DNA of 64,000 nucleotides. Source: Thermoanaerobaculia bacterium. Lineage in GTDB: Bacteria; Acidobacteriota; Thermoanaerobaculia; Multivoradales; JAIOJS01. The position numbers and the translations under genes are program-made. The notes beneath the pieces are model-generated. The model saw only the letters and a program-made list of their open reading frames with translations. It made no database searches and was not told the DNA's origin. Position 1 is the stretch's first letter, and every line of letters starts with the position of its first letter. Location of the stretch: NCBI GenBank assembly GCA_030429235.1, contig JAUIDB010000007.1, positions 116,677-180,676 of the forward strand, given 5' to 3'. Positions 1-64,000 of this stretch are shown piece by piece.

Positions 1-2
1 CG

Positions 3-3000
3 GAATCGACCTGCGACCGAGCCAACTACGGCATGGCCTTGCTGCGGGCCGGCGAAGAGGAGAAGGGCGTCGTGGAGCTCGAGGCAGTCCAGGCCGCGGA
101 TCCGCAGCTACCGCACAGCTGGTTCAATCTGGGCGTCGCCTACAAACGAACCGCCCAGTACGAGCGGGCCCTGGAGCAGTTCGAGCGGATGGTGGAGCTG
201 GTTCCCAACGAGCCGATCTCGCGCTTCAACCTCGGGACTCTCTACAAGCTCGCGGGACGTCTGGAGGAGGCGAGAGAGGAGCTCGAGACAGCGGCCCGGC
301 TCGATCCCAACCTGGCCGCTCCCCTGTTTCACCTCGCCTCGATCTTTCGCCAACAGGGCGCCGCCGAGCGCGAAGAGGAGGCGATGCAGCGTTTTCGCAA
401 GCTCAAGCGGCAGAACGAAGGAGCCGCGGTGTCCGAGGATCTGGAGTGGAGCTTCTACGCCGAGCTCTGCGAACGGATCGATCCCGCGCACGCGCCATCG
501 CCAGGGGACCCCGCGCCCCTGGCTTTCGAGGTAACGACCCTACTCGACGGGATCGAGGCCTCCCGGGCGGGAATCGAGCTCTTCGACCTCGGTAGCGACG
601 GGTCGACGGAGATCCTGGTCCACGACCCCGGCGGAGTCCGGCTCGTCGACCAGACCGGAGAGATCCTGGAGGTGGGTCTGGGAGAGCTCTCCGGTGTTCT
701 CGACATCGCTTCGGGGGATGTCGACGACGACGGACTGATGGATCTCGCCCTTCTCCTGCCACCGGGCCCGGTCCTGCTCCTCCAGCGCGACGGCGCCTTC
801 GTGCGCGACGAGACGAGCCTCTGGCCGCGAGGTACGTTCCGCTCCCTGCTCTGGCTCGACTGGGATCACGACTACGACCTCGATCTCTTCCTGCTCGGGG
901 CCGAGCCGCGACTCCTGCGCAACGATGGCAAGCTGCCGGACGCCGACGCTCCCGACTGGAGTGACCGCACGGCCTCCTTCCCCTTCGTCGCCGGAGAGAT
1001 CACGAGCGGCGCCGTCTTCGACTTCGAGCCCGACACCCAAGGTCAAGAACTCGTGACTCTCGACGCGGCGGGCCAGGCGACGCTCTACCGCGACCGGCTC
1101 GCCGGCGTCTACGAACCCAAGCCCCTAACCGCCTGCCCCGAGGGTTCGGATTCGATTCTTCCCTTCGATCTGGACAACGATTCCCGCACCGACCTTCTGG
1201 TCTCCGGGCGGGAGGGCGTGACCTGGCTGCGCAACCAGGCTACCGGCTTTGTCGCCCACCCGCTCAGCGCGCTGAAGACTACGACGCTGGCGATGGCCGA
1301 CCTCGAGAATCGGGGACTCTCGGACCTCGTGACGGCGGCGGGGGCGCTCCGCAATCAGGGGCTGGGCGAGTTGGCCGAACCGTCCCGCCCGGCGGGCTTT
1401 GCGGAGGCACCCGTTGCCCTCGTCTCCTCCGACCTGGACCGCGACGGTCGGGTCGATCTCGTCAGCCTCGACGCCAACGGGCGCCTCGAGCTGTTGCTGA
1501 ACCGAACCGAGACGGCGCATCAGTTCGTCCTCTTGAGCTTTACCGGGCGCAAGAACCTGAAGCTCGCTCCCGGCTCCGAGGTCGAGGTCAAGGCCGGGCG
1601 CCTCTACCAGAAGAAGGCTTACGACGGGCTGCCCCTCCACTTCGGGCTGGGGGCCTACTCGGAGATCGACACCGTGCGTTTGACCTGGCCCAACGGCTTG
1701 ATTCAAAACGAGTCCAGACAGCCCGCGGGCCAGAGCCATCGCTACGAGGAAGCACAGCGGCTCTCCGGTTCCTGCCCGATGATCTACACCTGGGACGGCG
1801 AGTCGTTCCGGTTCATCACCGACGTCCTGGGCGTCGCTCCCCTGGGGGCCTCGGCCGGCGACGGGGAGACCTTCCCGGTAGACCATGACGAGCACATCCA
1901 GATACCGGGTGATGCCCTGGTCGAGCGGGACGGCCGGCTGGAAATTCGCATCGTCGAAGAACTCCGCGAGGTCGCCTATCTCGACGAGATCCAGTTGATC
2001 GCCGTTGATCGGGAGGCGGATCTCGACCTCTTCGTCAACGACAAGTTCCAAGGCCCCCCCTTCCCGCACGAGTTGACCCTCTACGGGGCTCGGGAACGGC
2101 TGCATCCCCTGAGCGCCATCGACCATCGGGGTCGTGACGTCCTGGACCGCGTAATGGCCCGAGATCAGCGCTACCCCGATTCCTTCTCGCGCAGTCGCTC
2201 GGCGGTGGCCGAGATGCACACCTTGGAGCTCGACTTCGGAGACGTGGCGGCGGACAACCAGGCGGTGCTGGTGCTCGACGGCTGGGTCGACTGGGCCGAC
2301 GGCTCGACCTTCCTGGCGACGTCGCAGAACCCCGGGGCCGAGCTCGTGACCCCCTATCTCGAGGTTCTCGACGCCGCCGGGGAGTGGCAGGTCGTGGTCC
2401 CCGACATGGGCATGCCGGCTGGCAAACCCAAGGCCATCGTCGTCGATCTGCGGGATCGCTTCCTGTCGGAGAGCCGTCGGGTGCGCATCACGACCAACGT
2501 CTGCGTCTACTGGGACGAGATCTTTCTCGCCGAAGACGCGCTCGACCCCGCCGTGCGGCGAACCGCCCTCCATCCCGACGAAGCGACCCTTCGGTTTGCT
2601 GGCTTCTCGCGACCGGTCCTCCATCCCGAGCGCAAGCAGCCCGAGTCCTTCGTCTACGCGGACCGTAGCTCGACCTCGATGTGGAACCCGACGAAAGGCC
2701 TCTACACGCGCTACGGCGACGTCCGGGGCCTTCTCGACACCGTCGACGACCGCTTCGTAATCATGGGGTCCGGCGACGAGGTCCAGCTCCTCTTCGATGT
2801 TTCGCGGCTACCAGCTCTCGAGCCGGGACAGCGACGGGACTGGGTCCTGAAGGTCGATGGCTGGGCCAAGGATGGCGATGCCAATACGATCGACTCCCAG
2901 ACCGTCGGTCCCCTGCCTTTCCACGGCATGCCGGCCTACCCCTACGACGCGCCCCACCGGTACCCGGACACGCCAGCGCACCGAGAGGTTCTCGAGACGC

Positions 3001-3116
3001 TCCATACACGACCGGCTCTGGTCCTCACCCGTCCCCTGGTGGAGGAGGCCCGAGGCGGTCCGGAATCGCAGCGACGGACGGGATCGAGTCGAGAACTCGG
3101 GTCGGTCGATCCCTGA
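3..3116 (+). CDS. TPR and ASPIC/FG-GAP repeat protein, 5' end outside window
   Basis: The frame is open to the window edge, so the N-terminus is missing; the ATG at 33 lies inside a TPR helix and is not the true start. The first ~130 residues are TPR units (WFNLGVAYKRTAQYERALEQF and similar). Several FG-GAP/VCBS calcium-loop motifs follow (DVDDDGLMDLALL, DLDNDSRTDLLVSG, DLDRDGRVDLVSL), then an UnbV/ASPIC-type segment (LTWPNGLIQNE). About 430 residues of unassigned C-terminal sequence begin near SCPMIYTWDGESFRF. Such proteins are usually secreted and are abundant in Acidobacteriota and Planctomycetota; their molecular role is generally unknown, with protein or glycan binding inferred. It converges on the amidohydrolase gene 21 bases downstream. 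Confidence 0.85.
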   Translation, partial: ESTCDRANYGMALLRAGEEEKGVVELEAVQAADPQLPHSWFNLGVAYKRTAQYERALEQFERMVELVPNEPISRFNLGTLYKLAGRLEEAREELETAARLDPNLAAPLFHLASIFRQQGAAEREEEAMQRFRKLKRQNEGAAVSEDLEWSFYAELCERIDPAHAPSPGDPAPLAFEVTTLLDGIEASRAGIELFDLGSDGSTEILVHDPGGVRLVDQTGEILEVGLGELSGVLDIASGDVDDDGLMDLALLLPPGPVLLLQRDGAFVRDETSLWPRGTFRSLLWLDWDHDYDLDLFLLGAEPRLLRNDGKLPDADAPDWSDRTASFPFVAGEITSGAVFDFEPDTQGQELVTLDAAGQATLYRDRLAGVYEPKPLTACPEGSDSILPFDLDNDSRTDLLVSGREGVTWLRNQATGFVAHPLSALKTTTLAMADLENRGLSDLVTAAGALRNQGLGELAEPSRPAGFAEAPVALVSSDLDRDGRVDLVSLDANGRLELLLNRTETAHQFVLLSFTGRKNLKLAPGSEVEVKAGRLYQKKAYDGLPLHFGLGAYSEIDTVRLTWPNGLIQNESRQPAGQSHRYEEAQRLSGSCPMIYTWDGESFRFITDVLGVAPLGASAGDGETFPVDHDEHIQIPGDALVERDGRLEIRIVEELREVAYLDEIQLIAVDREADLDLFVNDKFQGPPFPHELTLYGARERLHPLSAIDHRGRDVLDRVMARDQRYPDSFSRSRSAVAEMHTLELDFGDVAADNQAVLVLDGWVDWADGSTFLATSQNPGAELVTPYLEVLDAAGEWQVVVPDMGMPAGKPKAIVVDLRDRFLSESRRVRITTNVCVYWDEIFLAEDALDPAVRRTALHPDEATLRFAGFSRPVLHPERKQPESFVYADRSSTSMWNPTKGLYTRYGDVRGLLDTVDDRFVIMGSGDEVQLLFDVSRLPALEPGQRRDWVLKVDGWAKDGDANTIDSQTVGPLPFHGMPAYPYDAPHRYPDTPAHREVLETLHTRPALVLTRPLVEEARGGPESQRRTGSSRELGSVDP

Positions 3117-3137
3117 GGAATCGCGACTAGCGATCGA

Positions 3138-4130
3138 TCAGTCGGGCTCCCCCATACCTCGCTTGGCGGCGGCGATCCGTTCGTCGACGGTCTTCGAGGA
3201 CGGCGGCTTCGGCCCGCCCGGGCGCAGGTACTCTCGGTCCAGATAGCGGTGGGGTCCCGACCGCAGGTGGGCCCGCATGTCGTGCCCGACCCGACGCTTC
3301 CGCTCCCACCGGAGGCGGGGGATGTCGATCGGAGCGACCACCACCTTCTCGCCCGGCCCCGGATCCGCCTGGGCCAGGACCCGCCCGTCGTAGTCTACGA
3401 CCATCGAACCGCCGGGCCAGGAGAACGGAGGGTAGTTCTCGAGTCTCGCCCCCTGGTTGGAGGCCACGACATAGGCCGTGTTCTCCAGAGCCCGCGTGCG
3501 ATTGACCAGCGTCCACCAGTCCATCGGCTCCTGGGTTCCCCAGGGGTCCATGTAGGCGGAGATGCGGATGATCACCTCGGCCCCGTTGAAGGCGATCTGT
3601 CGTATCGTCTCCGGGAAGAGCCAGTCGTAGCAGATCGCGACACCCAGCTTGCCGAGAGGGGTGTCCACCACGGGGAAGGGGTCGTCAGGGTAGTCGAGAA
3701 GATCGGCCGGGCTGGTGTGCATCTCCCAGGGGATCCAGGTGTTGACCTTGCGGTACTTCGACAGGATGCCCCCAGGGCCGATCAGCAGGGTACTGTTGAA
3801 CACGTGGCCTGGCCACGCCGGGTCCTTTTCGAGGAAGCTTCCGGTTTGGATGTAGACCTGGTACTTGGAGGCGACCTTGACGTAGCGGTCGGTGTGGGCG
3901 TTGGGAAGTTCCACTGCCAGCCGCTCGTGCAGCGCCTCCGCGCTTGCGTACACCGGTGGCGAATGCGCAAACTCTGGAAATACCAGGAGCCGGACGTCGA
4001 AGAACGGTCGGTAGCCGACGATCGTTTGCTCGATGATCTCGCACATCCGGTCGACGCGGTCTCCGATCTCCTCTCGATCCGAGGGAGAGGGAAAGTCGGT
4101 CTGGCAAGCAGCGGCGTAGTAGAGAGTCAT
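3138..4130 (-). CDS. carbon-nitrogen hydrolase (nitrilase/amidase superfamily)
   Basis: A 330-residue nitrilase-superfamily enzyme hydrolysing a C-N bond of an amide, nitrile or carbamoyl substrate. The Glu-Lys-Cys catalytic triad is readable: E53 in VFPEFAH, K128 in SKYRKVN and C167 in VAICYDWLFPE. Length and motif spacing match the family. There is no signal peptide, so it is probably cytoplasmic. The substrate cannot be deduced; the FPE motif and length suit aliphatic amidase or N-carbamoyl hydrolase branches. It reads alone on the minus strand, convergent with the TPR protein. Confidence 0.88.
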   Translation of the reverse strand: MTLYYAAACQTDFPSPSDREEIGDRVDRMCEIIEQTIVGYRPFFDVRLLVFPEFAHSPPVYASAEALHERLAVELPNAHTDRYVKVASKYQVYIQTGSFLEKDPAWPGHVFNSTLLIGPGGILSKYRKVNTWIPWEMHTSPADLLDYPDDPFPVVDTPLGKLGVAICYDWLFPETIRQIAFNGAEVIIRISAYMDPWGTQEPMDWWTLVNRTRALENTAYVVASNQGARLENYPPFSWPGGSMVVDYDGRVLAQADPGPGEKVVVAPIDIPRLRWERKRRVGHDMRAHLRSGPHRYLDREYLRPGGPKPPSSKTVDERIAAAKRGMGEPD

Positions 4131-4292
4131 GTCGCGCCGATTCTAGCGAACCCGTGCGAGCGGTCGGAACTCACCGAGCAGCGAGACCAACCCAGCCTCG
4201 ATGGGTCCAGATGAGGGCGGCGGCGCCCGGCGGTGTGCACCCTCCAGTTCGAGGTGCCGTCCCACGAAATCGCCACCGCCCCCGCCGGAGTG

Positions 4293-4634
4293 CTACCGGA
4301 CGTGGAGCGAGCCCACCATTGTTGGGTGGTAGGTGCAGAGGTAGTCGATCTCTCCTGGAACTGAGATTCGGTAGCGCCAGGACTCTCCCGAAGCGATGTC
4401 CTTCGAGTCGAATTCCCCGCTCTCGGCGGTCACCGTATGAACGAGAAGGTCGCGATTGGTCCAGACCACCGTGTCTCCAACTCGGAGGTCCAGTACCTTC
4501 GGTGAGTAAGAGGTGGCGTCGATGACGACCTGGTGGATCTGAGCGGAGGGCCCAGATTCGCATCCGGTCGCCAGGAGAGCCATCAGCAGGCCCGCGACGA
4601 GAGCAGTGGCCCCTAAGTGTGGTCTCTGAGACAT
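4293..4634 (-). CDS. plastocyanin/azurin-like cupredoxin lipoprotein
   Basis: A 113-residue type 1 copper protein. A short signal sequence ends in a lipobox (LATGC, Cys25), so it should be a periplasm-facing lipoprotein. The blue-copper ligand set is present: H66 in LVHTV and C100, H103, M106 in YLCTYHPTM. The fold corresponds to the Copper-bind family and the likely role is single-electron transfer or copper binding. It lies 9 bases downstream of the DUF4142 gene and is probably cotranscribed with it. The electron partner is unknown; the di-haem cytochrome about 1.5 kb away is a candidate by proximity only. Confidence 0.85.
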   Translation of the reverse strand: MSQRPHLGATALVAGLLMALLATGCESGPSAQIHQVVIDATSYSPKVLDLRVGDTVVWTNRDLLVHTVTAESGEFDSKDIASGESWRYRISVPGEIDYLCTYHPTMVGSLHVR

Positions 4635-4643
4635 CTCGAACTC

Positions 4644-5162
4644 TCAGTGGCTTCCGAGGTCGGACTGTAGTTGCTTGGCGTGTTCCAGGTGCGCCACGAA
4701 GGCGGGACGGACTTTCACCAACAGAGCCTTGAGTTCGTCGTTGTGAGCGTTGGGAATGAGGACCTGGTCGAGAGCCTCGAGGACCTGCTCGTGGTAGGCC
4801 ACCTCGTGGTCGATGTAGCTGACGTCGAAGGCTTTGCCGGTGAGGTTCTCGAGTCTGGCGACGTTCTTCGCGCCACCGTCCTGCAGCTCTCGGCTGGTCG
4901 GGCTGGCCTCGGGCGTAACCCCGAGCCTGCCGACGAGTTCGGCGGCTGCCTGGTTGACCCCAGTGTGGTCGTTCATCATCAGCTTGCCGAAGTTCCGTAC
5001 TCGTTCGTCGTTCCCCTTGGACGCTGCCAACCGACCTGCATCGACGTCCACCTGGTTCGCGGCCACGACGATGGCTGCAATCTGAGCGTCATTGGGGGTT
5101 TGGGCTGATACGGCCGAGGTGGCCACAAGCAGGGCAACGAAGGGGATCAGGTAGTGCTTCAT
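4644..5162 (-). CDS. DUF4142 exported protein
   Basis: A 172-residue exported helical protein of the DUF4142 family (ferritin-like/four-helix type). Features are the signal peptide MKHYLIPFVALLVATSAVSA and the family sequence VRNFGKLMMNDHTGVN. The start at 5162 is chosen because an AAAGGA ribosome binding site sits just upstream and a signal peptide follows directly; the longer open frame to 5393 adds 77 residues without domain character. Members are often linked to envelope stress, but biochemistry is not established. It precedes the cupredoxin gene by 9 bases, suggesting a two-gene operon. Confidence 0.82.
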   Translation of the reverse strand: MKHYLIPFVALLVATSAVSAQTPNDAQIAAIVVAANQVDVDAGRLAASKGNDERVRNFGKLMMNDHTGVNQAAAELVGRLGVTPEASPTSRELQDGGAKNVARLENLTGKAFDVSYIDHEVAYHEQVLEALDQVLIPNAHNDELKALLVKVRPAFVAHLEHAKQLQSDLGSH

Positions 5163-5393
5163 CGTTAGTTCCTTTCGTGAGTTTGGAAACAGGGTTCTCT
5201 CGGATACGGCTTGTTCGTCTTGGTGAGTCCCCGCCGCTAGGTCCTGCGACACTGGCCGGCGAGCCCCGATCACGAGGGTGGAGGCGCTGAGCGCCAGGGA
5301 AGGCGTGGCAGGATGGGTGGGGCAGGGGTCTGAATAGATGTGTGACGTGATCGGGGTCGCCGAGGCTCTGTGCGAAGTTGTCGGTGGTGTCAC

Positions 5394-6050
5394 CTAGGAG
5401 TGGCGGTCGGGATCTCCTGACCCGAGCAGTGCTAGTACCTGGCGCTCGCGAGCGGTGTCCTTCTCGAAGAGACCTCGGCTGGCAACCGTTCGCATCGCGG
5501 ACGCACGTTTCTTGGCTCCGCGCATCGAGAGGCAGAGGTGACGGGCTTCGACCAGGACCAGCACCCCAAGGGGGTCGAGATGCTCGACGATCGCATCCGC
5601 TATTTGGGCTGTCATGCGCTCCTGAAGCTGGGGACGACGTGCGAATACGTCTACCGTACGAGCCAGCTTCGAGAGTCCGACGACCCGCCCATGCGACGGC
5701 AAGTAGGCGATGTGGGCGGTACCGATCACCGGCAGTAGGTGGTGTTCGCAGAGGCTGGTGAACTCGATATCGGAAAGGGTAACGAGATCCCGAGAGTGAT
5801 TTTCGAACGTTCGGCCCAAGTGCTCGGCTGGGTCTTCCAGAAGCCCCGAGAGTATTTCGGTGTAGGAGCGGGCCACCCTCTCCGGGGTGTCCCGCAGGCC
5901 CTCGCGCTCAGGGTCTTCTCCGAGTGCGTCGAGCATTTCGCGCACGGCATTCGCCAGTCGAGAGAGATCGACCGGCCGTGGTGGTCGTGCCTCGGGCGCT
6001 ACATCGGTCCGGCCGCGAATGGCAGCGAGCTGTTCTTGAAGGCAGCTCAT
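5394..6050 (-). CDS. folE: GTP cyclohydrolase I
   Basis: Converts GTP to 7,8-dihydroneopterin triphosphate, the first step of tetrahydrofolate/biopterin and, in many bacteria, queuosine synthesis. The 218 residues include the zinc ligands C101 and H104 in SLCEHHLLPVIG and C173 in RHLCLSMRG, plus the signature GLSKLARTVDVFARRPQLQERMT. Length is typical of type IA FolE. Its ATG overlaps the stop of the di-haem cytochrome gene as ATGA, so it is probably translationally coupled and transcribed from the 7.45 kb operator region. Pairing with a cytochrome and an Fe-S regulator, rather than with folate genes, is unusual and suggests a stress-inducible copy. Confidence 0.93.
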   Translation of the reverse strand: MSCLQEQLAAIRGRTDVAPEARPPRPVDLSRLANAVREMLDALGEDPEREGLRDTPERVARSYTEILSGLLEDPAEHLGRTFENHSRDLVTLSDIEFTSLCEHHLLPVIGTAHIAYLPSHGRVVGLSKLARTVDVFARRPQLQERMTAQIADAIVEHLDPLGVLVLVEARHLCLSMRGAKKRASAMRTVASRGLFEKDTARERQVLALLGSGDPDRHS

Positions 6051-7360
6051 AGCGACTTCAGGTACTCGACGAGATCGAGCTTCTCGGTCTCGGTCAGCTC
6101 CAACTCGAAATGGTCGTCATAGTGCTCCACGACCGCCAGCAGCGTTGGGAAGCGACCGTCGTGGTAGAAGCCGCCTTTGGTGTGGGACCAGAGTCCTTTG
6201 AGTGGTGTCGTTCGGTAGCGTCCTTCAGGGCCTCGGTCGGCCTGGAAACTGTCGATGCCGATCTCCTCTGGGGTGTGGAGGTTCCATCCTGGATCTGTGA
6301 ACAGCGGTGGGACGTGACAGTCGCTACAAGCCGCTTTGCCGAGGAAGATGGCTTCACCTCGCCGCGCTGCTGCCTGGTCGAAGGTATCGGCTGGCGGTTT
6401 TGGAGCCGGGATGGCCAGCTGGTACAGGTGAAGATCAGCCAGGTGAGACGAAACGAGGTCCGGCTTGTCGCGCACGTCGTCGATGCCGGCGGCTGCCGCG
6501 ATCGGGTACTTCTCCTCGTCGGCGAGTCGAGGATCGTAGAAACGTCCCAGGCCGTTCATCTCATGGCCCGCCACGAAGGCATTCCAGTAGGGCATCGAAC
6601 CCCAGCCCTCGTAGGTGTGGAGGTTGACGCCAGCCAAGCCAAAAGCAGGTGGAATCAAGACGGCTCCCGAGGCACCGTCCGGCCGGAAGGCTTTGCCGTC
6701 GAGGTTCAGGTGCGCGTCGAACCGCCCTGGCCCCCAGCTGTTCAGGACCGTGCGGACGGTCTCCTCGTCGACCCCGAGGAGGTCGGAGAACGGTTCGAGG
6801 TTCGGCGCGAGCGCGAGGATGGCGCCGACGTCGAGGTCGCGGTTCGCCCAGCCGTCGAGGCGCCGCCCTACTCCGGGAGCCAAGGAGTCGTCGACGGTAG
6901 AGTGGCAGAAGGCGCAGGTGATTCCGAGGTCCTCGAGCTCTCCGCGGTCGGTTACGTTCGCCACCACGCCTACTACGGCGAAACGCTGGAACAGGAAGCG
7001 GGTGACGGCGGGGTCGTCGAGATCGACAGCGCCCTGCACCAGGGCTCGCCGCACCGAAGGGGGTAGGTTGTTGGAGTCCACCTTGACCCCCAGTTCGAGA
7101 GCCTGGCGAGGGGAAACCTGGGAGAGGAGTTCATCGAGTCCGAGGGCGTTGGAGAAGAAAAGATTGCTGCCGAAGGGTTCGTAGCGGAACCGAATGCGCC
7201 CTCGTTCGATCGATTCGACCGCGTGGGAAGCGACGAGGTCGATGCGTGCCTCTTCGGTCTCGGCTTCCGGGGCCGTCGGTCTCGCTGATCCTTCGGGTGG
7301 TCCGCTGGGGGGCATCATTAGGATGGCGGTAGCCGACAGCGTCAACAGTTTGGTGATCAT
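6047..7360 (-). CDS. di-haem cytochrome c (CcP/MauG-like)
   Basis: An exported 437-residue cytochrome with two covalent haem sites: CAFCH (149-153) and CSDCH (345-349). The N-terminus has a short hydrophobic stretch consistent with export. The C-terminal half (TTPLKGLWSHTKGGFYHDGRFPTLLAVVEHY) is characteristic of the di-haem cytochrome c peroxidase/MauG group. The peroxidase function is inferred from architecture, and the substrate could instead be an organic radical or cofactor. It is the first gene of the operon with folE (4-base overlap) and is divergent from the SufR-like regulator. A TTGACA/TATGAT promoter lies upstream with the -35 inside the shared palindrome. Confidence 0.82.
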   Translation of the reverse strand: MITKLLTLSATAILMMPPSGPPEGSARPTAPEAETEEARIDLVASHAVESIERGRIRFRYEPFGSNLFFSNALGLDELLSQVSPRQALELGVKVDSNNLPPSVRRALVQGAVDLDDPAVTRFLFQRFAVVGVVANVTDRGELEDLGITCAFCHSTVDDSLAPGVGRRLDGWANRDLDVGAILALAPNLEPFSDLLGVDEETVRTVLNSWGPGRFDAHLNLDGKAFRPDGASGAVLIPPAFGLAGVNLHTYEGWGSMPYWNAFVAGHEMNGLGRFYDPRLADEEKYPIAAAAGIDDVRDKPDLVSSHLADLHLYQLAIPAPKPPADTFDQAAARRGEAIFLGKAACSDCHVPPLFTDPGWNLHTPEEIGIDSFQADRGPEGRYRTTPLKGLWSHTKGGFYHDGRFPTLLAVVEHYDDHFELELTETEKLDLVEYLKSL

Positions 7361-7427
7361 CGCCTTGCTCCTTCAGTCCGAGTCAGGTTCTCGGCCCGGG
7401 AGGTCTGCCAGCCGGGCCATCACGAGC

Positions 7428-7455
7428 ATCATAAACGGAAAAACAAGTTTGTCAA
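7428..7455 (-). promoter_or_regulatory. sigma-70 promoter for cytochrome/folE operon
   Basis: On the minus strand TTGACA (7455-7450) and TATGAT (7433-7428) are separated by 16 bases. This is a near-consensus promoter about 70 bases before the cytochrome start. The -35 lies within the CAAGTT palindrome cluster, as expected for repression. Confidence 0.72.
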
Positions 7456-7470
7456 GTTTTAACTTGTTTT
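7439..7470. promoter_or_regulatory. palindromic operator between divergent promoters
   Basis: AAAACAAGTT (7440-7449) and AACTTGTTTT (7461-7470) are perfect 10-base inverted repeats with an 11-base spacer. A nested CAAGTT-TT-AACTTG (7453-7466) is a second, tighter palindrome, so three CAAGTT-type half-sites are packed together. The element covers both -35 regions and is AT-rich against a GC-rich background. The neighbouring SufR-like regulator is the obvious candidate ligand; that link is inference. Confidence 0.72.
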
Positions 7471-7492
7471 AATGGTTCTGGTGTCGTACAAT
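7464..7492 (+). promoter_or_regulatory. sigma-70 promoter for SufR-like regulator
   Basis: TTGTTT (7464-7469), a 17-base spacer and TACAAT (7487-7492) precede the regulator start by about 60 bases. The weak -35 overlaps the right arm of the operator, which would allow autoregulation. Confidence 0.55.
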
Positions 7493-7552
7493 AACCCTCG
7501 AGTCGAGTTCTGCCAGGCGGCGGCCGGGCACCACGAGATCAAAGGAGAGCAG

Positions 7553-8272
7553 ATGAGTAGCACCGAAACCCTGGAAGCCCTACCTCAGCCGAGGCAGTCG
7601 ATCCTGGTGGCTATCAAGCGGAAGGGGCCGATGGGAACTGCGGAACTCGCGGAGCGGATCGGCGTTTCGTACGAGGGCATGCGGCAGCAACTCGCCCAGC
7701 TAGAGCTCGACGGTTGGGTGGTGCGGCGGCTCGACCGTGAGCCGTCGCGCCCAGGGCGTCCGCGTTCACTGTTTCAGCTGACGACGGCGGGTGATCATCT
7801 GTTTCCAAAAGAGTACGACGAACTGGCTGTGGCTCTGATCGATGCTGTGGCAGATCGTCTGGGCCCGCCGGCGGTGCGTCAACTTCTAGAAGAGGTAGCT
7901 CGCAAGAAGGTGGAGTTCTGGGAGCCCAAACTGGTGGGCAAATCATTCGAGGAGCGTCTGGAAGCCCTCAGCGATATCTATCAGTCTGACGACCCGTTCT
8001 GCCACGTGCAGTACGGAGATGACGATCAGCCGAGACTCGTCGAGATGAACTGTCCCTTCCTGGAGGTTGCTCGCCGTCGTCCGGCCCTTTGCAGCGTCAC
8101 GGTTTCGGTATTGCGACGTCTTCTAGGTCGTAGAGTCGTCCGTTCGGAACGATTTCAGGACGGCTGCGGTCGTTGCGTCTTCCGTATCGACAGCCAGGAA
8201 CTGTCCCAAGAAGTCGACTTCTTTGATTGGGAGCCTTCCCTCCCGGTAGCCGATTCCGAGGTGGGAAGTTGA
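7553..8272 (+). CDS. SufR-like Fe-S winged-helix transcriptional regulator
   Basis: A 239-residue regulator. An N-terminal winged helix (about 14-80: GTAELAERIGVSYEGMRQQL, then a PGRPRSLF wing) is followed by a C-terminal cysteine cluster C150, C167, C180, C205 and C208 (NCPFLEVARRRPALC and DGCGRC). This arrangement matches SufR-type repressors that sense through an Fe-S cluster. The ATG at 7553 has AAAGGAG six bases upstream; the frame extends to 7472 but that extension lacks domain character. No suf genes are adjacent. Instead it heads an operon with a flavin reductase and a CDGSH protein and is divergent from a cytochrome, so redox or nitric-oxide sensing is a reasonable inference. Confidence 0.83.
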   Translation: MSSTETLEALPQPRQSILVAIKRKGPMGTAELAERIGVSYEGMRQQLAQLELDGWVVRRLDREPSRPGRPRSLFQLTTAGDHLFPKEYDELAVALIDAVADRLGPPAVRQLLEEVARKKVEFWEPKLVGKSFEERLEALSDIYQSDDPFCHVQYGDDDQPRLVEMNCPFLEVARRRPALCSVTVSVLRRLLGRRVVRSERFQDGCGRCVFRIDSQELSQEVDFFDWEPSLPVADSEVGS

Positions 8273-8345
8273 TCACGTTGAATTATTGTTTCGACGACCG
8301 AACTCGCGTCGTGGCTTCGGGAACGCCAGTCCCGAGGAGCGAGTC

Positions 8346-9035
8346 GTGCAGATAGAAGCCGCGGTACTTCGCAGCTGGCCTCTCACGCCGTCTATTCATG
8401 CCATCGCCGTCCAGCGACCGCCGGACTTTCAGTTCGCGGCTGGCCAGCACGTCATGGTAGAGATCGAGACTCCAGCCGGCGGAGACGACCGGTTCCTGTC
8501 GATCGCCAGTGCACCATCCGACCAGTCCCTGGATTTTGCCGTCCGCGTCTCGCCGAGCGAGTTCAAGCAGGCCTTCCAGCGATTGCGAGCGGGTGAGCAG
8601 GTCCGCTTGATCGGCCCGTCTGGGCGGTTCCGACGCGATCCCGACCGCCCAGCGGTCCTGCTTTCGGGTGGCGTCGGAATCACTCCGCTGCGGAGCATGT
8701 TGCGCCAAGCGGCTCACCATGAACGGATGCCTGCCACTGTTCTAGTCTTTGGCAACCGGGAGCCGCGCGAGATTCCGTTCCGCGAAGAGCTCGACGCCAT
8801 GGCTTCGAGGGACAACATCCAAGTCTTCCATACAGTCGAGTCGGCAGGCGACTCCTGGGGCGGATCTCTAGGACGGATCGGTCCCGACCTCGTCCTCGAA
8901 GCCTCGCGAAGCCTTCACGACCCTGTCTTCTACCTTTGTGGACCACCGGCGATGGTGGAGGCCTTGGCCACGCTACTCGTGGAGCTGGGAGTCGACCGGG
9001 CCGACATTCTGAACGAACACTTCACCGGATATTGA
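8346..9035 (+). CDS. FAD/NAD(P)-binding ferredoxin-reductase-like protein
   Basis: About 229 residues with the ferredoxin-NADP reductase module. The FAD-binding barrel has the RFLSIASAP motif. The nucleotide-binding half has GGVGITPLRSML, and YLCGPPAMVEAL lies near the C-terminus. No fused 2Fe-2S domain is present, so electrons must pass to a separate partner, plausibly the CDGSH protein 12 bases downstream. The GTG at 8346 is chosen because GAGGAG lies six bases upstream; a TTG at 8286 in the same frame would add 20 weakly structured residues. It is probably cotranscribed with the regulator. Confidence 0.8.
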   Translation: MQIEAAVLRSWPLTPSIHAIAVQRPPDFQFAAGQHVMVEIETPAGGDDRFLSIASAPSDQSLDFAVRVSPSEFKQAFQRLRAGEQVRLIGPSGRFRRDPDRPAVLLSGGVGITPLRSMLRQAAHHERMPATVLVFGNREPREIPFREELDAMASRDNIQVFHTVESAGDSWGGSLGRIGPDLVLEASRSLHDPVFYLCGPPAMVEALATLLVELGVDRADILNEHFTGY

Positions 9036-9047
9036 GGAGCATCGTGC

Positions 9048-9302
9048 ATGAGTCGTATCGTTGAACTATCAGATCGGAAGCCCCTGCTGATCGATCCGTC
9101 CGAACTCGACGGTCCCGTTTGGATCTGTCGTTGCGGCTTGACCGCAAGCTGGCCCTTCTGCGACGGTAGCCACGGTGCGACTCGGGACGAAGAGGCGGGG
9201 AAGCTCTACGACTACCACCGTGCGAAACCCGGCGGCACGCTCACCCGAACAGAGTTGGCGGACCGGATGGTCGCCGCGAGCACTCGGTCGGACGAGATCT
9301 GA
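9048..9302 (+). CDS. CDGSH-type 2Fe-2S protein
   Basis: An 84-residue mitoNEET-type protein. The motif CRCGLTASWPFCDGSH supplies the ligands C27, C29, C38 and H42 of a labile 3Cys-1His 2Fe-2S cluster. It is the third gene of the SufR-like regulator operon and directly follows the flavin reductase. A reductase-to-CDGSH redox relay is the natural reading; the downstream acceptor is not visible. Confidence 0.9.
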   Translation: MSRIVELSDRKPLLIDPSELDGPVWICRCGLTASWPFCDGSHGATRDEEAGKLYDYHRAKPGGTLTRTELADRMVAASTRSDEI

Positions 9303-9335
9303 CAGGCCCGGTTTTCGGGTGAATCAGAATGGACT

Positions 9336-9360
9336 GGTCGAATACCTAGCTGATTCGACC
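9336..9360. terminator. candidate bidirectional hairpin between convergent genes
   Basis: GGTCGAAT (9336-9343) and ATTCGACC (9353-9360) form a perfect 8-bp stem with a 9-base loop between the convergent CDGSH and RND genes. There is no T-tract, so intrinsic termination is uncertain. Confidence 0.35.
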
Positions 9361-9403
9361 GACAGGCGGCTCGACGCCAGCACCGTTCAGGGTGCGCCGG
9401 TTC

Positions 9404-12400
9404 CTACTCAGCCGCTTTCGGAGCCATTGTCGCTCCGAAACGGGAGTACACCACCGGGAGCACCACCAGCGTCAGCAAGGTCGCGGTCAACAGGCCTCCT
9501 ACCACCACGGTTGCCAACGGGCGCTGGACTTCCGCCCCGGCCGAGGTCGCGAGTGCCATCGGGAGGAAGCCGATGATGTCGGTGGAGGCGGTCATGATGA
9601 CGGCCCGGAGACGCACGTGCGCTCCCTCTCGGGCAGCTTCCACGGGCGAGTGGCCGGCTCGCCGCAGCTCGCTGATCGTCTCCAGGAGTACGACCCCGTT
9701 GAGGACTGCGATACCGAAGAGGGCGACGAAACCCACTGCAGCCGAGATCGAGAAGGGATAGCCCCGCACCGCGAGCGCCAAGAGACCACCCGAGAGAGCC
9801 AGCGGGACATTGAGAAACACCAGGGAAGCGAGACGTCCGGAGCCGAAGGCGCTGTACAGCAGGACGAAGATCAGCAGCAGGACCATAGGGACGACGAGCG
9901 AGAGCCGACGTGAGGCTGCTTGGAGATTCTCGTACTGCCCCCCCCAGGAGAGGTGCCAGCCGTCCGGAAGTGTGACGCTGTCGTTCACGGCGCGCTGGGC
10001 GTCGGCGACGAAGGACGCGAGATCCCGGCCACGAACGTTGGCCTCGATGGCGATGCGGCGGGAGACGCTGTGTCGATTGATCTGAGCTGGTCCCTCCGCG
10101 ACTTCGATGGATGCAAGCTGGTCGAGCGGGATCATTCGGGGTCGTTCGCCGAGCGATGCTGGTGGCACTGCTACGCGGAGGTCGGCCAGGATCCGAGGAT
10201 CTGACCGTAGCGCCTCGGGAAAGCGAATCTGTATAGGGAAGCGCATGTTCTCTTCCAAGACCGTGCCGACCTGAATCCCTCCGAGCGCTTCGAGAGTTCG
10301 GAAGACCTCGGCCGCGGAGACACCGACTCTGGCGATCGCTTCTCGGTCGATCACGACGCGTAGCCGCGGAAGGCCTTGGACCTGCTCGGCCGCGACGTCA
10401 GCAGCGCCGGGGACGTTGCGTACGGCCGCCTCGATCTCCTCCGCCTTCTCGCGCAGCAGGTCGAGGTCGGAGCCGTAGAGATGGATTGCGACGTCGGAGC
10501 GTACACCCCCGATCAGTTCGGCAAAGCGCAACTCGATCGGCTGGGTGAAGGCAAACTTGGCTCCGGGGACCTGGGTCTCGAGCGTGTCGTGGATCGCGTC
10601 GACGAGCTGCTCTTTGGTCGCAAAGCGCCACTGTCGCTTTGGGTGGAGCATGACGAAGGTGTCACCGACCTCGACGCCCATCGGATCGAGCGCCACCTCG
10701 GGTCGACCGGTACGCGAGATGATCGTTTCCACTTCGTTCGGAAAGGCGTCCAGGATCGCTCGCTCGGCCATCAGACTGACCTCGTTCGAAGTTTCCAGCG
10801 AGATCGAGGGCAGGCGTTGGATGTGCATCGCGATCGTGCCCTCGTCGAGGGTCGGAATGAACTCCGCTCCCAGGAAGGGGATGAGCGCCAGGCTCGCTCC
10901 GAATAGCACGATCGCCAGGCCGAGGGTGAGTCGACGGTGCGCCAGGGCGCGTTCCAGCACCGGCTGGTAGAGGCGCCGGCACCAGCGGTAGAGCAGCGGT
11001 TCGCGGAACCTGGCTCCGGGTAGCAGCCAGCTGGCGAGGACCGGAATGAGAGTGAGGGCGCAGATCAGCGAAGCTGCCAGCGCGAAACCCACGGTCAAGG
11101 CCATGGGCCGGAACATCTTTCCCTCGATCCCGCGCAGGGTCAGGATCGGTCCGTAGACCAGAATGATGATCGAGACTCCGAAGACGACCGGTCGGGCCAC
11201 TCGGTGGACGGCGGCACGAACCTTTTCGAGGTCGGATACATCGGTCTCGTCTCGTCGCGCGCGCAGGGTTCGCAACACGCTGTCGACGACGACGACGGCG
11301 GCGTCGACAATCAGGCCGAAGTCGATGGCTCCCAGGCTCATGAGGTTGCCGGATACACCGGTCCACCGCATGGCCGAGAACGCCACGAGCATCGACAGCG
11401 GAATGACGGAGGCTACCAGCAGGCCGGCTCGCAGGCTTCCGATGAGCAGCAGGAGCACCACCACCACCAGGAGCCCTCCTTCGAAGAGATTGGTCGCCAC
11501 GGTGGTCAGCGTTCTCCGCACCAGATCGGAGCGATCGTAGTAGGTGTTGATCGTGACCCCGTCGGGAAGGCTGCGCTCGATCTCAGCCATGCGAGCGTCG
11601 ACTCTTTCGGCCACAGTTCGACTGTTTTCTCCCAGCAGCATGAGTACGATGCCCGCCACCGCTTCTCGCTCGCCGTCCCGGGTGACGGCTCCCTGTCGGA
11701 GCAGCGGTGCGAGTTCGAGTTCGGCGACGTCTTCGAGGTAGACCGGCGCAGCGTCGTCGCTGGCGACGACGATGCGGGCGAGATCCTCGAGGGATTCGAT
11801 CAAGGCCTCCCCGCGGATTACGTATTGCTCGCCACCGAAGGGTATGTAGCCACCGCCGGTGTTGAGGTGGTTGTCACGAATCGCCTCTTCGATCTCGGCG
11901 ACTCCCAGTCCGTGGGCTACGAGCCGATCAGGATCGAGTGTCGCCTGGAAGGTCTTGACCTCGCCGCCGAAGACGTTGACTTCGACCACGCCCGGCACCG
12001 AGCGCAACTGAGGCGCGACCATCCAGTCGAGGATCGACCGCAGCTCCATGAGAGACCAGCAGCCCTCGCGATCTGGTCTGGAAGTGGCTGTCTGGGTGTC
12101 CGAGCAGCGCGGTGTTCCTGCGACCTCGAAGTGGTAGATCTCTCCCAGGCCGGTCGTAATCGGGGCCAGGGAGGGCTCGCCGTAACCTTCCGGGATCGAC
12201 TCTCGGGCTTCGGCGAGTCGTTCGGAGACCTGCTGGCGAGCCCAGTAGATGTCGGTTCCCTCTTCGAACACGATGGTCACGACCGACAGCCCGAACTTGG
12301 TCAGGGACCGGACTTCGTCGAGCTTCGGTAGGCCACTCATCGCAGTTTCGACCGGGAAGGTCACGAACTGCTCGACCTCCTCTGGGGCGAACCCAGGGCT

Positions 12401-12556
12401 GTCGGTCAGGACCTGTACCTGGATGGTGGTGATGTCGGGGACGGCGTCGATCGGTAGATTGGCGGCCGAGTGCAGGCCCCAAATCACGAGCAGTGCCCAG
12501 AGGCTGACGACGACCAGCCGATGGTCGAGGGAGAAATCGATGAGTCGACGAATCAT
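9404..12556 (-). CDS. heavy-metal efflux RND transporter (CzcA/CusA family)
   Basis: A full-length 1,050-residue inner-membrane RND pump that drives metal cations from periplasm or cytoplasm to an outer-membrane channel using protons. The N-terminus (LIDFSLDHRLVVVSLWALLVIWGL, TM1) and the TM4 signature DFGLIVDAAVVVVD identify the heavy-metal subclass. Family motifs YYDRSDLVRRT and DEGTIAMHIQRLPSISLE are also present. The adaptor gene begins 12 bases upstream, so they are cotranscribed. No outer-membrane factor gene is adjacent, so it must borrow one. The metal cannot be told from sequence here. Confidence 0.9.
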   Translation of the reverse strand: MIRRLIDFSLDHRLVVVSLWALLVIWGLHSAANLPIDAVPDITTIQVQVLTDSPGFAPEEVEQFVTFPVETAMSGLPKLDEVRSLTKFGLSVVTIVFEEGTDIYWARQQVSERLAEARESIPEGYGEPSLAPITTGLGEIYHFEVAGTPRCSDTQTATSRPDREGCWSLMELRSILDWMVAPQLRSVPGVVEVNVFGGEVKTFQATLDPDRLVAHGLGVAEIEEAIRDNHLNTGGGYIPFGGEQYVIRGEALIESLEDLARIVVASDDAAPVYLEDVAELELAPLLRQGAVTRDGEREAVAGIVLMLLGENSRTVAERVDARMAEIERSLPDGVTINTYYDRSDLVRRTLTTVATNLFEGGLLVVVVLLLLIGSLRAGLLVASVIPLSMLVAFSAMRWTGVSGNLMSLGAIDFGLIVDAAVVVVDSVLRTLRARRDETDVSDLEKVRAAVHRVARPVVFGVSIIILVYGPILTLRGIEGKMFRPMALTVGFALAASLICALTLIPVLASWLLPGARFREPLLYRWCRRLYQPVLERALAHRRLTLGLAIVLFGASLALIPFLGAEFIPTLDEGTIAMHIQRLPSISLETSNEVSLMAERAILDAFPNEVETIISRTGRPEVALDPMGVEVGDTFVMLHPKRQWRFATKEQLVDAIHDTLETQVPGAKFAFTQPIELRFAELIGGVRSDVAIHLYGSDLDLLREKAEEIEAAVRNVPGAADVAAEQVQGLPRLRVVIDREAIARVGVSAAEVFRTLEALGGIQVGTVLEENMRFPIQIRFPEALRSDPRILADLRVAVPPASLGERPRMIPLDQLASIEVAEGPAQINRHSVSRRIAIEANVRGRDLASFVADAQRAVNDSVTLPDGWHLSWGGQYENLQAASRRLSLVVPMVLLLIFVLLYSAFGSGRLASLVFLNVPLALSGGLLALAVRGYPFSISAAVGFVALFGIAVLNGVVLLETISELRRAGHSPVEAAREGAHVRLRAVIMTASTDIIGFLPMALATSAGAEVQRPLATVVVGGLLTATLLTLVVLPVVYSRFGATMAPKAAE

Positions 12557-12568
12557 CTCCGAACTCCC

Positions 12569-13813
12569 CTAGTGGTGGTGGCCGCCGAGTTCGTCGGCCG
12601 AGGCTTGCGAGCGGAGCAGAAAGGAGCCGTCGACCACCACTTCGTCGCCCGCGGCGACGCCGTCGAGAATCTCGACGAACTCCTGACCGGTCCGACCGAG
12701 TTGCACCTCATGCCGTTCGAATCGGCCGGCTGCGGTTTGCACGAAGACGACGGTCTCGTTTCCGTCGCGTTGCACCGCGGTTCGCGGCAGCGCCAGCGTC
12801 GGTACTGGTTCTTCCCCCGCCGAGAGTGCCACGCGGGCGAACATGCCCGGTTTTAATCGATGGGTGGTGTTGGGCAGGTCGATCCGCGCGCGCACGGTAC
12901 GGCTGGTCGGCTCCACTTCGTCGCCGATGTACGAAAGCCGGCCGATCAGCCAGTCGTCGGGCCAAGAATCGACTCGGACCTCGGCTCGATCTCCGAGGCT
13001 GACGTGGGCCAGATCCCGCTCGTAGAGGTCGACCCACAGCCAGACCTGCTCGAGGTCGGCCAGAGTAAAGAGAATATCTTGCGGAGAGACCAGCTCGCCG
13101 ATGGTGGCTTCCCGGGCGATGATCCGGCCGGCGAAGGGAGCTCGCACCCTGACCAGCGAGGAGTCGGGGTCGTCCCAGGAGAGGGACTCGATAGCTCGAG
13201 TCGACATGCCGAGCAGGCGCAGCGTTTCGCGAGCAGCGGCCAGGTCGGCGGCGGACTCACGAGCCTCGGCCTCGCTCTCTAGCAGCTCCTGCTCGGAGGC
13301 GATCTCCTCCTCGGACAGGGCAAGCTGCCGTTCGTGCCGACGCAGTGCCACCTCGTGGTGGGCTTGCGCGCGAAGGTAGGCGGCCCGTGCTTCGCCCAGG
13401 TCTGTCGAATCGAGGGTAGCCAACACTTCGCCCGCCGCGACGGTTGCGCCGAGCGCTCCGGGCACCTCCACTAGACGTCCCGAAACCCGGGGGGCGACAT
13501 GGGCCAATCGCTCCTCGTCGAAGCCCACGGTTCCGGTGGTGGTCCGCAGACTGGCGAAGGTGCGGTGGCTCAGTGGCTCGGTCCTCAAACCGATGCGATC
13601 GATCGCTTCCGGGGAGAGTTCGACGACTCCCTCGTCGCCGTGTTCGTCGTGTCCATGGCCGCCAGCCGGCTCTTCGTGGTCTCCGTCGTGAGTGATGCTT
13701 GTGTTTTCGGCGTGTTCCGGCTCGCGGTGCTCGAGCTCGCCCCCGCAGCCGGAGGCCAGCAGGGCGCAGGGAAGGGTAGTCAGGAGCAGCCAGGTTGGTC
13801 TGGTTCGGGTCAT
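12569..13813 (-). CDS. RND periplasmic adaptor lipoprotein (CusB/CzcB-like)
   Basis: A 414-residue membrane-fusion protein linking the RND pump to an outer-membrane channel. A lipobox (LLASGC, Cys23) is followed by a His/Asp/Glu-rich linker (HDGDHEEPAGGHGHDEHGDE) that may bind metal. Next come the lipoyl/barrel region (VAPRVSGRLVEVPGALGATVAAGEVLATLDS), a helical hairpin and a C-terminal barrel ending in GGHHH. It precedes the RND gene by 12 bases. A 246-base gap without a recognisable gene separates it from the Cys-rich peptide gene upstream. Confidence 0.87.
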   Translation of the reverse strand: MTRTRPTWLLLTTLPCALLASGCGGELEHREPEHAENTSITHDGDHEEPAGGHGHDEHGDEGVVELSPEAIDRIGLRTEPLSHRTFASLRTTTGTVGFDEERLAHVAPRVSGRLVEVPGALGATVAAGEVLATLDSTDLGEARAAYLRAQAHHEVALRRHERQLALSEEEIASEQELLESEAEARESAADLAAARETLRLLGMSTRAIESLSWDDPDSSLVRVRAPFAGRIIAREATIGELVSPQDILFTLADLEQVWLWVDLYERDLAHVSLGDRAEVRVDSWPDDWLIGRLSYIGDEVEPTSRTVRARIDLPNTTHRLKPGMFARVALSAGEEPVPTLALPRTAVQRDGNETVVFVQTAAGRFERHEVQLGRTGQEFVEILDGVAAGDEVVVDGSFLLRSQASADELGGHHH

Positions 13814-14059
13814 CTGTCGGTTCCTTGGAATCTGATCGGTCTGGGTCGCTTGCCGCTGAGCGGGTTCGATCCTCTACCAGCCTCACACCGGTTGCGTTGA
13901 AGCCAGAGAGTGCGCTCGAAGGCTCGCGAGGGCACCGGGGCTTCCAGCCGGCGTGCGCTGCGGCCGAGTCCTTCGGAGTCGCCACGGTTCCACTCGGGGT
14001 CCGCTAACCTCGGCCAGCCGAGGTCGCGTCCATCGAGCGTTCTGGAGTTCAGGTGGCGA

Positions 14060-14344
14060 TCAGAATCTCGGGACGTGAAGAACGGCGCGCGGAAGGGGGC
14101 CTCGAGGCTTGGGATTCTCTTCCGGGCCGACGTGCCGCAGCACCGGGCCGGCGTCGCCAAGGTCGCTCGCTGCCAGTACCGTTTGTGGCGGAAACGCGCA
14201 GCAGACACACTGGCTGCATTCATGCTCGCAGCACTCGCTGTCAGCTTCCTCCTGGCAGTCGACCGGGGCTGCCATCAGGGGCAACGCCAGACTGCTCGAG
14301 ATCGTGACCAAGAACAGAAGCGCCAGGGCAAATCGCGGGTTCAC
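14060..14344 (-). CDS. small exported Cys-rich protein
   Basis: A 94-residue frame from a GTG at 14344. A signal peptide (VNPRFALALLFLVTISSSLALPLMAA) is followed by the cluster DCQEEADSECCEHECSQCVCC, with eight Cys and one His in 21 residues, then a basic, Pro-rich tail. It is not a family I can name. The cluster is metallothionein-like and its place ahead of a metal RND operon suggests periplasmic metal binding; this is inference. The start is uncertain because no clear ribosome binding site is visible; a CTATAA-like -10 sits only ~10 bases upstream, so a leaderless message is possible. Methionine starts further upstream would give up to 145 residues. Confidence 0.55.
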   Translation of the reverse strand: MNPRFALALLFLVTISSSLALPLMAAPVDCQEEADSECCEHECSQCVCCAFPPQTVLAASDLGDAGPVLRHVGPEENPKPRGPLPRAVLHVPRF

Positions 14345-14477
14345 GGGGTGTTTATAGCACGATGGCTCACCCGGAGGGGTGCCCCTGTTTGGGTGGGTCT
14401 TTCCTCGCGCCGACTCCGAATCCGGACTACACTGCCCCTCTGAGCTGGCCTTTACTGTTGAGAGTATCGAGGACGAC

Positions 14478-15149
14478 TTGACCCGAACCCACGACACCTC
14501 CGAGCCGCGGCTTCTGGTGCTCTTTGCCCACCCGGCCCTCGAGAAGTCCCGGGTGAACCGGCGCCTAGCGGTTTCGGCGCAGGGGGTGCCGGGCGTTACC
14601 CTCCACGACCTCTACGAGGCCTATCCCGAGGGCCACATCCTGGCCGAACGCGAGCAGCAGCTGCTGGTCGACCATGACGTGATCGTCTTCCACTTCCCGC
14701 TGTTCTGGTACTCGACGCCAGCGCTACTGAAGGAATGGCAGGATATTGTCCTGGAGCACGGCTGGGCCTACGGATCCGAGGGCGACGCGCTGCGCGGCAA
14801 GACCGCACTGTTCGCCATCAGCACCGGAGGGAGCGAGGCTGCCTACCAGGCGGATGGCTACAACCGTCACACCATCCAGGAGTTTCTCGCCCCGCTGCGG
14901 CAGACCTGTCGGCTCTGCGGGATCGACTGCCTGCCGCCGTTCGTAGTACACGGCACTCACGCCATGCCGCCGCGGACGATCGAACGGCATGCGGCGGACT
15001 ACCGGCGGGTTCTCGAGGCGGTCCGCGACGGCCGGATCGATGTGGAGGATGCCGCGGTCGCGCGGTTGTCCCGACTGAACGAAGACCTCGACCAACTCCT
15101 GCCCCGCGCCGAGGGTGGTGACAAAGGAGGAGAGAGCCATGCACGGTGA
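14478..15149 (+). CDS. KefF-like NAD(P)H oxidoreductase (flavodoxin fold)
   Basis: A flavodoxin-like quinone oxidoreductase of the KefF/YheR/MdaB group, about 223 residues from a TTG at 14478 (GAGGA four bases upstream). Motifs are LLVLFAHPALEKSRVNRRL near the N-terminus and HFPLFWYSTPALLKEWQD, part of the FMN-binding and active-site region. Its last 11 bases overlap the start of the KefB/KefC-like antiporter. In Escherichia coli the KefF protein binds and activates KefC, so it is the likely ancillary subunit. The frame is open further upstream, so the exact start is uncertain. Confidence 0.83.
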   Translation: MTRTHDTSEPRLLVLFAHPALEKSRVNRRLAVSAQGVPGVTLHDLYEAYPEGHILAEREQQLLVDHDVIVFHFPLFWYSTPALLKEWQDIVLEHGWAYGSEGDALRGKTALFAISTGGSEAAYQADGYNRHTIQEFLAPLRQTCRLCGIDCLPPFVVHGTHAMPPRTIERHAADYRRVLEAVRDGRIDVEDAAVARLSRLNEDLDQLLPRAEGGDKGGESHAR

Positions 15150-17052
15150 GGGTTTCTTCTTCCAGGCCTTCGTGTACCTCCTGGCGGCGGTGATTTCGGT
15201 CCCGATCGCCAAACGGATCGGTCTCGGGTCGGTGCTGGGGTATCTACTGGCCGGGATCGTCATTGGGCCCTTCGGACTCCACCTGATCGGCCAGGAGGGC
15301 CAGGACGTCATGCACTTCGCCGAATTCGGTGTGGTCATGATGCTCTTCCTCATCGGCCTGGAGCTGGAGCCGAGTCTGCTCTGGCGCCTCCGGGGACCGA
15401 TTCTCGGCCTCGGTGGTCTGCAGGTCGGGGTCACGACCCTGCTGGTGACTGCAATCGCCATCACCGCCGTCGGACTCCCCTGGAATCAGGCGCTGGTGGT
15501 GGGACTCATTCTCGCTCTGTCGTCGACCGCGATCGTGCTCCAGACACTGGCCGAGAAGGGGTTGATGAAGACGGAGGCCGGACAGAACACCTTTGCCGTG
15601 TTGCTCTTCCAGGACATGGCGGTCATCCCTATGCTCGCCCTGATGCCTCTCCTGGCCCTCGGGGCGAAGGCTGGTGTCGCCGACGCCTCCAGTGGTCACG
15701 GCGGAGGTCATCCGCTCTGGGTAGAGACGCTGCCTCCCTGGGGGCAGGCTCTGGCGGTTCTCGGAGCCGTCGCCGTGGTCGTCGTGGGGGGTCGGTTCCT
15801 GACTTCTCCCCTCTTCCGTTTCATCGCTTCGGCCCGACTGCGTGAGGTGTTCACGGCTGCCTCGCTGCTGCTGGTCATCGGGATCGCTCTGCTGATGACC
15901 CGAGTCGGTCTGTCTCCCGCCTTGGGCACCTTCCTGGCCGGGGTCGTACTGGCCAACAGCGAGTACCGCCACGAACTCGAGGGGGACATCGAGCCCTTCA
16001 AGGGACTGCTGCTCGGTCTCTTCTTCATCTCCGTGGGGGCCTCGATCGACTTTCAGCTGATCGGCGCGGCGCCGGGACAGATCGCGGCCCTCGTCCTGGG
16101 CCTCGTTTCTCTCAAGCTGGCCGTACTGATCGGTTTGGCCCGCGGGTTCAAGATGAGCTTCGACCAGGGCCTTCTCTTCGCCTTCGCCCTGGCGCAGGGA
16201 GGTGAGTTCGCGTTCGTTCTGGTCTCGTTTGCCACTCAGCACCACATCATCGGGAGCGAGGTGTCGGCACCGTTGATCGCGGCGGTTGCGGTTTCGATGG
16301 CTCTCACACCGCTCTTGCTGATGCTGGCCGAAAAGGTCCTCTTGCCCCGCTTCGGTACGCTCGAAGAGGCCGACGCTCGGGAGCCGGACGCCATCGACGA
16401 GGAGAACCCGGTGATCGTGGCCGGTTTCGGACGCACCGGCGCCGTGGTCGGACGGTTTCTAAGGGCCAACGGGGTGCGACCGACGATTCTGGACATCGAT
16501 TCCGAGAAGGTCGAGGTCCTGCGGCGGGTCGGGATCAAGGCCTTCTACGGCGATGCCTGCCGTCTCGATCTTCTGCACGCTGCGGGGGCCGACACGGCGC
16601 GCCTCCTGATCCTCGCCCTCGACAGTCTCGAGAAGACCCGCCTGATCGCCGAGACCGCCCGCCGGCACTTTCCAAATCTCCGGGTCCTGGCCACGGTGGC
16701 GACCCGACAGGACGCCTACGAGATCCTCGACACCGGGGTCGAAGACGTCTACCGAGAGGCGCTCGATTCGGCCCTGCGCGTCGGCGTCGACGCCCTGCGC
16801 GCTCTGGGCTTTCGTTCCCACCAGGCCACGCGCTCGGCCCGCCGGTTCCGCTGCTACGAGGTCGAGGGCCTGGCGGAACTCTACGCGCTGCGCCACGACG
16901 AGAAGCTCTACTTCAGCACCGCCAAGCAGAAGGTCCACGACCTCGAGCGGCTTCTCACCAGCGAACTCGAAGCCGTCGACGAGAACCGCGACGCCGGTTG
17001 GGACGTGGAGTCACTCCGCCGCGACTTCGCCGAGGGGTACCACGAGGACTGA
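15139..17052 (+). CDS. KefB/KefC-type K+/H+ antiporter
   Basis: A 637-residue monovalent cation:proton antiporter-2 protein. It has about 12 membrane segments in the first ~390 residues (including LALSSTAIVLQTL and VLLFQDMAVIPMLALMPLL) and a cytoplasmic RCK/TrkA-N domain (VIVAGFGRTGAVVGRFL, then LDIDSEKVEVLRRVG). In the Kef family, K+ efflux is gated by glutathione adducts and acidifies the cytoplasm against electrophiles. The ATG at 15139 has a strong AAAGGAGG site eight bases upstream. It overlaps the KefF-like gene. Confidence 0.9.
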   Translation: MHGEGFFFQAFVYLLAAVISVPIAKRIGLGSVLGYLLAGIVIGPFGLHLIGQEGQDVMHFAEFGVVMMLFLIGLELEPSLLWRLRGPILGLGGLQVGVTTLLVTAIAITAVGLPWNQALVVGLILALSSTAIVLQTLAEKGLMKTEAGQNTFAVLLFQDMAVIPMLALMPLLALGAKAGVADASSGHGGGHPLWVETLPPWGQALAVLGAVAVVVVGGRFLTSPLFRFIASARLREVFTAASLLLVIGIALLMTRVGLSPALGTFLAGVVLANSEYRHELEGDIEPFKGLLLGLFFISVGASIDFQLIGAAPGQIAALVLGLVSLKLAVLIGLARGFKMSFDQGLLFAFALAQGGEFAFVLVSFATQHHIIGSEVSAPLIAAVAVSMALTPLLLMLAEKVLLPRFGTLEEADAREPDAIDEENPVIVAGFGRTGAVVGRFLRANGVRPTILDIDSEKVEVLRRVGIKAFYGDACRLDLLHAAGADTARLLILALDSLEKTRLIAETARRHFPNLRVLATVATRQDAYEILDTGVEDVYREALDSALRVGVDALRALGFRSHQATRSARRFRCYEVEGLAELYALRHDEKLYFSTAKQKVHDLERLLTSELEAVDENRDAGWDVESLRRDFAEGYHED

Positions 17053-17071
17053 GGATCGGCTCGTCCGCTCT

Positions 17072-17086
17072 CCCTGCTTGGCAGGG
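17072..17086 (+). terminator. candidate hairpin after the Kef operon
   Basis: CCCTGC-TTG-GCAGGG forms a 6-bp GC-rich stem with a 3-base loop 20 bases after the antiporter stop. No T-run follows, so intrinsic termination is doubtful. Confidence 0.3.
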
Positions 17087-17184
17087 GCCGTAAATCCGCT
17101 CCAACGGGCTAGGTTTGAGTGGTGAAGCTGGTGGCGACTAGCCCGCAGGCAGAGGTGCCCCGGCCCGTGAGGTTCGGGCGACTC

Positions 17185-17222
17185 CTAACGTTCCCTTCAC
17201 AGAGCGCTGACGTGCCGCTGAC
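17185..17222 (+). promoter_or_regulatory. four 11-bp-phased half-sites, probable OmpR-family operator
   Basis: CTAAC (17185), TTCAC (17196), CTGAC (17207) and CTGAC (17218) recur at exactly 11-base intervals, all on the same face of the helix. Tandem direct repeats with an 11-bp period are the usual target of OmpR/PhoB-type regulators. They end about 40 bases before the first gene of an operon that encodes such a regulator, so autoregulation is likely. Confidence 0.6.
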
Positions 17223-17261
17223 TCGATGCTCGGTAGGGTTCGGATCGAAAGGGGGTCTCTC

Positions 17262-18074
17262 GTGTCTGAAACTCAGCCCATCTCGAGTTCAACCCAGGGT
17301 TCCGAATCTCCGGACCTCTCTGTTGTCGTGCCGGTTCATGACGAGGCCGGCGCGATCTTGCCGCTGCTTGCGGAGATCCGTGCGGCCTTGCTGGGAATCC
17401 TCTCGTTCGAGATTATCGTGGTCGACGACGGAAGCCGAGACGGAACTTCGGCAGAACTCTCGAGCGTGGTTCAGCATCTTCCGGAACTCCGGGTTGTCGT
17501 GCACTCTGAGCAGCAGGGTCAGTCAGCAGCCATTGCGAACGGAGTCAGGCTGGCCCGCGGCTGGTGGGTCGCCACCCTCGATGGTGACGGACAGAACGAC
17601 CCCCATGACCTCAGAGACTTCTGGGGGGTCGTGGTTTCTGACCCGGCGATCGATATGGTCTGCGGCGTCCGCACCCAGCGTCGAGAGGGCCTGCCACGGC
17701 GTCTTGCTTCTCGCATAGCAAACGCTGTCCGGCAGGCCGTTCTCCATGATGGAGTCGAAGACACGGGTTGTGGCATCAAGCTCTTTGCGCGGCGGGCATT
17801 CCTAGGCCTACCTCGTTTCGATCACATGCATAGATTCCTGCCTGCACTTCTAGTGGCAGCCGGAGGAAGAACCGTGACTCGACCGGTTCACGACCGTCCG
17901 AGGTCCAAGGGGCGATCCAAGTATGGAATCGTCGATCGGCTGCTGGTGGGCGTCCCAGACCTGATCGGTGTTTGGTGGCTCACCCGACGGATCTCGGCCG
18001 TTTCCAGAGGCTCCGTGCGGGAGCTCCGGGGGCCTTGCTTGGATCGGCCCCTTCCCATCGCGATCGGGAAGTGA
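17262..18074 (+). CDS. family 2 glycosyltransferase (polyprenyl-phosphate type)
   Basis: A 270-residue GT2 enzyme with a GT-A fold: SVVVPVHDEAGAI, the DDGSRDGTSAEL motif, and TLDGDGQNDPHDL containing the catalytic Asp cluster. The C-terminal GRSKYGIVDRLLVGVPDLIGVWWL resembles DPM1/ArnC-like transferases that load a sugar onto undecaprenyl phosphate. The GTG at 17262 has an AAAGGGGG site upstream. It is followed after 28 bases by an ArnT-like transferase, so the pair probably makes and uses a lipid-linked sugar to decorate lipid A or another envelope glycan. The sugar is unknown. Confidence 0.85.
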   Translation: MSETQPISSSTQGSESPDLSVVVPVHDEAGAILPLLAEIRAALLGILSFEIIVVDDGSRDGTSAELSSVVQHLPELRVVVHSEQQGQSAAIANGVRLARGWWVATLDGDGQNDPHDLRDFWGVVVSDPAIDMVCGVRTQRREGLPRRLASRIANAVRQAVLHDGVEDTGCGIKLFARRAFLGLPRFDHMHRFLPALLVAAGGRTVTRPVHDRPRSKGRSKYGIVDRLLVGVPDLIGVWWLTRRISAVSRGSVRELRGPCLDRPLPIAIGK

Positions 18075-18102
18075 GGTGGGGCGGGCGGCTTCAGGAGGAT
18101 CG

Positions 18103-19824
18103 GTGGTTCGTAGTTCGGACAAGGTCGAACAGTGTGAAGGTGCGGTGGCGACGAAGAGGGCAGCGGCGTCTCGTCGATACCCGGCATCCTGGCAGATTGC
18201 GACCATAGCGGCGTGCTCGCTGTTGCCGGGCTTCCTACTCAAAGACCCCTGGCCCGCCGATGAGCCTCGATTCGTCCTCATCGCTCGAGAGATGCTCGCC
18301 AGGGGGGATCTGTGGATCCTCTTCCGGGCTGGTGAACCCTACTCTGACAAGCCACCGCTCTTCGTGTGGGTCGAAGCGGTGATTCTCACTGCCACCGACT
18401 CGATCCGATGGGCTCACCAGCTCCCGGGCCTCCTCGCCTCGGTCTTGGTACTCTTTCTCACCTGGGACCTGGGCCGTCGCCTATGGAACCGCTCGGTGGG
18501 GTTCTGGGCGGCTGCGATCCTCGTCACGACGGTTCAGTTTGTGCTCCAGGGGCGTTCGGGACAGATCGACGCTACGCTGTGTGCGTTCACGACCCTCGGC
18601 CTATGGGGCATCGTCCGAGGAACATCGGAACCGCGGTCTCAGGTGGCTTTGTCGCTGGGTCTCGTCGCGGCTGCTGGAGGCGTCGCGACCAAGGGCGTCG
18701 GCTTTCTACCTCTGCTTGCACTTATTCCGTCGACCGTCGCGCGTTGGCTGAGATGGCGCCGGGCCGAACGCTTGACAGCTCGAGCCTTCCTCGTTGGGGT
18801 CCTTCTCTTCGGGGCCGTGCTCCTGGCTTGGTTGGTACCCCTGGCGTTGCGGGTTCGGAACTCGGGAGACCCGGCACTGGAGAACTACCTTCAGGACCTG
18901 CTGCTGGGCCAGACCGTTGCCCGCTACGCTCAGCCTGTGGGCCACGTCAAACCGTGGTGGTACTACGGGACGGTTGTCCTTTGGGCTTGGATGCCGGTGT
19001 CTTTCCTGGTTCCATGGGTCGTTCCGGCTTGGTGCCGTCGGCTACGACGCCGAGACGCCCGCTATCTGGTCCTTCTCGGCTGGATCGTTCTGGTCGTACT
19101 GTTCTTTTCTGCGAGTTCTGGAAAACGCGGTGTCTACCTGTTGCCAGCGACGCCTGCCCTCGCGCTCGCCGTCGCTCCTCTCGCTCCGGGTCTCATTCGT
19201 CTCCCCGGCCCCCGCCTCGTTTGTCGACTTCTGGCGGCGGGGCTCGGCCTGCTGCTTGTCCTGGCCGCTTCCGCCGTGATCATCCTTGGTGAAGCCGAAC
19301 TTCGACCGCTGGTGCCGGCGGTCGGCCTGTCGGGAGTCGCGATCCTTGCGGTGTCGCATCGACTTGGCACATCGAGGGGTCCTGTCAGTCTAGTGGTGGG
19401 ATTCAGTTTCGTCTGGACGGTGATCGGCTTCGTCGTCTATCCTGTTCTCGATGCTCACCGATCCGGGCGCTTGCTCATGGAGACCGTGGAGGCTACATTG
19501 ACCCCCCACGCCGAGCTTGCGATCGTCGACTGGAGAGAACAGATGGTCCTACAGAGCACGCGCCCGATTGTCCACTTCGGCTACCGCACAGACCCGGCCA
19601 AGCAGGCGCGGGCGGCCTCTCTTTGGCTAGGGGTCGGTGCCGAGGGGCAGCGCCGGGTTCTCGTACCGGCCCGCTATCTAGTCCCCTGTTTTGCTCCCAA
19701 TGCTGCGCATCTGATGGGGACGCGACGTCGAGAGTGGCATCTTGCGACCCCACAGGACGTGAGCGGCTTCTGTCGGTCCGGCGCCGTGCCGTCGTTTCGA
19801 TCTGCGGCAGCCGGGGAGCGTTGA
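18103..19824 (+). CDS. family 39 (ArnT/PMT-like) membrane glycosyltransferase
   Basis: A multi-pass inner-membrane transferase of about 573 residues. The first periplasmic loop has the family pattern DEPRFVLIAREMLARGDLW followed by YSDKPPLFVW, matching ArnT/PMT_2 enzymes that move a sugar from polyprenyl phosphate to an acceptor. About a dozen hydrophobic segments follow. The GTG at 18103 has AGGAGG just upstream; the open frame extends further left inside the GT2 gene. Its stop overlaps the regulator start as TGATG, so the envelope enzymes and their two-component system form one operon. Confidence 0.83.
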   Translation: MVRSSDKVEQCEGAVATKRAAASRRYPASWQIATIAACSLLPGFLLKDPWPADEPRFVLIAREMLARGDLWILFRAGEPYSDKPPLFVWVEAVILTATDSIRWAHQLPGLLASVLVLFLTWDLGRRLWNRSVGFWAAAILVTTVQFVLQGRSGQIDATLCAFTTLGLWGIVRGTSEPRSQVALSLGLVAAAGGVATKGVGFLPLLALIPSTVARWLRWRRAERLTARAFLVGVLLFGAVLLAWLVPLALRVRNSGDPALENYLQDLLLGQTVARYAQPVGHVKPWWYYGTVVLWAWMPVSFLVPWVVPAWCRRLRRRDARYLVLLGWIVLVVLFFSASSGKRGVYLLPATPALALAVAPLAPGLIRLPGPRLVCRLLAAGLGLLLVLAASAVIILGEAELRPLVPAVGLSGVAILAVSHRLGTSRGPVSLVVGFSFVWTVIGFVVYPVLDAHRSGRLLMETVEATLTPHAELAIVDWREQMVLQSTRPIVHFGYRTDPAKQARAASLWLGVGAEGQRRVLVPARYLVPCFAPNAAHLMGTRRREWHLATPQDVSGFCRSGAVPSFRSAAAGER

Positions 19825-20504
19825 TGCGAGTTCTCGTGGTCGAGGACCATCGGGCCCTCGCGGCAAACATCTGTGACTATCTCGAGGGTCGAGGATTCAC
19901 CGTGGATTTTGCGGCCGACGGACTGACTGGACTCCACCTGGCTGCTACCTTCAGTTTCGATGCTCTCGTGCTGGACCTCGGCTTGCCAGGAATCGATGGT
20001 CTGGATATCGTCAGACTCCTCCGTAAGCGGGCTACCGAGGGAACTCCAATCTTGTTGTTGACCGCTCGGGACACCCTAGATGAGAAACTCGAAGGCTTCG
20101 CGGCTGGCGCTGATGACTACTTGGTCAAACCCTTTGCCCTGAAAGAGCTCGAGGCTCGTTTGCGGGCTCTCGGACGGCGAGGACGACACCGCTCAATCCT
20201 GCGGACTGGTGACCTAGTGTTCGACCGGGAGCGGGTCGTCGTCGAGCGGAATGGTCGGCGGATCGATCTACCACCCATCGGTCTTAGGCTCCTCGAGCTA
20301 TTCATGACTTCACCAGGACGGGTGCTCGGCCGAGAGGACCTCGAGCACGGGCTGTGGGGGGACGAGCCACCCACGAGTGACGCGCTACGGACCCATATTC
20401 ATGTTCTCAGAACGGCTGTCGACCGGCCCTTCGACAAGCCACTTCTCCACACCGTTCGCGGCGTCGGCTGGGTACTCGAGAAGGACCGGGATGTACCGGC
20501 GTAG
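19824..20504 (+). CDS. OmpR-family response regulator
   Basis: A 226-residue regulator: receiver domain (acidic pair E7/D8, phospho-acceptor D51 in LVLDLGLPG, K102 in VKPF) and a winged-helix DNA-binding domain ending LLHTVRGVGWVL. The ATG overlaps the glycosyltransferase stop by one base, and the gene overlaps the kinase by 14 bases. It probably binds the 11-bp-phased repeats at 17185-17222. The regulator at 30,271 matches it residue for residue at key positions and in long motifs (LTARDT, DDYLVKPFAL), so the two are paralogues. Confidence 0.92.
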   Translation: MRVLVVEDHRALAANICDYLEGRGFTVDFAADGLTGLHLAATFSFDALVLDLGLPGIDGLDIVRLLRKRATEGTPILLLTARDTLDEKLEGFAAGADDYLVKPFALKELEARLRALGRRGRHRSILRTGDLVFDRERVVVERNGRRIDLPPIGLRLLELFMTSPGRVLGREDLEHGLWGDEPPTSDALRTHIHVLRTAVDRPFDKPLLHTVRGVGWVLEKDRDVPA

Positions 20505-21786
20505 TCTGCGATTCCGAATCGCCCTCTCATTTGGGGGGCTCGGTGCCCTGATGGCACTTCTTCTCTCAGTAGCCAGTTGGCTCACAGTGGAGAGAATGGA
20601 GGCCGCATTTCTCGACGCGACCTTGGATCAAGAACTTGAGTTCTTCCTCGATGCCTGGCTCCGTGACCCGACGACGCCCCCTCCCTCGACCCGAGACATC
20701 CAAGGGCTGGTCGTAGCGCTGGACCAGATCGACGACCAGCGCGCCGAGTTGCGGCATCTGGGCCCCGGGCGACATGAGACGACCCTCGATGGAGCCGTAG
20801 TCGAGATCGGTATCATCGACCGCGCGGGACACCGGTTCTACTTGATCTACGACGAGCGGCATATCGACCGGGCCGAGAGTGTTCTCATTGCCTTCCTGGT
20901 CGGGTTCTCGCTCCTGATGACAGGGTTCTCTACGTTGCTGGGTTGGCTGTTGGGAGGACGCATTACGGCTCCGGTTCGGAGCCTGGCGGACGACGTACGG
21001 GCCATCTCGGCTGGACCGACGACGGCTCGTCTCGAAGAGGTCTACCAAGCGGATGACGAGGTGGGCCAACTGGCAGATGCCTTCCGTCGGGCCTGGTCCC
21101 GGATGCAGGGTTTCCTCGAAAGGGAGCGTGCATTCACTGCAGATGCCAGTCATCAGCTACGTACCTCGGTTGCTGTTATCTCGAGTACGACGGAGTTGTT
21201 GCTCGACGAGGGGGCGCTTCCGGCTCCAGTCGAGGGTCGGATCCGCCGGATCGCACATGCTGCTCTTTCCCTCAGGCGGCAGGTGGAGGGCTTTCTCTTG
21301 TTGGCTCGAGAAACGGAAGCGGGGATAGAACTAGCGCCCTGCCACGTCGACGAAGTCGTCCGGGACCTTGTCGCGCGGGAGCAGGAGGCCTTGCCGGCAG
21401 ATGGCCCTCGACTCGAAGTCGTAGTTGACGCCCACCCTGTCCTTCAGGCACCAAGCGAGGCCCTGGAGATCATCGTCGGCAACCTCGTGGGCAACGCTAT
21501 TGCCCATGGTGCGGGGCCGATCGAGGTCCGAGTTACGACGGATGGCCTCGAGGTGAGGGACGATGGCCCATCACTCTCACCGGAAGTCTTGGCTCAGGTG
21601 TTCGATCGAGGATACCGAGGCCCAGCCGCATCGAACGGAAGCGGTCTTGGGCTCGCGATAGCCCAGAGAATCGGTCATCGGTTCGGTTGGACGGTAGGAC
21701 TCGAGAACGCCGTGGGCTCTGGTGTCGTCGCTCGCATCAGGTTTTGCTCCGACCCTAGTGCTAGCGACAGAACCCAGAGACGGTGA
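20491..21786 (+). CDS. membrane sensor histidine kinase
   Basis: A 431-residue kinase: TM1 (about 10-32), a periplasmic sensor region of roughly 110 residues, TM2 (ESVLIAFLVGFSLLMTGFSTLLGWLLG), HAMP, then the DHp helix with H-box ASHQLRTSVAV and an ATPase domain with GSGLGLAIAQRIG. The H-box reads HQLRTS rather than the usual HELRTP, a modest departure. Overlap with the regulator marks them as a cognate pair. The periplasmic ligand is unknown; the operon suggests cationic peptides, metal or envelope damage. Confidence 0.9.
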   Translation: MYRRSLRFRIALSFGGLGALMALLLSVASWLTVERMEAAFLDATLDQELEFFLDAWLRDPTTPPPSTRDIQGLVVALDQIDDQRAELRHLGPGRHETTLDGAVVEIGIIDRAGHRFYLIYDERHIDRAESVLIAFLVGFSLLMTGFSTLLGWLLGGRITAPVRSLADDVRAISAGPTTARLEEVYQADDEVGQLADAFRRAWSRMQGFLERERAFTADASHQLRTSVAVISSTTELLLDEGALPAPVEGRIRRIAHAALSLRRQVEGFLLLARETEAGIELAPCHVDEVVRDLVAREQEALPADGPRLEVVVDAHPVLQAPSEALEIIVGNLVGNAIAHGAGPIEVRVTTDGLEVRDDGPSLSPEVLAQVFDRGYRGPAASNGSGLGLAIAQRIGHRFGWTVGLENAVGSGVVARIRFCSDPSASDRTQRR

Positions 21787-22299
21787 CGCGCCGATTTCAG
21801 ATGCCGACAGAGGGTACCCGCGCCATCGACGAGAAGATTGGACCACGGGCCCCCCACCCAGGCCGAGGGGGAGATCGGGCTTGTCTTCGTTGCGGGGGCT
21901 CTTTCTGGAGGCTCTGCTGACCATCCGGATCAGCCTAGCCCAGCCTGCGAAAAGACCGAGGTCGGATGCAATCTCGAGTTGGACGTTAGATCGAGCAAGA
22001 ACAGGAACGCAAGTCTGTCCCCCTTGGGGCACCATCGAACTCGGCGGTTTGTCCAGCGTCGGACTGCAAAGAAACAGGCCGGGTTGGAGAGCGAGGCTCT
22101 CTGGGCTCCAGGTGTAGAGGCAGACCAGGCCAGTAGTGTCTCCCCGCGTCGATTGTTGGGCGATACAGCCGGATGGGGTTCGGGACCAACTGCTCTGCCT
22201 CACGACTAGCGTGCGGGAAGCATCGGCTTCTCGGGGGAACGACAGCATCGCGAAGCGTCTGGGTAACCGGCTTCCCCTGCGCTACCATGCGAGCCGGTC
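21787..22299. other. 513-base intergenic stretch without a supported gene
   Basis: No reading frame here has a recognisable domain or a convincing ribosome binding site. A short hairpin GAGAGC-GAG-GCTCTC lies at 22087-22101. The promoter of the downstream nuclease gene is presumably near the right end but I cannot place it. Confidence 0.5.
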
Positions 22300-24099
22300 A
22301 TGAGGAGTTTCGCAGGCGATAAGACCCCGCTCCGCATCTTGGCGCTTGCCGTCTTGGGACTCGCCCTGGGCTGCGTTGCCCACACCACGATCCCGGAGAT
22401 CCAGGCCGCGGCGCACCGATCTCCGGCCGAGGCCCAGGAGGTCGTCGGCGTCGAGGGGTTGGTGAGCGCAATCCGCGAGGTTCCCCGCGACCATGGTTTC
22501 TGGATCGAGAGTCCCCACGACCGAGAGGCGGAAGCCTCGGCTGGGATCTTCGTGTCGACCGGAGAAGCCCCGCCGACGGTGCGTCCAGGAGACCGCGTGC
22601 GAATCTCCGCCGCCGTCGCCGAGCGCGCGCGCCGCGAGAGCGACCTGCCGGTGACCAGCCTGGTCGAGTCTCGCGTCGAGATTCTGGAGCGCGGTCTGAC
22701 GCTGCCTCCGCCGGTTCGGCTCGGCCCCGGAGGGCGCGAGATTCCAGCGGCGGTGATCGACGACGACGGACTCGCTCGGTTCGAGCCGGAGCAGGACGCG
22801 CTCGATTTCTGGGAGAGTCTCGAGGGCATGCGTGTCGAGATCGTCGGGGCGCGGGTGGTCGGTGCGGCCGACTCCTACGGCAATCTCACGGTGGTCACGG
22901 ACGACGTGCCGGCCGAGTCGACCGCTGGTGGACTGCTGGTGTCGCCGGACCGGGTCCACGCCCAGCGCGTAGAGATCGACACCCGGCCCGTCGGCGATCC
23001 TCCCCACTTTCGGGTCGGCGACCGGATCGACGAACCGATCGTCGGCGTCGTTCACTACGGCTTCGGCAACTACCGGCTCCACTTGACGCGGCCGCTCTCG
23101 TCAGCGCTAGAGAGTGCGCGGCCGACCCCGGCCCGATCGGTTGAGAGACACGAGGGTCTGACGTTTGCCACCTACAACGTCCTGAACCTGTCGGCGCAGA
23201 GCTCCCAGGAGCGCTTCGATCGTCTCGCCGCCTCGATCACGGGCGACCTGGGGAGTCCCGACCTCATCGCTCTACAGGAGATTCAGGACGATTCTGGTCG
23301 CGAGGACGACGGCGTGGTTTCAGCGTCCCAGACCCTGCGAAGATTGGTCGAGGCGATCACGGCCCACGGGGGACCACGGTACGAAGCACGCCAGATCGAT
23401 CCGGAGGATGGCGAAGACGGCGGCCAGCCAGGAGGCAATATCCGAGTCGCCTACCTCGTCGATCCGTCCCGTCTGGAGATCGTCGACCGTCAGGAGGGTG
23501 ACCCCAGGGCGGAGCTACGCTTGCTACCGGGGCCCCGGCTAGCCTTCAGTCCGGGACGTCTGGGCGTCGGGCATCCCTGCTTCGAGCCTGACGAAGAGGG
23601 GCTCGACGGCAGTCGCAAGACCCTGGCTCTCGAAGTCCTCGTGCGAGGCGAGAGGATCTTCCTGCTCAACAACCACTGGACGTCGAAGTTTGGTGACGAT
23701 TCGCTCTTCGGGGCGCGGCAGCCGCCCGTGCGGCCCTCCGGCGACGAGAGAGTCTGCCAGGCGCAACGGATCGGAGAGTTCGTCGATAGCCTCCTGGAGA
23801 TGGACCCCGGGGCGGCGGTGATCGTGCTCGGTGACTTCAACGACTACGACGACCAGCCAGCCCTTGGTCGTCTCACCGACGTGGGTCTCGAGAACCTCGT
23901 GACTCGCATCCCTCGGCCCGATCGCTACAGCCACGTCCATCGCGGCACGGCTGGCGCCCTCGATCATGTCTTCGTCAGCCCACGGTTGGCCGAGACGGTG
24001 GCGGAGGTGACGATCGTCCACGTCAACGCCGACTCTCCGGCCCAGGACCGAGCCAGCGACCACGACCCCGTGTGGGTGCGGTTGACGCTGGACCCTTGA
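22300..24099 (+). CDS. exported endonuclease/exonuclease/phosphatase-family nuclease
   Basis: A 599-residue lipoprotein nuclease. A lipobox (LALGC, about residue 25) follows the signal peptide. Residues ~40-280 form an OB-fold/YhcR-like region. The catalytic EEP domain follows with TFATYNVLNL, the metal-binding Glu in DLIALQEIQDD, VLGDFNDYDD, GALDHVFVS and ASDHDPVWVRL. The layout matches ExeM/NucH-type extracellular DNases that scavenge phosphate and nucleosides or remodel biofilm DNA. It stands alone on the plus strand. Confidence 0.87.
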   Translation: MRSFAGDKTPLRILALAVLGLALGCVAHTTIPEIQAAAHRSPAEAQEVVGVEGLVSAIREVPRDHGFWIESPHDREAEASAGIFVSTGEAPPTVRPGDRVRISAAVAERARRESDLPVTSLVESRVEILERGLTLPPPVRLGPGGREIPAAVIDDDGLARFEPEQDALDFWESLEGMRVEIVGARVVGAADSYGNLTVVTDDVPAESTAGGLLVSPDRVHAQRVEIDTRPVGDPPHFRVGDRIDEPIVGVVHYGFGNYRLHLTRPLSSALESARPTPARSVERHEGLTFATYNVLNLSAQSSQERFDRLAASITGDLGSPDLIALQEIQDDSGREDDGVVSASQTLRRLVEAITAHGGPRYEARQIDPEDGEDGGQPGGNIRVAYLVDPSRLEIVDRQEGDPRAELRLLPGPRLAFSPGRLGVGHPCFEPDEEGLDGSRKTLALEVLVRGERIFLLNNHWTSKFGDDSLFGARQPPVRPSGDERVCQAQRIGEFVDSLLEMDPGAAVIVLGDFNDYDDQPALGRLTDVGLENLVTRIPRPDRYSHVHRGTAGALDHVFVSPRLAETVAEVTIVHVNADSPAQDRASDHDPVWVRLTLDP

Positions 24100-24206
24100 C
24101 GCGGCCCCCCACGAGCACCACGGGAACCCGATCTTCGGGATCGAGTCGGGCGCTGGATTCTCGGCGCCGTGGCGCCTCTCGAGACGGTTGGGTAGGATTC
24201 CGAGCC

Positions 24207-24836
24207 ATGAACCCCTCGACGATGCGTAGTGTCCGAACCTTGGCTTTCCTAGCAGCGCTTTGCGGTGTCGGAGTGCCACTCCAGGCTGGCGATCTGGACA
24301 CACTCCGGGACTGGATGACCGGCTCGTTCAGCAGTGAGGCCCAGGCCAGTGAAGATTCGAGCTTCTTCGATATCCGGCTCGAGATGGTTCCGATCTGGCC
24401 CGATCGGAAGGACGGTCCCTGGCTGTACGTCGAGCAGGCGGCGGCGACCTCCCTCGACACACCGTATCGTCAGCGTGTCTACCACCTCAGCGTGCAAGAC
24501 GATGGGAGATTCCGGAGTGAGGTCTACTCGATGGCCGACCCTCTGCTCTTCGCGGGTGCCTGGCGAGAGCCGGAGAAACTGGCAGCGCTGGAACCGGCGG
24601 ATCTGATTCTCCGCCAGGGCTGTGCGGTGATCCTGGAGGGAGAGTCGGCAGAACGCTTCCGTGGCAGCACCGTCGACAAGCAGTGCGAGAGTGCACTGAG
24701 GGGGGCGACGTACGCCACGTCCGAGGTCATCGTCACTGCCGACGGGATCGAGAGCTGGGACCGCGGCTACTCGAGCGCGGACGATCAGGTCTGGGGAGCC
24801 GAGAAGGGACCCTACCTCTTCCGTCGAACGCCCTGA
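24207..24836 (+). CDS. CpeT/CpcT-like exported protein
   Basis: A 209-residue protein with a signal peptide (MNPSTMRSVRTLAFLAALCGVGVPLQAG) and CpeT/CpcT-family sequence (DTLRDWMTGSFSSEAQASED, RLEMVPIWPDRKDGPWLYVEQA). In cyanobacteria, CpcT attaches phycocyanobilin to phycocyanin, but many family members occur in non-phototrophs and are exported, with unknown role. No phycobiliprotein or bilin-synthesis gene is nearby, so a lyase function should not be assumed. The ATG at 24207 is chosen because the signal peptide starts there. The next 265 bases hold nothing I can support. Confidence 0.8.
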   Translation: MNPSTMRSVRTLAFLAALCGVGVPLQAGDLDTLRDWMTGSFSSEAQASEDSSFFDIRLEMVPIWPDRKDGPWLYVEQAAATSLDTPYRQRVYHLSVQDDGRFRSEVYSMADPLLFAGAWREPEKLAALEPADLILRQGCAVILEGESAERFRGSTVDKQCESALRGATYATSEVIVTADGIESWDRGYSSADDQVWGAEKGPYLFRRTP

Positions 24837-25101
24837 TCCGGCGGTCGAGGAGCGTCGTACCGACCTGGCGTCTCTCGCTGGATCGCTCGACGGGGTCCCG
24901 GATCTGCGGCCGCCGAACTCGGTCGCCTGCCGCGGATCGGAGATCGGACCTGGCTGCAGGAGGTCGAGGCCGAGGTGATGAAGGCCCGAAACGACCGAGC
25001 GACTCGGGTCCACCGGACCGCGGGGTCGATGCCGAGCGTGAAGTCGCAGTCGAAGTCGAGCGCAAGCCCCCAGCAGGGGTTTCTGGTGTGACGGTCGATG
25101 G

Positions 25102-25452
25102 CTACCGCGGTGTGCCGTCTGCTTCGGTGCTGCGTGAGGTGGCGTCGGTCGAATCGCCGTTGGGCTGGTAGGCAAACCAGGTGGAGTGTTCGACCACTCC
25201 GTGCTCTTGCAGCGCTTCCGTGAGGGCGACGCCGATCGCGTCGAGGCCTGACGAAGGACCACGATGGTCCAGCTGCACGAGAACACAGAGGTCGGAGTCG
25301 ATCGTAGTGTTCCAGAACAGCTGGACCGTGGTGTCTGTACCCCGCTCTTTCTTCGAACCTGCAGACTCCCGAAGGGACTCGTCGAGCATCGCGAGCAACT
25401 CCGCGCGACGGTGCCCTTGGGTCCTCACTCGGATGATTTCCAGGGTTCTCAT
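25102..25452 (-). CDS. small conserved-looking protein, function unknown
   Basis: A 116-residue cytoplasmic protein (MRTLEIIRVRTQGHRRAELLAML at the N-terminus) with alternating strand/helix character and the segment TVQLFWNTTIDSDLCVLVQLD. This is loosely reminiscent of dimeric alpha/beta-barrel proteins, but I cannot assign a family. It starts 34 bases after the OmpW-like gene and probably shares its sigma-54 promoter. Confidence 0.6.
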   Translation of the reverse strand: MRTLEIIRVRTQGHRRAELLAMLDESLRESAGSKKERGTDTTVQLFWNTTIDSDLCVLVQLDHRGPSSGLDAIGVALTEALQEHGVVEHSTWFAYQPNGDSTDATSRSTEADGTPR

Positions 25453-25486
25453 GTCGGGTGTCAGACTGGGGTTACCGAACAGGTGT

Positions 25487-26161
25487 CTAGAAGGAGAACG
25501 CGGCACCCATTCTGACCATCACCGGGTCGAACGGGACGACGACAAAGCTGCTCGAACCGCGCTGGCGGATCTCCATGTCTGAGGTGAGGTAGGTCCCGGC
25601 CGCGCTGATCGACCAGCCACTGTCGCCGATCCCGACGTCCACACCTAGCGTCGCGCCCCAGGCGAAGTCGTCCTCCACTTCGTACTCGATGGTTTCGTGG
25701 CCCAGGTCGAGCTCGAAGTCGCCGTACTGCACGAAGGCGAGCGTAGGGCCGAAGTAGAGGTCGACGCGGCGCCCAGGAGTCAGGTGGATTGCGAGGCTAG
25801 CCGTCAAAGGGGTATAGCTGGGTCCCTCACCGATCTCGACGTCGTCGTTCGGCGACGTGCTCGCGTCCTCGTAGTTCGGGACCTCGGCGAAGGCGGCGCC
25901 GAACTCGAGGCCGAACCGCTCGGAGAATCGGTATTCGACCGCGGCGCCGGCTCCGATCTCGGCGTTGCCGCCAGCGAGGACGCTGGAACCGGCGTCGTCC
26001 TCGGTGGTGAACGCTTGATCGCCGTCGACCAGCAGCCCGCCGAAGCGCAGGTGCCAGCGGGGGGTCTCCGGCTGCGCGGCGGCGGATCCGGAGATCGCGA
26101 GCAGGCAAGCGAGGGGGAGGGTGAGGCGGAGGGTGCGGGGGCTAGGGCGAAGTGATTTCAT
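25487..26161 (-). CDS. OmpW-family outer-membrane beta-barrel protein
   Basis: A 224-residue porin-like protein with a signal peptide ending SGSAAAQ. Alternating amphipathic strands follow, including the OmpW-like RVDLYFGPTLAFVQYG and FAWGATLGVDVGIGDSGWSISAAGTYL, and the sequence ends in the aromatic Phe typical of barrels. OmpW proteins form narrow channels for small hydrophobic molecules. A consensus sigma-54 promoter lies about 50 bases upstream, next to a divergent sigma-54 activator gene, so expression is very likely activator-dependent. Confidence 0.85.
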   Translation of the reverse strand: MKSLRPSPRTLRLTLPLACLLAISGSAAAQPETPRWHLRFGGLLVDGDQAFTTEDDAGSSVLAGGNAEIGAGAAVEYRFSERFGLEFGAAFAEVPNYEDASTSPNDDVEIGEGPSYTPLTASLAIHLTPGRRVDLYFGPTLAFVQYGDFELDLGHETIEYEVEDDFAWGATLGVDVGIGDSGWSISAAGTYLTSDMEIRQRGSSSFVVVPFDPVMVRMGAAFSF

Positions 26162-26210
26162 GATCTTGCTCCTTGGTTGGCTCGTGCTTCAGTGCACGCC
26201 CTTCCCTAGA

Positions 26211-26225
26211 GCAGGCCTCGTGCCA
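26211..26225 (-). promoter_or_regulatory. sigma-54 (-24/-12) promoter of the ompW-like gene
   Basis: On the minus strand TGGCACGAGGCCTGC gives GG and GC exactly 10 bases apart, a near-perfect TGGCACG-N4-TTGC element. Predicted transcription starts around 26200, leaving a leader of about 40 bases. Confidence 0.85.
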
Positions 26226-26230
26226 AGTTG

Positions 26231-26243
26231 TAAATCGTAGATA
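26231..26243 (-). promoter_or_regulatory. candidate IHF site
   Basis: TATCTACGATTTA on the minus strand fits the IHF consensus WATCAANNNNTTR at all but one position. It sits in an AT-rich stretch between the sigma-54 promoter and the proposed activator sites, where DNA bending is needed. Confidence 0.5.
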
Positions 26244-26285
26244 TTAAACGAGTTAATCTTCTGGCGCCCGACCGCTCGTGGTATG

Positions 26286-26347
26286 TGGCGGAACCAGTTG
26301 CCATATTCGGTGCTACGATCTGTGAATTGCCAAATCCGGCGGTTGGC
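26286..26347. promoter_or_regulatory. candidate upstream activator sites for the NorR-like protein
   Basis: Two imperfect palindromes lie here: TGGC-N10-GCCA (26286-26303, including TTGCCA) and GCCAA-N9-TTGGC (26329-26347, also starting in TTGCCA). Their centres are about 43 bases apart (four helical turns) and lie near -95 and -138 from the predicted ompW start, typical for a sigma-54 activator. Confidence 0.45.
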
Positions 26348-26405
26348 CGTTCGCGAGCACGATGGTGAGTTCGTCACCGCCCAGGGGAACAACGGGAGCG
26401 CCAGT

Positions 26406-27986
26406 GTGCCAACCATTGATGAGAACCGGTTCTACCGTGAGGTCGCAGCGAGAGTCTGTGGCCAGCTCGAGGTCGAGAAGGCACTCTCCGCCTGCATCGA
26501 GTATCTCCAGCCCCACGTACCGGTCGATGAGATGTTCTTGCAGCTGTTCGAGCCGGGTCTCGGCGCGATGCGGACGATCGCCAGAGCAAGTGCGGACCTC
26601 GCTTCCCCGCTCGACATACTGACCTCGCTACCTTCGGAGGCGAAAGAGTCGCTGCTGACGGCGGCACCACAGCTGCCGACCGTGGCGATCATCAACGAAC
26701 CCGAGGGACACCTCATCTCGCGCGTGATGTTGGAGTTTCACGGGATCGACCTCCGAGCGGTCTCGGTGGTGGTTCTACCGCTCCTGGTCCAAGACCAGAT
26801 GTCCAAGGGGAAGAACTGGGGTTGTCTCGTCTTGGTCGCCCATCGTCGGGCCGCCTACTCCGAGTTGCATCGCGGGCTGCTGGCCCCCTTGATCGAGCTC
26901 TTTGCGATCGCGATGTCGAACGCTCTTCGGCACCGAGAGGTCCTGCGCCTCAAAGAGGCTCTGGCGGACGAAAACCGAGATCTGCAGCGAGATCTTCGCC
27001 GACAGACGAGCGAAGAGATCATCGGGCAGGACTTCGGGTTGCGGGTTGCGGTCGAGATGATCCGGCAGGTGGCGCCCCGCGACAGCCCGGTCCTGCTGCT
27101 CGGGGAGACCGGGGTAGGAAAGGACGTTCTGGCCAACGCGATTCACCGTTTGTCGAGCCGGTCGCGCGGTCCGTTCATCGCGGTCAACAGCGGCGCGATC
27201 TCGGAGGCGCTTCTCGACAGCGAGCTGTTCGGGCACGAGAAGGGGGCCTTTACCGGTGCGCTCAGTCGCAAGCGCGGACGTTTCGAACGCGCCAACGGTG
27301 GTTCCATCTTCCTCGATGAGATCGGCGAGCTTCCGGCGCCCGCTCAGGTCCGATTGCTGCGGGTTCTTCAGAATCGAGAGATCGAACGCGTCGGCGGTAC
27401 CGAGACGCTGCCGGCGGATGTCCGCGTCATCGCGGCGACGCATCGAAACCTGGAGCGCATGGTGGCGGACGGCGAGTTCCGAGAAGACCTCTGGTTTCGC
27501 CTGAACGTGTTCCCAATCCTCATACCGCCGCTGAGGGAGCGCAAACAAGATATCCCGGCCTTCGTCAGCTACTTCGTCGAGCGCAAGTCTCGCGAACTGC
27601 GACTTTCGGACTCACCGTCGATTTCGCCTAGCGCCGTCGACGCGCTCCTGGCGTATGACTGGCCGGGGAACATCCGCGAGCTCGAGAATGTCGTGGAGCG
27701 CGCGCTGATCCTGAATGACGGCGGACCCCTCTCGTTCGATAGCGTTCTCTCTCGACCGTCCGCCGCGCCGCGTGAGGCCAGCGAACGACAGCCAGAGCGA
27801 AGAACTCTCGACCAAGTCGCGTCGGCCCACATCCAAGCCGTTCTCGCACTGACCGACCACCGAATCCATGGTCCCGACGGCGCGGCCGAGGTGCTCGGCA
27901 TCAACCCGAGCACGTTGAGAAACCGGATGGACAAGCTGGGAATCGCGTACCGACGCAAGCAGCGTCGGAAGCCCGAACCAAGCTGA
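26406..27986 (+). CDS. NorR-like sigma-54-dependent activator (GAF-AAA+-Fis)
   Basis: About 526 residues: an N-terminal GAF-type sensor ([25 protein letters not shown] onward, ~200 residues), an AAA+ domain with Walker A GETGVGKD, the sigma-54-contacting GAFTGA loop and [11 protein letters not shown], and a C-terminal Fis-type helix-turn-helix ([21 protein letters not shown]). It couples ATP hydrolysis to open-complex formation by sigma-54 polymerase. The GTG at 26406 is preferred: GGGAG lies seven bases upstream, and an ATG at 26283 would add 41 unstructured residues over the regulatory DNA. The divergent ompW promoter is its likely target. The GAF ligand is unknown. Confidence 0.87.
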
Positions 27987-28121
27987 ACTTCGGGGAGGTG
28001 GAGGATCGGCTCCACCGTGCTACGGAGACCGCTCGATCAGCGCCCCCAACAGAGTCCCATCGCGCTCTGGCGGAGGCGGGAACCTCAGCTAAGAGCGTGA
28101 ACCTCGACTCGGCACCCTCTC

Positions 28122-28928
28122 CTAGCGCGTGCCCTCGATCGAGACCGGAACCGTCACGACTTCGGTGGGGCAGACCCGCAAGGTGATCGCTGTGTCCTCC
28201 GCCGCGTCGCGGTCGATGACGACACGTTTATGGCCGAAGAAGGACTCTTCCCCGACTCCGTTCGGCGGGTCGACGAGGGCGAAGTAGGCTCCGCCGCCTC
28301 CGATCGCGAGCATCGGGTTGCCATTGCTCTCGCCCTGTTTCGAGGAAGAGATCTCACCGCCGCCCGGGAGTGGGATGCTGTCGCCGCGGCGCAGGGCGCC
28401 GGCCGTGGTCGTCAGCGTGAGCGGTTCGACCGCGTTCGGACCGATGCAGCCCTTTTCCGCCACCAGCTGGACGGTGCCCTCGAGTCGTGCGGTGCCCGAC
28501 TCCGGCACAGCCCACGAGTGGGCGAAGATCTCTACGGTGTGCTTCTTGCCCACCTCGGTCACTTGGATGGCGTTGCGCGGGATGGTCGGCTCGACGAGGC
28601 GCGCGTCGGGATTCGCGGCCTTCCACTCCTCCCACCAGGTGATACCGACTTCAATGAGGTCGGTCCCTCCGTCCAGGAAGCGTAGGTCGTGCCCCGCCAC
28701 ACCGACCACGCTGAGTTCCCCCCGTCCGCAGCGGATCGTCATCTCGGTCTTGTGGTAGACCACGTTGCTCTCTGCCGTGCCGGCCTCGAAGTCATCGAGG
28801 AAGCACTCGGCCTTCGGCGCTGCGTCGGCCGAGAGCAGGCCGGCCGTCGATAGGGTGATCGCCGCGATCAGGGCGCCACGGAGCAAGGTGTCGATCCAGA
28901 CGTCGTCGGTCATCGTTCGTCGGCCCAT
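28122..28928 (-). CDS. exported protein of unknown function
   Basis: A protein of about 268 residues with a hydrophobic export signal (LLRGALIAAITLSTAGLLSADA). The mature region is beta-rich with three scattered cysteines (ECFLDDF, IRCGRGEL, KGCIGPN) and a Gly-rich segment. I do not recognise a family. The ATG at 28928 has GAGGAAG just upstream; an alternative ATG lies at 28913. It starts 74 bases after the stop of the kinase gene on the same strand and could be part of that transcript. Confidence 0.6.
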   Translation of the reverse strand: MGRRTMTDDVWIDTLLRGALIAAITLSTAGLLSADAAPKAECFLDDFEAGTAESNVVYHKTEMTIRCGRGELSVVGVAGHDLRFLDGGTDLIEVGITWWEEWKAANPDARLVEPTIPRNAIQVTEVGKKHTVEIFAHSWAVPESGTARLEGTVQLVAEKGCIGPNAVEPLTLTTTAGALRRGDSIPLPGGGEISSSKQGESNGNPMLAIGGGGAYFALVDPPNGVGEESFFGHKRVVIDRDAAEDTAITLRVCPTEVVTVPVSIEGTR

Positions 28929-29002
28929 CGTCTTCCTCGTGGGTTCGTGGTGGGGAACCAAGGACTGGTTCAGTCTGTCACAGTTCGCAGTGCCTCAACG
29001 GA

Positions 29003-30274
29003 TCAGGCCAGCCTCACGACGACTCGCAGGTGGCTGCCCTCGGGCTCGAGCGTCAGACGCCAGCCGTAGCGGCGGCAGAGGTCGTCGACGATCGCCAGGC
29101 CCAGCCCGGAACCGTCACCCACGAAGGGTGCCTTGAGCTCCTCGGCGGCCTCGATCGGCCTCTCCAACGGATTCTCGACGCAGATCCGGTCCTCGAGCGC
29201 CGTGATCTTCACTTCTCCCGAAGCGCCGTGGCGCAGCGCGTTGCCGATCAAATTGTCGAGCAAGATCCTCAACGCTTCCGGGGAGATCCGGAGGCGTAGC
29301 TGCGGCGCGATGTCGACGTGGATCCGATGTTCGCGGTCGGGGCGCCGCGGCAGGTGCTCCAGGCACTCTTCGACGGCCTGGAGGATCGAAGTCGCCAACT
29401 TTGGACTATCGACTTCTTCGCGGGCCAAGAAGAGGAAGAGTTCGATCTTCGACTCCATCCGTCGGACCGCGCGCTCGATGCGCTCCAGCGGTCGTTCCAG
29501 TGCGTTGTCGGCTCGGGTGCGAAGCAGCTCCGTAGCTCCCCGGATCACCGTGAGCGGACCGCGAAGCTCGTGACTCGCGTTGCGCGTGAAGTGCCGCTCC
29601 CTTTCGAGGAAACCGAGCTGGCGCAGGGCGGCCTGCCGAATCGAACGCGAGAGATGACCGATCTCGTCGAGGCGTTCCTCCGATGCGAGCTTGCGCTCTC
29701 GCCAGGTTTCGAGATCCCAGGCCACGGCGTCGGCAAGCCGGCGGATCGGTACCAAGAGCTCTCGGTCGAGCCAGCGGGCCAGGCCACGGGCGACGAGGAA
29801 AACCGCCAGCGCGAACACTGTGCCGCCGAGGCCCCAGAAGATCGGCTCGAGCTCTTGCAGCGGTTCGAGCGAGTTGACGTCGTAGAAGAGGATCAGTGGC
29901 CCGTCCTCCTGGGGCCTGATGGCGACGAAGGCCTCTAGATCACGAACCTCGTAGATCCCGGCCTCGAGCGCGTCGAGCGGTCGATAGATACCGAGAAACA
30001 CCTCGCCCCTGGTGGATCGAAGGGCCTCGGGGAGCTGGTCGAAACCCCAGAACGCCGTGAAGAAGGGCGACGCTTCGCTCTCGAGTCCGGCCTGTTTGGC
30101 CGCGATCAAGCGGTCCGCCTCGATTCGCACTAGATGCTTCAGCATGGCGTCCTCGAGGTTGGTTACGCCGGCCCACATCACCACGAGGGCAAACGGGCCG
30201 AGCACCAAACCGGCCACGAGAATCGAACCGAATACCCGACGCCGGAGGCGCCAATGGGTGCGGTCGACGCTCAT
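29003..30274 (-). CDS. membrane sensor histidine kinase (second system)
   Basis: A 423-residue kinase with TM1 (SILVAGLVLGPFALVVMWAG), a periplasmic sensor of about 125 residues, TM2 (IFWGLGGTVFALAVFLVARG), HAMP, H-box NASHELRGPLTVI and ATPase motifs LLDNLIGNALRHG and GDGSGLGLAIVDDL. Its start overlaps the regulator stop as ATGA. It is the cognate kinase of the next gene and is paralogous in layout to the kinase at 20,491. The signal is unknown; the TonB receptor upstream suggests it may report on that receptor's substrate. Confidence 0.9.
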   Translation of the reverse strand: MSVDRTHWRLRRRVFGSILVAGLVLGPFALVVMWAGVTNLEDAMLKHLVRIEADRLIAAKQAGLESEASPFFTAFWGFDQLPEALRSTRGEVFLGIYRPLDALEAGIYEVRDLEAFVAIRPQEDGPLILFYDVNSLEPLQELEPIFWGLGGTVFALAVFLVARGLARWLDRELLVPIRRLADAVAWDLETWRERKLASEERLDEIGHLSRSIRQAALRQLGFLERERHFTRNASHELRGPLTVIRGATELLRTRADNALERPLERIERAVRRMESKIELFLFLAREEVDSPKLATSILQAVEECLEHLPRRPDREHRIHVDIAPQLRLRISPEALRILLDNLIGNALRHGASGEVKITALEDRICVENPLERPIEAAEELKAPFVGDGSGLGLAIVDDLCRRYGWRLTLEPEGSHLRVVVRLA

Positions 30275-30939
30275 CTGTCGACGAGTTGGTAGCCGTAGCC
30301 GCGGACGGTGTGGAGCAGATCGCGATCGAAGGGTTTGTCGATGGCGCGGCGCAAGGCGTAGATATGGCTCCGCAGCACATCGCTTCGCGGTGGATCGTCG
30401 CCCCACAACCTCGCTACCAGCTCTTCACGTCGAACCACACCGGGCGAACGTTCCATGAGCAAGCAGAGAATGTCGAAGGCCGCCCCCTGCACCTCGAGCC
30501 GCTGACCCTTGCGCCGTACGGTCCGGACCTCGGGGTCCAGTACCAAATCTGCAACCGTCAGCTCGCGCGGCGCCGATCGTCGCAATCGGTCGAGCGCCCG
30601 CAGCCTGGCCTCGAGCTCCTGGAGGGCGAAGGGCTTCACCAGGTAGTCGTCGACGCCCGCTTCGAACCCTTCGAGCTTGTCGGCCAACGTGTCCCGGGCG
30701 GTGAGCATCAGCGCGGGTACGCGACTCTGCGCCTCGTGGCGTAGCTTTCGGCAGAGGTCGGTGCCGCTCATGCCCGGGAGCATCCAATCGATGACGAGGA
30801 CGTCGAACTCGAGGGTTAGAGCCAGATGCATGCCCGAGATGCCGTCGTAGGCAAAGTCCACCTGGTGGCCGGCCGCCTCGAGAAAATCGCCCACGTTGGC
30901 GGCGATATCGAGGTCGTCTTCGATCATCAGGACCCGCAT
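30271..30939 (-). CDS. OmpR-family response regulator (second system)
   Basis: A 222-residue regulator with phospho-acceptor D51 (LVIDWMLPG), K102 (DDYLVKPF) and a winged-helix domain ending LLHTVRGYGYQL. Alignment with the regulator at 19,824 is gap-free through the receiver domain, indicating duplication. It is translationally coupled to its kinase by a 4-base overlap and lies 176 bases downstream of the TonB receptor. The TTCAC repeats upstream of that receptor are a plausible target. Confidence 0.92.
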   Translation of the reverse strand: MRVLMIEDDLDIAANVGDFLEAAGHQVDFAYDGISGMHLALTLEFDVLVIDWMLPGMSGTDLCRKLRHEAQSRVPALMLTARDTLADKLEGFEAGVDDYLVKPFALQELEARLRALDRLRRSAPRELTVADLVLDPEVRTVRRKGQRLEVQGAAFDILCLLMERSPGVVRREELVARLWGDDPPRSDVLRSHIYALRRAIDKPFDRDLLHTVRGYGYQLVDR

Positions 30940-31115
30940 CGGTCGAACCTACCTCATTTCCTGAGCGTGGGCCCTCGGCCGCGGCATCGTGGACCTGGGA
31001 GGGCCGTCGTTGTCTGCTGCCCTCCAGCACTTCTCGAAGGGTTGCTCCTCGTCTCCGGCGGCATCGAGGTCCGACCGCCGCTACCTACCCAGACCCGAGG
31101 AGCGCCCGACATCGC

Positions 31116-33482
31116 CTAGAAGGTCCATGAGATACCGAAGGACGGCAACAGACCGAGCCACTCCTCCGGAGTCGGTCGATAGACAGCGTTTCCCTGGTCA
31201 TCGACCAGGAAACTGCCACCGTCGACCTCGAAGCCGGCGTCGTTCCTGCGGTTGTAGAGATTCTGCACGTCGATGAAGAGCTCCAACACACTGCGTTTGC
31301 GCGCAAAGCGGCGGGAGGCGCGCACGTCCAGGCGGTGGTAGTCGTCGAGGCGGTCCGACCTCAGCGCGCCGATCACCGGTACGGCGACGGGCTCGCCGTT
31401 CCGCCCGCGAGAAACCGTGGCGGACGCCGGCGTCGTCGGCCAGCCCGTGTGATAGATCCAGACGCCGTTGAAACTCCAGCGCGGGGTCGGTCGCCACGCC
31501 AGGCCGAGGTTCAGGGCGTGGGTTTGGTCGGTGGCGCGGAGCACGTCGCGGCCGTCGATGGCGTCCGTCGCTTCAGACCAGGCGTAGTTGATCCACCAAT
31601 CGAAGGTTCCGCCACCTCGGCGGTTCAAGAAGAACTCGGCGCCGCGCGCTTCCGCCGAGTCCGGTGCGATGAGGATCCGGTCGTTGGCAGTCTCGGGGTT
31701 GAGCACGAAGGTCTGGAAGACGTTCTCGAATCGTGGTCTCACGTCCTCGATCAAGCGTTGGTAGACCTCGAGGCTGACTTCCCAGGAAGCCGTTTGGGTC
31801 TTGAAGGTGCGCTCCAGTCCAACCATGCGGTGCTCGGCGCGCTCGGCGCCGAAGAAGGTCGTCTCTCCGTCCTCGACCTGCAGCTCGTTCGGTCGCTGGC
31901 TCTGGTGGAAGTGCCCCCAGGCGAAACGACCTCGCCAGCCGCGGCCGAAGGAGAAGAGGCCGTTGATCCGGGGTGAGACGTGGTCTTCGTCGGTCAACGA
32001 GTGGCGGTCCCAACGGGCGCCCGCTTCGACTACGAAGCGAGGCGTCACCTGCCAGCGATCGGCCAGGTAGAGGCCGAGATGATCGCTTTCGAAGGTGCCG
32101 GCAAAGCGGGTGATCGGTTGGACGCCGAAGGCACTGGCGACCACGTCGATCAGCGCGAGCTCGTTGAAGTAGTCGTACTCGGCCTCGTAACGTCGGGCTT
32201 CCCAGCCGCCCTTCAGTAGATGGTCATCGCCCAGCTGCCACGAGAGATCCTGACGGCCTTGCAGGATCTCCAGGTCGCGCACGTCGCGGATCTCGAAGTT
32301 GCGCGACGGGCTCTCCTCTTGGGCCTGACGGTCGCGATCGACCTGACCGATCGACAGCATCGACTCCAGCAGACCGGTCTGGCCGAGGAAAGCGGTGTGG
32401 CGAGTCCAGAGGTAGTAGTTGCCGTAGCTGCTGTCGGTGCTTTCCTCTTCGAAGCCGCCCTCTTCGCGTTCCCGTTCGAACTCGTCGTTGCTATCCGAAG
32501 AGAGCAGGGCCTGGACCGTCCAGTCCTGTTTCGGCCCCAGGTCGAAGCTCACCTTGCTCAGGGCATCCCAATAGGTGGGACCGCTGCCGCGGCGCACCTC
32601 GTTCTCTTCCTCTTCGTCACCGACGATCTCGAGCACGAGGTCGAGCCACCCTCGGCGGACCGACGCGAAGTAGGAGCCATCCTCCCAACGACCGCGGGTG
32701 GAGCCCCAGGCATTCAGCAGGCTGATGCCAACCTCATGGGCGCGGTCGGCGGGACTGAAGGTCTCGAGGTCGAGTACTCCCGCACTGCGGTCGCCATACT
32801 CGACCGGGAACCCGCCGGTGAAGAGGTCGACGCCGCCGAGCATCTCCGGATCGATGATGCTGAAGATGCCTTGATAGTCCTTGAGGTGATACGGCTCGAA
32901 GATCTCCAGGCCATCGATCTCGTAGCGCACCTCGCGCGCCAAGCTGCCCCGGACGTTGAACTCGGCCGACGCGTCGTTTGAGGTCACGCCCGGCAAGACC
33001 GTGATCGCTCGGACGATGTCGTCACCGAAATGGGGCAGCTCGCGCAGTTCCTCGGCGGTGACGGCGGAAGCACGGGCTGGTGCGTCGCGGCCGATCGAAT
33101 AACTGCCAACGACGTCGATCGAGTCGAGGGTGACCTCCGCCGCCTGCAAGCGGATGAGGACTTCCTGAGGTGGCGACTCCCGACTCAGTTCGATCGAGAC
33201 CTCCCCGACCGCGAACCCTGGCAGCGCTGCGATCACTCGATAGCTGCCCTCGGGTACTGCCCGCAGCTTAAAGTGCCCTTCGCTGTCGGTGGCGACGGCT
33301 TTGGTGACCCGTGGATCGAGCCCCACTTCGACACCCAACAGCGGCACGTCGTCCGTCGTGACCACCCGGCCCTCGATCTGGCCGAAGTAGCGCTTGACTT
33401 GTTCCGAATCAGCGGCGGCGGGCAAGCTCGCCGCCAGGAACACGGTGGCAGCGAGTATCGGTAGGCGGTTCAGGGAAGGCAT
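31116..33482 (-). CDS. TonB-dependent receptor with carboxypeptidase-like N-terminal domain
   Basis: A 788-residue outer-membrane receptor: signal peptide (MPSLNRLPILAATVFLAASL), a beta-sandwich CarboxypepD_reg-like domain (about 33-110: GQIEGRVVTTDDVPLLGVEV), a plug (DIVRAITVLPGVTSNDASAEF, VRYEIDGLEI) and a beta-barrel ending SFGISWTF. It imports a large or scarce ligand using TonB energy; the ligand is not evident. The ATG at 33482 begins the signal peptide; the frame is open well upstream but without domain sense. It leads a same-strand cluster with the second two-component system. Confidence 0.9.
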   Translation of the reverse strand: MPSLNRLPILAATVFLAASLPAAADSEQVKRYFGQIEGRVVTTDDVPLLGVEVGLDPRVTKAVATDSEGHFKLRAVPEGSYRVIAALPGFAVGEVSIELSRESPPQEVLIRLQAAEVTLDSIDVVGSYSIGRDAPARASAVTAEELRELPHFGDDIVRAITVLPGVTSNDASAEFNVRGSLAREVRYEIDGLEIFEPYHLKDYQGIFSIIDPEMLGGVDLFTGGFPVEYGDRSAGVLDLETFSPADRAHEVGISLLNAWGSTRGRWEDGSYFASVRRGWLDLVLEIVGDEEEENEVRRGSGPTYWDALSKVSFDLGPKQDWTVQALLSSDSNDEFEREREEGGFEEESTDSSYGNYYLWTRHTAFLGQTGLLESMLSIGQVDRDRQAQEESPSRNFEIRDVRDLEILQGRQDLSWQLGDDHLLKGGWEARRYEAEYDYFNELALIDVVASAFGVQPITRFAGTFESDHLGLYLADRWQVTPRFVVEAGARWDRHSLTDEDHVSPRINGLFSFGRGWRGRFAWGHFHQSQRPNELQVEDGETTFFGAERAEHRMVGLERTFKTQTASWEVSLEVYQRLIEDVRPRFENVFQTFVLNPETANDRILIAPDSAEARGAEFFLNRRGGGTFDWWINYAWSEATDAIDGRDVLRATDQTHALNLGLAWRPTPRWSFNGVWIYHTGWPTTPASATVSRGRNGEPVAVPVIGALRSDRLDDYHRLDVRASRRFARKRSVLELFIDVQNLYNRRNDAGFEVDGGSFLVDDQGNAVYRPTPEEWLGLLPSFGISWTF

Positions 33483-33527
33483 CTTCGGTCTCCTCTTAGG
33501 GGCCAGACAGCGGCCAGACGCGGAAAG

Positions 33528-33580
33528 ACTATAGAGCCGTCCGTGAACGGGAGGCGCCCTCAACGTGAACGCAGTGTGAA
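33528..33580 (-). promoter_or_regulatory. activator-type promoter of the TonB receptor with phased TTCAC boxes
   Basis: On the minus strand, TTCAC half-sites at 33580-33576, 33569-33565 and 33547-33543 are spaced 11 and 22 bases, all in 11-bp phase. A TATAGT -10 follows at 33533-33528 with no good -35. This is the layout of a promoter driven by an OmpR-type regulator bound over the -35. Confidence 0.55.
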
Positions 33581-33660
33581 TCAGGATGCGCGGTGATGAG
33601 GCTTCGGTTGATGCACGCTCACCTGAGGTGCGCCAGGTGAGCGTCGTCGGCTCACGATCG

Positions 33661-33810
33661 CCGCGACGACCTGCAAGCCCGTGCGGGCTAGCGTCGAGTA
33701 GCGCTTCGAGGTAGCGGCCCGGTGGTTCCACACCGCCGGATTCGCCCCCGGCGTCGCGCATCCGCGCGCCGCCGTGACCGCCAGCCCGTACGGGCTGGCG
33801 TCGAGCAGCG
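33661..33810. repeat. pair of imperfect direct repeats containing AGCCCGTRCGGGCT palindromes
   Basis: Segments 33676-33703 and 33783-33810 match at 25 of 28 positions and each begins with a 14-base palindrome (AGCCCGTGCGGGCT, AGCCCGTACGGGCT). Weaker similarity extends 10-15 bases to the left of each. The period is 107 bases. A CGGTG/CACCG hairpin lies between them. They could be REP-like repeats or part of an origin, given the Rep gene downstream. Confidence 0.6.
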
Positions 33811-33830
33811 ACCGACAGGGAGCGGATCGA

Positions 33831-33929
33831 TGGTAGACCAACTCACTCAAAGTTCGAACACCCCCAGAGATTCGAACACCCTGTACGCCTGGCTTCGCGA
33901 GGTCGCGGCAATCCGGGAGGCAGCCTGAA
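33831..33929 (+). CDS. possible 32-residue open frame
   Basis: An ATG with AGGGAG eight bases upstream opens a frame encoding MVDQLTQSSNTPRDSNTLYA and a helical tail (WLREVAAIREAA). It contains a repeated SNT motif encoded by the 18-bp-spaced repeats described separately. It may be a gene remnant or an accident of that repeat; no family is recognised. Confidence 0.2.
33853..33881 (+). repeat. candidate iteron pair
   Basis: TTCGAACACCC occurs at 33853-33863 and again at 33871-33881, a period of 18 bases. Its position 130-160 bases before a plasmid-type repA gene is what one expects of Rep-binding iterons, although two copies are fewer than usual. Confidence 0.4.
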
Positions 33930-34011
33930 ATGACAGGGGCTTCCTGCGTCCTTTCCGCGCTGACTCACAGCCCCTCGTTCTCGGCCGCGACGGCGGCCGC
34001 GCGGAGGGGTC

Positions 34012-34953
34012 ATGGGCGAATCGCCGAGGGGCAGCCGAGCCGGCAGTCGGGACCGAGCGTCACAGAATCATTCTACAAGTGTTGAGCGGAGGCCTCGGCG
34101 TCTCGGCAGCCTGATCTCTCAGGCGCTGTCGTTCGACGACGACGCCTACGCCGCCGGCGAGGTCGGCTTCCTGGCGCGGGCGCTCGTCCAGGCGACGATG
34201 CCGCACAGCGACCCGAAGACGAACGAGTTCGTCCGGCACAACGGGCACTACACCCTCTCGATCCTCGCGCCGAAGGGCGTCGGCCTGCCGTACGGTCGGT
34301 ATCCACGGCTGGTGCTCGCGTACCTCAACACCGAGGCGGTCAAGCGGAAGACCCGGCACATCGAGCTCGACCATCACTTCTCTCACTTCTGCGCCGGCCT
34401 CGGGATCCCGCCGACGACGGGACCTCGAGGATCGCTGCCTCAGCTCCGCGAACAGATGCAGCGGCTCTTCGCTTCGACCTTTCAGTGCGTCTTTCACGAC
34501 GAGGAGAAGGGCCGGCACGCCGGCGACGGATTCCTGATCGCCGAGAAGCGGGCACTCTGGTGGGATCCGAGGCGGGAGACCGGAGACGCATCGTGGGGAT
34601 CCCATGTAGTCCTCTCGGAGCGGTTCTTCCGAGAGGCGACCGAGGCGCCGGTTCCGCTCGACCTCCGGGTCCTGCGAGCCCTGCGCTCGCCCTTCGAGAT
34701 CGACATCTACGTGTGGCTGACCTGGCGCTTCTTCCGGCTGCGGAAGCCAGTCACGATCCCCTGGGACTCGCTTCAGCTCCAGTTCGGTTGCGGGTACAAG
34801 AACCCACGGCACTTCAAGCGCCGGTTTCTCAAGTACCTGAAGAGCGTCATCAGCTACTACCCGGACGTTCGTCTCACCAACCACGCCATGGGCCTGATTC
34901 TCAAGCCATCGCCGACTCACGTGGCGCCGCGTGCCTCACCGATGAAACTGTGA
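34012..34953 (+). CDS. plasmid-type RepA replication initiator
   Basis: A 313-residue protein resembling the plasmid-encoded RepA family. Diagnostic stretches are PHSDPKTNEFVRHNGHYTLS, GVGLPYGRYPRLVLAYL and a C-terminal winged-helix-like part (FEIDIYVWLTWRFFRL, LQFGCGYKNPRHFKRRFLKYL). Such proteins bind origin iterons and recruit the replisome. GGAGG lies just before the ATG. No partition, mobilisation or addiction genes are adjacent. The gene stands at the left edge of the metal-resistance genes, so this is either a plasmid remnant integrated in a chromosome or the replication gene of a secondary replicon. Confidence 0.78.
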   Translation: MGESPRGSRAGSRDRASQNHSTSVERRPRRLGSLISQALSFDDDAYAAGEVGFLARALVQATMPHSDPKTNEFVRHNGHYTLSILAPKGVGLPYGRYPRLVLAYLNTEAVKRKTRHIELDHHFSHFCAGLGIPPTTGPRGSLPQLREQMQRLFASTFQCVFHDEEKGRHAGDGFLIAEKRALWWDPRRETGDASWGSHVVLSERFFREATEAPVPLDLRVLRALRSPFEIDIYVWLTWRFFRLRKPVTIPWDSLQLQFGCGYKNPRHFKRRFLKYLKSVISYYPDVRLTNHAMGLILKPSPTHVAPRASPMKL

Positions 34954-34956
34954 CGC

Positions 34957-35562
34957 TCAGGGATGACCACCGCCGAGCGCCATCGCCAGGTGATGGGGCC
35001 GGTGGTGGTCACCAGAAGCCAGGAATCCGAAGAAGCCGAGTGCTCGGAGCTTCGGCACTTCGGACAACTCGGCCGTCACCACCTTGACTCTCAGGCCGTC
35101 GTCCAGCACGGACACCTCCACGTTCAGGTCGCTGGAAGCACCCATGTGCCGTGAGTGTGCCTGCACCATCCTCTGGATCGCTTCGAGCGTCCTACCCTCG
35201 CCCGTTACGTCTGCCTCGAATCCTCCCGACACTGGCCGCTTCTCGACGTTGGCGAACAGTACGACGCGATCCATGTCGACGAGGTGGTCTCGAAGTGCGT
35301 CGAGATCGACTCTCGCCCAGTCCCGACCCGGATCCTCGTCGAGAATCGCCCTCATCTCGGCGAGCGCGGAGAAGGCGTCCTGGCCGACCTGCTCCGGGAG
35401 CACGGATCGCGACCCGCCGGCCCGGGCCAGAGGACAATCCGCATGGGATTCGCCTGACCGCGTCTCTGCCGAAGGTCCAGTCAAACTCGGACCGGTGGCG
35501 AGAGTGGAAGAAGCAGCCAAGAGAGCGGCAAGGGCTAGTAGACGTATCGTCGAGGTTCTCAT
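34957..35562 (-). CDS. exported His-tailed protein of unknown function
   Basis: A 201-residue protein with a signal peptide (MRTSTIRLLALAALLAASST), a central helix-rich part (DWARVDLDALRDHLVDMDRV, RMVQAHSRHMG) and a His-rich C-terminus (SGDHHRPHHLAMALGGGHP) that could bind metal. I recognise no named domain. It is the last gene of the minus-strand metal block, 70 bases after the Crp-like regulator, and its stop is 3 bases from the convergent repA stop. A periplasmic copper-handling role is inferred from context. Confidence 0.65.
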   Translation of the reverse strand: MRTSTIRLLALAALLAASSTLATGPSLTGPSAETRSGESHADCPLARAGGSRSVLPEQVGQDAFSALAEMRAILDEDPGRDWARVDLDALRDHLVDMDRVVLFANVEKRPVSGGFEADVTGEGRTLEAIQRMVQAHSRHMGASSDLNVEVSVLDDGLRVKVVTAELSEVPKLRALGFFGFLASGDHHRPHHLAMALGGGHP

Positions 35563-35632
35563 CGTGGTCTCCTGGGTCGTGGACTCGGAAGGAGAGCTTG
35601 GCTCCTATGACCGTGGAGCACCATGATTCGAA

Positions 35633-36220
35633 TCAGGGATTTCGCCGAATCTCTCGGCCGCTGCGCGCGATCAGACCGCCTCTTTCTAGGCGGCTGAGCG
35701 AGCGATAGAGGGTCTCGGGCGCAAGACCGAGCTCCACTCCGATCTCACTCGTCGGCTGATCGCCGTCCCACTTCTCTCCCAGGCTCTCCAGAAGGCCCAG
35801 GTAGGCGAGGACCCGTTCGTCAGCTCGGCGAATGGAGCGAATCTCGAGGAGCGCTCGCAAGCGTCGCACCTGCCCAGCGAGCTGCTCGAGAAGACCCTCT
35901 GCTCCGAGAGGGTCCGACCGCAGCCGATCGAGCACCGTTTCCTTCGGGAAGCGAAGGAATCGGCTAGCGACCTCGGCTCTTGCGTCGCAGTGGTACCGAG
36001 AAGAAAACAGTGCCGCCTCTGCCACGCCCTGCCCTCTGCGAAGGACGCCAAGAGTCACCGGAGTGCCGTCGGCCAGGGGTCGCTCCAAGCGAACGCGACC
36101 TCGTTGGACGAGGTAGATCGCGTCAGCGGAGTCCCCCCGGCGGAAGAGATACTCCCCGCGGGCGAGATCGAGCGCCCGATCCGGATCGGGCAGGACCTCG
36201 TCCAGTCGTGGGGTCCTCAC
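35633..36220 (-). CDS. Crp/Fnr-family transcriptional regulator
   Basis: A 195-residue regulator: cyclic-nucleotide-binding-like barrel (LARGEYLFRRGDSADAIYLVQRGRVRLERPL), a dimerisation helix and a C-terminal winged helix (TSEIGVELGLAPETLYRSLSRLERGGLI). It lacks the N-terminal Cys cluster of FNR, so it should not bind an Fe-S cluster; its one cysteine is in SRYHCDAR. The ligand is unknown. It follows the NtrC-type regulator gene by 43 bases, adding a second regulatory layer to the efflux operon. Confidence 0.85.
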   Translation of the reverse strand: MRTPRLDEVLPDPDRALDLARGEYLFRRGDSADAIYLVQRGRVRLERPLADGTPVTLGVLRRGQGVAEAALFSSRYHCDARAEVASRFLRFPKETVLDRLRSDPLGAEGLLEQLAGQVRRLRALLEIRSIRRADERVLAYLGLLESLGEKWDGDQPTSEIGVELGLAPETLYRSLSRLERGGLIARSGREIRRNP

Positions 36221-36263
36221 GCGTCCGAGCTCGAACTGACGGCGATCGGCCAGAGCGACCCGG

Positions 36264-37613
36264 TCATACGTCAGAGATCCCGAGATCCTTCAGCCGACGA
36301 TAGAGCGTCGACGCGTTGACCCCGAGCCGCCGGGCGGCTTCCTCCCGGTTTCCGCCGGTCGACTCCAGGACCTGTCGGATGTGCTGTGCCTCGTAGGCAT
36401 GGACGGCGCTGCGCAGGTCGTCCGAGGCCGGCCCGCCGCCGAGGTCGCCACGGATGTCGGTGGGAAGATCAGCAGCTCCCAGGACCTCGTTCTCCGCCAG
36501 GAGAACGGCTCTTTCGAGGACATTCTCGAGCTCCCGAACGTTGCCCTTCCAGGGTGCACTCATCACCGCCTGCATCGCGGCTCGATCGAGCCCCCTGACC
36601 CGGCGACCGAGCTTGCGGCTCAGCTTGCGCAGCAGATGCTCGACGAGTGGCGGAATGTCGCCGCGCCGCTCCCGGAGCGGTGGCATTCGGATCTCGATGA
36701 CCTTGAGGCGGTAGTAGAGGTCCTCGCGAAAGCGCCCCTCTTCGATCTCCCGAGAAAGATCCCGGTTGGTCGCGGCGACGACTCGGACATCCACCTTCAT
36801 CGGACGCGTGCCTCCGACGGGGAGGACCTCACCGTCCTCCAGCACGCGCAACAGCTTCGGTTGAAGCTCCAATGGGAGCTCACCGATCTCGTCGAGGAAG
36901 AGGGTGCCCCGGTCCGCCAACTCGAAATGGCCGGTTCGCTCCCGAATCGCGCCCGTGAAGGCCCCCTTCGCGTGCCCGAAGAGCTCGCTCTCGACCAGCT
37001 CTCGGGGTAGAGCGGAGCAGTTGACCGCCACGAAGGGGCGCTCCGAGCCGCGGCCCTGCTCGTGGAGAGAGCGGGCCGCGAGCTCCTTGCCGGTTCCGCT
37101 CTCGCCGGTCACGAGAACTGTCGAAGCAGCCGGGGCAATGCGCTCGATCAGAGTCCGGATGTGCTGCATCAGCTCGCTGTCGCCGACCAGCGTCGTCCCC
37201 GGTGACGCCTCCGCTGCAACACGCCTGAGATAGCGGACTTCACGACGTAGCCGCAGCTCTTCGGTGCAGCGCTCGATCTTCCGCAGGAGCTCGTCGGGCT
37301 CGAGCGGCTTGAGGAGGAAGTCGAGAGCCCCTCTTCGAAACGCCTCCACCGCCGTGTCCATCGTGCCGAACGCGGTGACGATCAGAATCGCCGCCTCGGG
37401 ACAGAGGGCAGAGAGTCGATCGGTCACCTCGACCCCGTTCAGCCCCGGCATCTGCAGGTCGCAGAGCACGACGTCCGGAGGCTCCTCGCCAGCCAGGCGC
37501 AGGCCCTCCTCACCGTCGGGGGCCGTCCGGCAACTGTACCCCTCGTCCCGGAGCAGACTCGCGAGATCCTCGCGGAAGACCTCTTCGTCGTCGATGATCA
37601 GGATGCGACTCAC
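36264..37613 (-). CDS. NtrC-family response regulator (sigma-54 activator)
   Basis: A 449-residue regulator: receiver domain with phospho-acceptor D52 ([10 protein letters not shown]), AAA+ domain with Walker A GESGTGKE (170-177) and GAFTGA (217-222), and a Fis-type helix-turn-helix at the C-terminus ([22 protein letters not shown]). It resembles ZraR/AtoC regulators of metal and envelope responses. It is translationally coupled to its kinase by a 4-base overlap. GAFTGA means it works only with sigma-54, and the three -24/-12 promoters of this island are its likely targets. Confidence 0.92.
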
Positions 37614-39163
37614 GAGAGGTCCCCCACCGGCAGAACCAGGACGAATCGTGCCCCGCCCTCCGGCCGGTTGTGAGCCTCGATGCGTCCGCCGTGTGCATTG
37701 GCGAACCCGGAAGAGATCGCCAGCCCGAGGCCCGTTCCGTCGGTTTTCGTGGTGAAGAAGGGTTCGAAGAGATTCTCCCGGGACGATTCCTCGAAGCCCG
37801 AGCCCTCGTCCTCGACGCTCAGGCGAAGCTCTCCTTCCTCTCGGGAGCCGCGGATCCGCACCGTTCCTCCCACGGGCATCGCTTCGGCGGCGTTCAAACA
37901 GAGGTTGAGGAGGATCTGACCCACCTGGTCGCGGACCGCATGAACCAACACGTCCTCGACGGAGACGTCGAGCCGAATCCCATCCGCTCGGGGGTCCAGC
38001 TCGACGATGCCGACCGTCTCGTCGACCAGCTCGCGAATGTTCCAGCGCGCCCGATCGCGACGCACCTTGCCGAAGTGAGAGACGCCGCGCAGAATCCTGG
38101 AGATCCGTTCGATCTGAGTTCGCAGAACCTGAAGGCTCTGGGTGAGGAACTCCTCGTCCGCGGCCCGGCGTTCGAGCAGGCGAAGCCGAGTCGTCATCGA
38201 AGCCAAGGGGTTCCCGATCTCGTGAGCGATGCCCGCCGCGAGCCGCCCGAGGACCGAGAGCTTTCCAGCTCGGATGGCCTCCTCTTCGAGCGCCTTACGA
38301 CCGGTCGTGTCCTCGATGACCTCGACGACCTGGATCACGCGCCCTGCTGGATTGCGCAGGGGTGTCGCCGAGTGCCGGAAGTAGCGCGTACTCCCCCTCG
38401 CGACCTCTCGACGGCGTTCGGCGGACGCCGGCTTGCCGGTCTCGAGGACCTCCCGGACGACGCACGTCTCGCACCGGCCCTCGCCCGGCTCGGCCAGCGG
38501 GCAATGGGCGTCCGGCTCTGGCCCGGCCCAGGCGAGCCACTCGGCGGCCCGCCCGCTTAGCCAGCGGAGAGTCGGACCGCGCTCGGCGAGCATCATCCCG
38601 ACCCCAGCCGCACCGACGACGCCCTCCAGACGCTCGCGAGCGAGATGAGAGGCGTCTGCTGCGTCCTCCAGAGTTCGTCGCTGGCGACCGACCAGGACCC
38701 CCACGACGATCCCGATGACCCAGAGGCTGAAGATCTCGCCCAGCTGGTTGAGATTTTCCAGGACCTGGCCGGACCAGCGGGAGGCGACGAAGGGCAGGTA
38801 GACGGCCGTGGTTGCCGCCGCTGCCGTCGCCCCGCCCCGGACCCCGAACCAGATTCCGGCCAGCACGACCGGAACCATGAAGAGCTTCCGCAACGCGATG
38901 TGGATCAGGTGGAGGGTCGCGCTCCCCATGGGCGTGGCCCAGTGCAGGAGCGCGATCCCGAAGACCAGGGCACCGATGACGGCCCAACGCAACCGGGGAC
39001 CTCGCCCCGCGACCTCGCGCGGGCCTGCACCCGGCAACGGTTCGCCCGGAAGCTTCGAACGAGGCGCCGCCAGACCGTCCCGAACGGAATCCGGAGGAGA
39101 CGGCAGGACCGACGGCTCGACGCGACCGTCGGCCGCCGCGGGGGCGGGAAGGGTCTCGCTCAC
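37610..39163 (-). CDS. sensor histidine kinase with Cys-motif PAS domain
   Basis: A 517-residue kinase starting at a GTG that overlaps the DUF3347 gene stop (GTGA). Several membrane helices (RWAVIGALVFGIALLHWA, KLFMVPVVLAGIWFGVRGG, EIFSLWVIGIVVGVLVG) resemble a DUF4118/MASE-like sensor. A PAS domain follows carrying C-x9-C-x2-C (HCPLAEPGEGRCETC), then H-box GIAHEIGNPLASM and ATPase motifs QILLNLCLNAAEA, FEPFFTTKTDGTGLGLAI. It pairs with the NtrC-type regulator. Metal or redox sensing by the Cys motif is an attractive inference. Confidence 0.88.
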   Translation of the reverse strand: MSETLPAPAAADGRVEPSVLPSPPDSVRDGLAAPRSKLPGEPLPGAGPREVAGRGPRLRWAVIGALVFGIALLHWATPMGSATLHLIHIALRKLFMVPVVLAGIWFGVRGGATAAAATTAVYLPFVASRWSGQVLENLNQLGEIFSLWVIGIVVGVLVGRQRRTLEDAADASHLARERLEGVVGAAGVGMMLAERGPTLRWLSGRAAEWLAWAGPEPDAHCPLAEPGEGRCETCVVREVLETGKPASAERRREVARGSTRYFRHSATPLRNPAGRVIQVVEVIEDTTGRKALEEEAIRAGKLSVLGRLAAGIAHEIGNPLASMTTRLRLLERRAADEEFLTQSLQVLRTQIERISRILRGVSHFGKVRRDRARWNIRELVDETVGIVELDPRADGIRLDVSVEDVLVHAVRDQVGQILLNLCLNAAEAMPVGGTVRIRGSREEGELRLSVEDEGSGFEESSRENLFEPFFTTKTDGTGLGLAISSGFANAHGGRIEAHNRPEGGARFVLVLPVGDLS

Positions 39164-39666
39164 CCCTCGACGATCTCTCCGCAGGTGGCCATCATCTGAC
39201 CATAGTACGGATTGCCGATGCTCTCGCCGTCGGGCTGGAGCCAGGACTGCTTCTTCATCGGACAATAGGCGACGACGGGGCCGCTCCCCGAGGCCTGGCG
39301 CCAACGGACCAGCGGCTTGGTCAGCTCGTAGAAGGCACCGCGGACGGGCTCGATGCCTTCGGCCTTCTCCAGCTTCTTGGCCGCTTCGATCGCCTCGGGC
39401 AGGAGGCTCTCGACCTCGGCGAGCTTGTCGGCAGGCACGCCGGCCGACTCCGCCGAGAGGTCCGCTCGGAGAGCCTCGAGAGCCTCGCGGAGCTTCTTCG
39501 CCGGCTCAGCTACGCCCTCGATCGAGTCTTGGACCAGCTGAGCGCGAATCGCCTCGTAGTGGGGCATCAGGGCGTCCATTCCGGCTGCGTCGGCAGCGGT
39601 CGCAGCCAGCGTCGGTGCGAGAAGCAGGCTCGCGACGGTGAGAATGAGGAGCTTCGTTCTACGCAT
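39160..39666 (-). CDS. DUF3347-type exported protein
   Basis: A 168-residue exported protein: signal peptide (MRRTKLLILTVASLLLAPTLAATA), a helical segment, and the C-terminal motif VAYCPMKKQSWLQPDGESIG followed by NPYYGQMMATCGEIVE. This motif is shared with the C-terminal region of many CusB-like adaptors (DUF3347) and probably binds Cu(I) through Cys/Met. AGGAGG precedes the ATG. It overlaps the RND gene by 8 bases and the kinase gene by 4, so it belongs firmly to the pump operon. Here the domain is a separate protein, perhaps a periplasmic donor to the pump. Confidence 0.8.
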   Translation of the reverse strand: MRRTKLLILTVASLLLAPTLAATAADAAGMDALMPHYEAIRAQLVQDSIEGVAEPAKKLREALEALRADLSAESAGVPADKLAEVESLLPEAIEAAKKLEKAEGIEPVRGAFYELTKPLVRWRQASGSGPVVAYCPMKKQSWLQPDGESIGNPYYGQMMATCGEIVEG

Positions 39667-42600
39667 GTTCGTTTCCTCCTGAAGGAGTGTCGGCCTCGCG
39701 GGGGCTCCACGAGGAGTCATGGGATTCGGACGGCGACGAGGCATCTTCCTCGGAGCCGTCCGTCGTCGGAACAGAGTCGCTCGTTTCGGGCAGATCGGCG
39801 GACCGTCCCCCCGGGAACAGAGGCCCGCTGCGCAGGCCGATCGAGCGCCAGATGAAATAGATCGCCGGGAAGACGGCAAGCTCTCCCACGAACGAGGTGA
39901 AGAGGCCGCCCACCATCGGGGCGGCGATCCGCTTCATCACATCGGCACCGGTGCCGGTGGCCCAGAGAATCGGCACCAACGCCAGGAAAGTCGTGACGAC
40001 GGCCATCGTCTTCGGACGGATCCGCTTGACGGCGCCGTGCTCGACGGCATCAGCCAGGTCCGTGACCGAGACCATCTTGCCGGCGGCCCGCCAGCGCTCC
40101 CAGGCGATGTCCAGGTAGAGGAGCATCACGACACCGGTCTCGGCCGCGAGACCCGCGAGCGCGATCAGTCCGACCCAGACGGCAATCGACCAGTTGTACC
40201 CGAGCCAGTAGAGCAGCCAGACCGAGCCGACGACGGCGAACGGCACGGCGATCAGCACGATCCCGGTTTTGACGATCGAGCGGGTGTTCAGATAGAGGAT
40301 GAAGAAGATCAGAAAGAGAGTGACCGGAACGATCAGCAGCAGCCGGGCCCGCGCCCGCTGCATGTACTCGTACTGCCCGGACCAGAAGATGGTGTAGCCG
40401 GCGGGCAGCTGCACCTCTTCGGCCACGACCTCCCGGGCGTGCTCCACCCAGGACCCGACATCGATCCCCCGCAGGTCGACGTAGACCCAGGCATTGGGCC
40501 GGGCGTTCTCCGATTTGATCCCCGGAGGTCCCTGGTGGAGGTCGATCGTCGCCAGTTGCCCCAACGGAACCTGGAGGCCGGACGGGGTCGAGACCAGGAT
40601 CTCCCGCAGGCGCTGTGCGTCGTCCCGGAGCTCCCGGGGATAGCGGATGTTGATCGGGTAGCGCTCGAGGCCCTCGACCGTCCAGGACACGTTCATCCCG
40701 CCGATCGCCGACTGGATGACGTCCTGCACGTCGCCGACGGTCAGGCCGTAGCGGGCTGCCGCCGTGCGGTCGATCTCGAAGTCGAAGTAGTTCCCGCCCA
40801 TCACCCGCTCGGCGAATGCGGAGAGCGTCCCGCGAAGCGGCTTGACGACCGCTTCGACCTCCTTGGCGAGGCGCTCGAGCTCGCGCAGATCCGGACCGGC
40901 GATCTTGATCCCGACCGGCGTCTTGATCCCCGTCGACAGCATGTCGATCCGGGTCTTGATCGGCATCGTCCAGGCGTTGGTCAGGCCGGGGAATTGGATC
41001 GCAGCATCCATCTCCTCGACGAGCCTCTCCTTGGTCATGCCCTCGCGCCACTCGGAGGGGTCCTTCAAAACGATCGTCGTCTCGATCATCGACAACGGCG
41101 CCGGGTCGGTCGCGGTCTCGGCCCGGCCCACCTTGCCGAAGACCGACTCGACCTCCGGGAACTCTCGGATGATCTTGTCGGTCTGCTGGAGCAGCTCCTT
41201 GGCCTTGGTGATCGAGATGCCCGGGAACGTGGTCGGCATGTAGAGCAGATCGCCCTCCCAGAGGGGAGGCATGAACTCCGAGCCCATCCGTTGCATCGGG
41301 ACGAAGGTGATCGCGACGAGCAGCGCCGCGACGACGACGATCGGCCAGCGCCAGCGCAGCGACCAACGGAGGAGCGGCGTGTAGAGCCGGTAGAGCAGCC
41401 GCGAGACCGGGTGGTTCTCCTCGCTGTGGATCTTGCCCCGGACGAACCAGAACATGAGCACCGGGATGATGGTCACCGCCAGTAGCGACGAAGCGGCCAT
41501 CGCGTAGGTCTTCGTGAAGGCCAGGGGTTTGAAGAGCCGGCCCTCCTGGTTCTCCAGCGTGAAGACCGGCATGAAGGAGACCGTGATCACGAGCAGCGTG
41601 AAGAAGAGCGTGGGTCCGACCTCCTGGGCCGAGCGGAGGATGATCTCGAAATGGCTCCGCTTGCCCCGCCACTCCTCGTAGTGCTTGTGGGCGTTCTCCA
41701 CCATCACGATCGAGGCGTCGACGAGGACACCGATCGAGATCGCGATCCCGCCGAGCGACATGATGTTCGCGCCCAGACCCTGCATCTTCATGACGATGAA
41801 GGAGATGAGGATCGAGACCGGGATCGAGAAGATCGCGACCAGCGCCGAACGGAAGTGGAAGAGGAAGACGATGCAGACCAGCGCCACGATGATCGACTCC
41901 TCGATCAGCGTGTGGGTGAGCGTGTCGATCGAGCGGTGGATCAGAGCCGTCCGGTCGTAGGCGACCCCGATCTCGACGTCCTCCGGAAGCCCCTGTTTCA
42001 GCTCGGCGAGCTTCGCTTTCACCCGGTCGATCGTCTCCAGGGTGTCGGCGCCCGAACGCACCACGACGATGCCACCGACCGTTTCCCCCTCGCCGTTCCA
42101 CTCCGCGAGGCCGCGGCGGATCTCTGGACCGATCGTCACCGTGGCCACGTCCCGGAGCAGGACCGGCGTCCCGCCGGGACCGACACCGAGGACGACCTCC
42201 TCGAGGTCCTGGACATCGCGCACGTACCCGAGCCCTCGGACCATGTACTCCCGCTCGGCCATCTCGACGACCCGGCCGCCGACGTCGTTGTTCGAGCGCT
42301 GGATCGCCCTCTTCACCTGCTGGAGCGGGATGTCGTAGGCCCGCAGCTTCACCGGGTCGACCTCGACTTGGTACTGGCGAACGAAGCCTCCGATCGACGC
42401 CACCTCCGAAACACCATCGACGGCGGTCAAGGCGTACTTGAGGTACCAGTCCTGAAGACTCCTCAGGTCGGCGAGCGATTTCTCGTCCGAGTTGAGGGTG
42501 TACATGAAAGCCCAGCCCACCCCCGTCGCGTCGGGCCCGAGCTGAGGCGCCACTCCCGACGGCAGCTGACGCGCCAGACCCGAGAGGTACTCGAGGACAC

Positions 42601-42925
42601 GCGACCGGGCCCAGTACATGTCGGTCCCGTCCTCGAAGATCACGTAGACGAAGGAGTAGCCGAAGAACGAGTACCCCCGGACGACCTTTGCGTAGGGCAC
42701 CGAGAGCATCTTGGTGGTGATCGGGTAGGTCACCTGGTCTTCGACGACCTCGGGAGCCTGGCCAGCGTACTCGGTGAAGATGATGACCTGGACGTCCGAC
42801 AGGTCGGGGATCGCGTCGAGCCGCGTTTCCCGAATCGCCCACACTCCTCCCAGGATGGCCATGACGAGGGCCACCACCATCACCAGCTGGTTGCGGAGCG
42901 ACCATTCGATGAGCTTGTCGAGCAT
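39659..42925 (-). CDS. cusA: CusA-like heavy-metal RND transporter
   Basis: A 1,088-residue RND pump. The N-terminus LDKLIEWSLRNQLVMVVALVMAILGGVWA and GGIAISIGVLVDASIVMVENAHK in TM4 place it with CusA/SilA (monovalent metal) rather than CzcA. AYDRTALIHRS and EFMPPLWEGDLLYMPTTFPGIS are also CusA-like. The ATG at 42925 has GAGGGA upstream; an ATG at 42961 would add 12 residues. An unusual acidic/Ser-rich cytoplasmic tail of about 55 residues follows the last helix. The adaptor and outer-membrane genes lie directly upstream, so a complete tripartite Cu(I)/Ag(I) pump is encoded. Confidence 0.92.
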   Translation of the reverse strand: MLDKLIEWSLRNQLVMVVALVMAILGGVWAIRETRLDAIPDLSDVQVIIFTEYAGQAPEVVEDQVTYPITTKMLSVPYAKVVRGYSFFGYSFVYVIFEDGTDMYWARSRVLEYLSGLARQLPSGVAPQLGPDATGVGWAFMYTLNSDEKSLADLRSLQDWYLKYALTAVDGVSEVASIGGFVRQYQVEVDPVKLRAYDIPLQQVKRAIQRSNNDVGGRVVEMAEREYMVRGLGYVRDVQDLEEVVLGVGPGGTPVLLRDVATVTIGPEIRRGLAEWNGEGETVGGIVVVRSGADTLETIDRVKAKLAELKQGLPEDVEIGVAYDRTALIHRSIDTLTHTLIEESIIVALVCIVFLFHFRSALVAIFSIPVSILISFIVMKMQGLGANIMSLGGIAISIGVLVDASIVMVENAHKHYEEWRGKRSHFEIILRSAQEVGPTLFFTLLVITVSFMPVFTLENQEGRLFKPLAFTKTYAMAASSLLAVTIIPVLMFWFVRGKIHSEENHPVSRLLYRLYTPLLRWSLRWRWPIVVVAALLVAITFVPMQRMGSEFMPPLWEGDLLYMPTTFPGISITKAKELLQQTDKIIREFPEVESVFGKVGRAETATDPAPLSMIETTIVLKDPSEWREGMTKERLVEEMDAAIQFPGLTNAWTMPIKTRIDMLSTGIKTPVGIKIAGPDLRELERLAKEVEAVVKPLRGTLSAFAERVMGGNYFDFEIDRTAAARYGLTVGDVQDVIQSAIGGMNVSWTVEGLERYPINIRYPRELRDDAQRLREILVSTPSGLQVPLGQLATIDLHQGPPGIKSENARPNAWVYVDLRGIDVGSWVEHAREVVAEEVQLPAGYTIFWSGQYEYMQRARARLLLIVPVTLFLIFFILYLNTRSIVKTGIVLIAVPFAVVGSVWLLYWLGYNWSIAVWVGLIALAGLAAETGVVMLLYLDIAWERWRAAGKMVSVTDLADAVEHGAVKRIRPKTMAVVTTFLALVPILWATGTGADVMKRIAAPMVGGLFTSFVGELAVFPAIYFIWRSIGLRSGPLFPGGRSADLPETSDSVPTTDGSEEDASSPSESHDSSWSPREADTPSGGNEHA

Positions 42926-42935
42926 GGCGAATCCC

Positions 42936-44657
42936 TCAGTGCCCCGAGTGGTTCGTGCCACTCGCCTCCGAAGGGGCCAGTCCGGTCTCCGTGGTGGTTG
43001 TGGCGCCAGAGGCAGCCGCCCGCTTGGAAGCGATCAGCTTCTGGATCGCCTCCCGCAGGTTGGACTCCGAATCGAGGAGGAACTGCGAAGAGGCGACGAT
43101 GTGCTCGCCCGCAGAGAGCCCCGAGAGGATCTGCACGTAGCGATCACCCGTGGCCCCGACGACCACGTTTCGCGGCGTGAATCGTCCTTCCCCTTCGGCG
43201 ACGATCACCAAGTTGCGCTCACCGGTCCTGATGAGCGCGATCGAAGGTACGGCGATCGCATCCTCGGCGGTGACGGGCTGGAATCGCACCGTCGCATACA
43301 TGCCGGCGCGAAGGCGCCCTTTCGGATTCGGCACTTCGATCCTCAGGCCGACGGTTCGCGTCTTCTCGTTGAGCTGAGGCTCGACGAAGCGAACCTCGCC
43401 CCGGAAGACCTCTCCTGGGAAGTACGAGAGTGAGATCTCCGCCTCGCTTCCGGTCTCGAGCCACGGAAGCTGATCTTCGAAGATCTCCACCGAGAGCCAC
43501 AGCGTCGACAGATCGGCGATGTGGAAGAGCTCCATCCCCGGTTTGACCGCCATCCCCTCGAGGCCCGGCATTCGCATCATGACGACGCCCGACGAGGGCG
43601 AGCGGACAGTCAGGGTGCGGATCGCCTTGCCCTGCTCTTCGATCGATCGCACCTGGTCCCCGCTGATGTCCCAGAAGGAGAGTCGCGTACGCGCGGCTTC
43701 GAGAAGGGCTTCGGCGCGGCGCCTGGCCTCCGGCGGAGCGCTTTCCAGCCGTCGGGCGAACGACAAGGCCGAGAGCAGCTCCTCCTGAGTCTGCACCAGC
43801 TCCGGCGAGTACACCTCGAAGAGAGCCTGTCCTTTCCGGACCGGCTCTCCGATGTAGTTGACGTACACCCTCTCGATGTACCCCTGGTACTTCGTGGTGA
43901 CCGAGACCATCTTCTGCTGGTCGTAGTCGAGGTAGCCGACGGTGCGGATCTCCCGCGAGAGACTTCGGTGCTCGACCGGAGCGGTCACGACGTTCATGTT
44001 CTGGACGACCGCGGGGTCGATCGTGACCGTGGCTCCTTCGGCCACCGGAGCCTGGTCGGCGTAGACTGGAACGAAGTCCATGCCCATCGCGTCCTTAGCC
44101 GGGACGTCGGAGACGACGCCGGGGTCATGGGGGTGGCGGTAGTAGAGGATCTCCCGCTCCACTCCGGTGGCTCCGGACGCCATCGGACCGCCCGAAGTCT
44201 CGATCGGGACGAGCTGGCGCCCGTCGATCGGGCACTCGCCGGGTTCCTCCTCGACGATCTGCGGATGGAATTCGCAAGTCCATTCCCTCGCGGCCGCCGG
44301 CCCTGGAGCCGGGAGCGCGACCGTCGCGCTGTGGTCGTCCGCTTCGAGGGGCACCAAGTTCATGCCGCAGATCGGGCACTGGCCCGGTTCTTCGAGGATG
44401 ACCTCGGGGTGCATGCCGCAGGTCCAGAGCCCGGAATCCGACTCGGTGTTCGGGTCCCCGGTCTCGGTGGCCCCGCCGTGGCCAAGGGTCTCGTGCAGCC
44501 AAGTGTCGACCGAATGAACTCCGAACGGGTCAGCCAGCAAGAAGACGGCCAAGCTCACGCCAACGAGAAGCCAGCCGAGGTTTGCGAGCATTCTGCGAGT
44601 CTGCGGCCTGGGGCCCGAGGGCTCCCCATATTCGGCGTCGAATCGTTCGTCTGTCAT
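42936..44657 (-). CDS. cusB: CusB-like adaptor with heavy-metal-binding modules
   Basis: A 573-residue membrane-fusion protein. After an N-terminal anchor (MLANLGWLLVGVSLAVFLLA) come three heavy-metal-binding-domain repeats: WTCGMHPEVILEEPGQCPIC, the degenerate WTCEFHPQIVEEEPGECPID, and a YYRHPHDP...AMGMDFVPVY form. The adaptor body follows with VSVTTKYQGYIERVYVNYIG and the barrel regions. These modules are typical of CusB proteins that receive Cu(I) from periplasmic donors. The second repeat has lost its last Cys (CPID instead of CPIC). The gene start overlaps the outer-membrane-factor stop (ATGA). Confidence 0.9.
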   Translation of the reverse strand: MTDERFDAEYGEPSGPRPQTRRMLANLGWLLVGVSLAVFLLADPFGVHSVDTWLHETLGHGGATETGDPNTESDSGLWTCGMHPEVILEEPGQCPICGMNLVPLEADDHSATVALPAPGPAAAREWTCEFHPQIVEEEPGECPIDGRQLVPIETSGGPMASGATGVEREILYYRHPHDPGVVSDVPAKDAMGMDFVPVYADQAPVAEGATVTIDPAVVQNMNVVTAPVEHRSLSREIRTVGYLDYDQQKMVSVTTKYQGYIERVYVNYIGEPVRKGQALFEVYSPELVQTQEELLSALSFARRLESAPPEARRRAEALLEAARTRLSFWDISGDQVRSIEEQGKAIRTLTVRSPSSGVVMMRMPGLEGMAVKPGMELFHIADLSTLWLSVEIFEDQLPWLETGSEAEISLSYFPGEVFRGEVRFVEPQLNEKTRTVGLRIEVPNPKGRLRAGMYATVRFQPVTAEDAIAVPSIALIRTGERNLVIVAEGEGRFTPRNVVVGATGDRYVQILSGLSAGEHIVASSQFLLDSESNLREAIQKLIASKRAAASGATTTTETGLAPSEASGTNHSGH

Positions 44658-46063
44658 GGCTTGTCTCCGTCGCGGAGGGTCTCGCTCGGAGCGCCGAGAG
44701 CGCCCTCGAGCTGTGCGTGGAGGATCAGTGAATCTGCGTGAGCCCGAGCCGAGGCGATTCGAACGTCCAGCAGGACACGCTCGGCATCGAGGAGGTCGAG
44801 GGCGCTCTGGGAGCCGGAGGCATAGGCCGCCTCGGCGGAGCGCAAGGCCTCTTCGGCCTGGATGACGAGGAGCTCGTCGAAGAGAGCGCGCTGGTCGAGA
44901 GTCAGGGGCAACCGTGAAGTCAGATCGCCCAGGCTTCCTTCGATCTCTGCCAGGATGCCCCGCGTTCGATCCCGAGCCGCGCTCTCGCGTGCGGTCGCCT
45001 CGAGAACCCCCGCGGCGAGCTTCTTACGGCGCACCGGCAGGTTCACTCCGAGGGTCAGTCCGATGATGTCGTCGCCGTTGTCCGGCGGAGGCATGGCGAT
45101 GCCGGCCGGGTCCTCCCGGTCGCCGACGATCGTGACCCCGAGCCCGATGGTGAAGTCGGGGCGGTACTGCTTCTCGGCCAGGTCGACGCCGAGTCCCGCA
45201 GCCTCCGTCAGGATCTTCGACCGGCTCACCTCCGGCCGATGAGCCGCGGCGACGTCCAGGAGGCTCGAGCTCGCCGGAAGGACGACCTCGGGTGCTTCGG
45301 CGAGCCGGAACGCCGGGAGCGGATCGCCGGCAGGCCGGTCGCGCAGGGCGTTCAGCGACGCGACGAGAGTGGAGCGCCGGCTGTCGATCCGGAGGAGGCG
45401 GTTGTCGTCCTTCGTGATCTCCGCCTGGAGCTTGACGACCGCCTGGCCCAGCCCGACCCCAGATGCGTAGCGTGCCCGGGCCAACTCCTCGAAGTGGGAA
45501 AGCGTGTCCCGGTCCTCGAGCACCGCTTCCCTCTCGGCCTCGAGGTAAGCCAGCTCCCAAGCGAGTCGCCGGGCCTCGGTGACGAGCTTCAGACGCTTCG
45601 CTTCGACCTCGAGACGGCTCCCCGCCGCTCCGAAGAGAGCCTGCTGCTCCTTCAGCTTCAGGGTGCCGAACCAAGGGAAGCGCTGCGAGAAGGAAGCCGA
45701 GATGAGTTGAGGTCCCACTCTCGTTTCCGGCGTCGAGAGGAAGGCCGTCAGGCTGGCCATCGGATCGGGCAGAGCGCGCACCTGAGGCGCCCGCTGCGCG
45801 GCAGCCTCGGCCTCGGCGCGAAGGCGCGCCAGCTCGGGGTTGCGGTCCAGAATCTCGTCGACGACCTCACCGAGATGGGCAGGTAGGCCGGCAAGGAGTC
45901 GTTCCGCAGCGTCTGCGTACGTTGTCTGTACTTGCGACTGGGCGGGCGCCGGTGCGATGAGTGCAGCGAGCGTCAAGCCGAGCAGAAGAACCGGGACTCG
46001 CGAGAGCCCACGGGCCGGGTCCGTTCGGGTGAACGCGGCGACTGCAATGGGGTTGTCGATCAT
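44654..46063 (-). CDS. TolC-family outer-membrane factor (CusC-like)
   Basis: A 469-residue outer-membrane efflux protein with an export signal (VPVLLLGLTLAALIAPAPAQ). It has two TolC-type coiled-coil repeats, including the segment RNPELARLRAEAEAAAQRAPQVRALPDP. It provides the exit duct for the CusA/CusB pump. It is the first gene of the block that runs to 34,957; a consensus sigma-54 promoter lies about 50 bases upstream with two upstream elements, so the whole pump-plus-sensor operon is probably under activator control. Confidence 0.87.
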   Translation of the reverse strand: MIDNPIAVAAFTRTDPARGLSRVPVLLLGLTLAALIAPAPAQSQVQTTYADAAERLLAGLPAHLGEVVDEILDRNPELARLRAEAEAAAQRAPQVRALPDPMASLTAFLSTPETRVGPQLISASFSQRFPWFGTLKLKEQQALFGAAGSRLEVEAKRLKLVTEARRLAWELAYLEAEREAVLEDRDTLSHFEELARARYASGVGLGQAVVKLQAEITKDDNRLLRIDSRRSTLVASLNALRDRPAGDPLPAFRLAEAPEVVLPASSSLLDVAAAHRPEVSRSKILTEAAGLGVDLAEKQYRPDFTIGLGVTIVGDREDPAGIAMPPPDNGDDIIGLTLGVNLPVRRKKLAAGVLEATARESAARDRTRGILAEIEGSLGDLTSRLPLTLDQRALFDELLVIQAEEALRSAEAAYASGSQSALDLLDAERVLLDVRIASARAHADSLILHAQLEGALGAPSETLRDGDKP

Positions 46064-46108
46064 GTCGTCTCTCCTGCGAACCAGCTAGAGCCTCGGTGAT
46101 CTCGAGTA

Positions 46109-46123
46109 GCAAAGGCCGTGCCA
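46109..46123 (-). promoter_or_regulatory. sigma-54 promoter of the Cus-like operon
   Basis: Minus-strand TGGCACGGCCTTTGC matches TGGCACG-N4-TTGC perfectly with GG and GC 10 bases apart. Transcription should start near 46097, about 34 bases before the CusC-like start codon. Confidence 0.88.
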
Positions 46124-46176
46124 CCATTCGCGGGGGCGCGAGGGCTCGTCTTGCTGGCCGACCGGGGTGCCGAGGT

Positions 46177-46228
46177 CTTGCAGAAATGCGAGAGCTGGAG
46201 GGCTCGAGCCTTGCAGACTCGAGAGCTG
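46177..46228. promoter_or_regulatory. tandem upstream elements of the Cus-like operon
   Basis: CTTGCAGAAATGCGAGAGCTG (46177-46197 apart from its last base) and CTTGCAGACTCGAGAGCTG (46210-46228) share CTTGCAGA and CGAGAGCTG separated by 4 and 2 bases. They lie roughly 80-130 bases upstream of the predicted start, the usual place for NtrC-type activator binding. A copy of the same element occurs at 52714-52730. A further GTCTTGC lies at 46148. Confidence 0.65.
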
Positions 46229-46342
46229 TGGATCTCGGTGAGTCAGCTCAGCGGCAGTCCAGAGGTTGCTGGACCTGCCGACATCCCTGCGCCGGCCGAT
46301 GACGTCTGCCCTCTGCTCCGGTCGTGCCGCCGCGCGGGTGAA

Positions 46343-46642
46343 TCAGACTTCTCCGATCAGGAAGGCACCGCCCGCAATCCCGAGAAGCGACGGGACGACA
46401 GCGCTGGTTCCGATGAACAGGGAAGAGGCAGAGAACAGAATCACGAGCACGGACCACCCGCGACGATGAGAGGGGTGATGCCAAAGAAAGGAAACGCTGA
46501 CGAGGATCGCCAGCCCGAAGAACAAGCAGGGCCATGGCCGATCCATGTGTCCGAGGACGGGTGCTGCTGCCAGCCACAGACCGGCAGCGCCTGAAAGGAC
46601 GGCTCCTGCGATCGAGAGCCGCATCGACTTTTCTTCGCGCAT
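46343..46642 (-). CDS. small membrane protein, possibly SPW-like
   Basis: A 99-residue protein with three to four hydrophobic helices (LSIAGAVLSGAAGLWLAAAP, CLFFGLAILVSVSFL, GWSVLVILFSASSLFIG, LLGIAGGAFLIGEV). The pattern recalls SPW-repeat membrane proteins, but I cannot confirm it. AAGGGAGA lies upstream of the ATG at 46642; a second ATG is at 46624. It follows the CopB-type ATPase by 25 bases and ends the second minus-strand metal block. Its role is unknown. Confidence 0.65.
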   Translation of the reverse strand: MREEKSMRLSIAGAVLSGAAGLWLAAAPVLGHMDRPWPCLFFGLAILVSVSFLWHHPSHRRGWSVLVILFSASSLFIGTSAVVPSLLGIAGGAFLIGEV

Positions 46643-46667
46643 CGGGTTCTCCCTTCTCTCGCTCCGA

Positions 46668-48761
46668 TCAGGCCTTCAACAGACGAGCGTTGATCGCTAC
46701 GATGACCGTGGAGACCGACATCAAGACGGCGCCGAAGGCCGGTGAGAGCACGATGCCCCAAGGATGGAGAACACCGGCAGCCAGTGGGATCGCGACGACG
46801 TTGTAGCCGGTCGCCCACCACAGATTCTGGACCATCTTGCGATAGGTCGAGCCGGCCAGCGCAACGATGCTCGCGACGTCGCGCGGATCGGACCGAACCA
46901 GGACGATGTCGGCGGACTCGATGGCCACGTCGGTGCCGGCGCCAATGGCAATTCCCACGTCGGCGGCGACCAGCGCTGGTGCGTCGTTGACGCCATCCCC
47001 GGTCATCGCCACGGTCAACCCCCGCTTCTGCACCTCTCGGACCTTCTCGGCCTTCTCGTGCGGCAGCACCTCCGCGAAGTAGCCGTCCAGGCCCAGCTCC
47101 TCGGAGACCCATCGGGCGACAGCCTCGGCATCGCCGGTCAACATCATCGACCTGATCCCCATGGATTCGAGGCGTGTGAGCGCTTCCCGTGACTCCTCCC
47201 GAATCACATCGGCCAGGGCCAGGGCCCCGATCGGTCGCTCGTCTTCGAGCACGTAGACGACGGTCTTTCCCTGCTCGGCAACTCGCCGTACGGTCGCGTC
47301 GTCGACTTCGAGTCCCTGTTCTCGGAGGTACCCAGGGCTCACGACCTTGAGGTTCCGACCCTCGATCAGGGCCTCGGCACCCTTGCCGGGAATGGCAGCG
47401 AAGCGTTTCGGGGCCGCATGGTCGAGACCGCGTTCTTGCGCGGCGCGCACGATGCCAGCCGCGATGGGATGTTCCGACTGGCTTTCGAGCCCGGCGGTCA
47501 ATCGCAGGACGTCATTCTCGGGGACTTCAGCGAGGGAGATGACGTCGGTGACGCCGAACCGTCCCTCCGTGAGGGTTCCTGTCTTGTCGAAGATGACCGC
47601 CTGGAGCTCGCGTGCCCGCTCGAAGGCCGAGCGATCCCTGATCAATAAGCCGTTCGAGGCCGAGATCGCGGTCGACACGGCGACGACCAGCGGTACGGCG
47701 AGGCCCAAGGCGTGTGGGCATGCGATCACCATCACGGTGACCATCCGCTCCAGTGCGAAGTCGAAGCCCTTTCCGGCGAGTAGCCAGGCGACGAGGGTGA
47801 GCAGGCCTACCCCAAGAGCCGTGTAGGTGAGCCACGAAGCAGCACGGTTCGCCAGGTCCTGGGTTCTGGAACGAGATTCCTGCGCCTCTCGCACCATCCT
47901 GACGACCTGCGACAGATAGGTTTCTTCACCCGTCTTGGCGACTTCGAAGGTGAAGGCGGACTCGCCGTTCACGGAGCCCCCGATCACTTCGTCTCCTTCT
48001 CCTCGCTCGATCAGGCGGCTCTCGCCGGTGAGCATCGACTGGTCGACAGCAGAGCGCCCCTCGACCACCACTCCGTCAGTCGGGATTTTCTCGCCGGGCT
48101 TCACGAGCACGCGCTGCCCCGAGGTGAGACTCGTGACCTCCACTTCGCGGGTAGAGCCGTCCTGCTGCACGAGGTGGGCGGTCGACGGCATGAGCTGCAC
48201 CAGCGCCTCGAGTGCTCGCGACGCACCCATGACCGATCGCATCTCGATCCAATGACCGAGGAGCATGATGTCGATCAGAGTCACCAACTCCCAGTAGAAG
48301 ACCTGCCCCTCGAGTCCCAACGCGACCGCCGTGCTGTAGGCCCAGGCGACCGAGATCGCCATTGCAATCAGCGTCATCATGCCCGGCTTGCGTTGGGCGG
48401 CCTCGCCCCAGAATCCTCGCAGGAAGGGCCAGCCGCCGTAGAAGAAGACGACAGTGGCGATCAGAGCTTGGAGATAGCCGTCTCCCGGAAACGAAAGGCT
48501 CTCCTCCAGGCCGGCGAGCCGTTGCAGCATGGGGGCTAGCACCAGCACGGGTATCGACAGCACGAGCGACACCCAGAAGCGCCTCCGGAACTCGGCGACC
48601 ATCTGGCCATGATCGTGCCCTCGGGAATGGTCGTCGTCTCCATTCGTTCGGGAGTGCTGATGGGAGCTTGCCGGATTCGTTTTCATCTCGTCGCCGCCGG
48701 CTGCATGGTGCTCGTCCGGGCGTCCCATATGGCGTTTCTCGGGGTGATCGTGACTCCTCAT
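46668..48761 (-). CDS. copB: CopB-type P1B ATPase, His-rich N-terminus
   Basis: A 697-residue copper-exporting P-type ATPase. The N-terminal ~55 residues are His-rich (HDHPEKRHM, HSRGHDHGQM) and there is no MxCxxC domain. The TM6 motif is CPH (348-350, VIACPHALGL), the hallmark of the CopB/P1B-3 class. The phosphorylated Asp is D392 in DKTGTLTEG and the actuator TGE is in SMLTGES. CPH-type pumps have been linked to Cu(II)/Cu(I) export to the periplasm. The start overlaps the stop of the lycopene-cyclase-domain gene (ATGA). It complements the CPC-type ATPase at 56,422. Confidence 0.92.
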   Translation of the reverse strand: MRSHDHPEKRHMGRPDEHHAAGGDEMKTNPASSHQHSRTNGDDDHSRGHDHGQMVAEFRRRFWVSLVLSIPVLVLAPMLQRLAGLEESLSFPGDGYLQALIATVVFFYGGWPFLRGFWGEAAQRKPGMMTLIAMAISVAWAYSTAVALGLEGQVFYWELVTLIDIMLLGHWIEMRSVMGASRALEALVQLMPSTAHLVQQDGSTREVEVTSLTSGQRVLVKPGEKIPTDGVVVEGRSAVDQSMLTGESRLIERGEGDEVIGGSVNGESAFTFEVAKTGEETYLSQVVRMVREAQESRSRTQDLANRAASWLTYTALGVGLLTLVAWLLAGKGFDFALERMVTVMVIACPHALGLAVPLVVAVSTAISASNGLLIRDRSAFERARELQAVIFDKTGTLTEGRFGVTDVISLAEVPENDVLRLTAGLESQSEHPIAAGIVRAAQERGLDHAAPKRFAAIPGKGAEALIEGRNLKVVSPGYLREQGLEVDDATVRRVAEQGKTVVYVLEDERPIGALALADVIREESREALTRLESMGIRSMMLTGDAEAVARWVSEELGLDGYFAEVLPHEKAEKVREVQKRGLTVAMTGDGVNDAPALVAADVGIAIGAGTDVAIESADIVLVRSDPRDVASIVALAGSTYRKMVQNLWWATGYNVVAIPLAAGVLHPWGIVLSPAFGAVLMSVSTVIVAINARLLKA

Positions 48762-49477
48762 GGTGGTCCATCCTTTCTTGGCGGCGGCACCGACCGATGC
48801 CAGGTGAAGTGCTCATAGACCCCGGCCCAATAGCCGCCGAAGCCCGCAGCGAAGAGAAGCTCCTCCAGTGGCAGGCCAAGGACGAAGAGTCCCGAGAGAA
48901 TCTCCAACCTCCAAACCCGCGCGATGTACCCTGGGGCCAGGGCCTCCAAGCCCAGGAGGAAGACCAGGTAGTAGGCCACGAAGATCAACACGCCCAGCAG
49001 CGTGCCGCGGAGCAGGTCCGGTCGGCACGCCACGGTCGCTACGATGCCGACGAACATCGCTGCTATCCCGGCGTAGATCGCATTCCACGGCAGGATCCAC
49101 AGAGCTGGAAAGACCAGGAAGGGCGAGGCCAGGGCCCAAGGGTGGTAGCGGTGGCGCGGTACATGCCGCTCGGCGAGCGAAAGTGACTCTGACTGCCGTC
49201 TGGTCGCCACGTTCACGAGGACTGCTGCCACTCCTCCAATCCCGAAGCAGAAGATCAAGCTCTCGATGTCGAAGCCGGTCCTCTGGGCTAGATCGAACAG
49301 GCTCGGCGGGTTCCAGTACTCCGGCACAAAAAGCGGCTCCGTAAGCCCGAAGGGAGCAGTGAAGACACTGGCCCAGCCCATGGCTCTCCTGTGAACGGGA
49401 AAGGCGATCCACAGGAAGATCCATGGGACCAGAAAGGCCAGAGACCAAGCAAGCCAGACGTGGGAGTCCGGGATCAT
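48758..49477 (-). CDS. lycopene-cyclase-domain integral membrane protein
   Basis: A 239-residue membrane protein of about seven helices. It has the repeated carotenoid-cyclase signature of the CrtYc/CrtYd type: FGLTEPLFVPEYWNP in the first half and LGLPLEELLFAAGFG in the second. Stand-alone double-domain members of this family occur outside carotenoid clusters, and their substrate is often unknown. The ATG at 49477 overlaps the ATPase stop (ATGA); a longer frame to 49516 is possible. Both neighbours are translationally coupled to it, so it is a genuine member of the copper block. No other carotenoid gene is in the window. Confidence 0.78.
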   Translation of the reverse strand: MIPDSHVWLAWSLAFLVPWIFLWIAFPVHRRAMGWASVFTAPFGLTEPLFVPEYWNPPSLFDLAQRTGFDIESLIFCFGIGGVAAVLVNVATRRQSESLSLAERHVPRHRYHPWALASPFLVFPALWILPWNAIYAGIAAMFVGIVATVACRPDLLRGTLLGVLIFVAYYLVFLLGLEALAPGYIARVWRLEILSGLFVLGLPLEELLFAAGFGGYWAGVYEHFTWHRSVPPPRKDGPP

Positions 49478-50088
49478 CTTGCGTCCTCTCCAGGGAGAGA
49501 GTGGTCGCGACAGCACTGGGGCAAGGCGTCACGGATCCGTCCGAGCACACCGAGCGCCTTGTCGGTGAAGTCACCTTCGCTGGGGACTTGGTAGTAGTGC
49601 GGATGGCCTTCCCATGCCGTGCCGATGCGTTCGTCGATCCGAGCCGCCTCCTCTGCACTTTCGATCCGAAGTCGGTTCTTGATGTAGCCCTCGGCTACAG
49701 TCGGCGTTCGAAGGTGAAGGACGATCCGGTATCTCGACAGCTCGTCGGCTCTCGAGGTCGCCACTTGCCCGAAGAACTGCGCAGTCGAGTCCGGCCAGTA
49801 GGCGAGGCCGTCCAAGGTGCCGCGGTCGCACAGCGCGACCGCGGCCTGCCGCTCTTCCTCGACCCACGCTTCGAGCTGACGCTGTACGTGGAAGATCGCC
49901 CTCTGGGCAGCCCGCAGAGCGGGTCCCGTCCGAAGCCGGGGAAACCCCCCGCCGAAGACGATGCTCGCCGCTTCGGGAAGGACCACGACGTGTTCGCAAA
50001 AGGCTCGCCTCGCGAGCTCAAGCACCGCAGTCTTGCCGGCCCCGGGGCCGCCGGTCACGACGACGAGCTCCGGCGAATGCTCGGCCAT
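49474..50088 (-). CDS. AAA_28-type ATPase/kinase-like protein
   Basis: A P-loop protein of about 204 residues. Walker A is VVVTGGPGAGKTAVLELA. ALCDRGTLDGLAYWP corresponds to the DRG/LID-like motif of AAA_28 and nucleoside-kinase-like proteins, and Arg-rich segments follow. Function is unknown; small-molecule kinase or regulatory ATPase roles are possible. The start is uncertain: ATG at 50088 precedes the P-loop domain directly, and ATG at 50130 adds 14 residues. It is coupled to the lycopene-cyclase-domain gene downstream. Confidence 0.72.
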   Translation of the reverse strand: MAEHSPELVVVTGGPGAGKTAVLELARRAFCEHVVVLPEAASIVFGGGFPRLRTGPALRAAQRAIFHVQRQLEAWVEEERQAAVALCDRGTLDGLAYWPDSTAQFFGQVATSRADELSRYRIVLHLRTPTVAEGYIKNRLRIESAEEAARIDERIGTAWEGHPHYYQVPSEGDFTDKALGVLGRIRDALPQCCRDHSLPGEDAR

Positions 50089-50219
50089 CGAGCATCCGCA
50101 GGGGACGCTTCCGGTGCCGGGGATGCTCATTCGAGGAAGCCCCGTCGGGCCTGTTCAGAGAAACGATCGTGGTTCGAGAGAACCGAGGGCCGAGGAGTCA
50201 CGTGTGGAGCCTCGGGACT

Positions 50220-50498
50220 TCAGCCGCCGACGGACGACGTATCGGCACGATGCAGAAACACGTTGTAGAGCGGCACCCATACGAGGGCGACGTACCAGCC
50301 GTAGGCATATGTCTCGACGAGTCCGAGAAGGAACGTGCCAGGGCTGAGCCAGGAGAAGCCGGGGAGAAGGCCCTGCCAATGCTCGTACATCGCGTACTTC
50401 GGTACAACGAGATCGAAGACGACACAGGCCACGAAGGTGAAGGCCAAGAAGAGGCTCGTCGCGTGGCCGACGGCGGACATAGAGAGTCGGTTGCGCAT
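50220..50498 (-). CDS. DUF5676-like two-helix membrane protein
   Basis: A 92-residue membrane protein with helices SLFLAFTFVACVVFDLVV and GTFLLGLVETYAYGWYVALVWVPLYNVF. The second helix matches the pattern of DUF5676 proteins, which often accompany metal-resistance genes. AAAGGAG lies before the ATG at 50498. It sits between the YHS/TRASH protein and the AAA ATPase in the same transcript. Its function is unknown. Confidence 0.72.
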   Translation of the reverse strand: MRNRLSMSAVGHATSLFLAFTFVACVVFDLVVPKYAMYEHWQGLLPGFSWLSPGTFLLGLVETYAYGWYVALVWVPLYNVFLHRADTSSVGG

Positions 50499-50544
50499 GG
50501 TGAGGGCTCCTTTCAGTTGGTTGTTCGGCTGTTTCGGTGGATCG

Positions 50545-50814
50545 TCAAACGTATGCATCCGGGTGGGCGAGAAAGCGCTTCCGACAGTCTTCGGAGCAGA
50601 AGCGGATGACGCGGGATCCATGCTCAAGCAGCACGGCGTCTCCAACCTCCACCCGCATACCGCAAACCGGGTCTGTCGCCTCGAGACGCAGCTCGCCCGC
50701 CCCTCCCTCGGTATCGGCAGCTGTCAGGCCGTGAACCATGCGAGCGCCACAGCCCCAGCGCATCAAGATGTAGAAGACGAAGGCAAAGACGAGCAGAGTG
50801 GCAGTGAGCTCCAT
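50545..50814 (-). CDS. membrane-anchored YHS/TRASH metal-binding protein
   Basis: An 89-residue protein: N-terminal membrane helix (ATLLVFAFVFYILMRWG) and a YHS/TRASH-type metal-binding domain with ATDPVCGMRVEVGDA and RFCSEDCRKRFLAHPDAY. The three Cys (DPVCGM, FCSEDC) are the expected Cu(I)/heavy-metal ligands. Such modules serve as metallochaperones or sensors beside CopA-type pumps. It is the fourth gene from the ECF sigma factor in this block. Confidence 0.85.
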   Translation of the reverse strand: MELTATLLVFAFVFYILMRWGCGARMVHGLTAADTEGGAGELRLEATDPVCGMRVEVGDAVLLEHGSRVIRFCSEDCRKRFLAHPDAYV

Positions 50815-50862
50815 GTTTTTTCTCCTCTTGAACCGTGACAGTTCTTCGTTGGTGCGCGAGAT

Positions 50863-51528
50863 TCAGGGGCTTGCAGGTGCGCGCGATCCCTTCGACAGCC
50901 GAGGAATCCACCGGGGCGTGACGTCGGTGTATCGGCGCCAAGCCTGTCCGAGCTCGCGAGCCGCTTCCCGCTCTTCGCGAAGCGCGAGGCGGACGTAGAC
51001 AGTCACCAAGACGGGGAACATCAAAGCGGTGATGAGGGTCGGCCACTGGAGGAGGAACCCGAGCATGATCAGGACGAAAGCGATGTACTGTGGATGGCGA
51101 ACCAAGGCGTAGGGTCCTCGCATGGCCACGCGGCCTTCTCTCTGTGCCTGGTAGAGGACCCTCCAGGAGGCCGACAGAAGCAGGAAGCCCCCAAGGATCA
51201 CCAAGTTGCTGAGCAGGTGGATCGGATTCGAGTGAGGGTTGCCCTCGAGGCCGAGAATCCGGAACCAGAGGTGACCCGCGTCGTGGGTCAGGAAATCGAC
51301 CCCCGGGTAGCGCTGCGCGAGCCAACCCGACATCACGTAGATGGTCAGCGGGAATCCGTACATTTCGGTGAAGAGGGCCACGACGAATGCCGAAAAGGTG
51401 CCGAAGGTGCGCCAGTCCCGCCGAGACTTCGGCTTGAAGAAGCTAAAGGCGAAAAAGATGAACACTGCCGAGTTGATGATCACGAGCGACCAGAGACCGT
51501 AGGCAGGCATGGTGTGCCCGTGATTCAT
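50863..51528 (-). CDS. isoprenylcysteine-methyltransferase-like membrane protein
   Basis: A 221-residue integral membrane protein of the ICMT/PEMT-like group. The C-terminal half has GPYALVRHPQYIAFVLIMLGFLLQWPT and REEREAARELGQAWRRYTDVTPRWIP, the family RHPxY and E..E motifs used to bind S-adenosylmethionine. The N-terminal helices are an added membrane part. Homologues are common in bacterial copper clusters, with unknown substrate. Its ATG overlaps the DUF2933 stop (ATGA). Confidence 0.82.
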   Translation of the reverse strand: MNHGHTMPAYGLWSLVIINSAVFIFFAFSFFKPKSRRDWRTFGTFSAFVVALFTEMYGFPLTIYVMSGWLAQRYPGVDFLTHDAGHLWFRILGLEGNPHSNPIHLLSNLVILGGFLLLSASWRVLYQAQREGRVAMRGPYALVRHPQYIAFVLIMLGFLLQWPTLITALMFPVLVTVYVRLALREEREAARELGQAWRRYTDVTPRWIPRLSKGSRAPASP

Positions 51529-51773
51529 GACGGTCGCTCCTCTCGATAGTCGTCATTCGCGCTCTGGCGACTCTCGTGACCTCGGTGGCTCTGCCCACCG
51601 TGCATCCCAAGGTGCAGCAGCGGGCAGGCCAGCAGGAGAAGCCAAGGCAGGGCGCCCAGCAGATGGGCGCGGTGCTCGGCCCACAGAAAGAAGACCGCCA
51701 TCGCCGAGAAGGCGAGAGCACCGATCCAGTATGGCAGGTGGCGCATTCGCCGCAGTGAGTCAGGTCGAATCAT
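51525..51773 (-). CDS. DUF2933-type small membrane protein
   Basis: An 82-residue protein with the DUF2933 pattern FFLWAEHRAHLLGALPWLLLLACPLLHLGMHGG: two short helices and a Cys, His and Met-rich segment followed by a His-rich tail (HRGHES). These proteins accompany copper and silver resistance genes. It is coupled to the ICMT-like gene and follows the ECF sigma gene by about 90 bases. Confidence 0.83.
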   Translation of the reverse strand: MIRPDSLRRMRHLPYWIGALAFSAMAVFFLWAEHRAHLLGALPWLLLLACPLLHLGMHGGQSHRGHESRQSANDDYREERPS

Positions 51774-51863
51774 CGGATCCTCGCTTTCTTAGGTCGAAGA
51801 CACTTGCGCATCCTGCTAGAGGGGACGCCTCGGTCAGCGCTTTCATAGAACTAGATGCCGAAC

Positions 51864-52565
51864 TCACGCATCGTTACGTGTTTTCTCGCAGCCGCAGTCG
51901 GTCAGCACGGGAAGGTCACAGCCCCGCTGGCAGTGCCTTTTCATCTCGAGACGCAAGGAGGCCTTGGCCCGAAAGAGCCGCACGCGGGCGTTCCCGGGCT
52001 TGATGCCCAGTCTTCTGGCGATCTCCCGAGGTGGAATCCCTGCGATCGCGACCGCGAGTAGGAGGTCTCGAGAACTGGTTGGAATGGCCTCGAGGGCCCG
52101 CAGAGAGCACGGGCATCGCCGCGACGAGCTCGCGCTATCGACCTCGGAATGCTCGGCTCTCGCGTACAAGGCGAGGCGTGCAATCGCTCTGTCTCGACGT
52201 CTGCAGCGGCGAAGATGCATCCTGATGGTGTTGCGGAGAATGGAGTGCACCCAAGCGCCCACCAGGTCGGGGTCGTTCAGGGTCTTCTGTCCTCGCAAGG
52301 CCTTGACGGCTGTATCGTGAACGAGGTCCTGTGCGAGATCTCGGTCACCCAGGGCCTTCTGGGCGCGACTCAGGAGTGCTGAGTGATTGCGCTCGAGGAA
52401 GGCGCGGACTGGACCTTCACTGCCAGCACCAAGAGAGGACTCACATTCGTTCTTCCGGCGAAGCTGGCCGGGAGTAGAGAATCGTTCTTCGCTTGTTTCG
52501 CCTGGCGTCCGCCGTACTGGAGCTGCTGGAGCCGCCGCCGATTCCGTGATTGGGGCTTCGTTCAT
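51864..52565 (-). CDS. ECF sigma factor with Cys motifs (CorE-like)
   Basis: A 233-residue ECF sigma factor: sigma-2 (ALLSRAQKALGDRDLAQDLVHDTAVKAL, AWVHSILRNTIRMHL) and sigma-4 (SRDLLLAVAIAGIPPREIARRLGI). It carries a CPC motif in the linker (C151, C153) and a C-terminal Cys cluster (C212, C216, C224, C226 in HCQRGCDLPVLTDCGC). No anti-sigma gene is adjacent. CorE sigma factors of myxobacteria are switched directly by metal through a CxC and a C-terminal Cys-rich domain; by analogy this protein may sense copper itself. AGGAGA precedes the ATG. A sigma-54-like promoter lies upstream. Confidence 0.85.
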   Translation of the reverse strand: MNEAPITESAAAPAAPVRRTPGETSEERFSTPGQLRRKNECESSLGAGSEGPVRAFLERNHSALLSRAQKALGDRDLAQDLVHDTAVKALRGQKTLNDPDLVGAWVHSILRNTIRMHLRRCRRRDRAIARLALYARAEHSEVDSASSSRRCPCSLRALEAIPTSSRDLLLAVAIAGIPPREIARRLGIKPGNARVRLFRAKASLRLEMKRHCQRGCDLPVLTDCGCEKTRNDA

Positions 52566-52614
52566 CTGGTTCTCCTGCTGGAGGATTGCCTCATGTCATC
52601 CGACATCCGATACT

Positions 52615-52629
52615 GCAATCGTCGTACCG
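52615..52629 (-). promoter_or_regulatory. candidate sigma-54 promoter of the ECF sigma block
   Basis: Minus-strand CGGTACGACGATTGC keeps GG and GC 10 bases apart and the TTGC box, with two departures from TGGCACG in the -24. The predicted start (~52603) is about 40 bases before the sigma gene. Confidence 0.55.
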
Positions 52630-52690
52630 CCCACCTCGAGCCCGTGAAGCCTGCGTTGTAGGCTGCGACGAGCTCGACCTCACGCAAGAT

Positions 52691-52730
52691 TGCAAGATCT
52701 CGAAACCTCGGATCTTGCAGATTCGAGAGG
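52691..52730. promoter_or_regulatory. upstream element between divergent ECF sigma and permease genes
   Basis: TGCAAGATC (52691-52699) and GATCTTGCA (52711-52719) are a perfect 9-base inverted repeat with an 11-base spacer. The right arm continues into CTTGCAGATTCGAGAGG (52714-52730), the same element found twice upstream of the Cus-like operon. It lies 147-149 bases from the start codon in both minus-strand cases, measured to the nearer matching copy. Confidence 0.68.
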
Positions 52731-52797
52731 CCGACCGTGGATCCGGGCCCACGACGAGCAGCTCTCCGCGTTCTCTCGATCGAACGCTCGGTTCCGT

Positions 52798-52813
52798 TGG
52801 ATTACTTCTTGCA
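52798..52813 (+). promoter_or_regulatory. candidate sigma-54 promoter of the permease block
   Basis: TGGATTACTTCTTGCA has GG and GC 10 bases apart and a perfect TTGCA -12, but the -24 keeps only TGG. The predicted start is about 15 bases before the permease ATG. Confidence 0.4.
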
Positions 52814-52838
52814 CGAACCCAAGGCCGGGAGGACTTGA

Positions 52839-54059
52839 ATGGACTGGATCGGAACATGGGCAGATGCAGCGCGAACAGCAACTGGATTCTTCTGGAAGGC
52901 TGGCTGGGCCTTCGTCTTGGGCTACACCGTCTCGGGCCTGATCCAGGCCTTCGTTCCGAAGGCTCGGCTGACCCGACGGATGGGAGACCCTGGACTCCAG
53001 AGCGTTTCTCTCGCGACGATCTTCGGCGCGATCTCCTCCTCCTGCTCGTTTGCCGCTCTTGCCGCTGCCCGCTCCCTGGTCCTCAAGGGAGCCCACTTCG
53101 TGGCGGCCGTGGCCTTCATGTTCGCGTCGACCAATCTCGTCATCGAGCTCGGCGTGCTCATCTTCATCTTCCTCGGGTGGCAGTACGTCGCAGCGGAGAT
53201 CGTCGGCGGCGTGATCCTCATCGCGATCAGCTCGATCCTGATTCGCCTGACCTATCCGAAGAAGTGGTTCGAGCAGGCTCGGGAGAAGGTCGAAGGTGAC
53301 TCCGAAGAGGAGGAGGACGACTTCGACTGGAAGGAGAGGATCCGGAATCGACGGGGCTGGCATCTGGTCGGCCACAAGTTCGCGATGGACTGGAAGATGG
53401 TCTGGGAGGAGATCGTCATCGGCTTCACCGTCGCGGGATTCGTCGCGGTCCTCGTCCCCGCCTCCTTCTGGGCGAAGATCTTCCTGATCGACGCCGGGGG
53501 CTCGGTTCCTCAGTGGCTCGTCCTGCTCGAGAACGCCGCAGTGGCCCCGTTCGTCGCGGCGGCCACCTTCATCGGCTCGATGGGCAACATCCCGCTCGCG
53601 ACCGTGCTCGCCTCCAACGGCGTCCTCTTCGCCGGGATCATGGGGTTCATCTACTCGGACCTCATGGTGCCGCCCCTGGTCGCGATCAACGCGAAGTACT
53701 ACGGCAAGCGGGTCGCCCTCTACATCGCCGGCGTCATGTTCGTCTCGATCGTCGCGACGGCGCTGATCCTCCACTACGGCTTCGCGGCCCTGGGCATCAC
53801 ACCCGAAACCGATCGCGCGATCGACCACGTCAGCCGCTTCGCGATCGACTACACCTTCTGGCTGAACCTGGCGATGGTCGGTCTCGCGGCCTGGATGGTC
53901 CGCCTGCACCGCGCACACGTGACGGAGCACACGGACGGGATGGACCACGACCACGCAGAAGACGGCGTCTCGACCAAGCGGCTGGTCGTCTACGCGATGC
54001 TCGTCCTCGTAGCCGGCGGCTTGGTGGCAGGTTGGCTCACCGGACGTTTCGTCGGGTGA
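52839..54059 (+). CDS. DUF318/ArsP-like permease
   Basis: A 406-residue membrane permease with about eight to ten helices and a charged central loop (EGDSEEEEDDFDWKERIRNRRG). Family motifs are SSSCSFAALAAARSLVLKGA in the first half and GSMGNIPLATVLASNGVLFAGIMGFIYSDLMVPP in the second. Members export metals, metalloids or organoarsenicals; here the neighbours point to copper or zinc. The GGGAGG site lies seven bases before the ATG. It is divergent from the ECF sigma block and heads the plus-strand block. A His/Asp-rich loop (HTDGMDHDHAED) is near the C-terminus. Confidence 0.82.
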   Translation: MDWIGTWADAARTATGFFWKAGWAFVLGYTVSGLIQAFVPKARLTRRMGDPGLQSVSLATIFGAISSSCSFAALAAARSLVLKGAHFVAAVAFMFASTNLVIELGVLIFIFLGWQYVAAEIVGGVILIAISSILIRLTYPKKWFEQAREKVEGDSEEEEDDFDWKERIRNRRGWHLVGHKFAMDWKMVWEEIVIGFTVAGFVAVLVPASFWAKIFLIDAGGSVPQWLVLLENAAVAPFVAAATFIGSMGNIPLATVLASNGVLFAGIMGFIYSDLMVPPLVAINAKYYGKRVALYIAGVMFVSIVATALILHYGFAALGITPETDRAIDHVSRFAIDYTFWLNLAMVGLAAWMVRLHRAHVTEHTDGMDHDHAEDGVSTKRLVVYAMLVLVAGGLVAGWLTGRFVG

Positions 54060-54119
54060 GCACTGGTGAGAGCCTCTCGGCGTGACACGCTTCCGAAGCA
54101 ACGCCCCATGGAGATCTCG

Positions 54120-55256
54120 ATGCCTTCGACCCTTGAACAACTGACCTCGCTCCCCAACCTCCACCCGGCGCTCGTCCACTTTCCGATCGCTCTGGCGCCG
54201 GTGGCGGTTCTCTTCGACCTCGCCGCTCTCCTGCAGCCCTCTCGACGAAGCGAGTGGGCGCGAGGCGCTTCTGCCTTGTGGGTCCTCGCGGCGCTCGGCG
54301 CGTGGGCTGCCTGGTGGGCGGGAGGTCGCGCGGCCGACTCCGTCGTCGGGCTCTCGGCCCGAGCCCAGGCTCGCGTCGGGGAGCACTCGGATTGGGGTCT
54401 CTGGACGCTGTGGGCGTTCGTCGCCATCGCGGTGGCCCGAGTCGTCCTGGGTCACCTGCGGCCCTCCGGAAAGACGCTGCCGGCCCTCGGCGCCGTTCTC
54501 GGTCTCGGCGCCTGCGCCCTCGTCGGCACCACGGCCGACCTCGGCGGTGGTCTCGTCTATCAGCTCGGCGTGGCCGTCGAGCGGCCGGAGTCCGGGGGCA
54601 CGGCGACCGGCGTCCCGAAGACTTCTTCCTCGAATCCATCGGCTGCCGACACCGCGACCGCCGGAATGGTCGACGATCCCGCGAACCGCCTCGAGACCCG
54701 GGAGGACGGGACCGTCGTCTGGAGCCCCGCACCGGGAGACGCGACGGCCTTGGGGTCGATCCTCCAGCCGGTGAGCGGAGACGTGGGTGAAGCGGTCCGA
54801 GTGGGCGAATCGGAGGGCTCCGGTTCCAAGGGGCTCACCCTGGAGGTCTCCGGCCGGACGCTCCTGACCCTTCCCGGAGACTTCAGGGACGTCGAGGTCG
54901 CTGCCGTGGTCGACGTCGAGGAGTTCTCCGGCACGTTCGGCCTCGCGCATCACGTCCGTGACGCCGCGCGGGCCGGCCTCCTGACCGTCGGTGTGACGGA
55001 CGGGACCTTCACTCTCCTCACCTTGGATGCGGAGTCGGACCCGAAGATCCTCGACGAAGCGACGTCCCTTCTGCCGGAGGGTCCGCTGGAGCTCGCCGTC
55101 ACCGCCGCGGGTCGTCATCTCCGTGGGACCCTGGCCGGCAAGCTCGTCGTGCACGGCCACGAACCCGCGCTTCCCCGGGGAGGCGCTGGAATCCTCGTCG
55201 ACGGTGAGGGCTCGATTCGACTCGAGAGCCTCGTCGTCACCCCGATCGACGACTGA
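54120..55256 (+). CDS. DUF2231 membrane domain fused to an exported beta-sandwich domain
   Basis: A protein of about 378 residues. The first ~150 residues are a DUF2231-type four-helix membrane domain (NLHPALVHFPIALAPVAVLFD, with conserved His in HP and HFP). A Ser/Thr/Pro linker leads to a concanavalin-like beta-sandwich (FRDVEVAAVVDVEEFSGTFG to GIRLESLVV-like end). The DUF2231 domain often occurs beside metal and haem genes. The fusion is unusual. The ATG at 54120 has GGAGA five bases upstream; an ATG at 54108 is the alternative. It follows the permease by 60 bases. Confidence 0.75.
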   Translation: MPSTLEQLTSLPNLHPALVHFPIALAPVAVLFDLAALLQPSRRSEWARGASALWVLAALGAWAAWWAGGRAADSVVGLSARAQARVGEHSDWGLWTLWAFVAIAVARVVLGHLRPSGKTLPALGAVLGLGACALVGTTADLGGGLVYQLGVAVERPESGGTATGVPKTSSSNPSAADTATAGMVDDPANRLETREDGTVVWSPAPGDATALGSILQPVSGDVGEAVRVGESEGSGSKGLTLEVSGRTLLTLPGDFRDVEVAAVVDVEEFSGTFGLAHHVRDAARAGLLTVGVTDGTFTLLTLDAESDPKILDEATSLLPEGPLELAVTAAGRHLRGTLAGKLVVHGHEPALPRGGAGILVDGEGSIRLESLVVTPIDD

Positions 55257-55271
55257 ACCGGAGTCAACGCC

Positions 55272-55718
55272 ATGAATCATCGCGCGCTTGCTGCTGCCTT
55301 CCTCCTCCTCCTCCCCTCGATGCTGACGGCCTCTGCAGGAGCAGAAGCCGAGCTCTCGACCCCCGAGGCCGTCGTCGACGCCTTTCACGAGGCGCTCGGC
55401 GGAGGGGACCGTCAGGCCGTGCTCGACCTGCTGACCGAAGACGTCCTGATCTTCGAATCGGGGGGCGCCGAGCTCTCACGGGACGAGTACGCTCACCACC
55501 ATCTCGGGTCCGACATGGCGTTCTCGGCCGCGACCGAGAGCAAGGTCGTCGATCGACGCCGCGGAGGAGACGACGAGACGTCCTGGGTCCTGACCCGGAC
55601 CGAGACCTCGGGCACGTTCCGGGACCGAGAGATCTCCGCCCGAGGCACGGAGACGATGATCCTCAGCCGCGGCGAAAGCGGGTGGAAGATCGTCCACATT
55701 CACTGGTCCTCGCGATGA
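55272..55718 (+). CDS. exported NTF2-like (SnoaL/DUF4440) protein
   Basis: A 148-residue protein with a signal peptide (NHRALAAAFLLLLPSMLTASAGA) and an NTF2-like cone fold: TPEAVVDAFHEALGGGDRQAVLDLLTEDVLIFE, then beta strands ending ESGWKIVHIHWSS. Many such proteins bind small ligands; catalytic residues are not evident. His pairs (AHHHLGSDM) could bind metal. It begins 15 bases after the DUF2231 fusion gene and is cotranscribed. Confidence 0.8.
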   Translation: MNHRALAAAFLLLLPSMLTASAGAEAELSTPEAVVDAFHEALGGGDRQAVLDLLTEDVLIFESGGAELSRDEYAHHHLGSDMAFSAATESKVVDRRRGGDDETSWVLTRTETSGTFRDREISARGTETMILSRGESGWKIVHIHWSSR

Positions 55719-55721
55719 GTG

Positions 55722-55771
55722 CGAACGAAGGATCTATCCGCCGTGTTTCCGTTCGGATAGCGTCTCGTTCG
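55722..55771. promoter_or_regulatory. nested inverted repeat before the second ECF sigma gene
   Basis: CGAACGA (55722-55728) pairs with TCGTTCG (55765-55771), and inside it CTATCCG (55734-55740) pairs with CGGATAG (55754-55760). The two concentric 7-bp stems flank a 13-base loop and end at the GTG start codon. This could be an operator or an RNA structure hiding the start. Confidence 0.5.
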
Positions 55772-56373
55772 TGAAGACTTCCGAGCACCCCGGACCCGCG
55801 ACTGGCTCGGTCTCGCGCGACGTCACCACGGCCCTGGTCGAGAACCATCGACGGTTTCTCGCCTTCGTCGAGCGCCGGGTGGGAAGCCGCCAGGACGCCG
55901 AGGAGATCGTGCAGTCGGCTTTCGTACGGGGCCTCGAACGAGCAGACCAGATCGAGGACCAGGGGCGGGCGGTGGCCTGGTTCTACCAGGTGCTGCGCAA
56001 CGCGATCGTCGACCACTGGCGGGCGGAAGGGCTCGCCACGCGAGCCGAGGATGCGTTGAAGGGGGAATGGCATGACGCGGTGACGCCGCCCCCGGAGCTG
56101 GAGAGCGAGATCTGCGGCTGTTTCGAGCCTCTGCTCCCGACGCTCAAGGACGAGTACTCCGAGATCCTGCAGCGGGTCGACCTCGGAGGAGAACGCCCGG
56201 TCGAGGTCGCGGAAGATCTCGGGATTACCGCCAACAACGCGATGGTGCGTCTCCACCGCGCCCGCCGGTCGCTGCGAGACGCGTTGGTGCGCTCGTGCCG
56301 AACCTGCGCCGAGCACGGGTGTCTCGACTGCTCCTGCGGCTCAAAGATGAAACGACCGAAGAAGGGACTGTAA
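55771..56373 (+). CDS. second Cys-motif ECF sigma factor (CorE-like)
   Basis: A 200-residue ECF sigma factor starting at GTG. Sigma-2 includes RQDAEEIVQSAFVRGLERA and AVAWFYQVLRNAIVDHWR; sigma-4 includes RPVEVAEDLGITANNAMVRLHRARRSL. A CGC motif lies in the linker (C115, C117) and the C-terminus has C176, C179, C184, C187 and C189 with H182 (SCRTCAEHGCLDCSC). No anti-sigma factor gene is adjacent. The pattern matches metal-switched CorE sigma factors. It directly precedes the CopA-type ATPase, TolC-like and multicopper oxidase genes, which are natural targets. No ribosome binding site is obvious. Confidence 0.87.
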   Translation: MKTSEHPGPATGSVSRDVTTALVENHRRFLAFVERRVGSRQDAEEIVQSAFVRGLERADQIEDQGRAVAWFYQVLRNAIVDHWRAEGLATRAEDALKGEWHDAVTPPPELESEICGCFEPLLPTLKDEYSEILQRVDLGGERPVEVAEDLGITANNAMVRLHRARRSLRDALVRSCRTCAEHGCLDCSCGSKMKRPKKGL

Positions 56374-56421
56374 GGGTCTCCGCCATCGACCGTCTGCCCG
56401 GTCGAACCAGGAGGACCGACC

Positions 56422-58875
56422 ATGAAACACGAACACGAACATCACCACGAGCACCACTCGCAGCACCACCACGACCACGACTCGTCCCCGGACCAAGGCC
56501 CGGTCGACCAGCACTCGTGCTGCAAGACCAATCAAGAGCCGACCGAGGCGCAGCCCTCTCCCGAAGCCCCGGCGGCGTGCCATGGGCATGGGCCCGATGC
56601 CGGCCAGCATCACGCCCATTCGAGCCGGCCTACAGCGAGCGCACCCGCGGCGGGCGGATCCTGGACCTGCCCGATGCACCCGGAGGTCGTCTCCGACGGA
56701 CCCGGCTCGTGTCCGAAGTGCGGCATGGCCCTCGAGCCGGCAGTGCCCACGGCCGCCTCGAAGACCGAGTGGACCTGCCCGATGCATCCGGAGATCGTCT
56801 CGGACGAGCCCGGGAGCTGCCCGATCTGCGGGATGGCTCTCGAGCCCCGGACGGTCTCGCTCGAAGCGCCCGAGAACCCCGAGCTGGCGGAGATGCGCCG
56901 TCGTTGGTGGGTCTCGGCCCCGCTGGCGCTCGGGACCCTGATCCTGGCGATGGGGGAGATGATCCCCGGGGACCCGCTCGGCCGCTGGCTTTCTCTGGAA
57001 GCCCGGGTCTGGTGGCAGCTCGTCCTCGCGACCCCGGTCGCGACCTGGGGCGCCTGGCCCTTCTACCAGCGGGCCGTCGCCTCGGTCCGCAACCGGTCTC
57101 TCAACATGTTCACGCTGATCGGCCTCGGCATCGCCGTCGCCTTCGGCTTCAGCCTCTTCGCCGTTTCCTTCCCTGGGCTCCTGCCGGCCGCGATCCGCCA
57201 CGGCGGGGTCGTCCCGGTCTATTTCGAAGCCGCGGCGGTGATCACTGCCCTCGTGCTGCTCGGGCAGGTCCTCGAGCTGCGGGCCCGGAGCGCGACGTCG
57301 AAGGCGCTCGAGAAGCTCCTCGGCCTCGCACCCAAGACCGCGCGAAGGGTCGACGAGAGCGGACGTGAGCACGACGTCGACCTCGGAGCCGTTCAGGTCG
57401 GAGATCTCCTGCGGGTCCGCCCGGGCGAGAAGATCCCGGTCGACGGGACGATCGTCGAGGGGCGGAGTGTCATCGACGAGTCGATGGTGACCGGCGAGCC
57501 GATTCCGGTCGAGAAGAAGGCGGGCGACGAGGTCGTCGGCTCGACGCTGAACGGCTCGGGCGGCTTCTTGATGCGGGCCGAGCGGGTCGGATCCGAGACG
57601 CTGCTCTCCCGCATCGTCCAGATGGTCGCCGACGCCCAGCGCAGCCGGGCGCCGATCCAGCGTCTGGCCGACCAGGTTTCGGCGTGGTTCGTGGCCGCCG
57701 TCCTCGTGATCGCGGCCCTGACCTTCGTCGCGTGGTGGGTCGTCGGACCCGAGCCGCGCCTCGCGCACGCGCTCCTCAACGCGGTCGCGGTCCTGATCAT
57801 CGCCTGCCCGTGCGCGCTCGGGCTCGCGACTCCGATGTCGATCATGGTCGCGACCGGACGGGCGGCGTCGGCCGGTGTCCTCTTCCGCGATGCCGAGGCG
57901 ATCGAGCACCTGCGTCGCGTCGACACCCTGGTCGTCGACAAGACCGGCACGCTGACCGAAGGTCGGCCGGAAGTCACCGATGTCGTGGCCGCGGACGGAT
58001 TCGAGTCCGACGAAGTGCTGGCGCTGGCCGCCGCGGTCGAGACCGCCAGCGAGCATCCCCTGGCCGCGGCCGTCGTCCGAGGAGCGGAGGCACGCTCCCT
58101 CGAGCTGTCCAAGGTCGAGGACTTCGCTTCGACCACGGGGCAGGGAGTCTCGGGGACCGTGTCCGGTCGCCGGGTGCTCCTCGGCAACGCCGCCATGCTG
58201 GAAGGCGCCGGCCTCTCGGCCGGTTCACTGGCGGAGAGCGCCGAGACGCTGCGAGAACAGGCCAAGACGGTGCTGTTCGTGGCGGTCGGCGACACCGTCT
58301 CCGGACTCGTCGCCGTCGCCGACCCCATCAAGGCCACGACACCGAAGGCGCTGCGAGCGCTGGCGGCAGAAGGCGTCCACGTCGTGATGCTGACCGGGGA
58401 CGCCCGCGCCACCGCCGAGGCGGTGGGGCGGGAGCTCGGTCTCGACGAGGTGATCGCGGGGGCGCGCCCCGAAGACAAGGCGGAAACCGTCGCGAAGCTC
58501 CAAACCGAAGGCCGCTTCGTGGCCATGGCGGGAGACGGCGTCAACGATGCACCGGCCCTCGCACGCGCCCAGATCGGGATCGCGATGGGGACCGGCACCG
58601 ACGTCGCCATGGAGTCGGCCGGCGTGACCCTGGTCAAGGGGGATCTCGAAGGGATCGTGCGCGCTCGCAAGCTGTCGCGGGCGACGATGGCCAACATCCG
58701 CCAGAACCTCTTCTGGGCCTTCGCCTACAACGCGGCCGGGGTGCCGATCGCCGCAGGGCTGCTCTACCCCTGGACAGGCTGGCTCCTGTCGCCGATGATC
58801 GCCGCGGCGGCGATGAGCCTCAGCTCGGTTTCGGTGATCGCCAACTCGCTGCGCCTGCGCCGGACCCGGGTCTGA
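56422..58875 (+). CDS. copA: CopA-type Cu(I) P1B ATPase with duplicated metal-binding domains
   Basis: An 817-residue copper-exporting ATPase. The first ~70 residues are very His-rich ([20 protein letters not shown], then [14 protein letters not shown]). Two near-identical heavy-metal-binding domains follow at 81-106 and 117-142 ([20 protein letters not shown] and [20 protein letters not shown]) in place of the usual ferredoxin-like MxCxxC domains. The transport motif is CPC (462-464), phosphorylation is at D506 in DKTGTLTEG and the actuator motif is TGEP. AGGAGG precedes the ATG. It exports Cu(I) from the cytoplasm, completing the CopB, Cus and oxidase set. Confidence 0.93.
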
Positions 58876-58897
58876 GCGGGCTCTCGGAGACACGACC

Positions 58898-60346
58898 ATG
58901 CAGACACTTCGGAAGGCTCTCCTGGCCCTCGTGCTCGCCGCCCTGTTCCCACTGGCCACCGGATGCGCGAGCGTCGACCCCGGACCGGCGGTCGTCGCGA
59001 CGGCCGAGATACTCGAAGCCCGGGGCGTGAGCGGGGTCGCCTGGCAGGCCGAAGGCGACGACAACGGGCAGATCGCCCAGAGAGTCGAGGAGATCCTCTC
59101 CCAGCCGGTCGGCCCGGCCGAGGCCGGGCGCCTGGCCCTCTACCGGAGCCCGGACGTCCAGGCCTCGCTCGCCGAGCTCGGCGTCGCCCAGGCCGCCCTC
59201 GCCCAGGCGACCCGCTTCGCGAATCCCGGGCTCTCGTTCGCCTTCCTCGAGGGGAGTGGGGAGAGCCAGAGGACAGCCGGACTCGCCGCGGACGTCGTCG
59301 ACTGGCTGACCCAGCCTCTCCGCCGGCGGCTCGGGGAAGCGGAGCTCGAGCACACGAAGCTGGAAGTGGCGGCGGCGCTCTTCGACGGCGTCGCGGCCGC
59401 CGAGCTCGCCCTGATCGAGCTGCAGACCGCCGAGGCCATTGCGGCGGCTACCGAGAGTCGCGAGGAAGGGGCCCTGGCCGCAGCCGAGTACGCGCGCGCG
59501 CTCCACGAGGCCGGGAACCTCACCCTACGAGATCAGACCCTGGTCGAAGCCGCCTGGGCCGAGGCGAAGGCGGACGGGATCTCCCGTCGCGAGGAGACCG
59601 AGCGGGCCCGAGAGCAGCTGCTCCGACTGGTCGGCCTCGACGGCGGAACCGCATGGACCGCGGCGCCGCTGGCTCGACCCCCATCGCTTCCGTCGTTCGA
59701 CCCTGGAGAGCTCCAGGAAGCCGCCGTCCGCGACCGGCTCGACCTGGCAGCCGCCCACTGGGCGGTGGACGCCCTGGAGCGGGCGCGCGGGCTCCATCAG
59801 GCCACCCGCTGGCTCCCGGTCGGGGTCGAGATCGGGGTCGAGCGTGAGTCCGAAGGTGGGGTGCGTCTGACCGGCCCGACGATCGAGCTGGCACTCCCCA
59901 TCTTCGACACGGGCTCGGCGATGCAAGCGGGCTACGAGGCGGAGATCGCCCGCGCCCGCGCTCAGGTCGCCAGCCTCGAGAACCACGTTCGCTCAGAGGT
60001 CCGGGAAGCGCTCGCCGCGACGGCCTCCGCCACCGACCGGATCCAGGTCCTGGAAAGTGACCTCGTGCCCGCTCGGCGCCGAGCGCTCGAACTGGCTGTC
60101 CGGGAGTCGTACCAGATGCTGGTAGGAGTCTTCGAGCTCCTGGACGCCAAGGACCAGCTGCTCGAGGCCGAGATCGCACTCCTCGAGGCCACCGTGGACG
60201 CCTGGAGGGCTCGCGTCGAGCTCGTCCGGGCCCTCGGCCGGACGATCACCTCGTCGGCCACCCCCGACTCCAACCACCCAGAGTCATCAGAGAGGCCGGA
60301 ACCTTCGACCGGCCACGAGGAGATGGAACATGATCACACGTCGTGA
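58898..60346 (+). CDS. TolC-family outer-membrane efflux lipoprotein
   Basis: A 482-residue outer-membrane factor with a lipobox (LATGC, Cys23) and TolC-type repeats: LALYRSPDVQASLAELGVAQAAL and RDRLDLAAAHWAVDALERARG. A His-containing C-terminal tail (PEPSTGHEEMEHDHTS) is unusual. There is no RND gene next to it, so it may serve the pumps at 9,404, 39,659 or 61,867, or deliver copper out of the periplasm. It overlaps the oxidase gene by 17 bases and follows the CopA-type ATPase by 22 bases. Confidence 0.85.
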   Translation: MQTLRKALLALVLAALFPLATGCASVDPGPAVVATAEILEARGVSGVAWQAEGDDNGQIAQRVEEILSQPVGPAEAGRLALYRSPDVQASLAELGVAQAALAQATRFANPGLSFAFLEGSGESQRTAGLAADVVDWLTQPLRRRLGEAELEHTKLEVAAALFDGVAAAELALIELQTAEAIAAATESREEGALAAAEYARALHEAGNLTLRDQTLVEAAWAEAKADGISRREETERAREQLLRLVGLDGGTAWTAAPLARPPSLPSFDPGELQEAAVRDRLDLAAAHWAVDALERARGLHQATRWLPVGVEIGVERESEGGVRLTGPTIELALPIFDTGSAMQAGYEAEIARARAQVASLENHVRSEVREALAATASATDRIQVLESDLVPARRRALELAVRESYQMLVGVFELLDAKDQLLEAEIALLEATVDAWRARVELVRALGRTITSSATPDSNHPESSERPEPSTGHEEMEHDHTS

Positions 60347-61733
60347 CTGGCTGACCTCGGCCGCGCTCGTCGGCGGAGCTGCGCTCGCGGGCCGTCGGTT
60401 GTCGGCCCAGACCCAAGACCCGCACGCCGGCCACGCTCAGGGCGGGCATTCGCACCATCCGACACCGCCAGCCGACTTGCACCAAGGGGGCGCAGCAGGC
60501 TCCGGGCCGTCGATCGTCCGCCCGGTCGTCGCTCCGCCGTCCCGCGCCGAGGTCCGTCGGCTTCGGAGCGAGCTCGGCTACACGCCGGTGACGACGCCGG
60601 ACGGGATCACATCCCGGTGGCGCCGCAACGGAGCCTGGAAGGAGTTCCACCTGGTCGCCCACGAGGTCGAGCAGACCTTCGCACCGGGGATGACCGTCAA
60701 GGCCTGGGGCTACAACGGCGGCACGCCAGGACCGACGATCGAGGCGGTCGAAGGGGACTCGGTGCGCATCTTCGTGACCAACCACCTTCCCGAGCACACG
60801 ACGGTGCACTGGCACGGCCTCTTCCTGCCGAACGGGATGGACGGGGTCGGCGGTCTCCTTCAGCCTCACATCCGTCCCGGCGAGACCTACGTCTACGAGT
60901 TCGAGCTCCGCCAACACGGGACCTTCATGTACCACCCGCACGCCGACGAGATGGTCCAGATGGCCCTCGGAATGGCCGGCTTCTTCATCGTCCATCCGAA
61001 GCGGCCCCGCAAGGAGCCGATCGACCGCGACTTCTGCATCCTGCCGCACATGTGGGCGATCCACCCCGGAACCTACCGGCCGGACCCCATGGTCATGCTC
61101 GACTTCGAGGTCTTCACGTTCAACGGCCGCGCCTTCCCTGGAACCGCGCCTCTCGTGGTGCGGAAGGACGACCAGGTGCGGCTGCGCTTCGCCAACGTCT
61201 CGATGACCAGCCATCCGATCCATATCCACGGCCATCGGTTCTGGGTCACCGAGACCGACGGCGGGCAGGTCCCCGAATCGGCGTGGGTGCCGGAGACGAG
61301 CCTGAACATCGTCGCCGGCCAGACCCGGGCCGTCGATTTCGTCGCGGACGCCCCGGGAGACTGGCCCCTCCACTGTCATAAGACCCACCACGCGATGAAC
61401 GCGATGGGCCACGACCTGCCGAACCCGATCGGAGCCGATCTCGAAGCAGTCGGTCGGAAAATCTCCGGTCTGGTCCCCGGCTTCATGGAGATGGGCACCA
61501 CCGGAATGGCTGAGCATGCCGAGCACGCCGGCCACATGCAGCTCCCGGAGAACACCCTCCCGATGATGGCCGGGCAGGGGCCCTTCGGGCCCATCGAGAT
61601 GGGCGGCATGTTCACCGTCGTCAAGGTCCGCGATGGCATCGAGAGCTACGGTGATCCCGGCTGGTTCGACCATCCCGACGGGACCGTCGCGCGCCGCGTC
61701 GAACAAGCTCCAGACGACCTGGCGGCTTGGTGA
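60330..61733 (+). CDS. multicopper oxidase (Tat-exported)
   Basis: A 467-residue periplasmic multicopper oxidase, probably a cuprous oxidase that protects by converting Cu(I) to Cu(II). A twin-arginine signal is present (MITRRDWLTSAALVGGAALA), so it is folded before export. Cupredoxin domains carry the copper motifs HWHG (in TTVHWHGLFLP), HPHAD (in MYHPHADEM), HPIHIHGH and the type 1 site HCHKTHHAM. The N-terminus has a His-rich stretch (HAGHAQGGHSHHP) and the C-terminus a Met/His-rich segment (MEMGTTGMAEHAEHAGHMQL) resembling copper-binding loops of CopA/CueO oxidases. It ends the plus-strand block. Confidence 0.9.
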   Translation: MITRRDWLTSAALVGGAALAGRRLSAQTQDPHAGHAQGGHSHHPTPPADLHQGGAAGSGPSIVRPVVAPPSRAEVRRLRSELGYTPVTTPDGITSRWRRNGAWKEFHLVAHEVEQTFAPGMTVKAWGYNGGTPGPTIEAVEGDSVRIFVTNHLPEHTTVHWHGLFLPNGMDGVGGLLQPHIRPGETYVYEFELRQHGTFMYHPHADEMVQMALGMAGFFIVHPKRPRKEPIDRDFCILPHMWAIHPGTYRPDPMVMLDFEVFTFNGRAFPGTAPLVVRKDDQVRLRFANVSMTSHPIHIHGHRFWVTETDGGQVPESAWVPETSLNIVAGQTRAVDFVADAPGDWPLHCHKTHHAMNAMGHDLPNPIGADLEAVGRKISGLVPGFMEMGTTGMAEHAEHAGHMQLPENTLPMMAGQGPFGPIEMGGMFTVVKVRDGIESYGDPGWFDHPDGTVARRVEQAPDDLAAW

Positions 61734-61866
61734 GTAAGTCGGTCGGTTCACTCCCCAAGGGCAGATGGTCAGGACGGCCAGGCTCCGCCAGCGATCACCA
61801 GTCCGAACGCCTGCAGCCCCCTCCGGAGCAGTCCCTCCGCGAGTCTCGAGTTGAATGGCGCTGTGC

Positions 61867-64000
61867 TCAAGCGTCCTCCTTTCGGGTGAACCAAGCGTAG
61901 ACGGTGGGCAGCACCAGCAACGTCAGCAGAGTCGACGTGACGAGCCCTCCGATGACCACCGTCGCCAGGGGTCGCTGCACTTCGGCCCCGGCGCTCGTGG
62001 CGAGCGCCATCGGGACGAAACCGAACGAAGCCACGAGCGCCGTCATCAGGACCGGCCGGAGGCGAACCAACGCCCCCTCCCGGGCTGCCTCTGCCGCCGA
62101 AGCGCCGTGCTGCCGGCGTTCGACGACGTAGGAGATCAGCACGACTCCGTTGAGGACCGCGATGCCGAAGAGGGCGATGAAGCCGACGCCGGCCGAGATC
62201 GAGAACGGGTAGCCGCGGATCTCCAGGGCCAAGAGGCCTCCGGTGATCGCAAGTGGCACGTTGAGGTAGATCAGAGCCGCCAGCCGCGCCGACCCGAAGG
62301 TCGTGTAGAGGAGGAGGAAGATCAGCAGCAGAGCCAGCGGAACGAGGACCGCCAGACGCTGGGATGCCGACTCCAGGTTCTCGAACTGTCCGCCCCAGTC
62401 GAGCGTCCAGCCGGCCGGCAGGTCGACACTCTCTTCGACCGCCGCCCGGGCCTCGGCGACGAACGACCCGAGATCCCGGCCCCGGACGTTGGCCTCGACC
62501 GTGATGCGGCGGCTGATGTTCTCCCGGCTGATCTGAGCCGGTCCCTCTTCGATCACGATGTCGGCGACCTGCGAGAGGGGAACGAGCCGAGTCGGCCCGC
62601 CCGGCTCGGCCGGTGGCGCGGCGACCCGGAGGTCCCGGATCTTGTCGAGGTCGCCGCGGACGGAGTCGCCGAATCGCACCTGGAGGAGGAATCGCTTCTG
62701 GCCTTCCAGCACGACCCCGGCGGGCGCTCCCCCGACGGCTTCCACGACCTCGAGGACGTCCTCGGCGTGCACACCGATTCGGGCCGCGGCACGGCGGTCG
62801 ACGCGCACCCGCATCATCGGGAGCCCCGTGGTCTGCTCGGCTTTCACGTCGGCGGCGCCGGGGATCCCCGAGAGCTCCCGCACGACTTCGTCCGCTTTCG
62901 TCTTCAGAAGAGCGAGATCGTCGCCGTAGATCTGGACGGCGACGTCGGACCGGACACCCGAGATCAGCTCCGACACCCGCAGCTCGATCGGCTGGGAGAA
63001 GCTGAAGATCGCTCCGGGAACGCGGCGGTTCATCGTCTCCTCGATCGCCTCGACGAGATCCTCCTTCGAGTCGAAGCGCCACGCTTCCTTCGGCTTCAGA
63101 ATGAGGTAGGTGTCGCTGATCTCGACTCCCATGGGGTCGGTCGCGATCTCCGCTCGTCCGGTGCGCGAGACCACGGTCTCGACCTCCTCGGCGAACTCCT
63201 CCCGGATCACCCGCTCGGCGAGCGTCGAGATCTGATTCGACTGCTCGAGGGAGATCGAGGGCAGGCGCCATATCTGCATGGCGATCGCCCCCTCGTCGAG
63301 GCGGGGAATGAACTCGGTGCCCAGGAAGGGCACGAGAAGGAGGCTCGTCAGGAAGACGCCGAGAGCCACCCCGACGGTCACCTTGCGGTGCCCCAGGGAC
63401 CGGTCGAGGACCGGCACGTAGAGCTTCTTCACCCAGCGGAAGAGGAAGGGCTCCTTCTCCGAGACGTTCTTCAGCAAGAGGCTGGCGAGCACCGGCATCA
63501 GGGTGAGGGCGAGCAGCAGCGACGCAGTGAGTGCGAAGACCACCGTCAGGGCCATCGGCCGGAACATCTTTCCCTCGACGCCGCGCAGGGCGAGGATCGG
63601 CAGGTAGACGATGATGATGATCCCGACCGCGAACACCACCGGCCGGGCCACCTGGTGGGCGGCCTCGCGCACCTTTTCGAGATGCGAGGTCGACCCGTCG
63701 TCCCGGCGCTCGTGGAGCCGCCGGACGATGTTCTCGATCATCACCACCGAACCGTCGACGATGAGGCCGAAGTCGATCGCGCCGAGGCTCATGAGGTTCC
63801 CGGAGATGCCGAGGTTCTTCATGGCGATGAAGGCCGTCAGCATCGAGACGGGGATCGCCGAGGCGACGATCAATCCGCCCCGGAGGTTCCCCAGGAGCAG
63901 GAGCAGAACCACGACGACGAGGAGCCCTCCTTCGGAGAGGTTCTTGACGACCGTGTGGATGGTCCGTCGCACCAGCTCCGTGCGGTCGTAGAAGGGATCG
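61867..64000 (-). CDS. heavy-metal RND transporter (CzcA-like), 5' end outside window
   Basis: The C-terminal ~711 residues of an RND pump; the reading frame is still open at the right edge (DPFYDRTELVRRTIHTVV), so the start lies beyond 64,000. It closely resembles the pump at 9,404: TM4 motif DFGLIVDGSVVMIEN, DEGAIAMQIWRLPSISLE and the same ending GAEVQRPLATVV. That motif set is CzcA-like (divalent cation) rather than CusA-like. It converges on the multicopper oxidase; the 133 bases between them show no clear terminator. Adaptor and outer-membrane genes probably lie to the right. Confidence 0.9.
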   Translation of the reverse strand, partial: DPFYDRTELVRRTIHTVVKNLSEGGLLVVVVLLLLLGNLRGGLIVASAIPVSMLTAFIAMKNLGISGNLMSLGAIDFGLIVDGSVVMIENIVRRLHERRDDGSTSHLEKVREAAHQVARPVVFAVGIIIIVYLPILALRGVEGKMFRPMALTVVFALTASLLLALTLMPVLASLLLKNVSEKEPFLFRWVKKLYVPVLDRSLGHRKVTVGVALGVFLTSLLLVPFLGTEFIPRLDEGAIAMQIWRLPSISLEQSNQISTLAERVIREEFAEEVETVVSRTGRAEIATDPMGVEISDTYLILKPKEAWRFDSKEDLVEAIEETMNRRVPGAIFSFSQPIELRVSELISGVRSDVAVQIYGDDLALLKTKADEVVRELSGIPGAADVKAEQTTGLPMMRVRVDRRAAARIGVHAEDVLEVVEAVGGAPAGVVLEGQKRFLLQVRFGDSVRGDLDKIRDLRVAAPPAEPGGPTRLVPLSQVADIVIEEGPAQISRENISRRITVEANVRGRDLGSFVAEARAAVEESVDLPAGWTLDWGGQFENLESASQRLAVLVPLALLLIFLLLYTTFGSARLAALIYLNVPLAITGGLLALEIRGYPFSISAGVGFIALFGIAVLNGVVLISYVVERRQHGASAAEAAREGALVRLRPVLMTALVASFGFVPMALATSAGAEVQRPLATVVIGGLVTSTLLTLLVLPTVYAWFTRKEDA

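Follow-up and report, generated by a model that had tools for sequence, protein, structure and literature searches.

The Cus-type tripartite copper/silver pump of Escherichia coli, CusCFBA, stands under a two-component system, CusRS, whose OmpR-type regulator, CusR, acts together with sigma-70. A second E. coli pair, ZraSR, couples a metal-responsive kinase to a sigma-54-dependent NtrC-type regulator, ZraR, which controls zraP and its own genes and is not known to control a Cus pump. In Myxococcus xanthus, the sigma-54-dependent pair CorSR (kinase plus NtrC-type regulator) lies inside the copper operon it controls, curA, which has putative sigma-54 promoters; copA is there a target of both CorSR and the ECF sigma factor CorE (PMC3707914). 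A sigma-54-type promoter and half-sites of another M. xanthus regulator, Nla28, are listed before CusA/CusB genes (MXAN989; PMC9765219); Nla28 is, however, a starvation regulator rather than part of a metal-operon-encoded pair, and its half-sites are unlike the CTYGCA-N4-TGCRAG dyad described below. Sigma-54-dependent copper two-component systems are thus already known, and the initial annotation of the locus studied here, from which the CorSR precedent was absent, overstated its novelty, which is moderate. Set against the open-access literature, what is new is the enhancer code and the coupling to a Cus pump and, possibly, a cascade from sigma-54 to a metal-gated ECF sigma factor.

The window, the whole 64,000-nucleotide stretch analysed, carries what we read from its sequence as a self-inducing sigma-54-dependent copper/silver efflux operon under its own kinase–regulator pair (probability about 0.85). 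The operon lies on the minus strand, opening with a CusC-like outer membrane efflux protein (44654–46063; Pfam OEP), a CusB-like adaptor with an HMBD heavy-metal-binding domain (42936–44657; HlyD_D23 and HMBD) and a CusA-like RND pump (39659–42925, ATG at 42925; TIGR00914, 1175 bits; best solved relative CusA, 3k07). These are followed by a DUF3347-like secreted protein (39160–39666; just under the curated cut-off, conserved in L117 and L118) whose start overlaps the CusA stop, a membrane histidine kinase with a PAS domain (37610–39163), whose likely GTG start at 39163 overlaps the DUF3347-like stop, and an NtrC-type response regulator (36264–37613; receiver, AAA+ with GAFTGA and Fis-type HTH, by Pfam and sequence). 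A Crp/Fnr-like regulator (35633–36220) is a probable further member and a secreted protein of no family (34957–35562) a possible one. From CusC to the regulator the genes overlap or abut, end to start, making a single transcript the natural reading. The layout first proposed, a CusC-like gene sharing its operon with a kinase and a GAFTGA-containing NtrC-type regulator, is retained, with the addition of the DUF3347 gene between CusA and the kinase that it had omitted. Aligned full-length to E. coli CusA (3k07), the pump keeps the LLYM, PLxM and RIDM methionines, which we take to be the three metal-binding methionines of that protein. By family (CusA/CzcA) and by its CusB and CusC partners, the pump is predicted to be a Cus-type copper/silver RND.

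Each described system differs from this arrangement. The regulator combines HTH_8 with Sigma54_activat in place of the OmpR-type winged helix, works in prediction from a -24/-12 promoter and is encoded, like its kinase, downstream within the pump operon; the contrast with canonical CusRS drawn in the initial annotation was correct. ZraSR is among the top family matches for both kinase and regulator, each far below curated cut-offs (solved relative 1ojl). The curA operon encodes a multicopper oxidase and a P-type ATPase but no RND pump, and periplasmic sensing is predicted for CorS (PMC3707914). Orthology of the regulator to CorR (the gene taken as such, beside a multicopper oxidase cluster) was considered and rejected: CorR is 44% identical, falls outside the separate 100/100 clade formed by the window regulator and its orthologues, and has a different Fis-type recognition helix, and its locus is without dyad pairs.

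Upstream of CusC lies a predicted sigma-54 promoter, TGGCACGGCCTTTGC (46109–46123, minus), with 0 mismatches to the consensus TGGCACG-N4-TTGC and with the -24 GG and -12 GC present; 45 nt separate the end of the box from the CusC ATG at 46063, and the predicted +1 is at about 46097. It is the only perfect copy in the 64-kb window and one of 5 in the 4.85-Mb genome; the chance of such a copy in a given 150-nt stretch on the right strand is ~8e-5. The two nearest orthologous operons, in G027 (regulator 90% identical) and G042 (81%), keep the box as TGGTACGAGGCTTGC (L121) and TGGCACGAGCCTTGC (L122), at nearly the same distance before CusC and with dyads upstream; elsewhere in the order, CusC genes are without it. 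A four-way alignment places conservation mainly in two dyads, the -24/-12 box and the ribosome site. The genome encodes a single, intact RpoN (220 bits to Sigma54_DBD, RpoN box ARRTVAKYRDE). The perfect box about 50 bases before the CusC-like gene, as originally described, therefore stands, conserved in orthologues.

Two repeats (46177–46197 and 46210–46228) lie ~80–131 nt upstream of the predicted start; the expectation by chance, from 100 shuffles, is 0.00. Tandem elements had been placed 80–130 bases above the start, and their presence and position hold up. Their unit, given as CTTGCAGA-N2-4-CGAGAGCTG, does not: that form is not conserved among relatives and was dropped in favour of a 16-bp imperfect dyad, CTYGCA-N4-TGCRAG, the only form that is. 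The proximal candidate activator site, CTCGCATTTCTGCAAG (46177–46192, minus), matches this dyad exactly, and the distal one, CTCTCGAGTCTGCAAG (46210–46225, minus), has 2 mismatches, with a start-to-start spacing of 33 bp. In pattern searches, the resulting 49-nt paired dyad occurs at exactly two places in the 4.85-Mb genome, the CusC promoter and 52681–52729.

Across the order, 9 of the 59 genomes searched carry an orthologue of the regulator (59–100% identity); the remaining genomes offer nothing closer than paralogues at about 50% identity or below. The 49-nt pattern is present in 7 of the 9 carriers and in 2 of the 50 non-carriers (p=3.5e-6), a comparison in which the consensus had been refined on some of the promoters later counted, although this refinement has little bearing on the order-wide search or on the spacing period. 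The two carriers missed by the pattern have paired dyads at 32-bp spacing, and paired dyads with a sigma-54 box are found in 9/9 genomes with the regulator orthologue. Over 1.88 Mb of loci, several of those from carriers being split in metagenome assemblies, the dyad–promoter module occurs only in carriers, and reversed and Markov-shuffled controls yield zero modules. In the rest of the phylum, allowing 2 mismatches, paired dyads appear in 4 of 247 genomes, two of which are carriers.

In six distant carriers, the regulator gene is followed by the paired dyads and then a sigma-54 box, and the genes beyond the box include a further RND pump, P-type ATPases and uncharacterised small proteins. CusC genes of the distant carriers (regulator 59–62% identical) are without a sigma-54 box and the promoter instead precedes other metal genes, which indicates that control of Cus by the regulator is specific to the window group. 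In these genomes, the first gene behind the dyad promoter encodes a conserved small protein of ~100 residues with no known family (L114:18163, L115:17256, L116:17364 and, just downstream, L119:4494; for example MKRETDIDLQTRHLMKALEPALRSHLG...); in L119 it is followed by a P-II-like protein and a CusC-like gene. Five of the nine orthologous regulators (L113, L114, L115, L116 and L119) carry GAFSGA in place of GAFTGA, a string also found in sigma-54 regulon papers (for example PMC4641369), and the same five have a longer dyad-to-promoter spacing of 99–102 bp.

The pairing of the system with other RND pumps and P-type ATPases in distant carriers bears on what the kinase senses. If the circuit is right, its signal could be another metal, or a redox or thiol cue read by cytoplasmic cysteines of the kinase, rather than copper or silver. 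The kinase is unlike the periplasmic sensor of CusS, and its PAS domain has a conserved CPL...CxxC pattern (in the window, G027, G042, G020, G023 and G016); we advance these cysteines, as a hypothesis, as a candidate metal or redox sensor responding to a cytoplasmic metal/thiol signal. Set against this are the three CusA methionines kept from E. coli and a neighbouring P-type ATPase (46668–48761, minus; CPH-type with a His-rich N-terminus) that scores as a copper exporter (TIGR01511, 616 bits). We consider a signal other than copper or silver unlikely, though by no means far-fetched.

With 29 matches to the operon regulator in the genome, other activators exist, and one of these could drive the sigma-54 promoter while the kinase and regulator of the operon serve other targets. 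Three observations make that very improbable: few genomes without an orthologue of this regulator have the paired dyad; in distant carriers the dyad adjoins the regulator gene; and the nine carrier regulators form a 100/100 clade in which the recognition helix, STLYRRL, is identical in 9/9.

Among distinct promoters, the proximal dyad and the -24 box are 56, 66–69, 79–81, 90, 99–102 or 111 bp apart, in steps of ~11 bp. The best period is 11.0 bp (mean vector 0.80–0.84; p 0.0001–0.003 across different ways of collapsing related promoters), two weaker, longer opposite-strand candidates (137 and 208 bp) of already counted pairs having been left out of the test. Such stepping is expected of an activator that would face polymerase on one side of the helix, and not of chance similarity. 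That the box and repeats are fortuitous or coding-related, with the operon on a sigma-70 promoter, is scarcely credible: a GC-rich genome does give chance consensus boxes (77 sites with at most one mismatch), but the box is conserved in orthologues, the sites are paired and their spacing phased, and neither a sigma-70-like promoter nor a terminator was found in 46030–46400.

In the self-inducing circuit that we favour, excess metal would activate the membrane kinase, perhaps via the PAS cysteines, and the kinase would phosphorylate the NtrC-type regulator. Regulator dimers would bind the two 16-bp dyads, three helical turns apart, oligomerise and contact sigma-54 RNA polymerase, which would wait 69 bp away on the matching helix face, at the -24/-12 box; ATP hydrolysis by the regulator would then open the promoter. 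Besides the CusCBA pump and the DUF3347-like protein, the transcript would encode the kinase and regulator that induced it. A positive loop closed in this way is the best reading because the genes from CusC to the regulator overlap so tightly. A closed circuit had been proposed at the outset; the conserved box, the paired and phased sites that accompany regulator orthologues, the intact RpoN, the same-operon kinase and regulator and the CusA methionines all argue for it.

The same regulator would probably also switch on a second promoter, as a second tier. A sigma-54-like box with 2 mismatches, CGGTACGACGATTGC (52615–52629, minus), is preceded by predicted proximal (52681–52696, 1 mismatch) and distal (52714–52729, 2 mismatches) activator sites, again 33 bp apart on the minus strand. 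Behind it lies an ECF sigma factor gene (51864–52565, minus; Sigma70_r2/r4_2) whose product has a linker CPC and, at the C-terminus, a cysteine tail, CQRGCDLPVLTDCGC. Members of the CorE-like family are defined by a CxC in the sigma2–sigma4 linker and a C-terminal Cys-rich domain (PMC8999054), marks of metal-gated sigma factors (PMC8999054, PMC3107203), and the protein has both; its tail has four cysteines against six in CorE. Following it in the same direction are genes for an ICMT-like protein, DUF5676, an AAA_28 protein, a lycopene-cyclase-like membrane protein and the CPH-type copper ATPase, and relatives of several genes of this cluster also lie behind dyad promoters in other carriers. 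In M. xanthus, CorSR and CorE are parallel inputs to copA, whereas at the present locus a sigma-54 promoter is predicted in front of the ECF gene itself. The box has 2 mismatches and no ECF orthologue under the same control was found in other carriers, so this arm rests on one genome, and both points count against it. A second CorE-like ECF gene (55771–56373, plus; linker CGC, tail CRTCAEHGCLDCSC) adjoins a CPC-type P-type ATPase with two HMBD. Genes for an ArsP-type permease, DUF2231 and SnoaL-like proteins (52839–55718, plus) diverge from the second promoter; in G027 (L200), copies of the DUF2231 and SnoaL genes with 96–97% identity precede the CusC promoter.

A plasmid-type RepA gene (34012–34953, plus) adjoins the operon. 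G027, which belongs to another family, has a copy at 96% identity next to a dyad promoter (L205:2689–1748); G001, of the same genus as the window genome, is without the regulator. The RepA copies and the absence of the regulator from G001 suggest a mobile metal island. A plasmid origin of the regulator itself was rejected, as its plasmid relatives are at most 47.5% identical. We suggest tentatively, at slightly less than even odds, that a single sigma-54 activator governs a heavy-metal regulon that spreads horizontally, through an enhancer code of its own made of paired 16-bp dyads set 33 bp apart and in helical phase with the promoter. In this genome the regulon would extend to a metal-gated CorE-like ECF sigma factor, a two-tier cascade in which sigma-54 would yield a further sigma factor that senses metal directly.

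The candidate activator sites occur in pairs, keep phase with the promoter and are seldom found outside carriers of the regulator. They offer a predicted code, readable from sequence, for DNA binding by a sigma-54 activator linked to metals, in a lineage that has been little studied. A scan for this code would list the regulon, whose members behind the shared promoter are pumps, P-type ATPases and several uncharacterised small membrane proteins. The series of spacings, each one helical turn from the next, amounts to a natural experiment on activator–promoter geometry. The locus suggests a cascade from sigma-54 to a metal-gated ECF sigma factor and indicates that sigma-54 control can extend to Cus pumps, an arrangement expected to bring tight off-states and strong induction.
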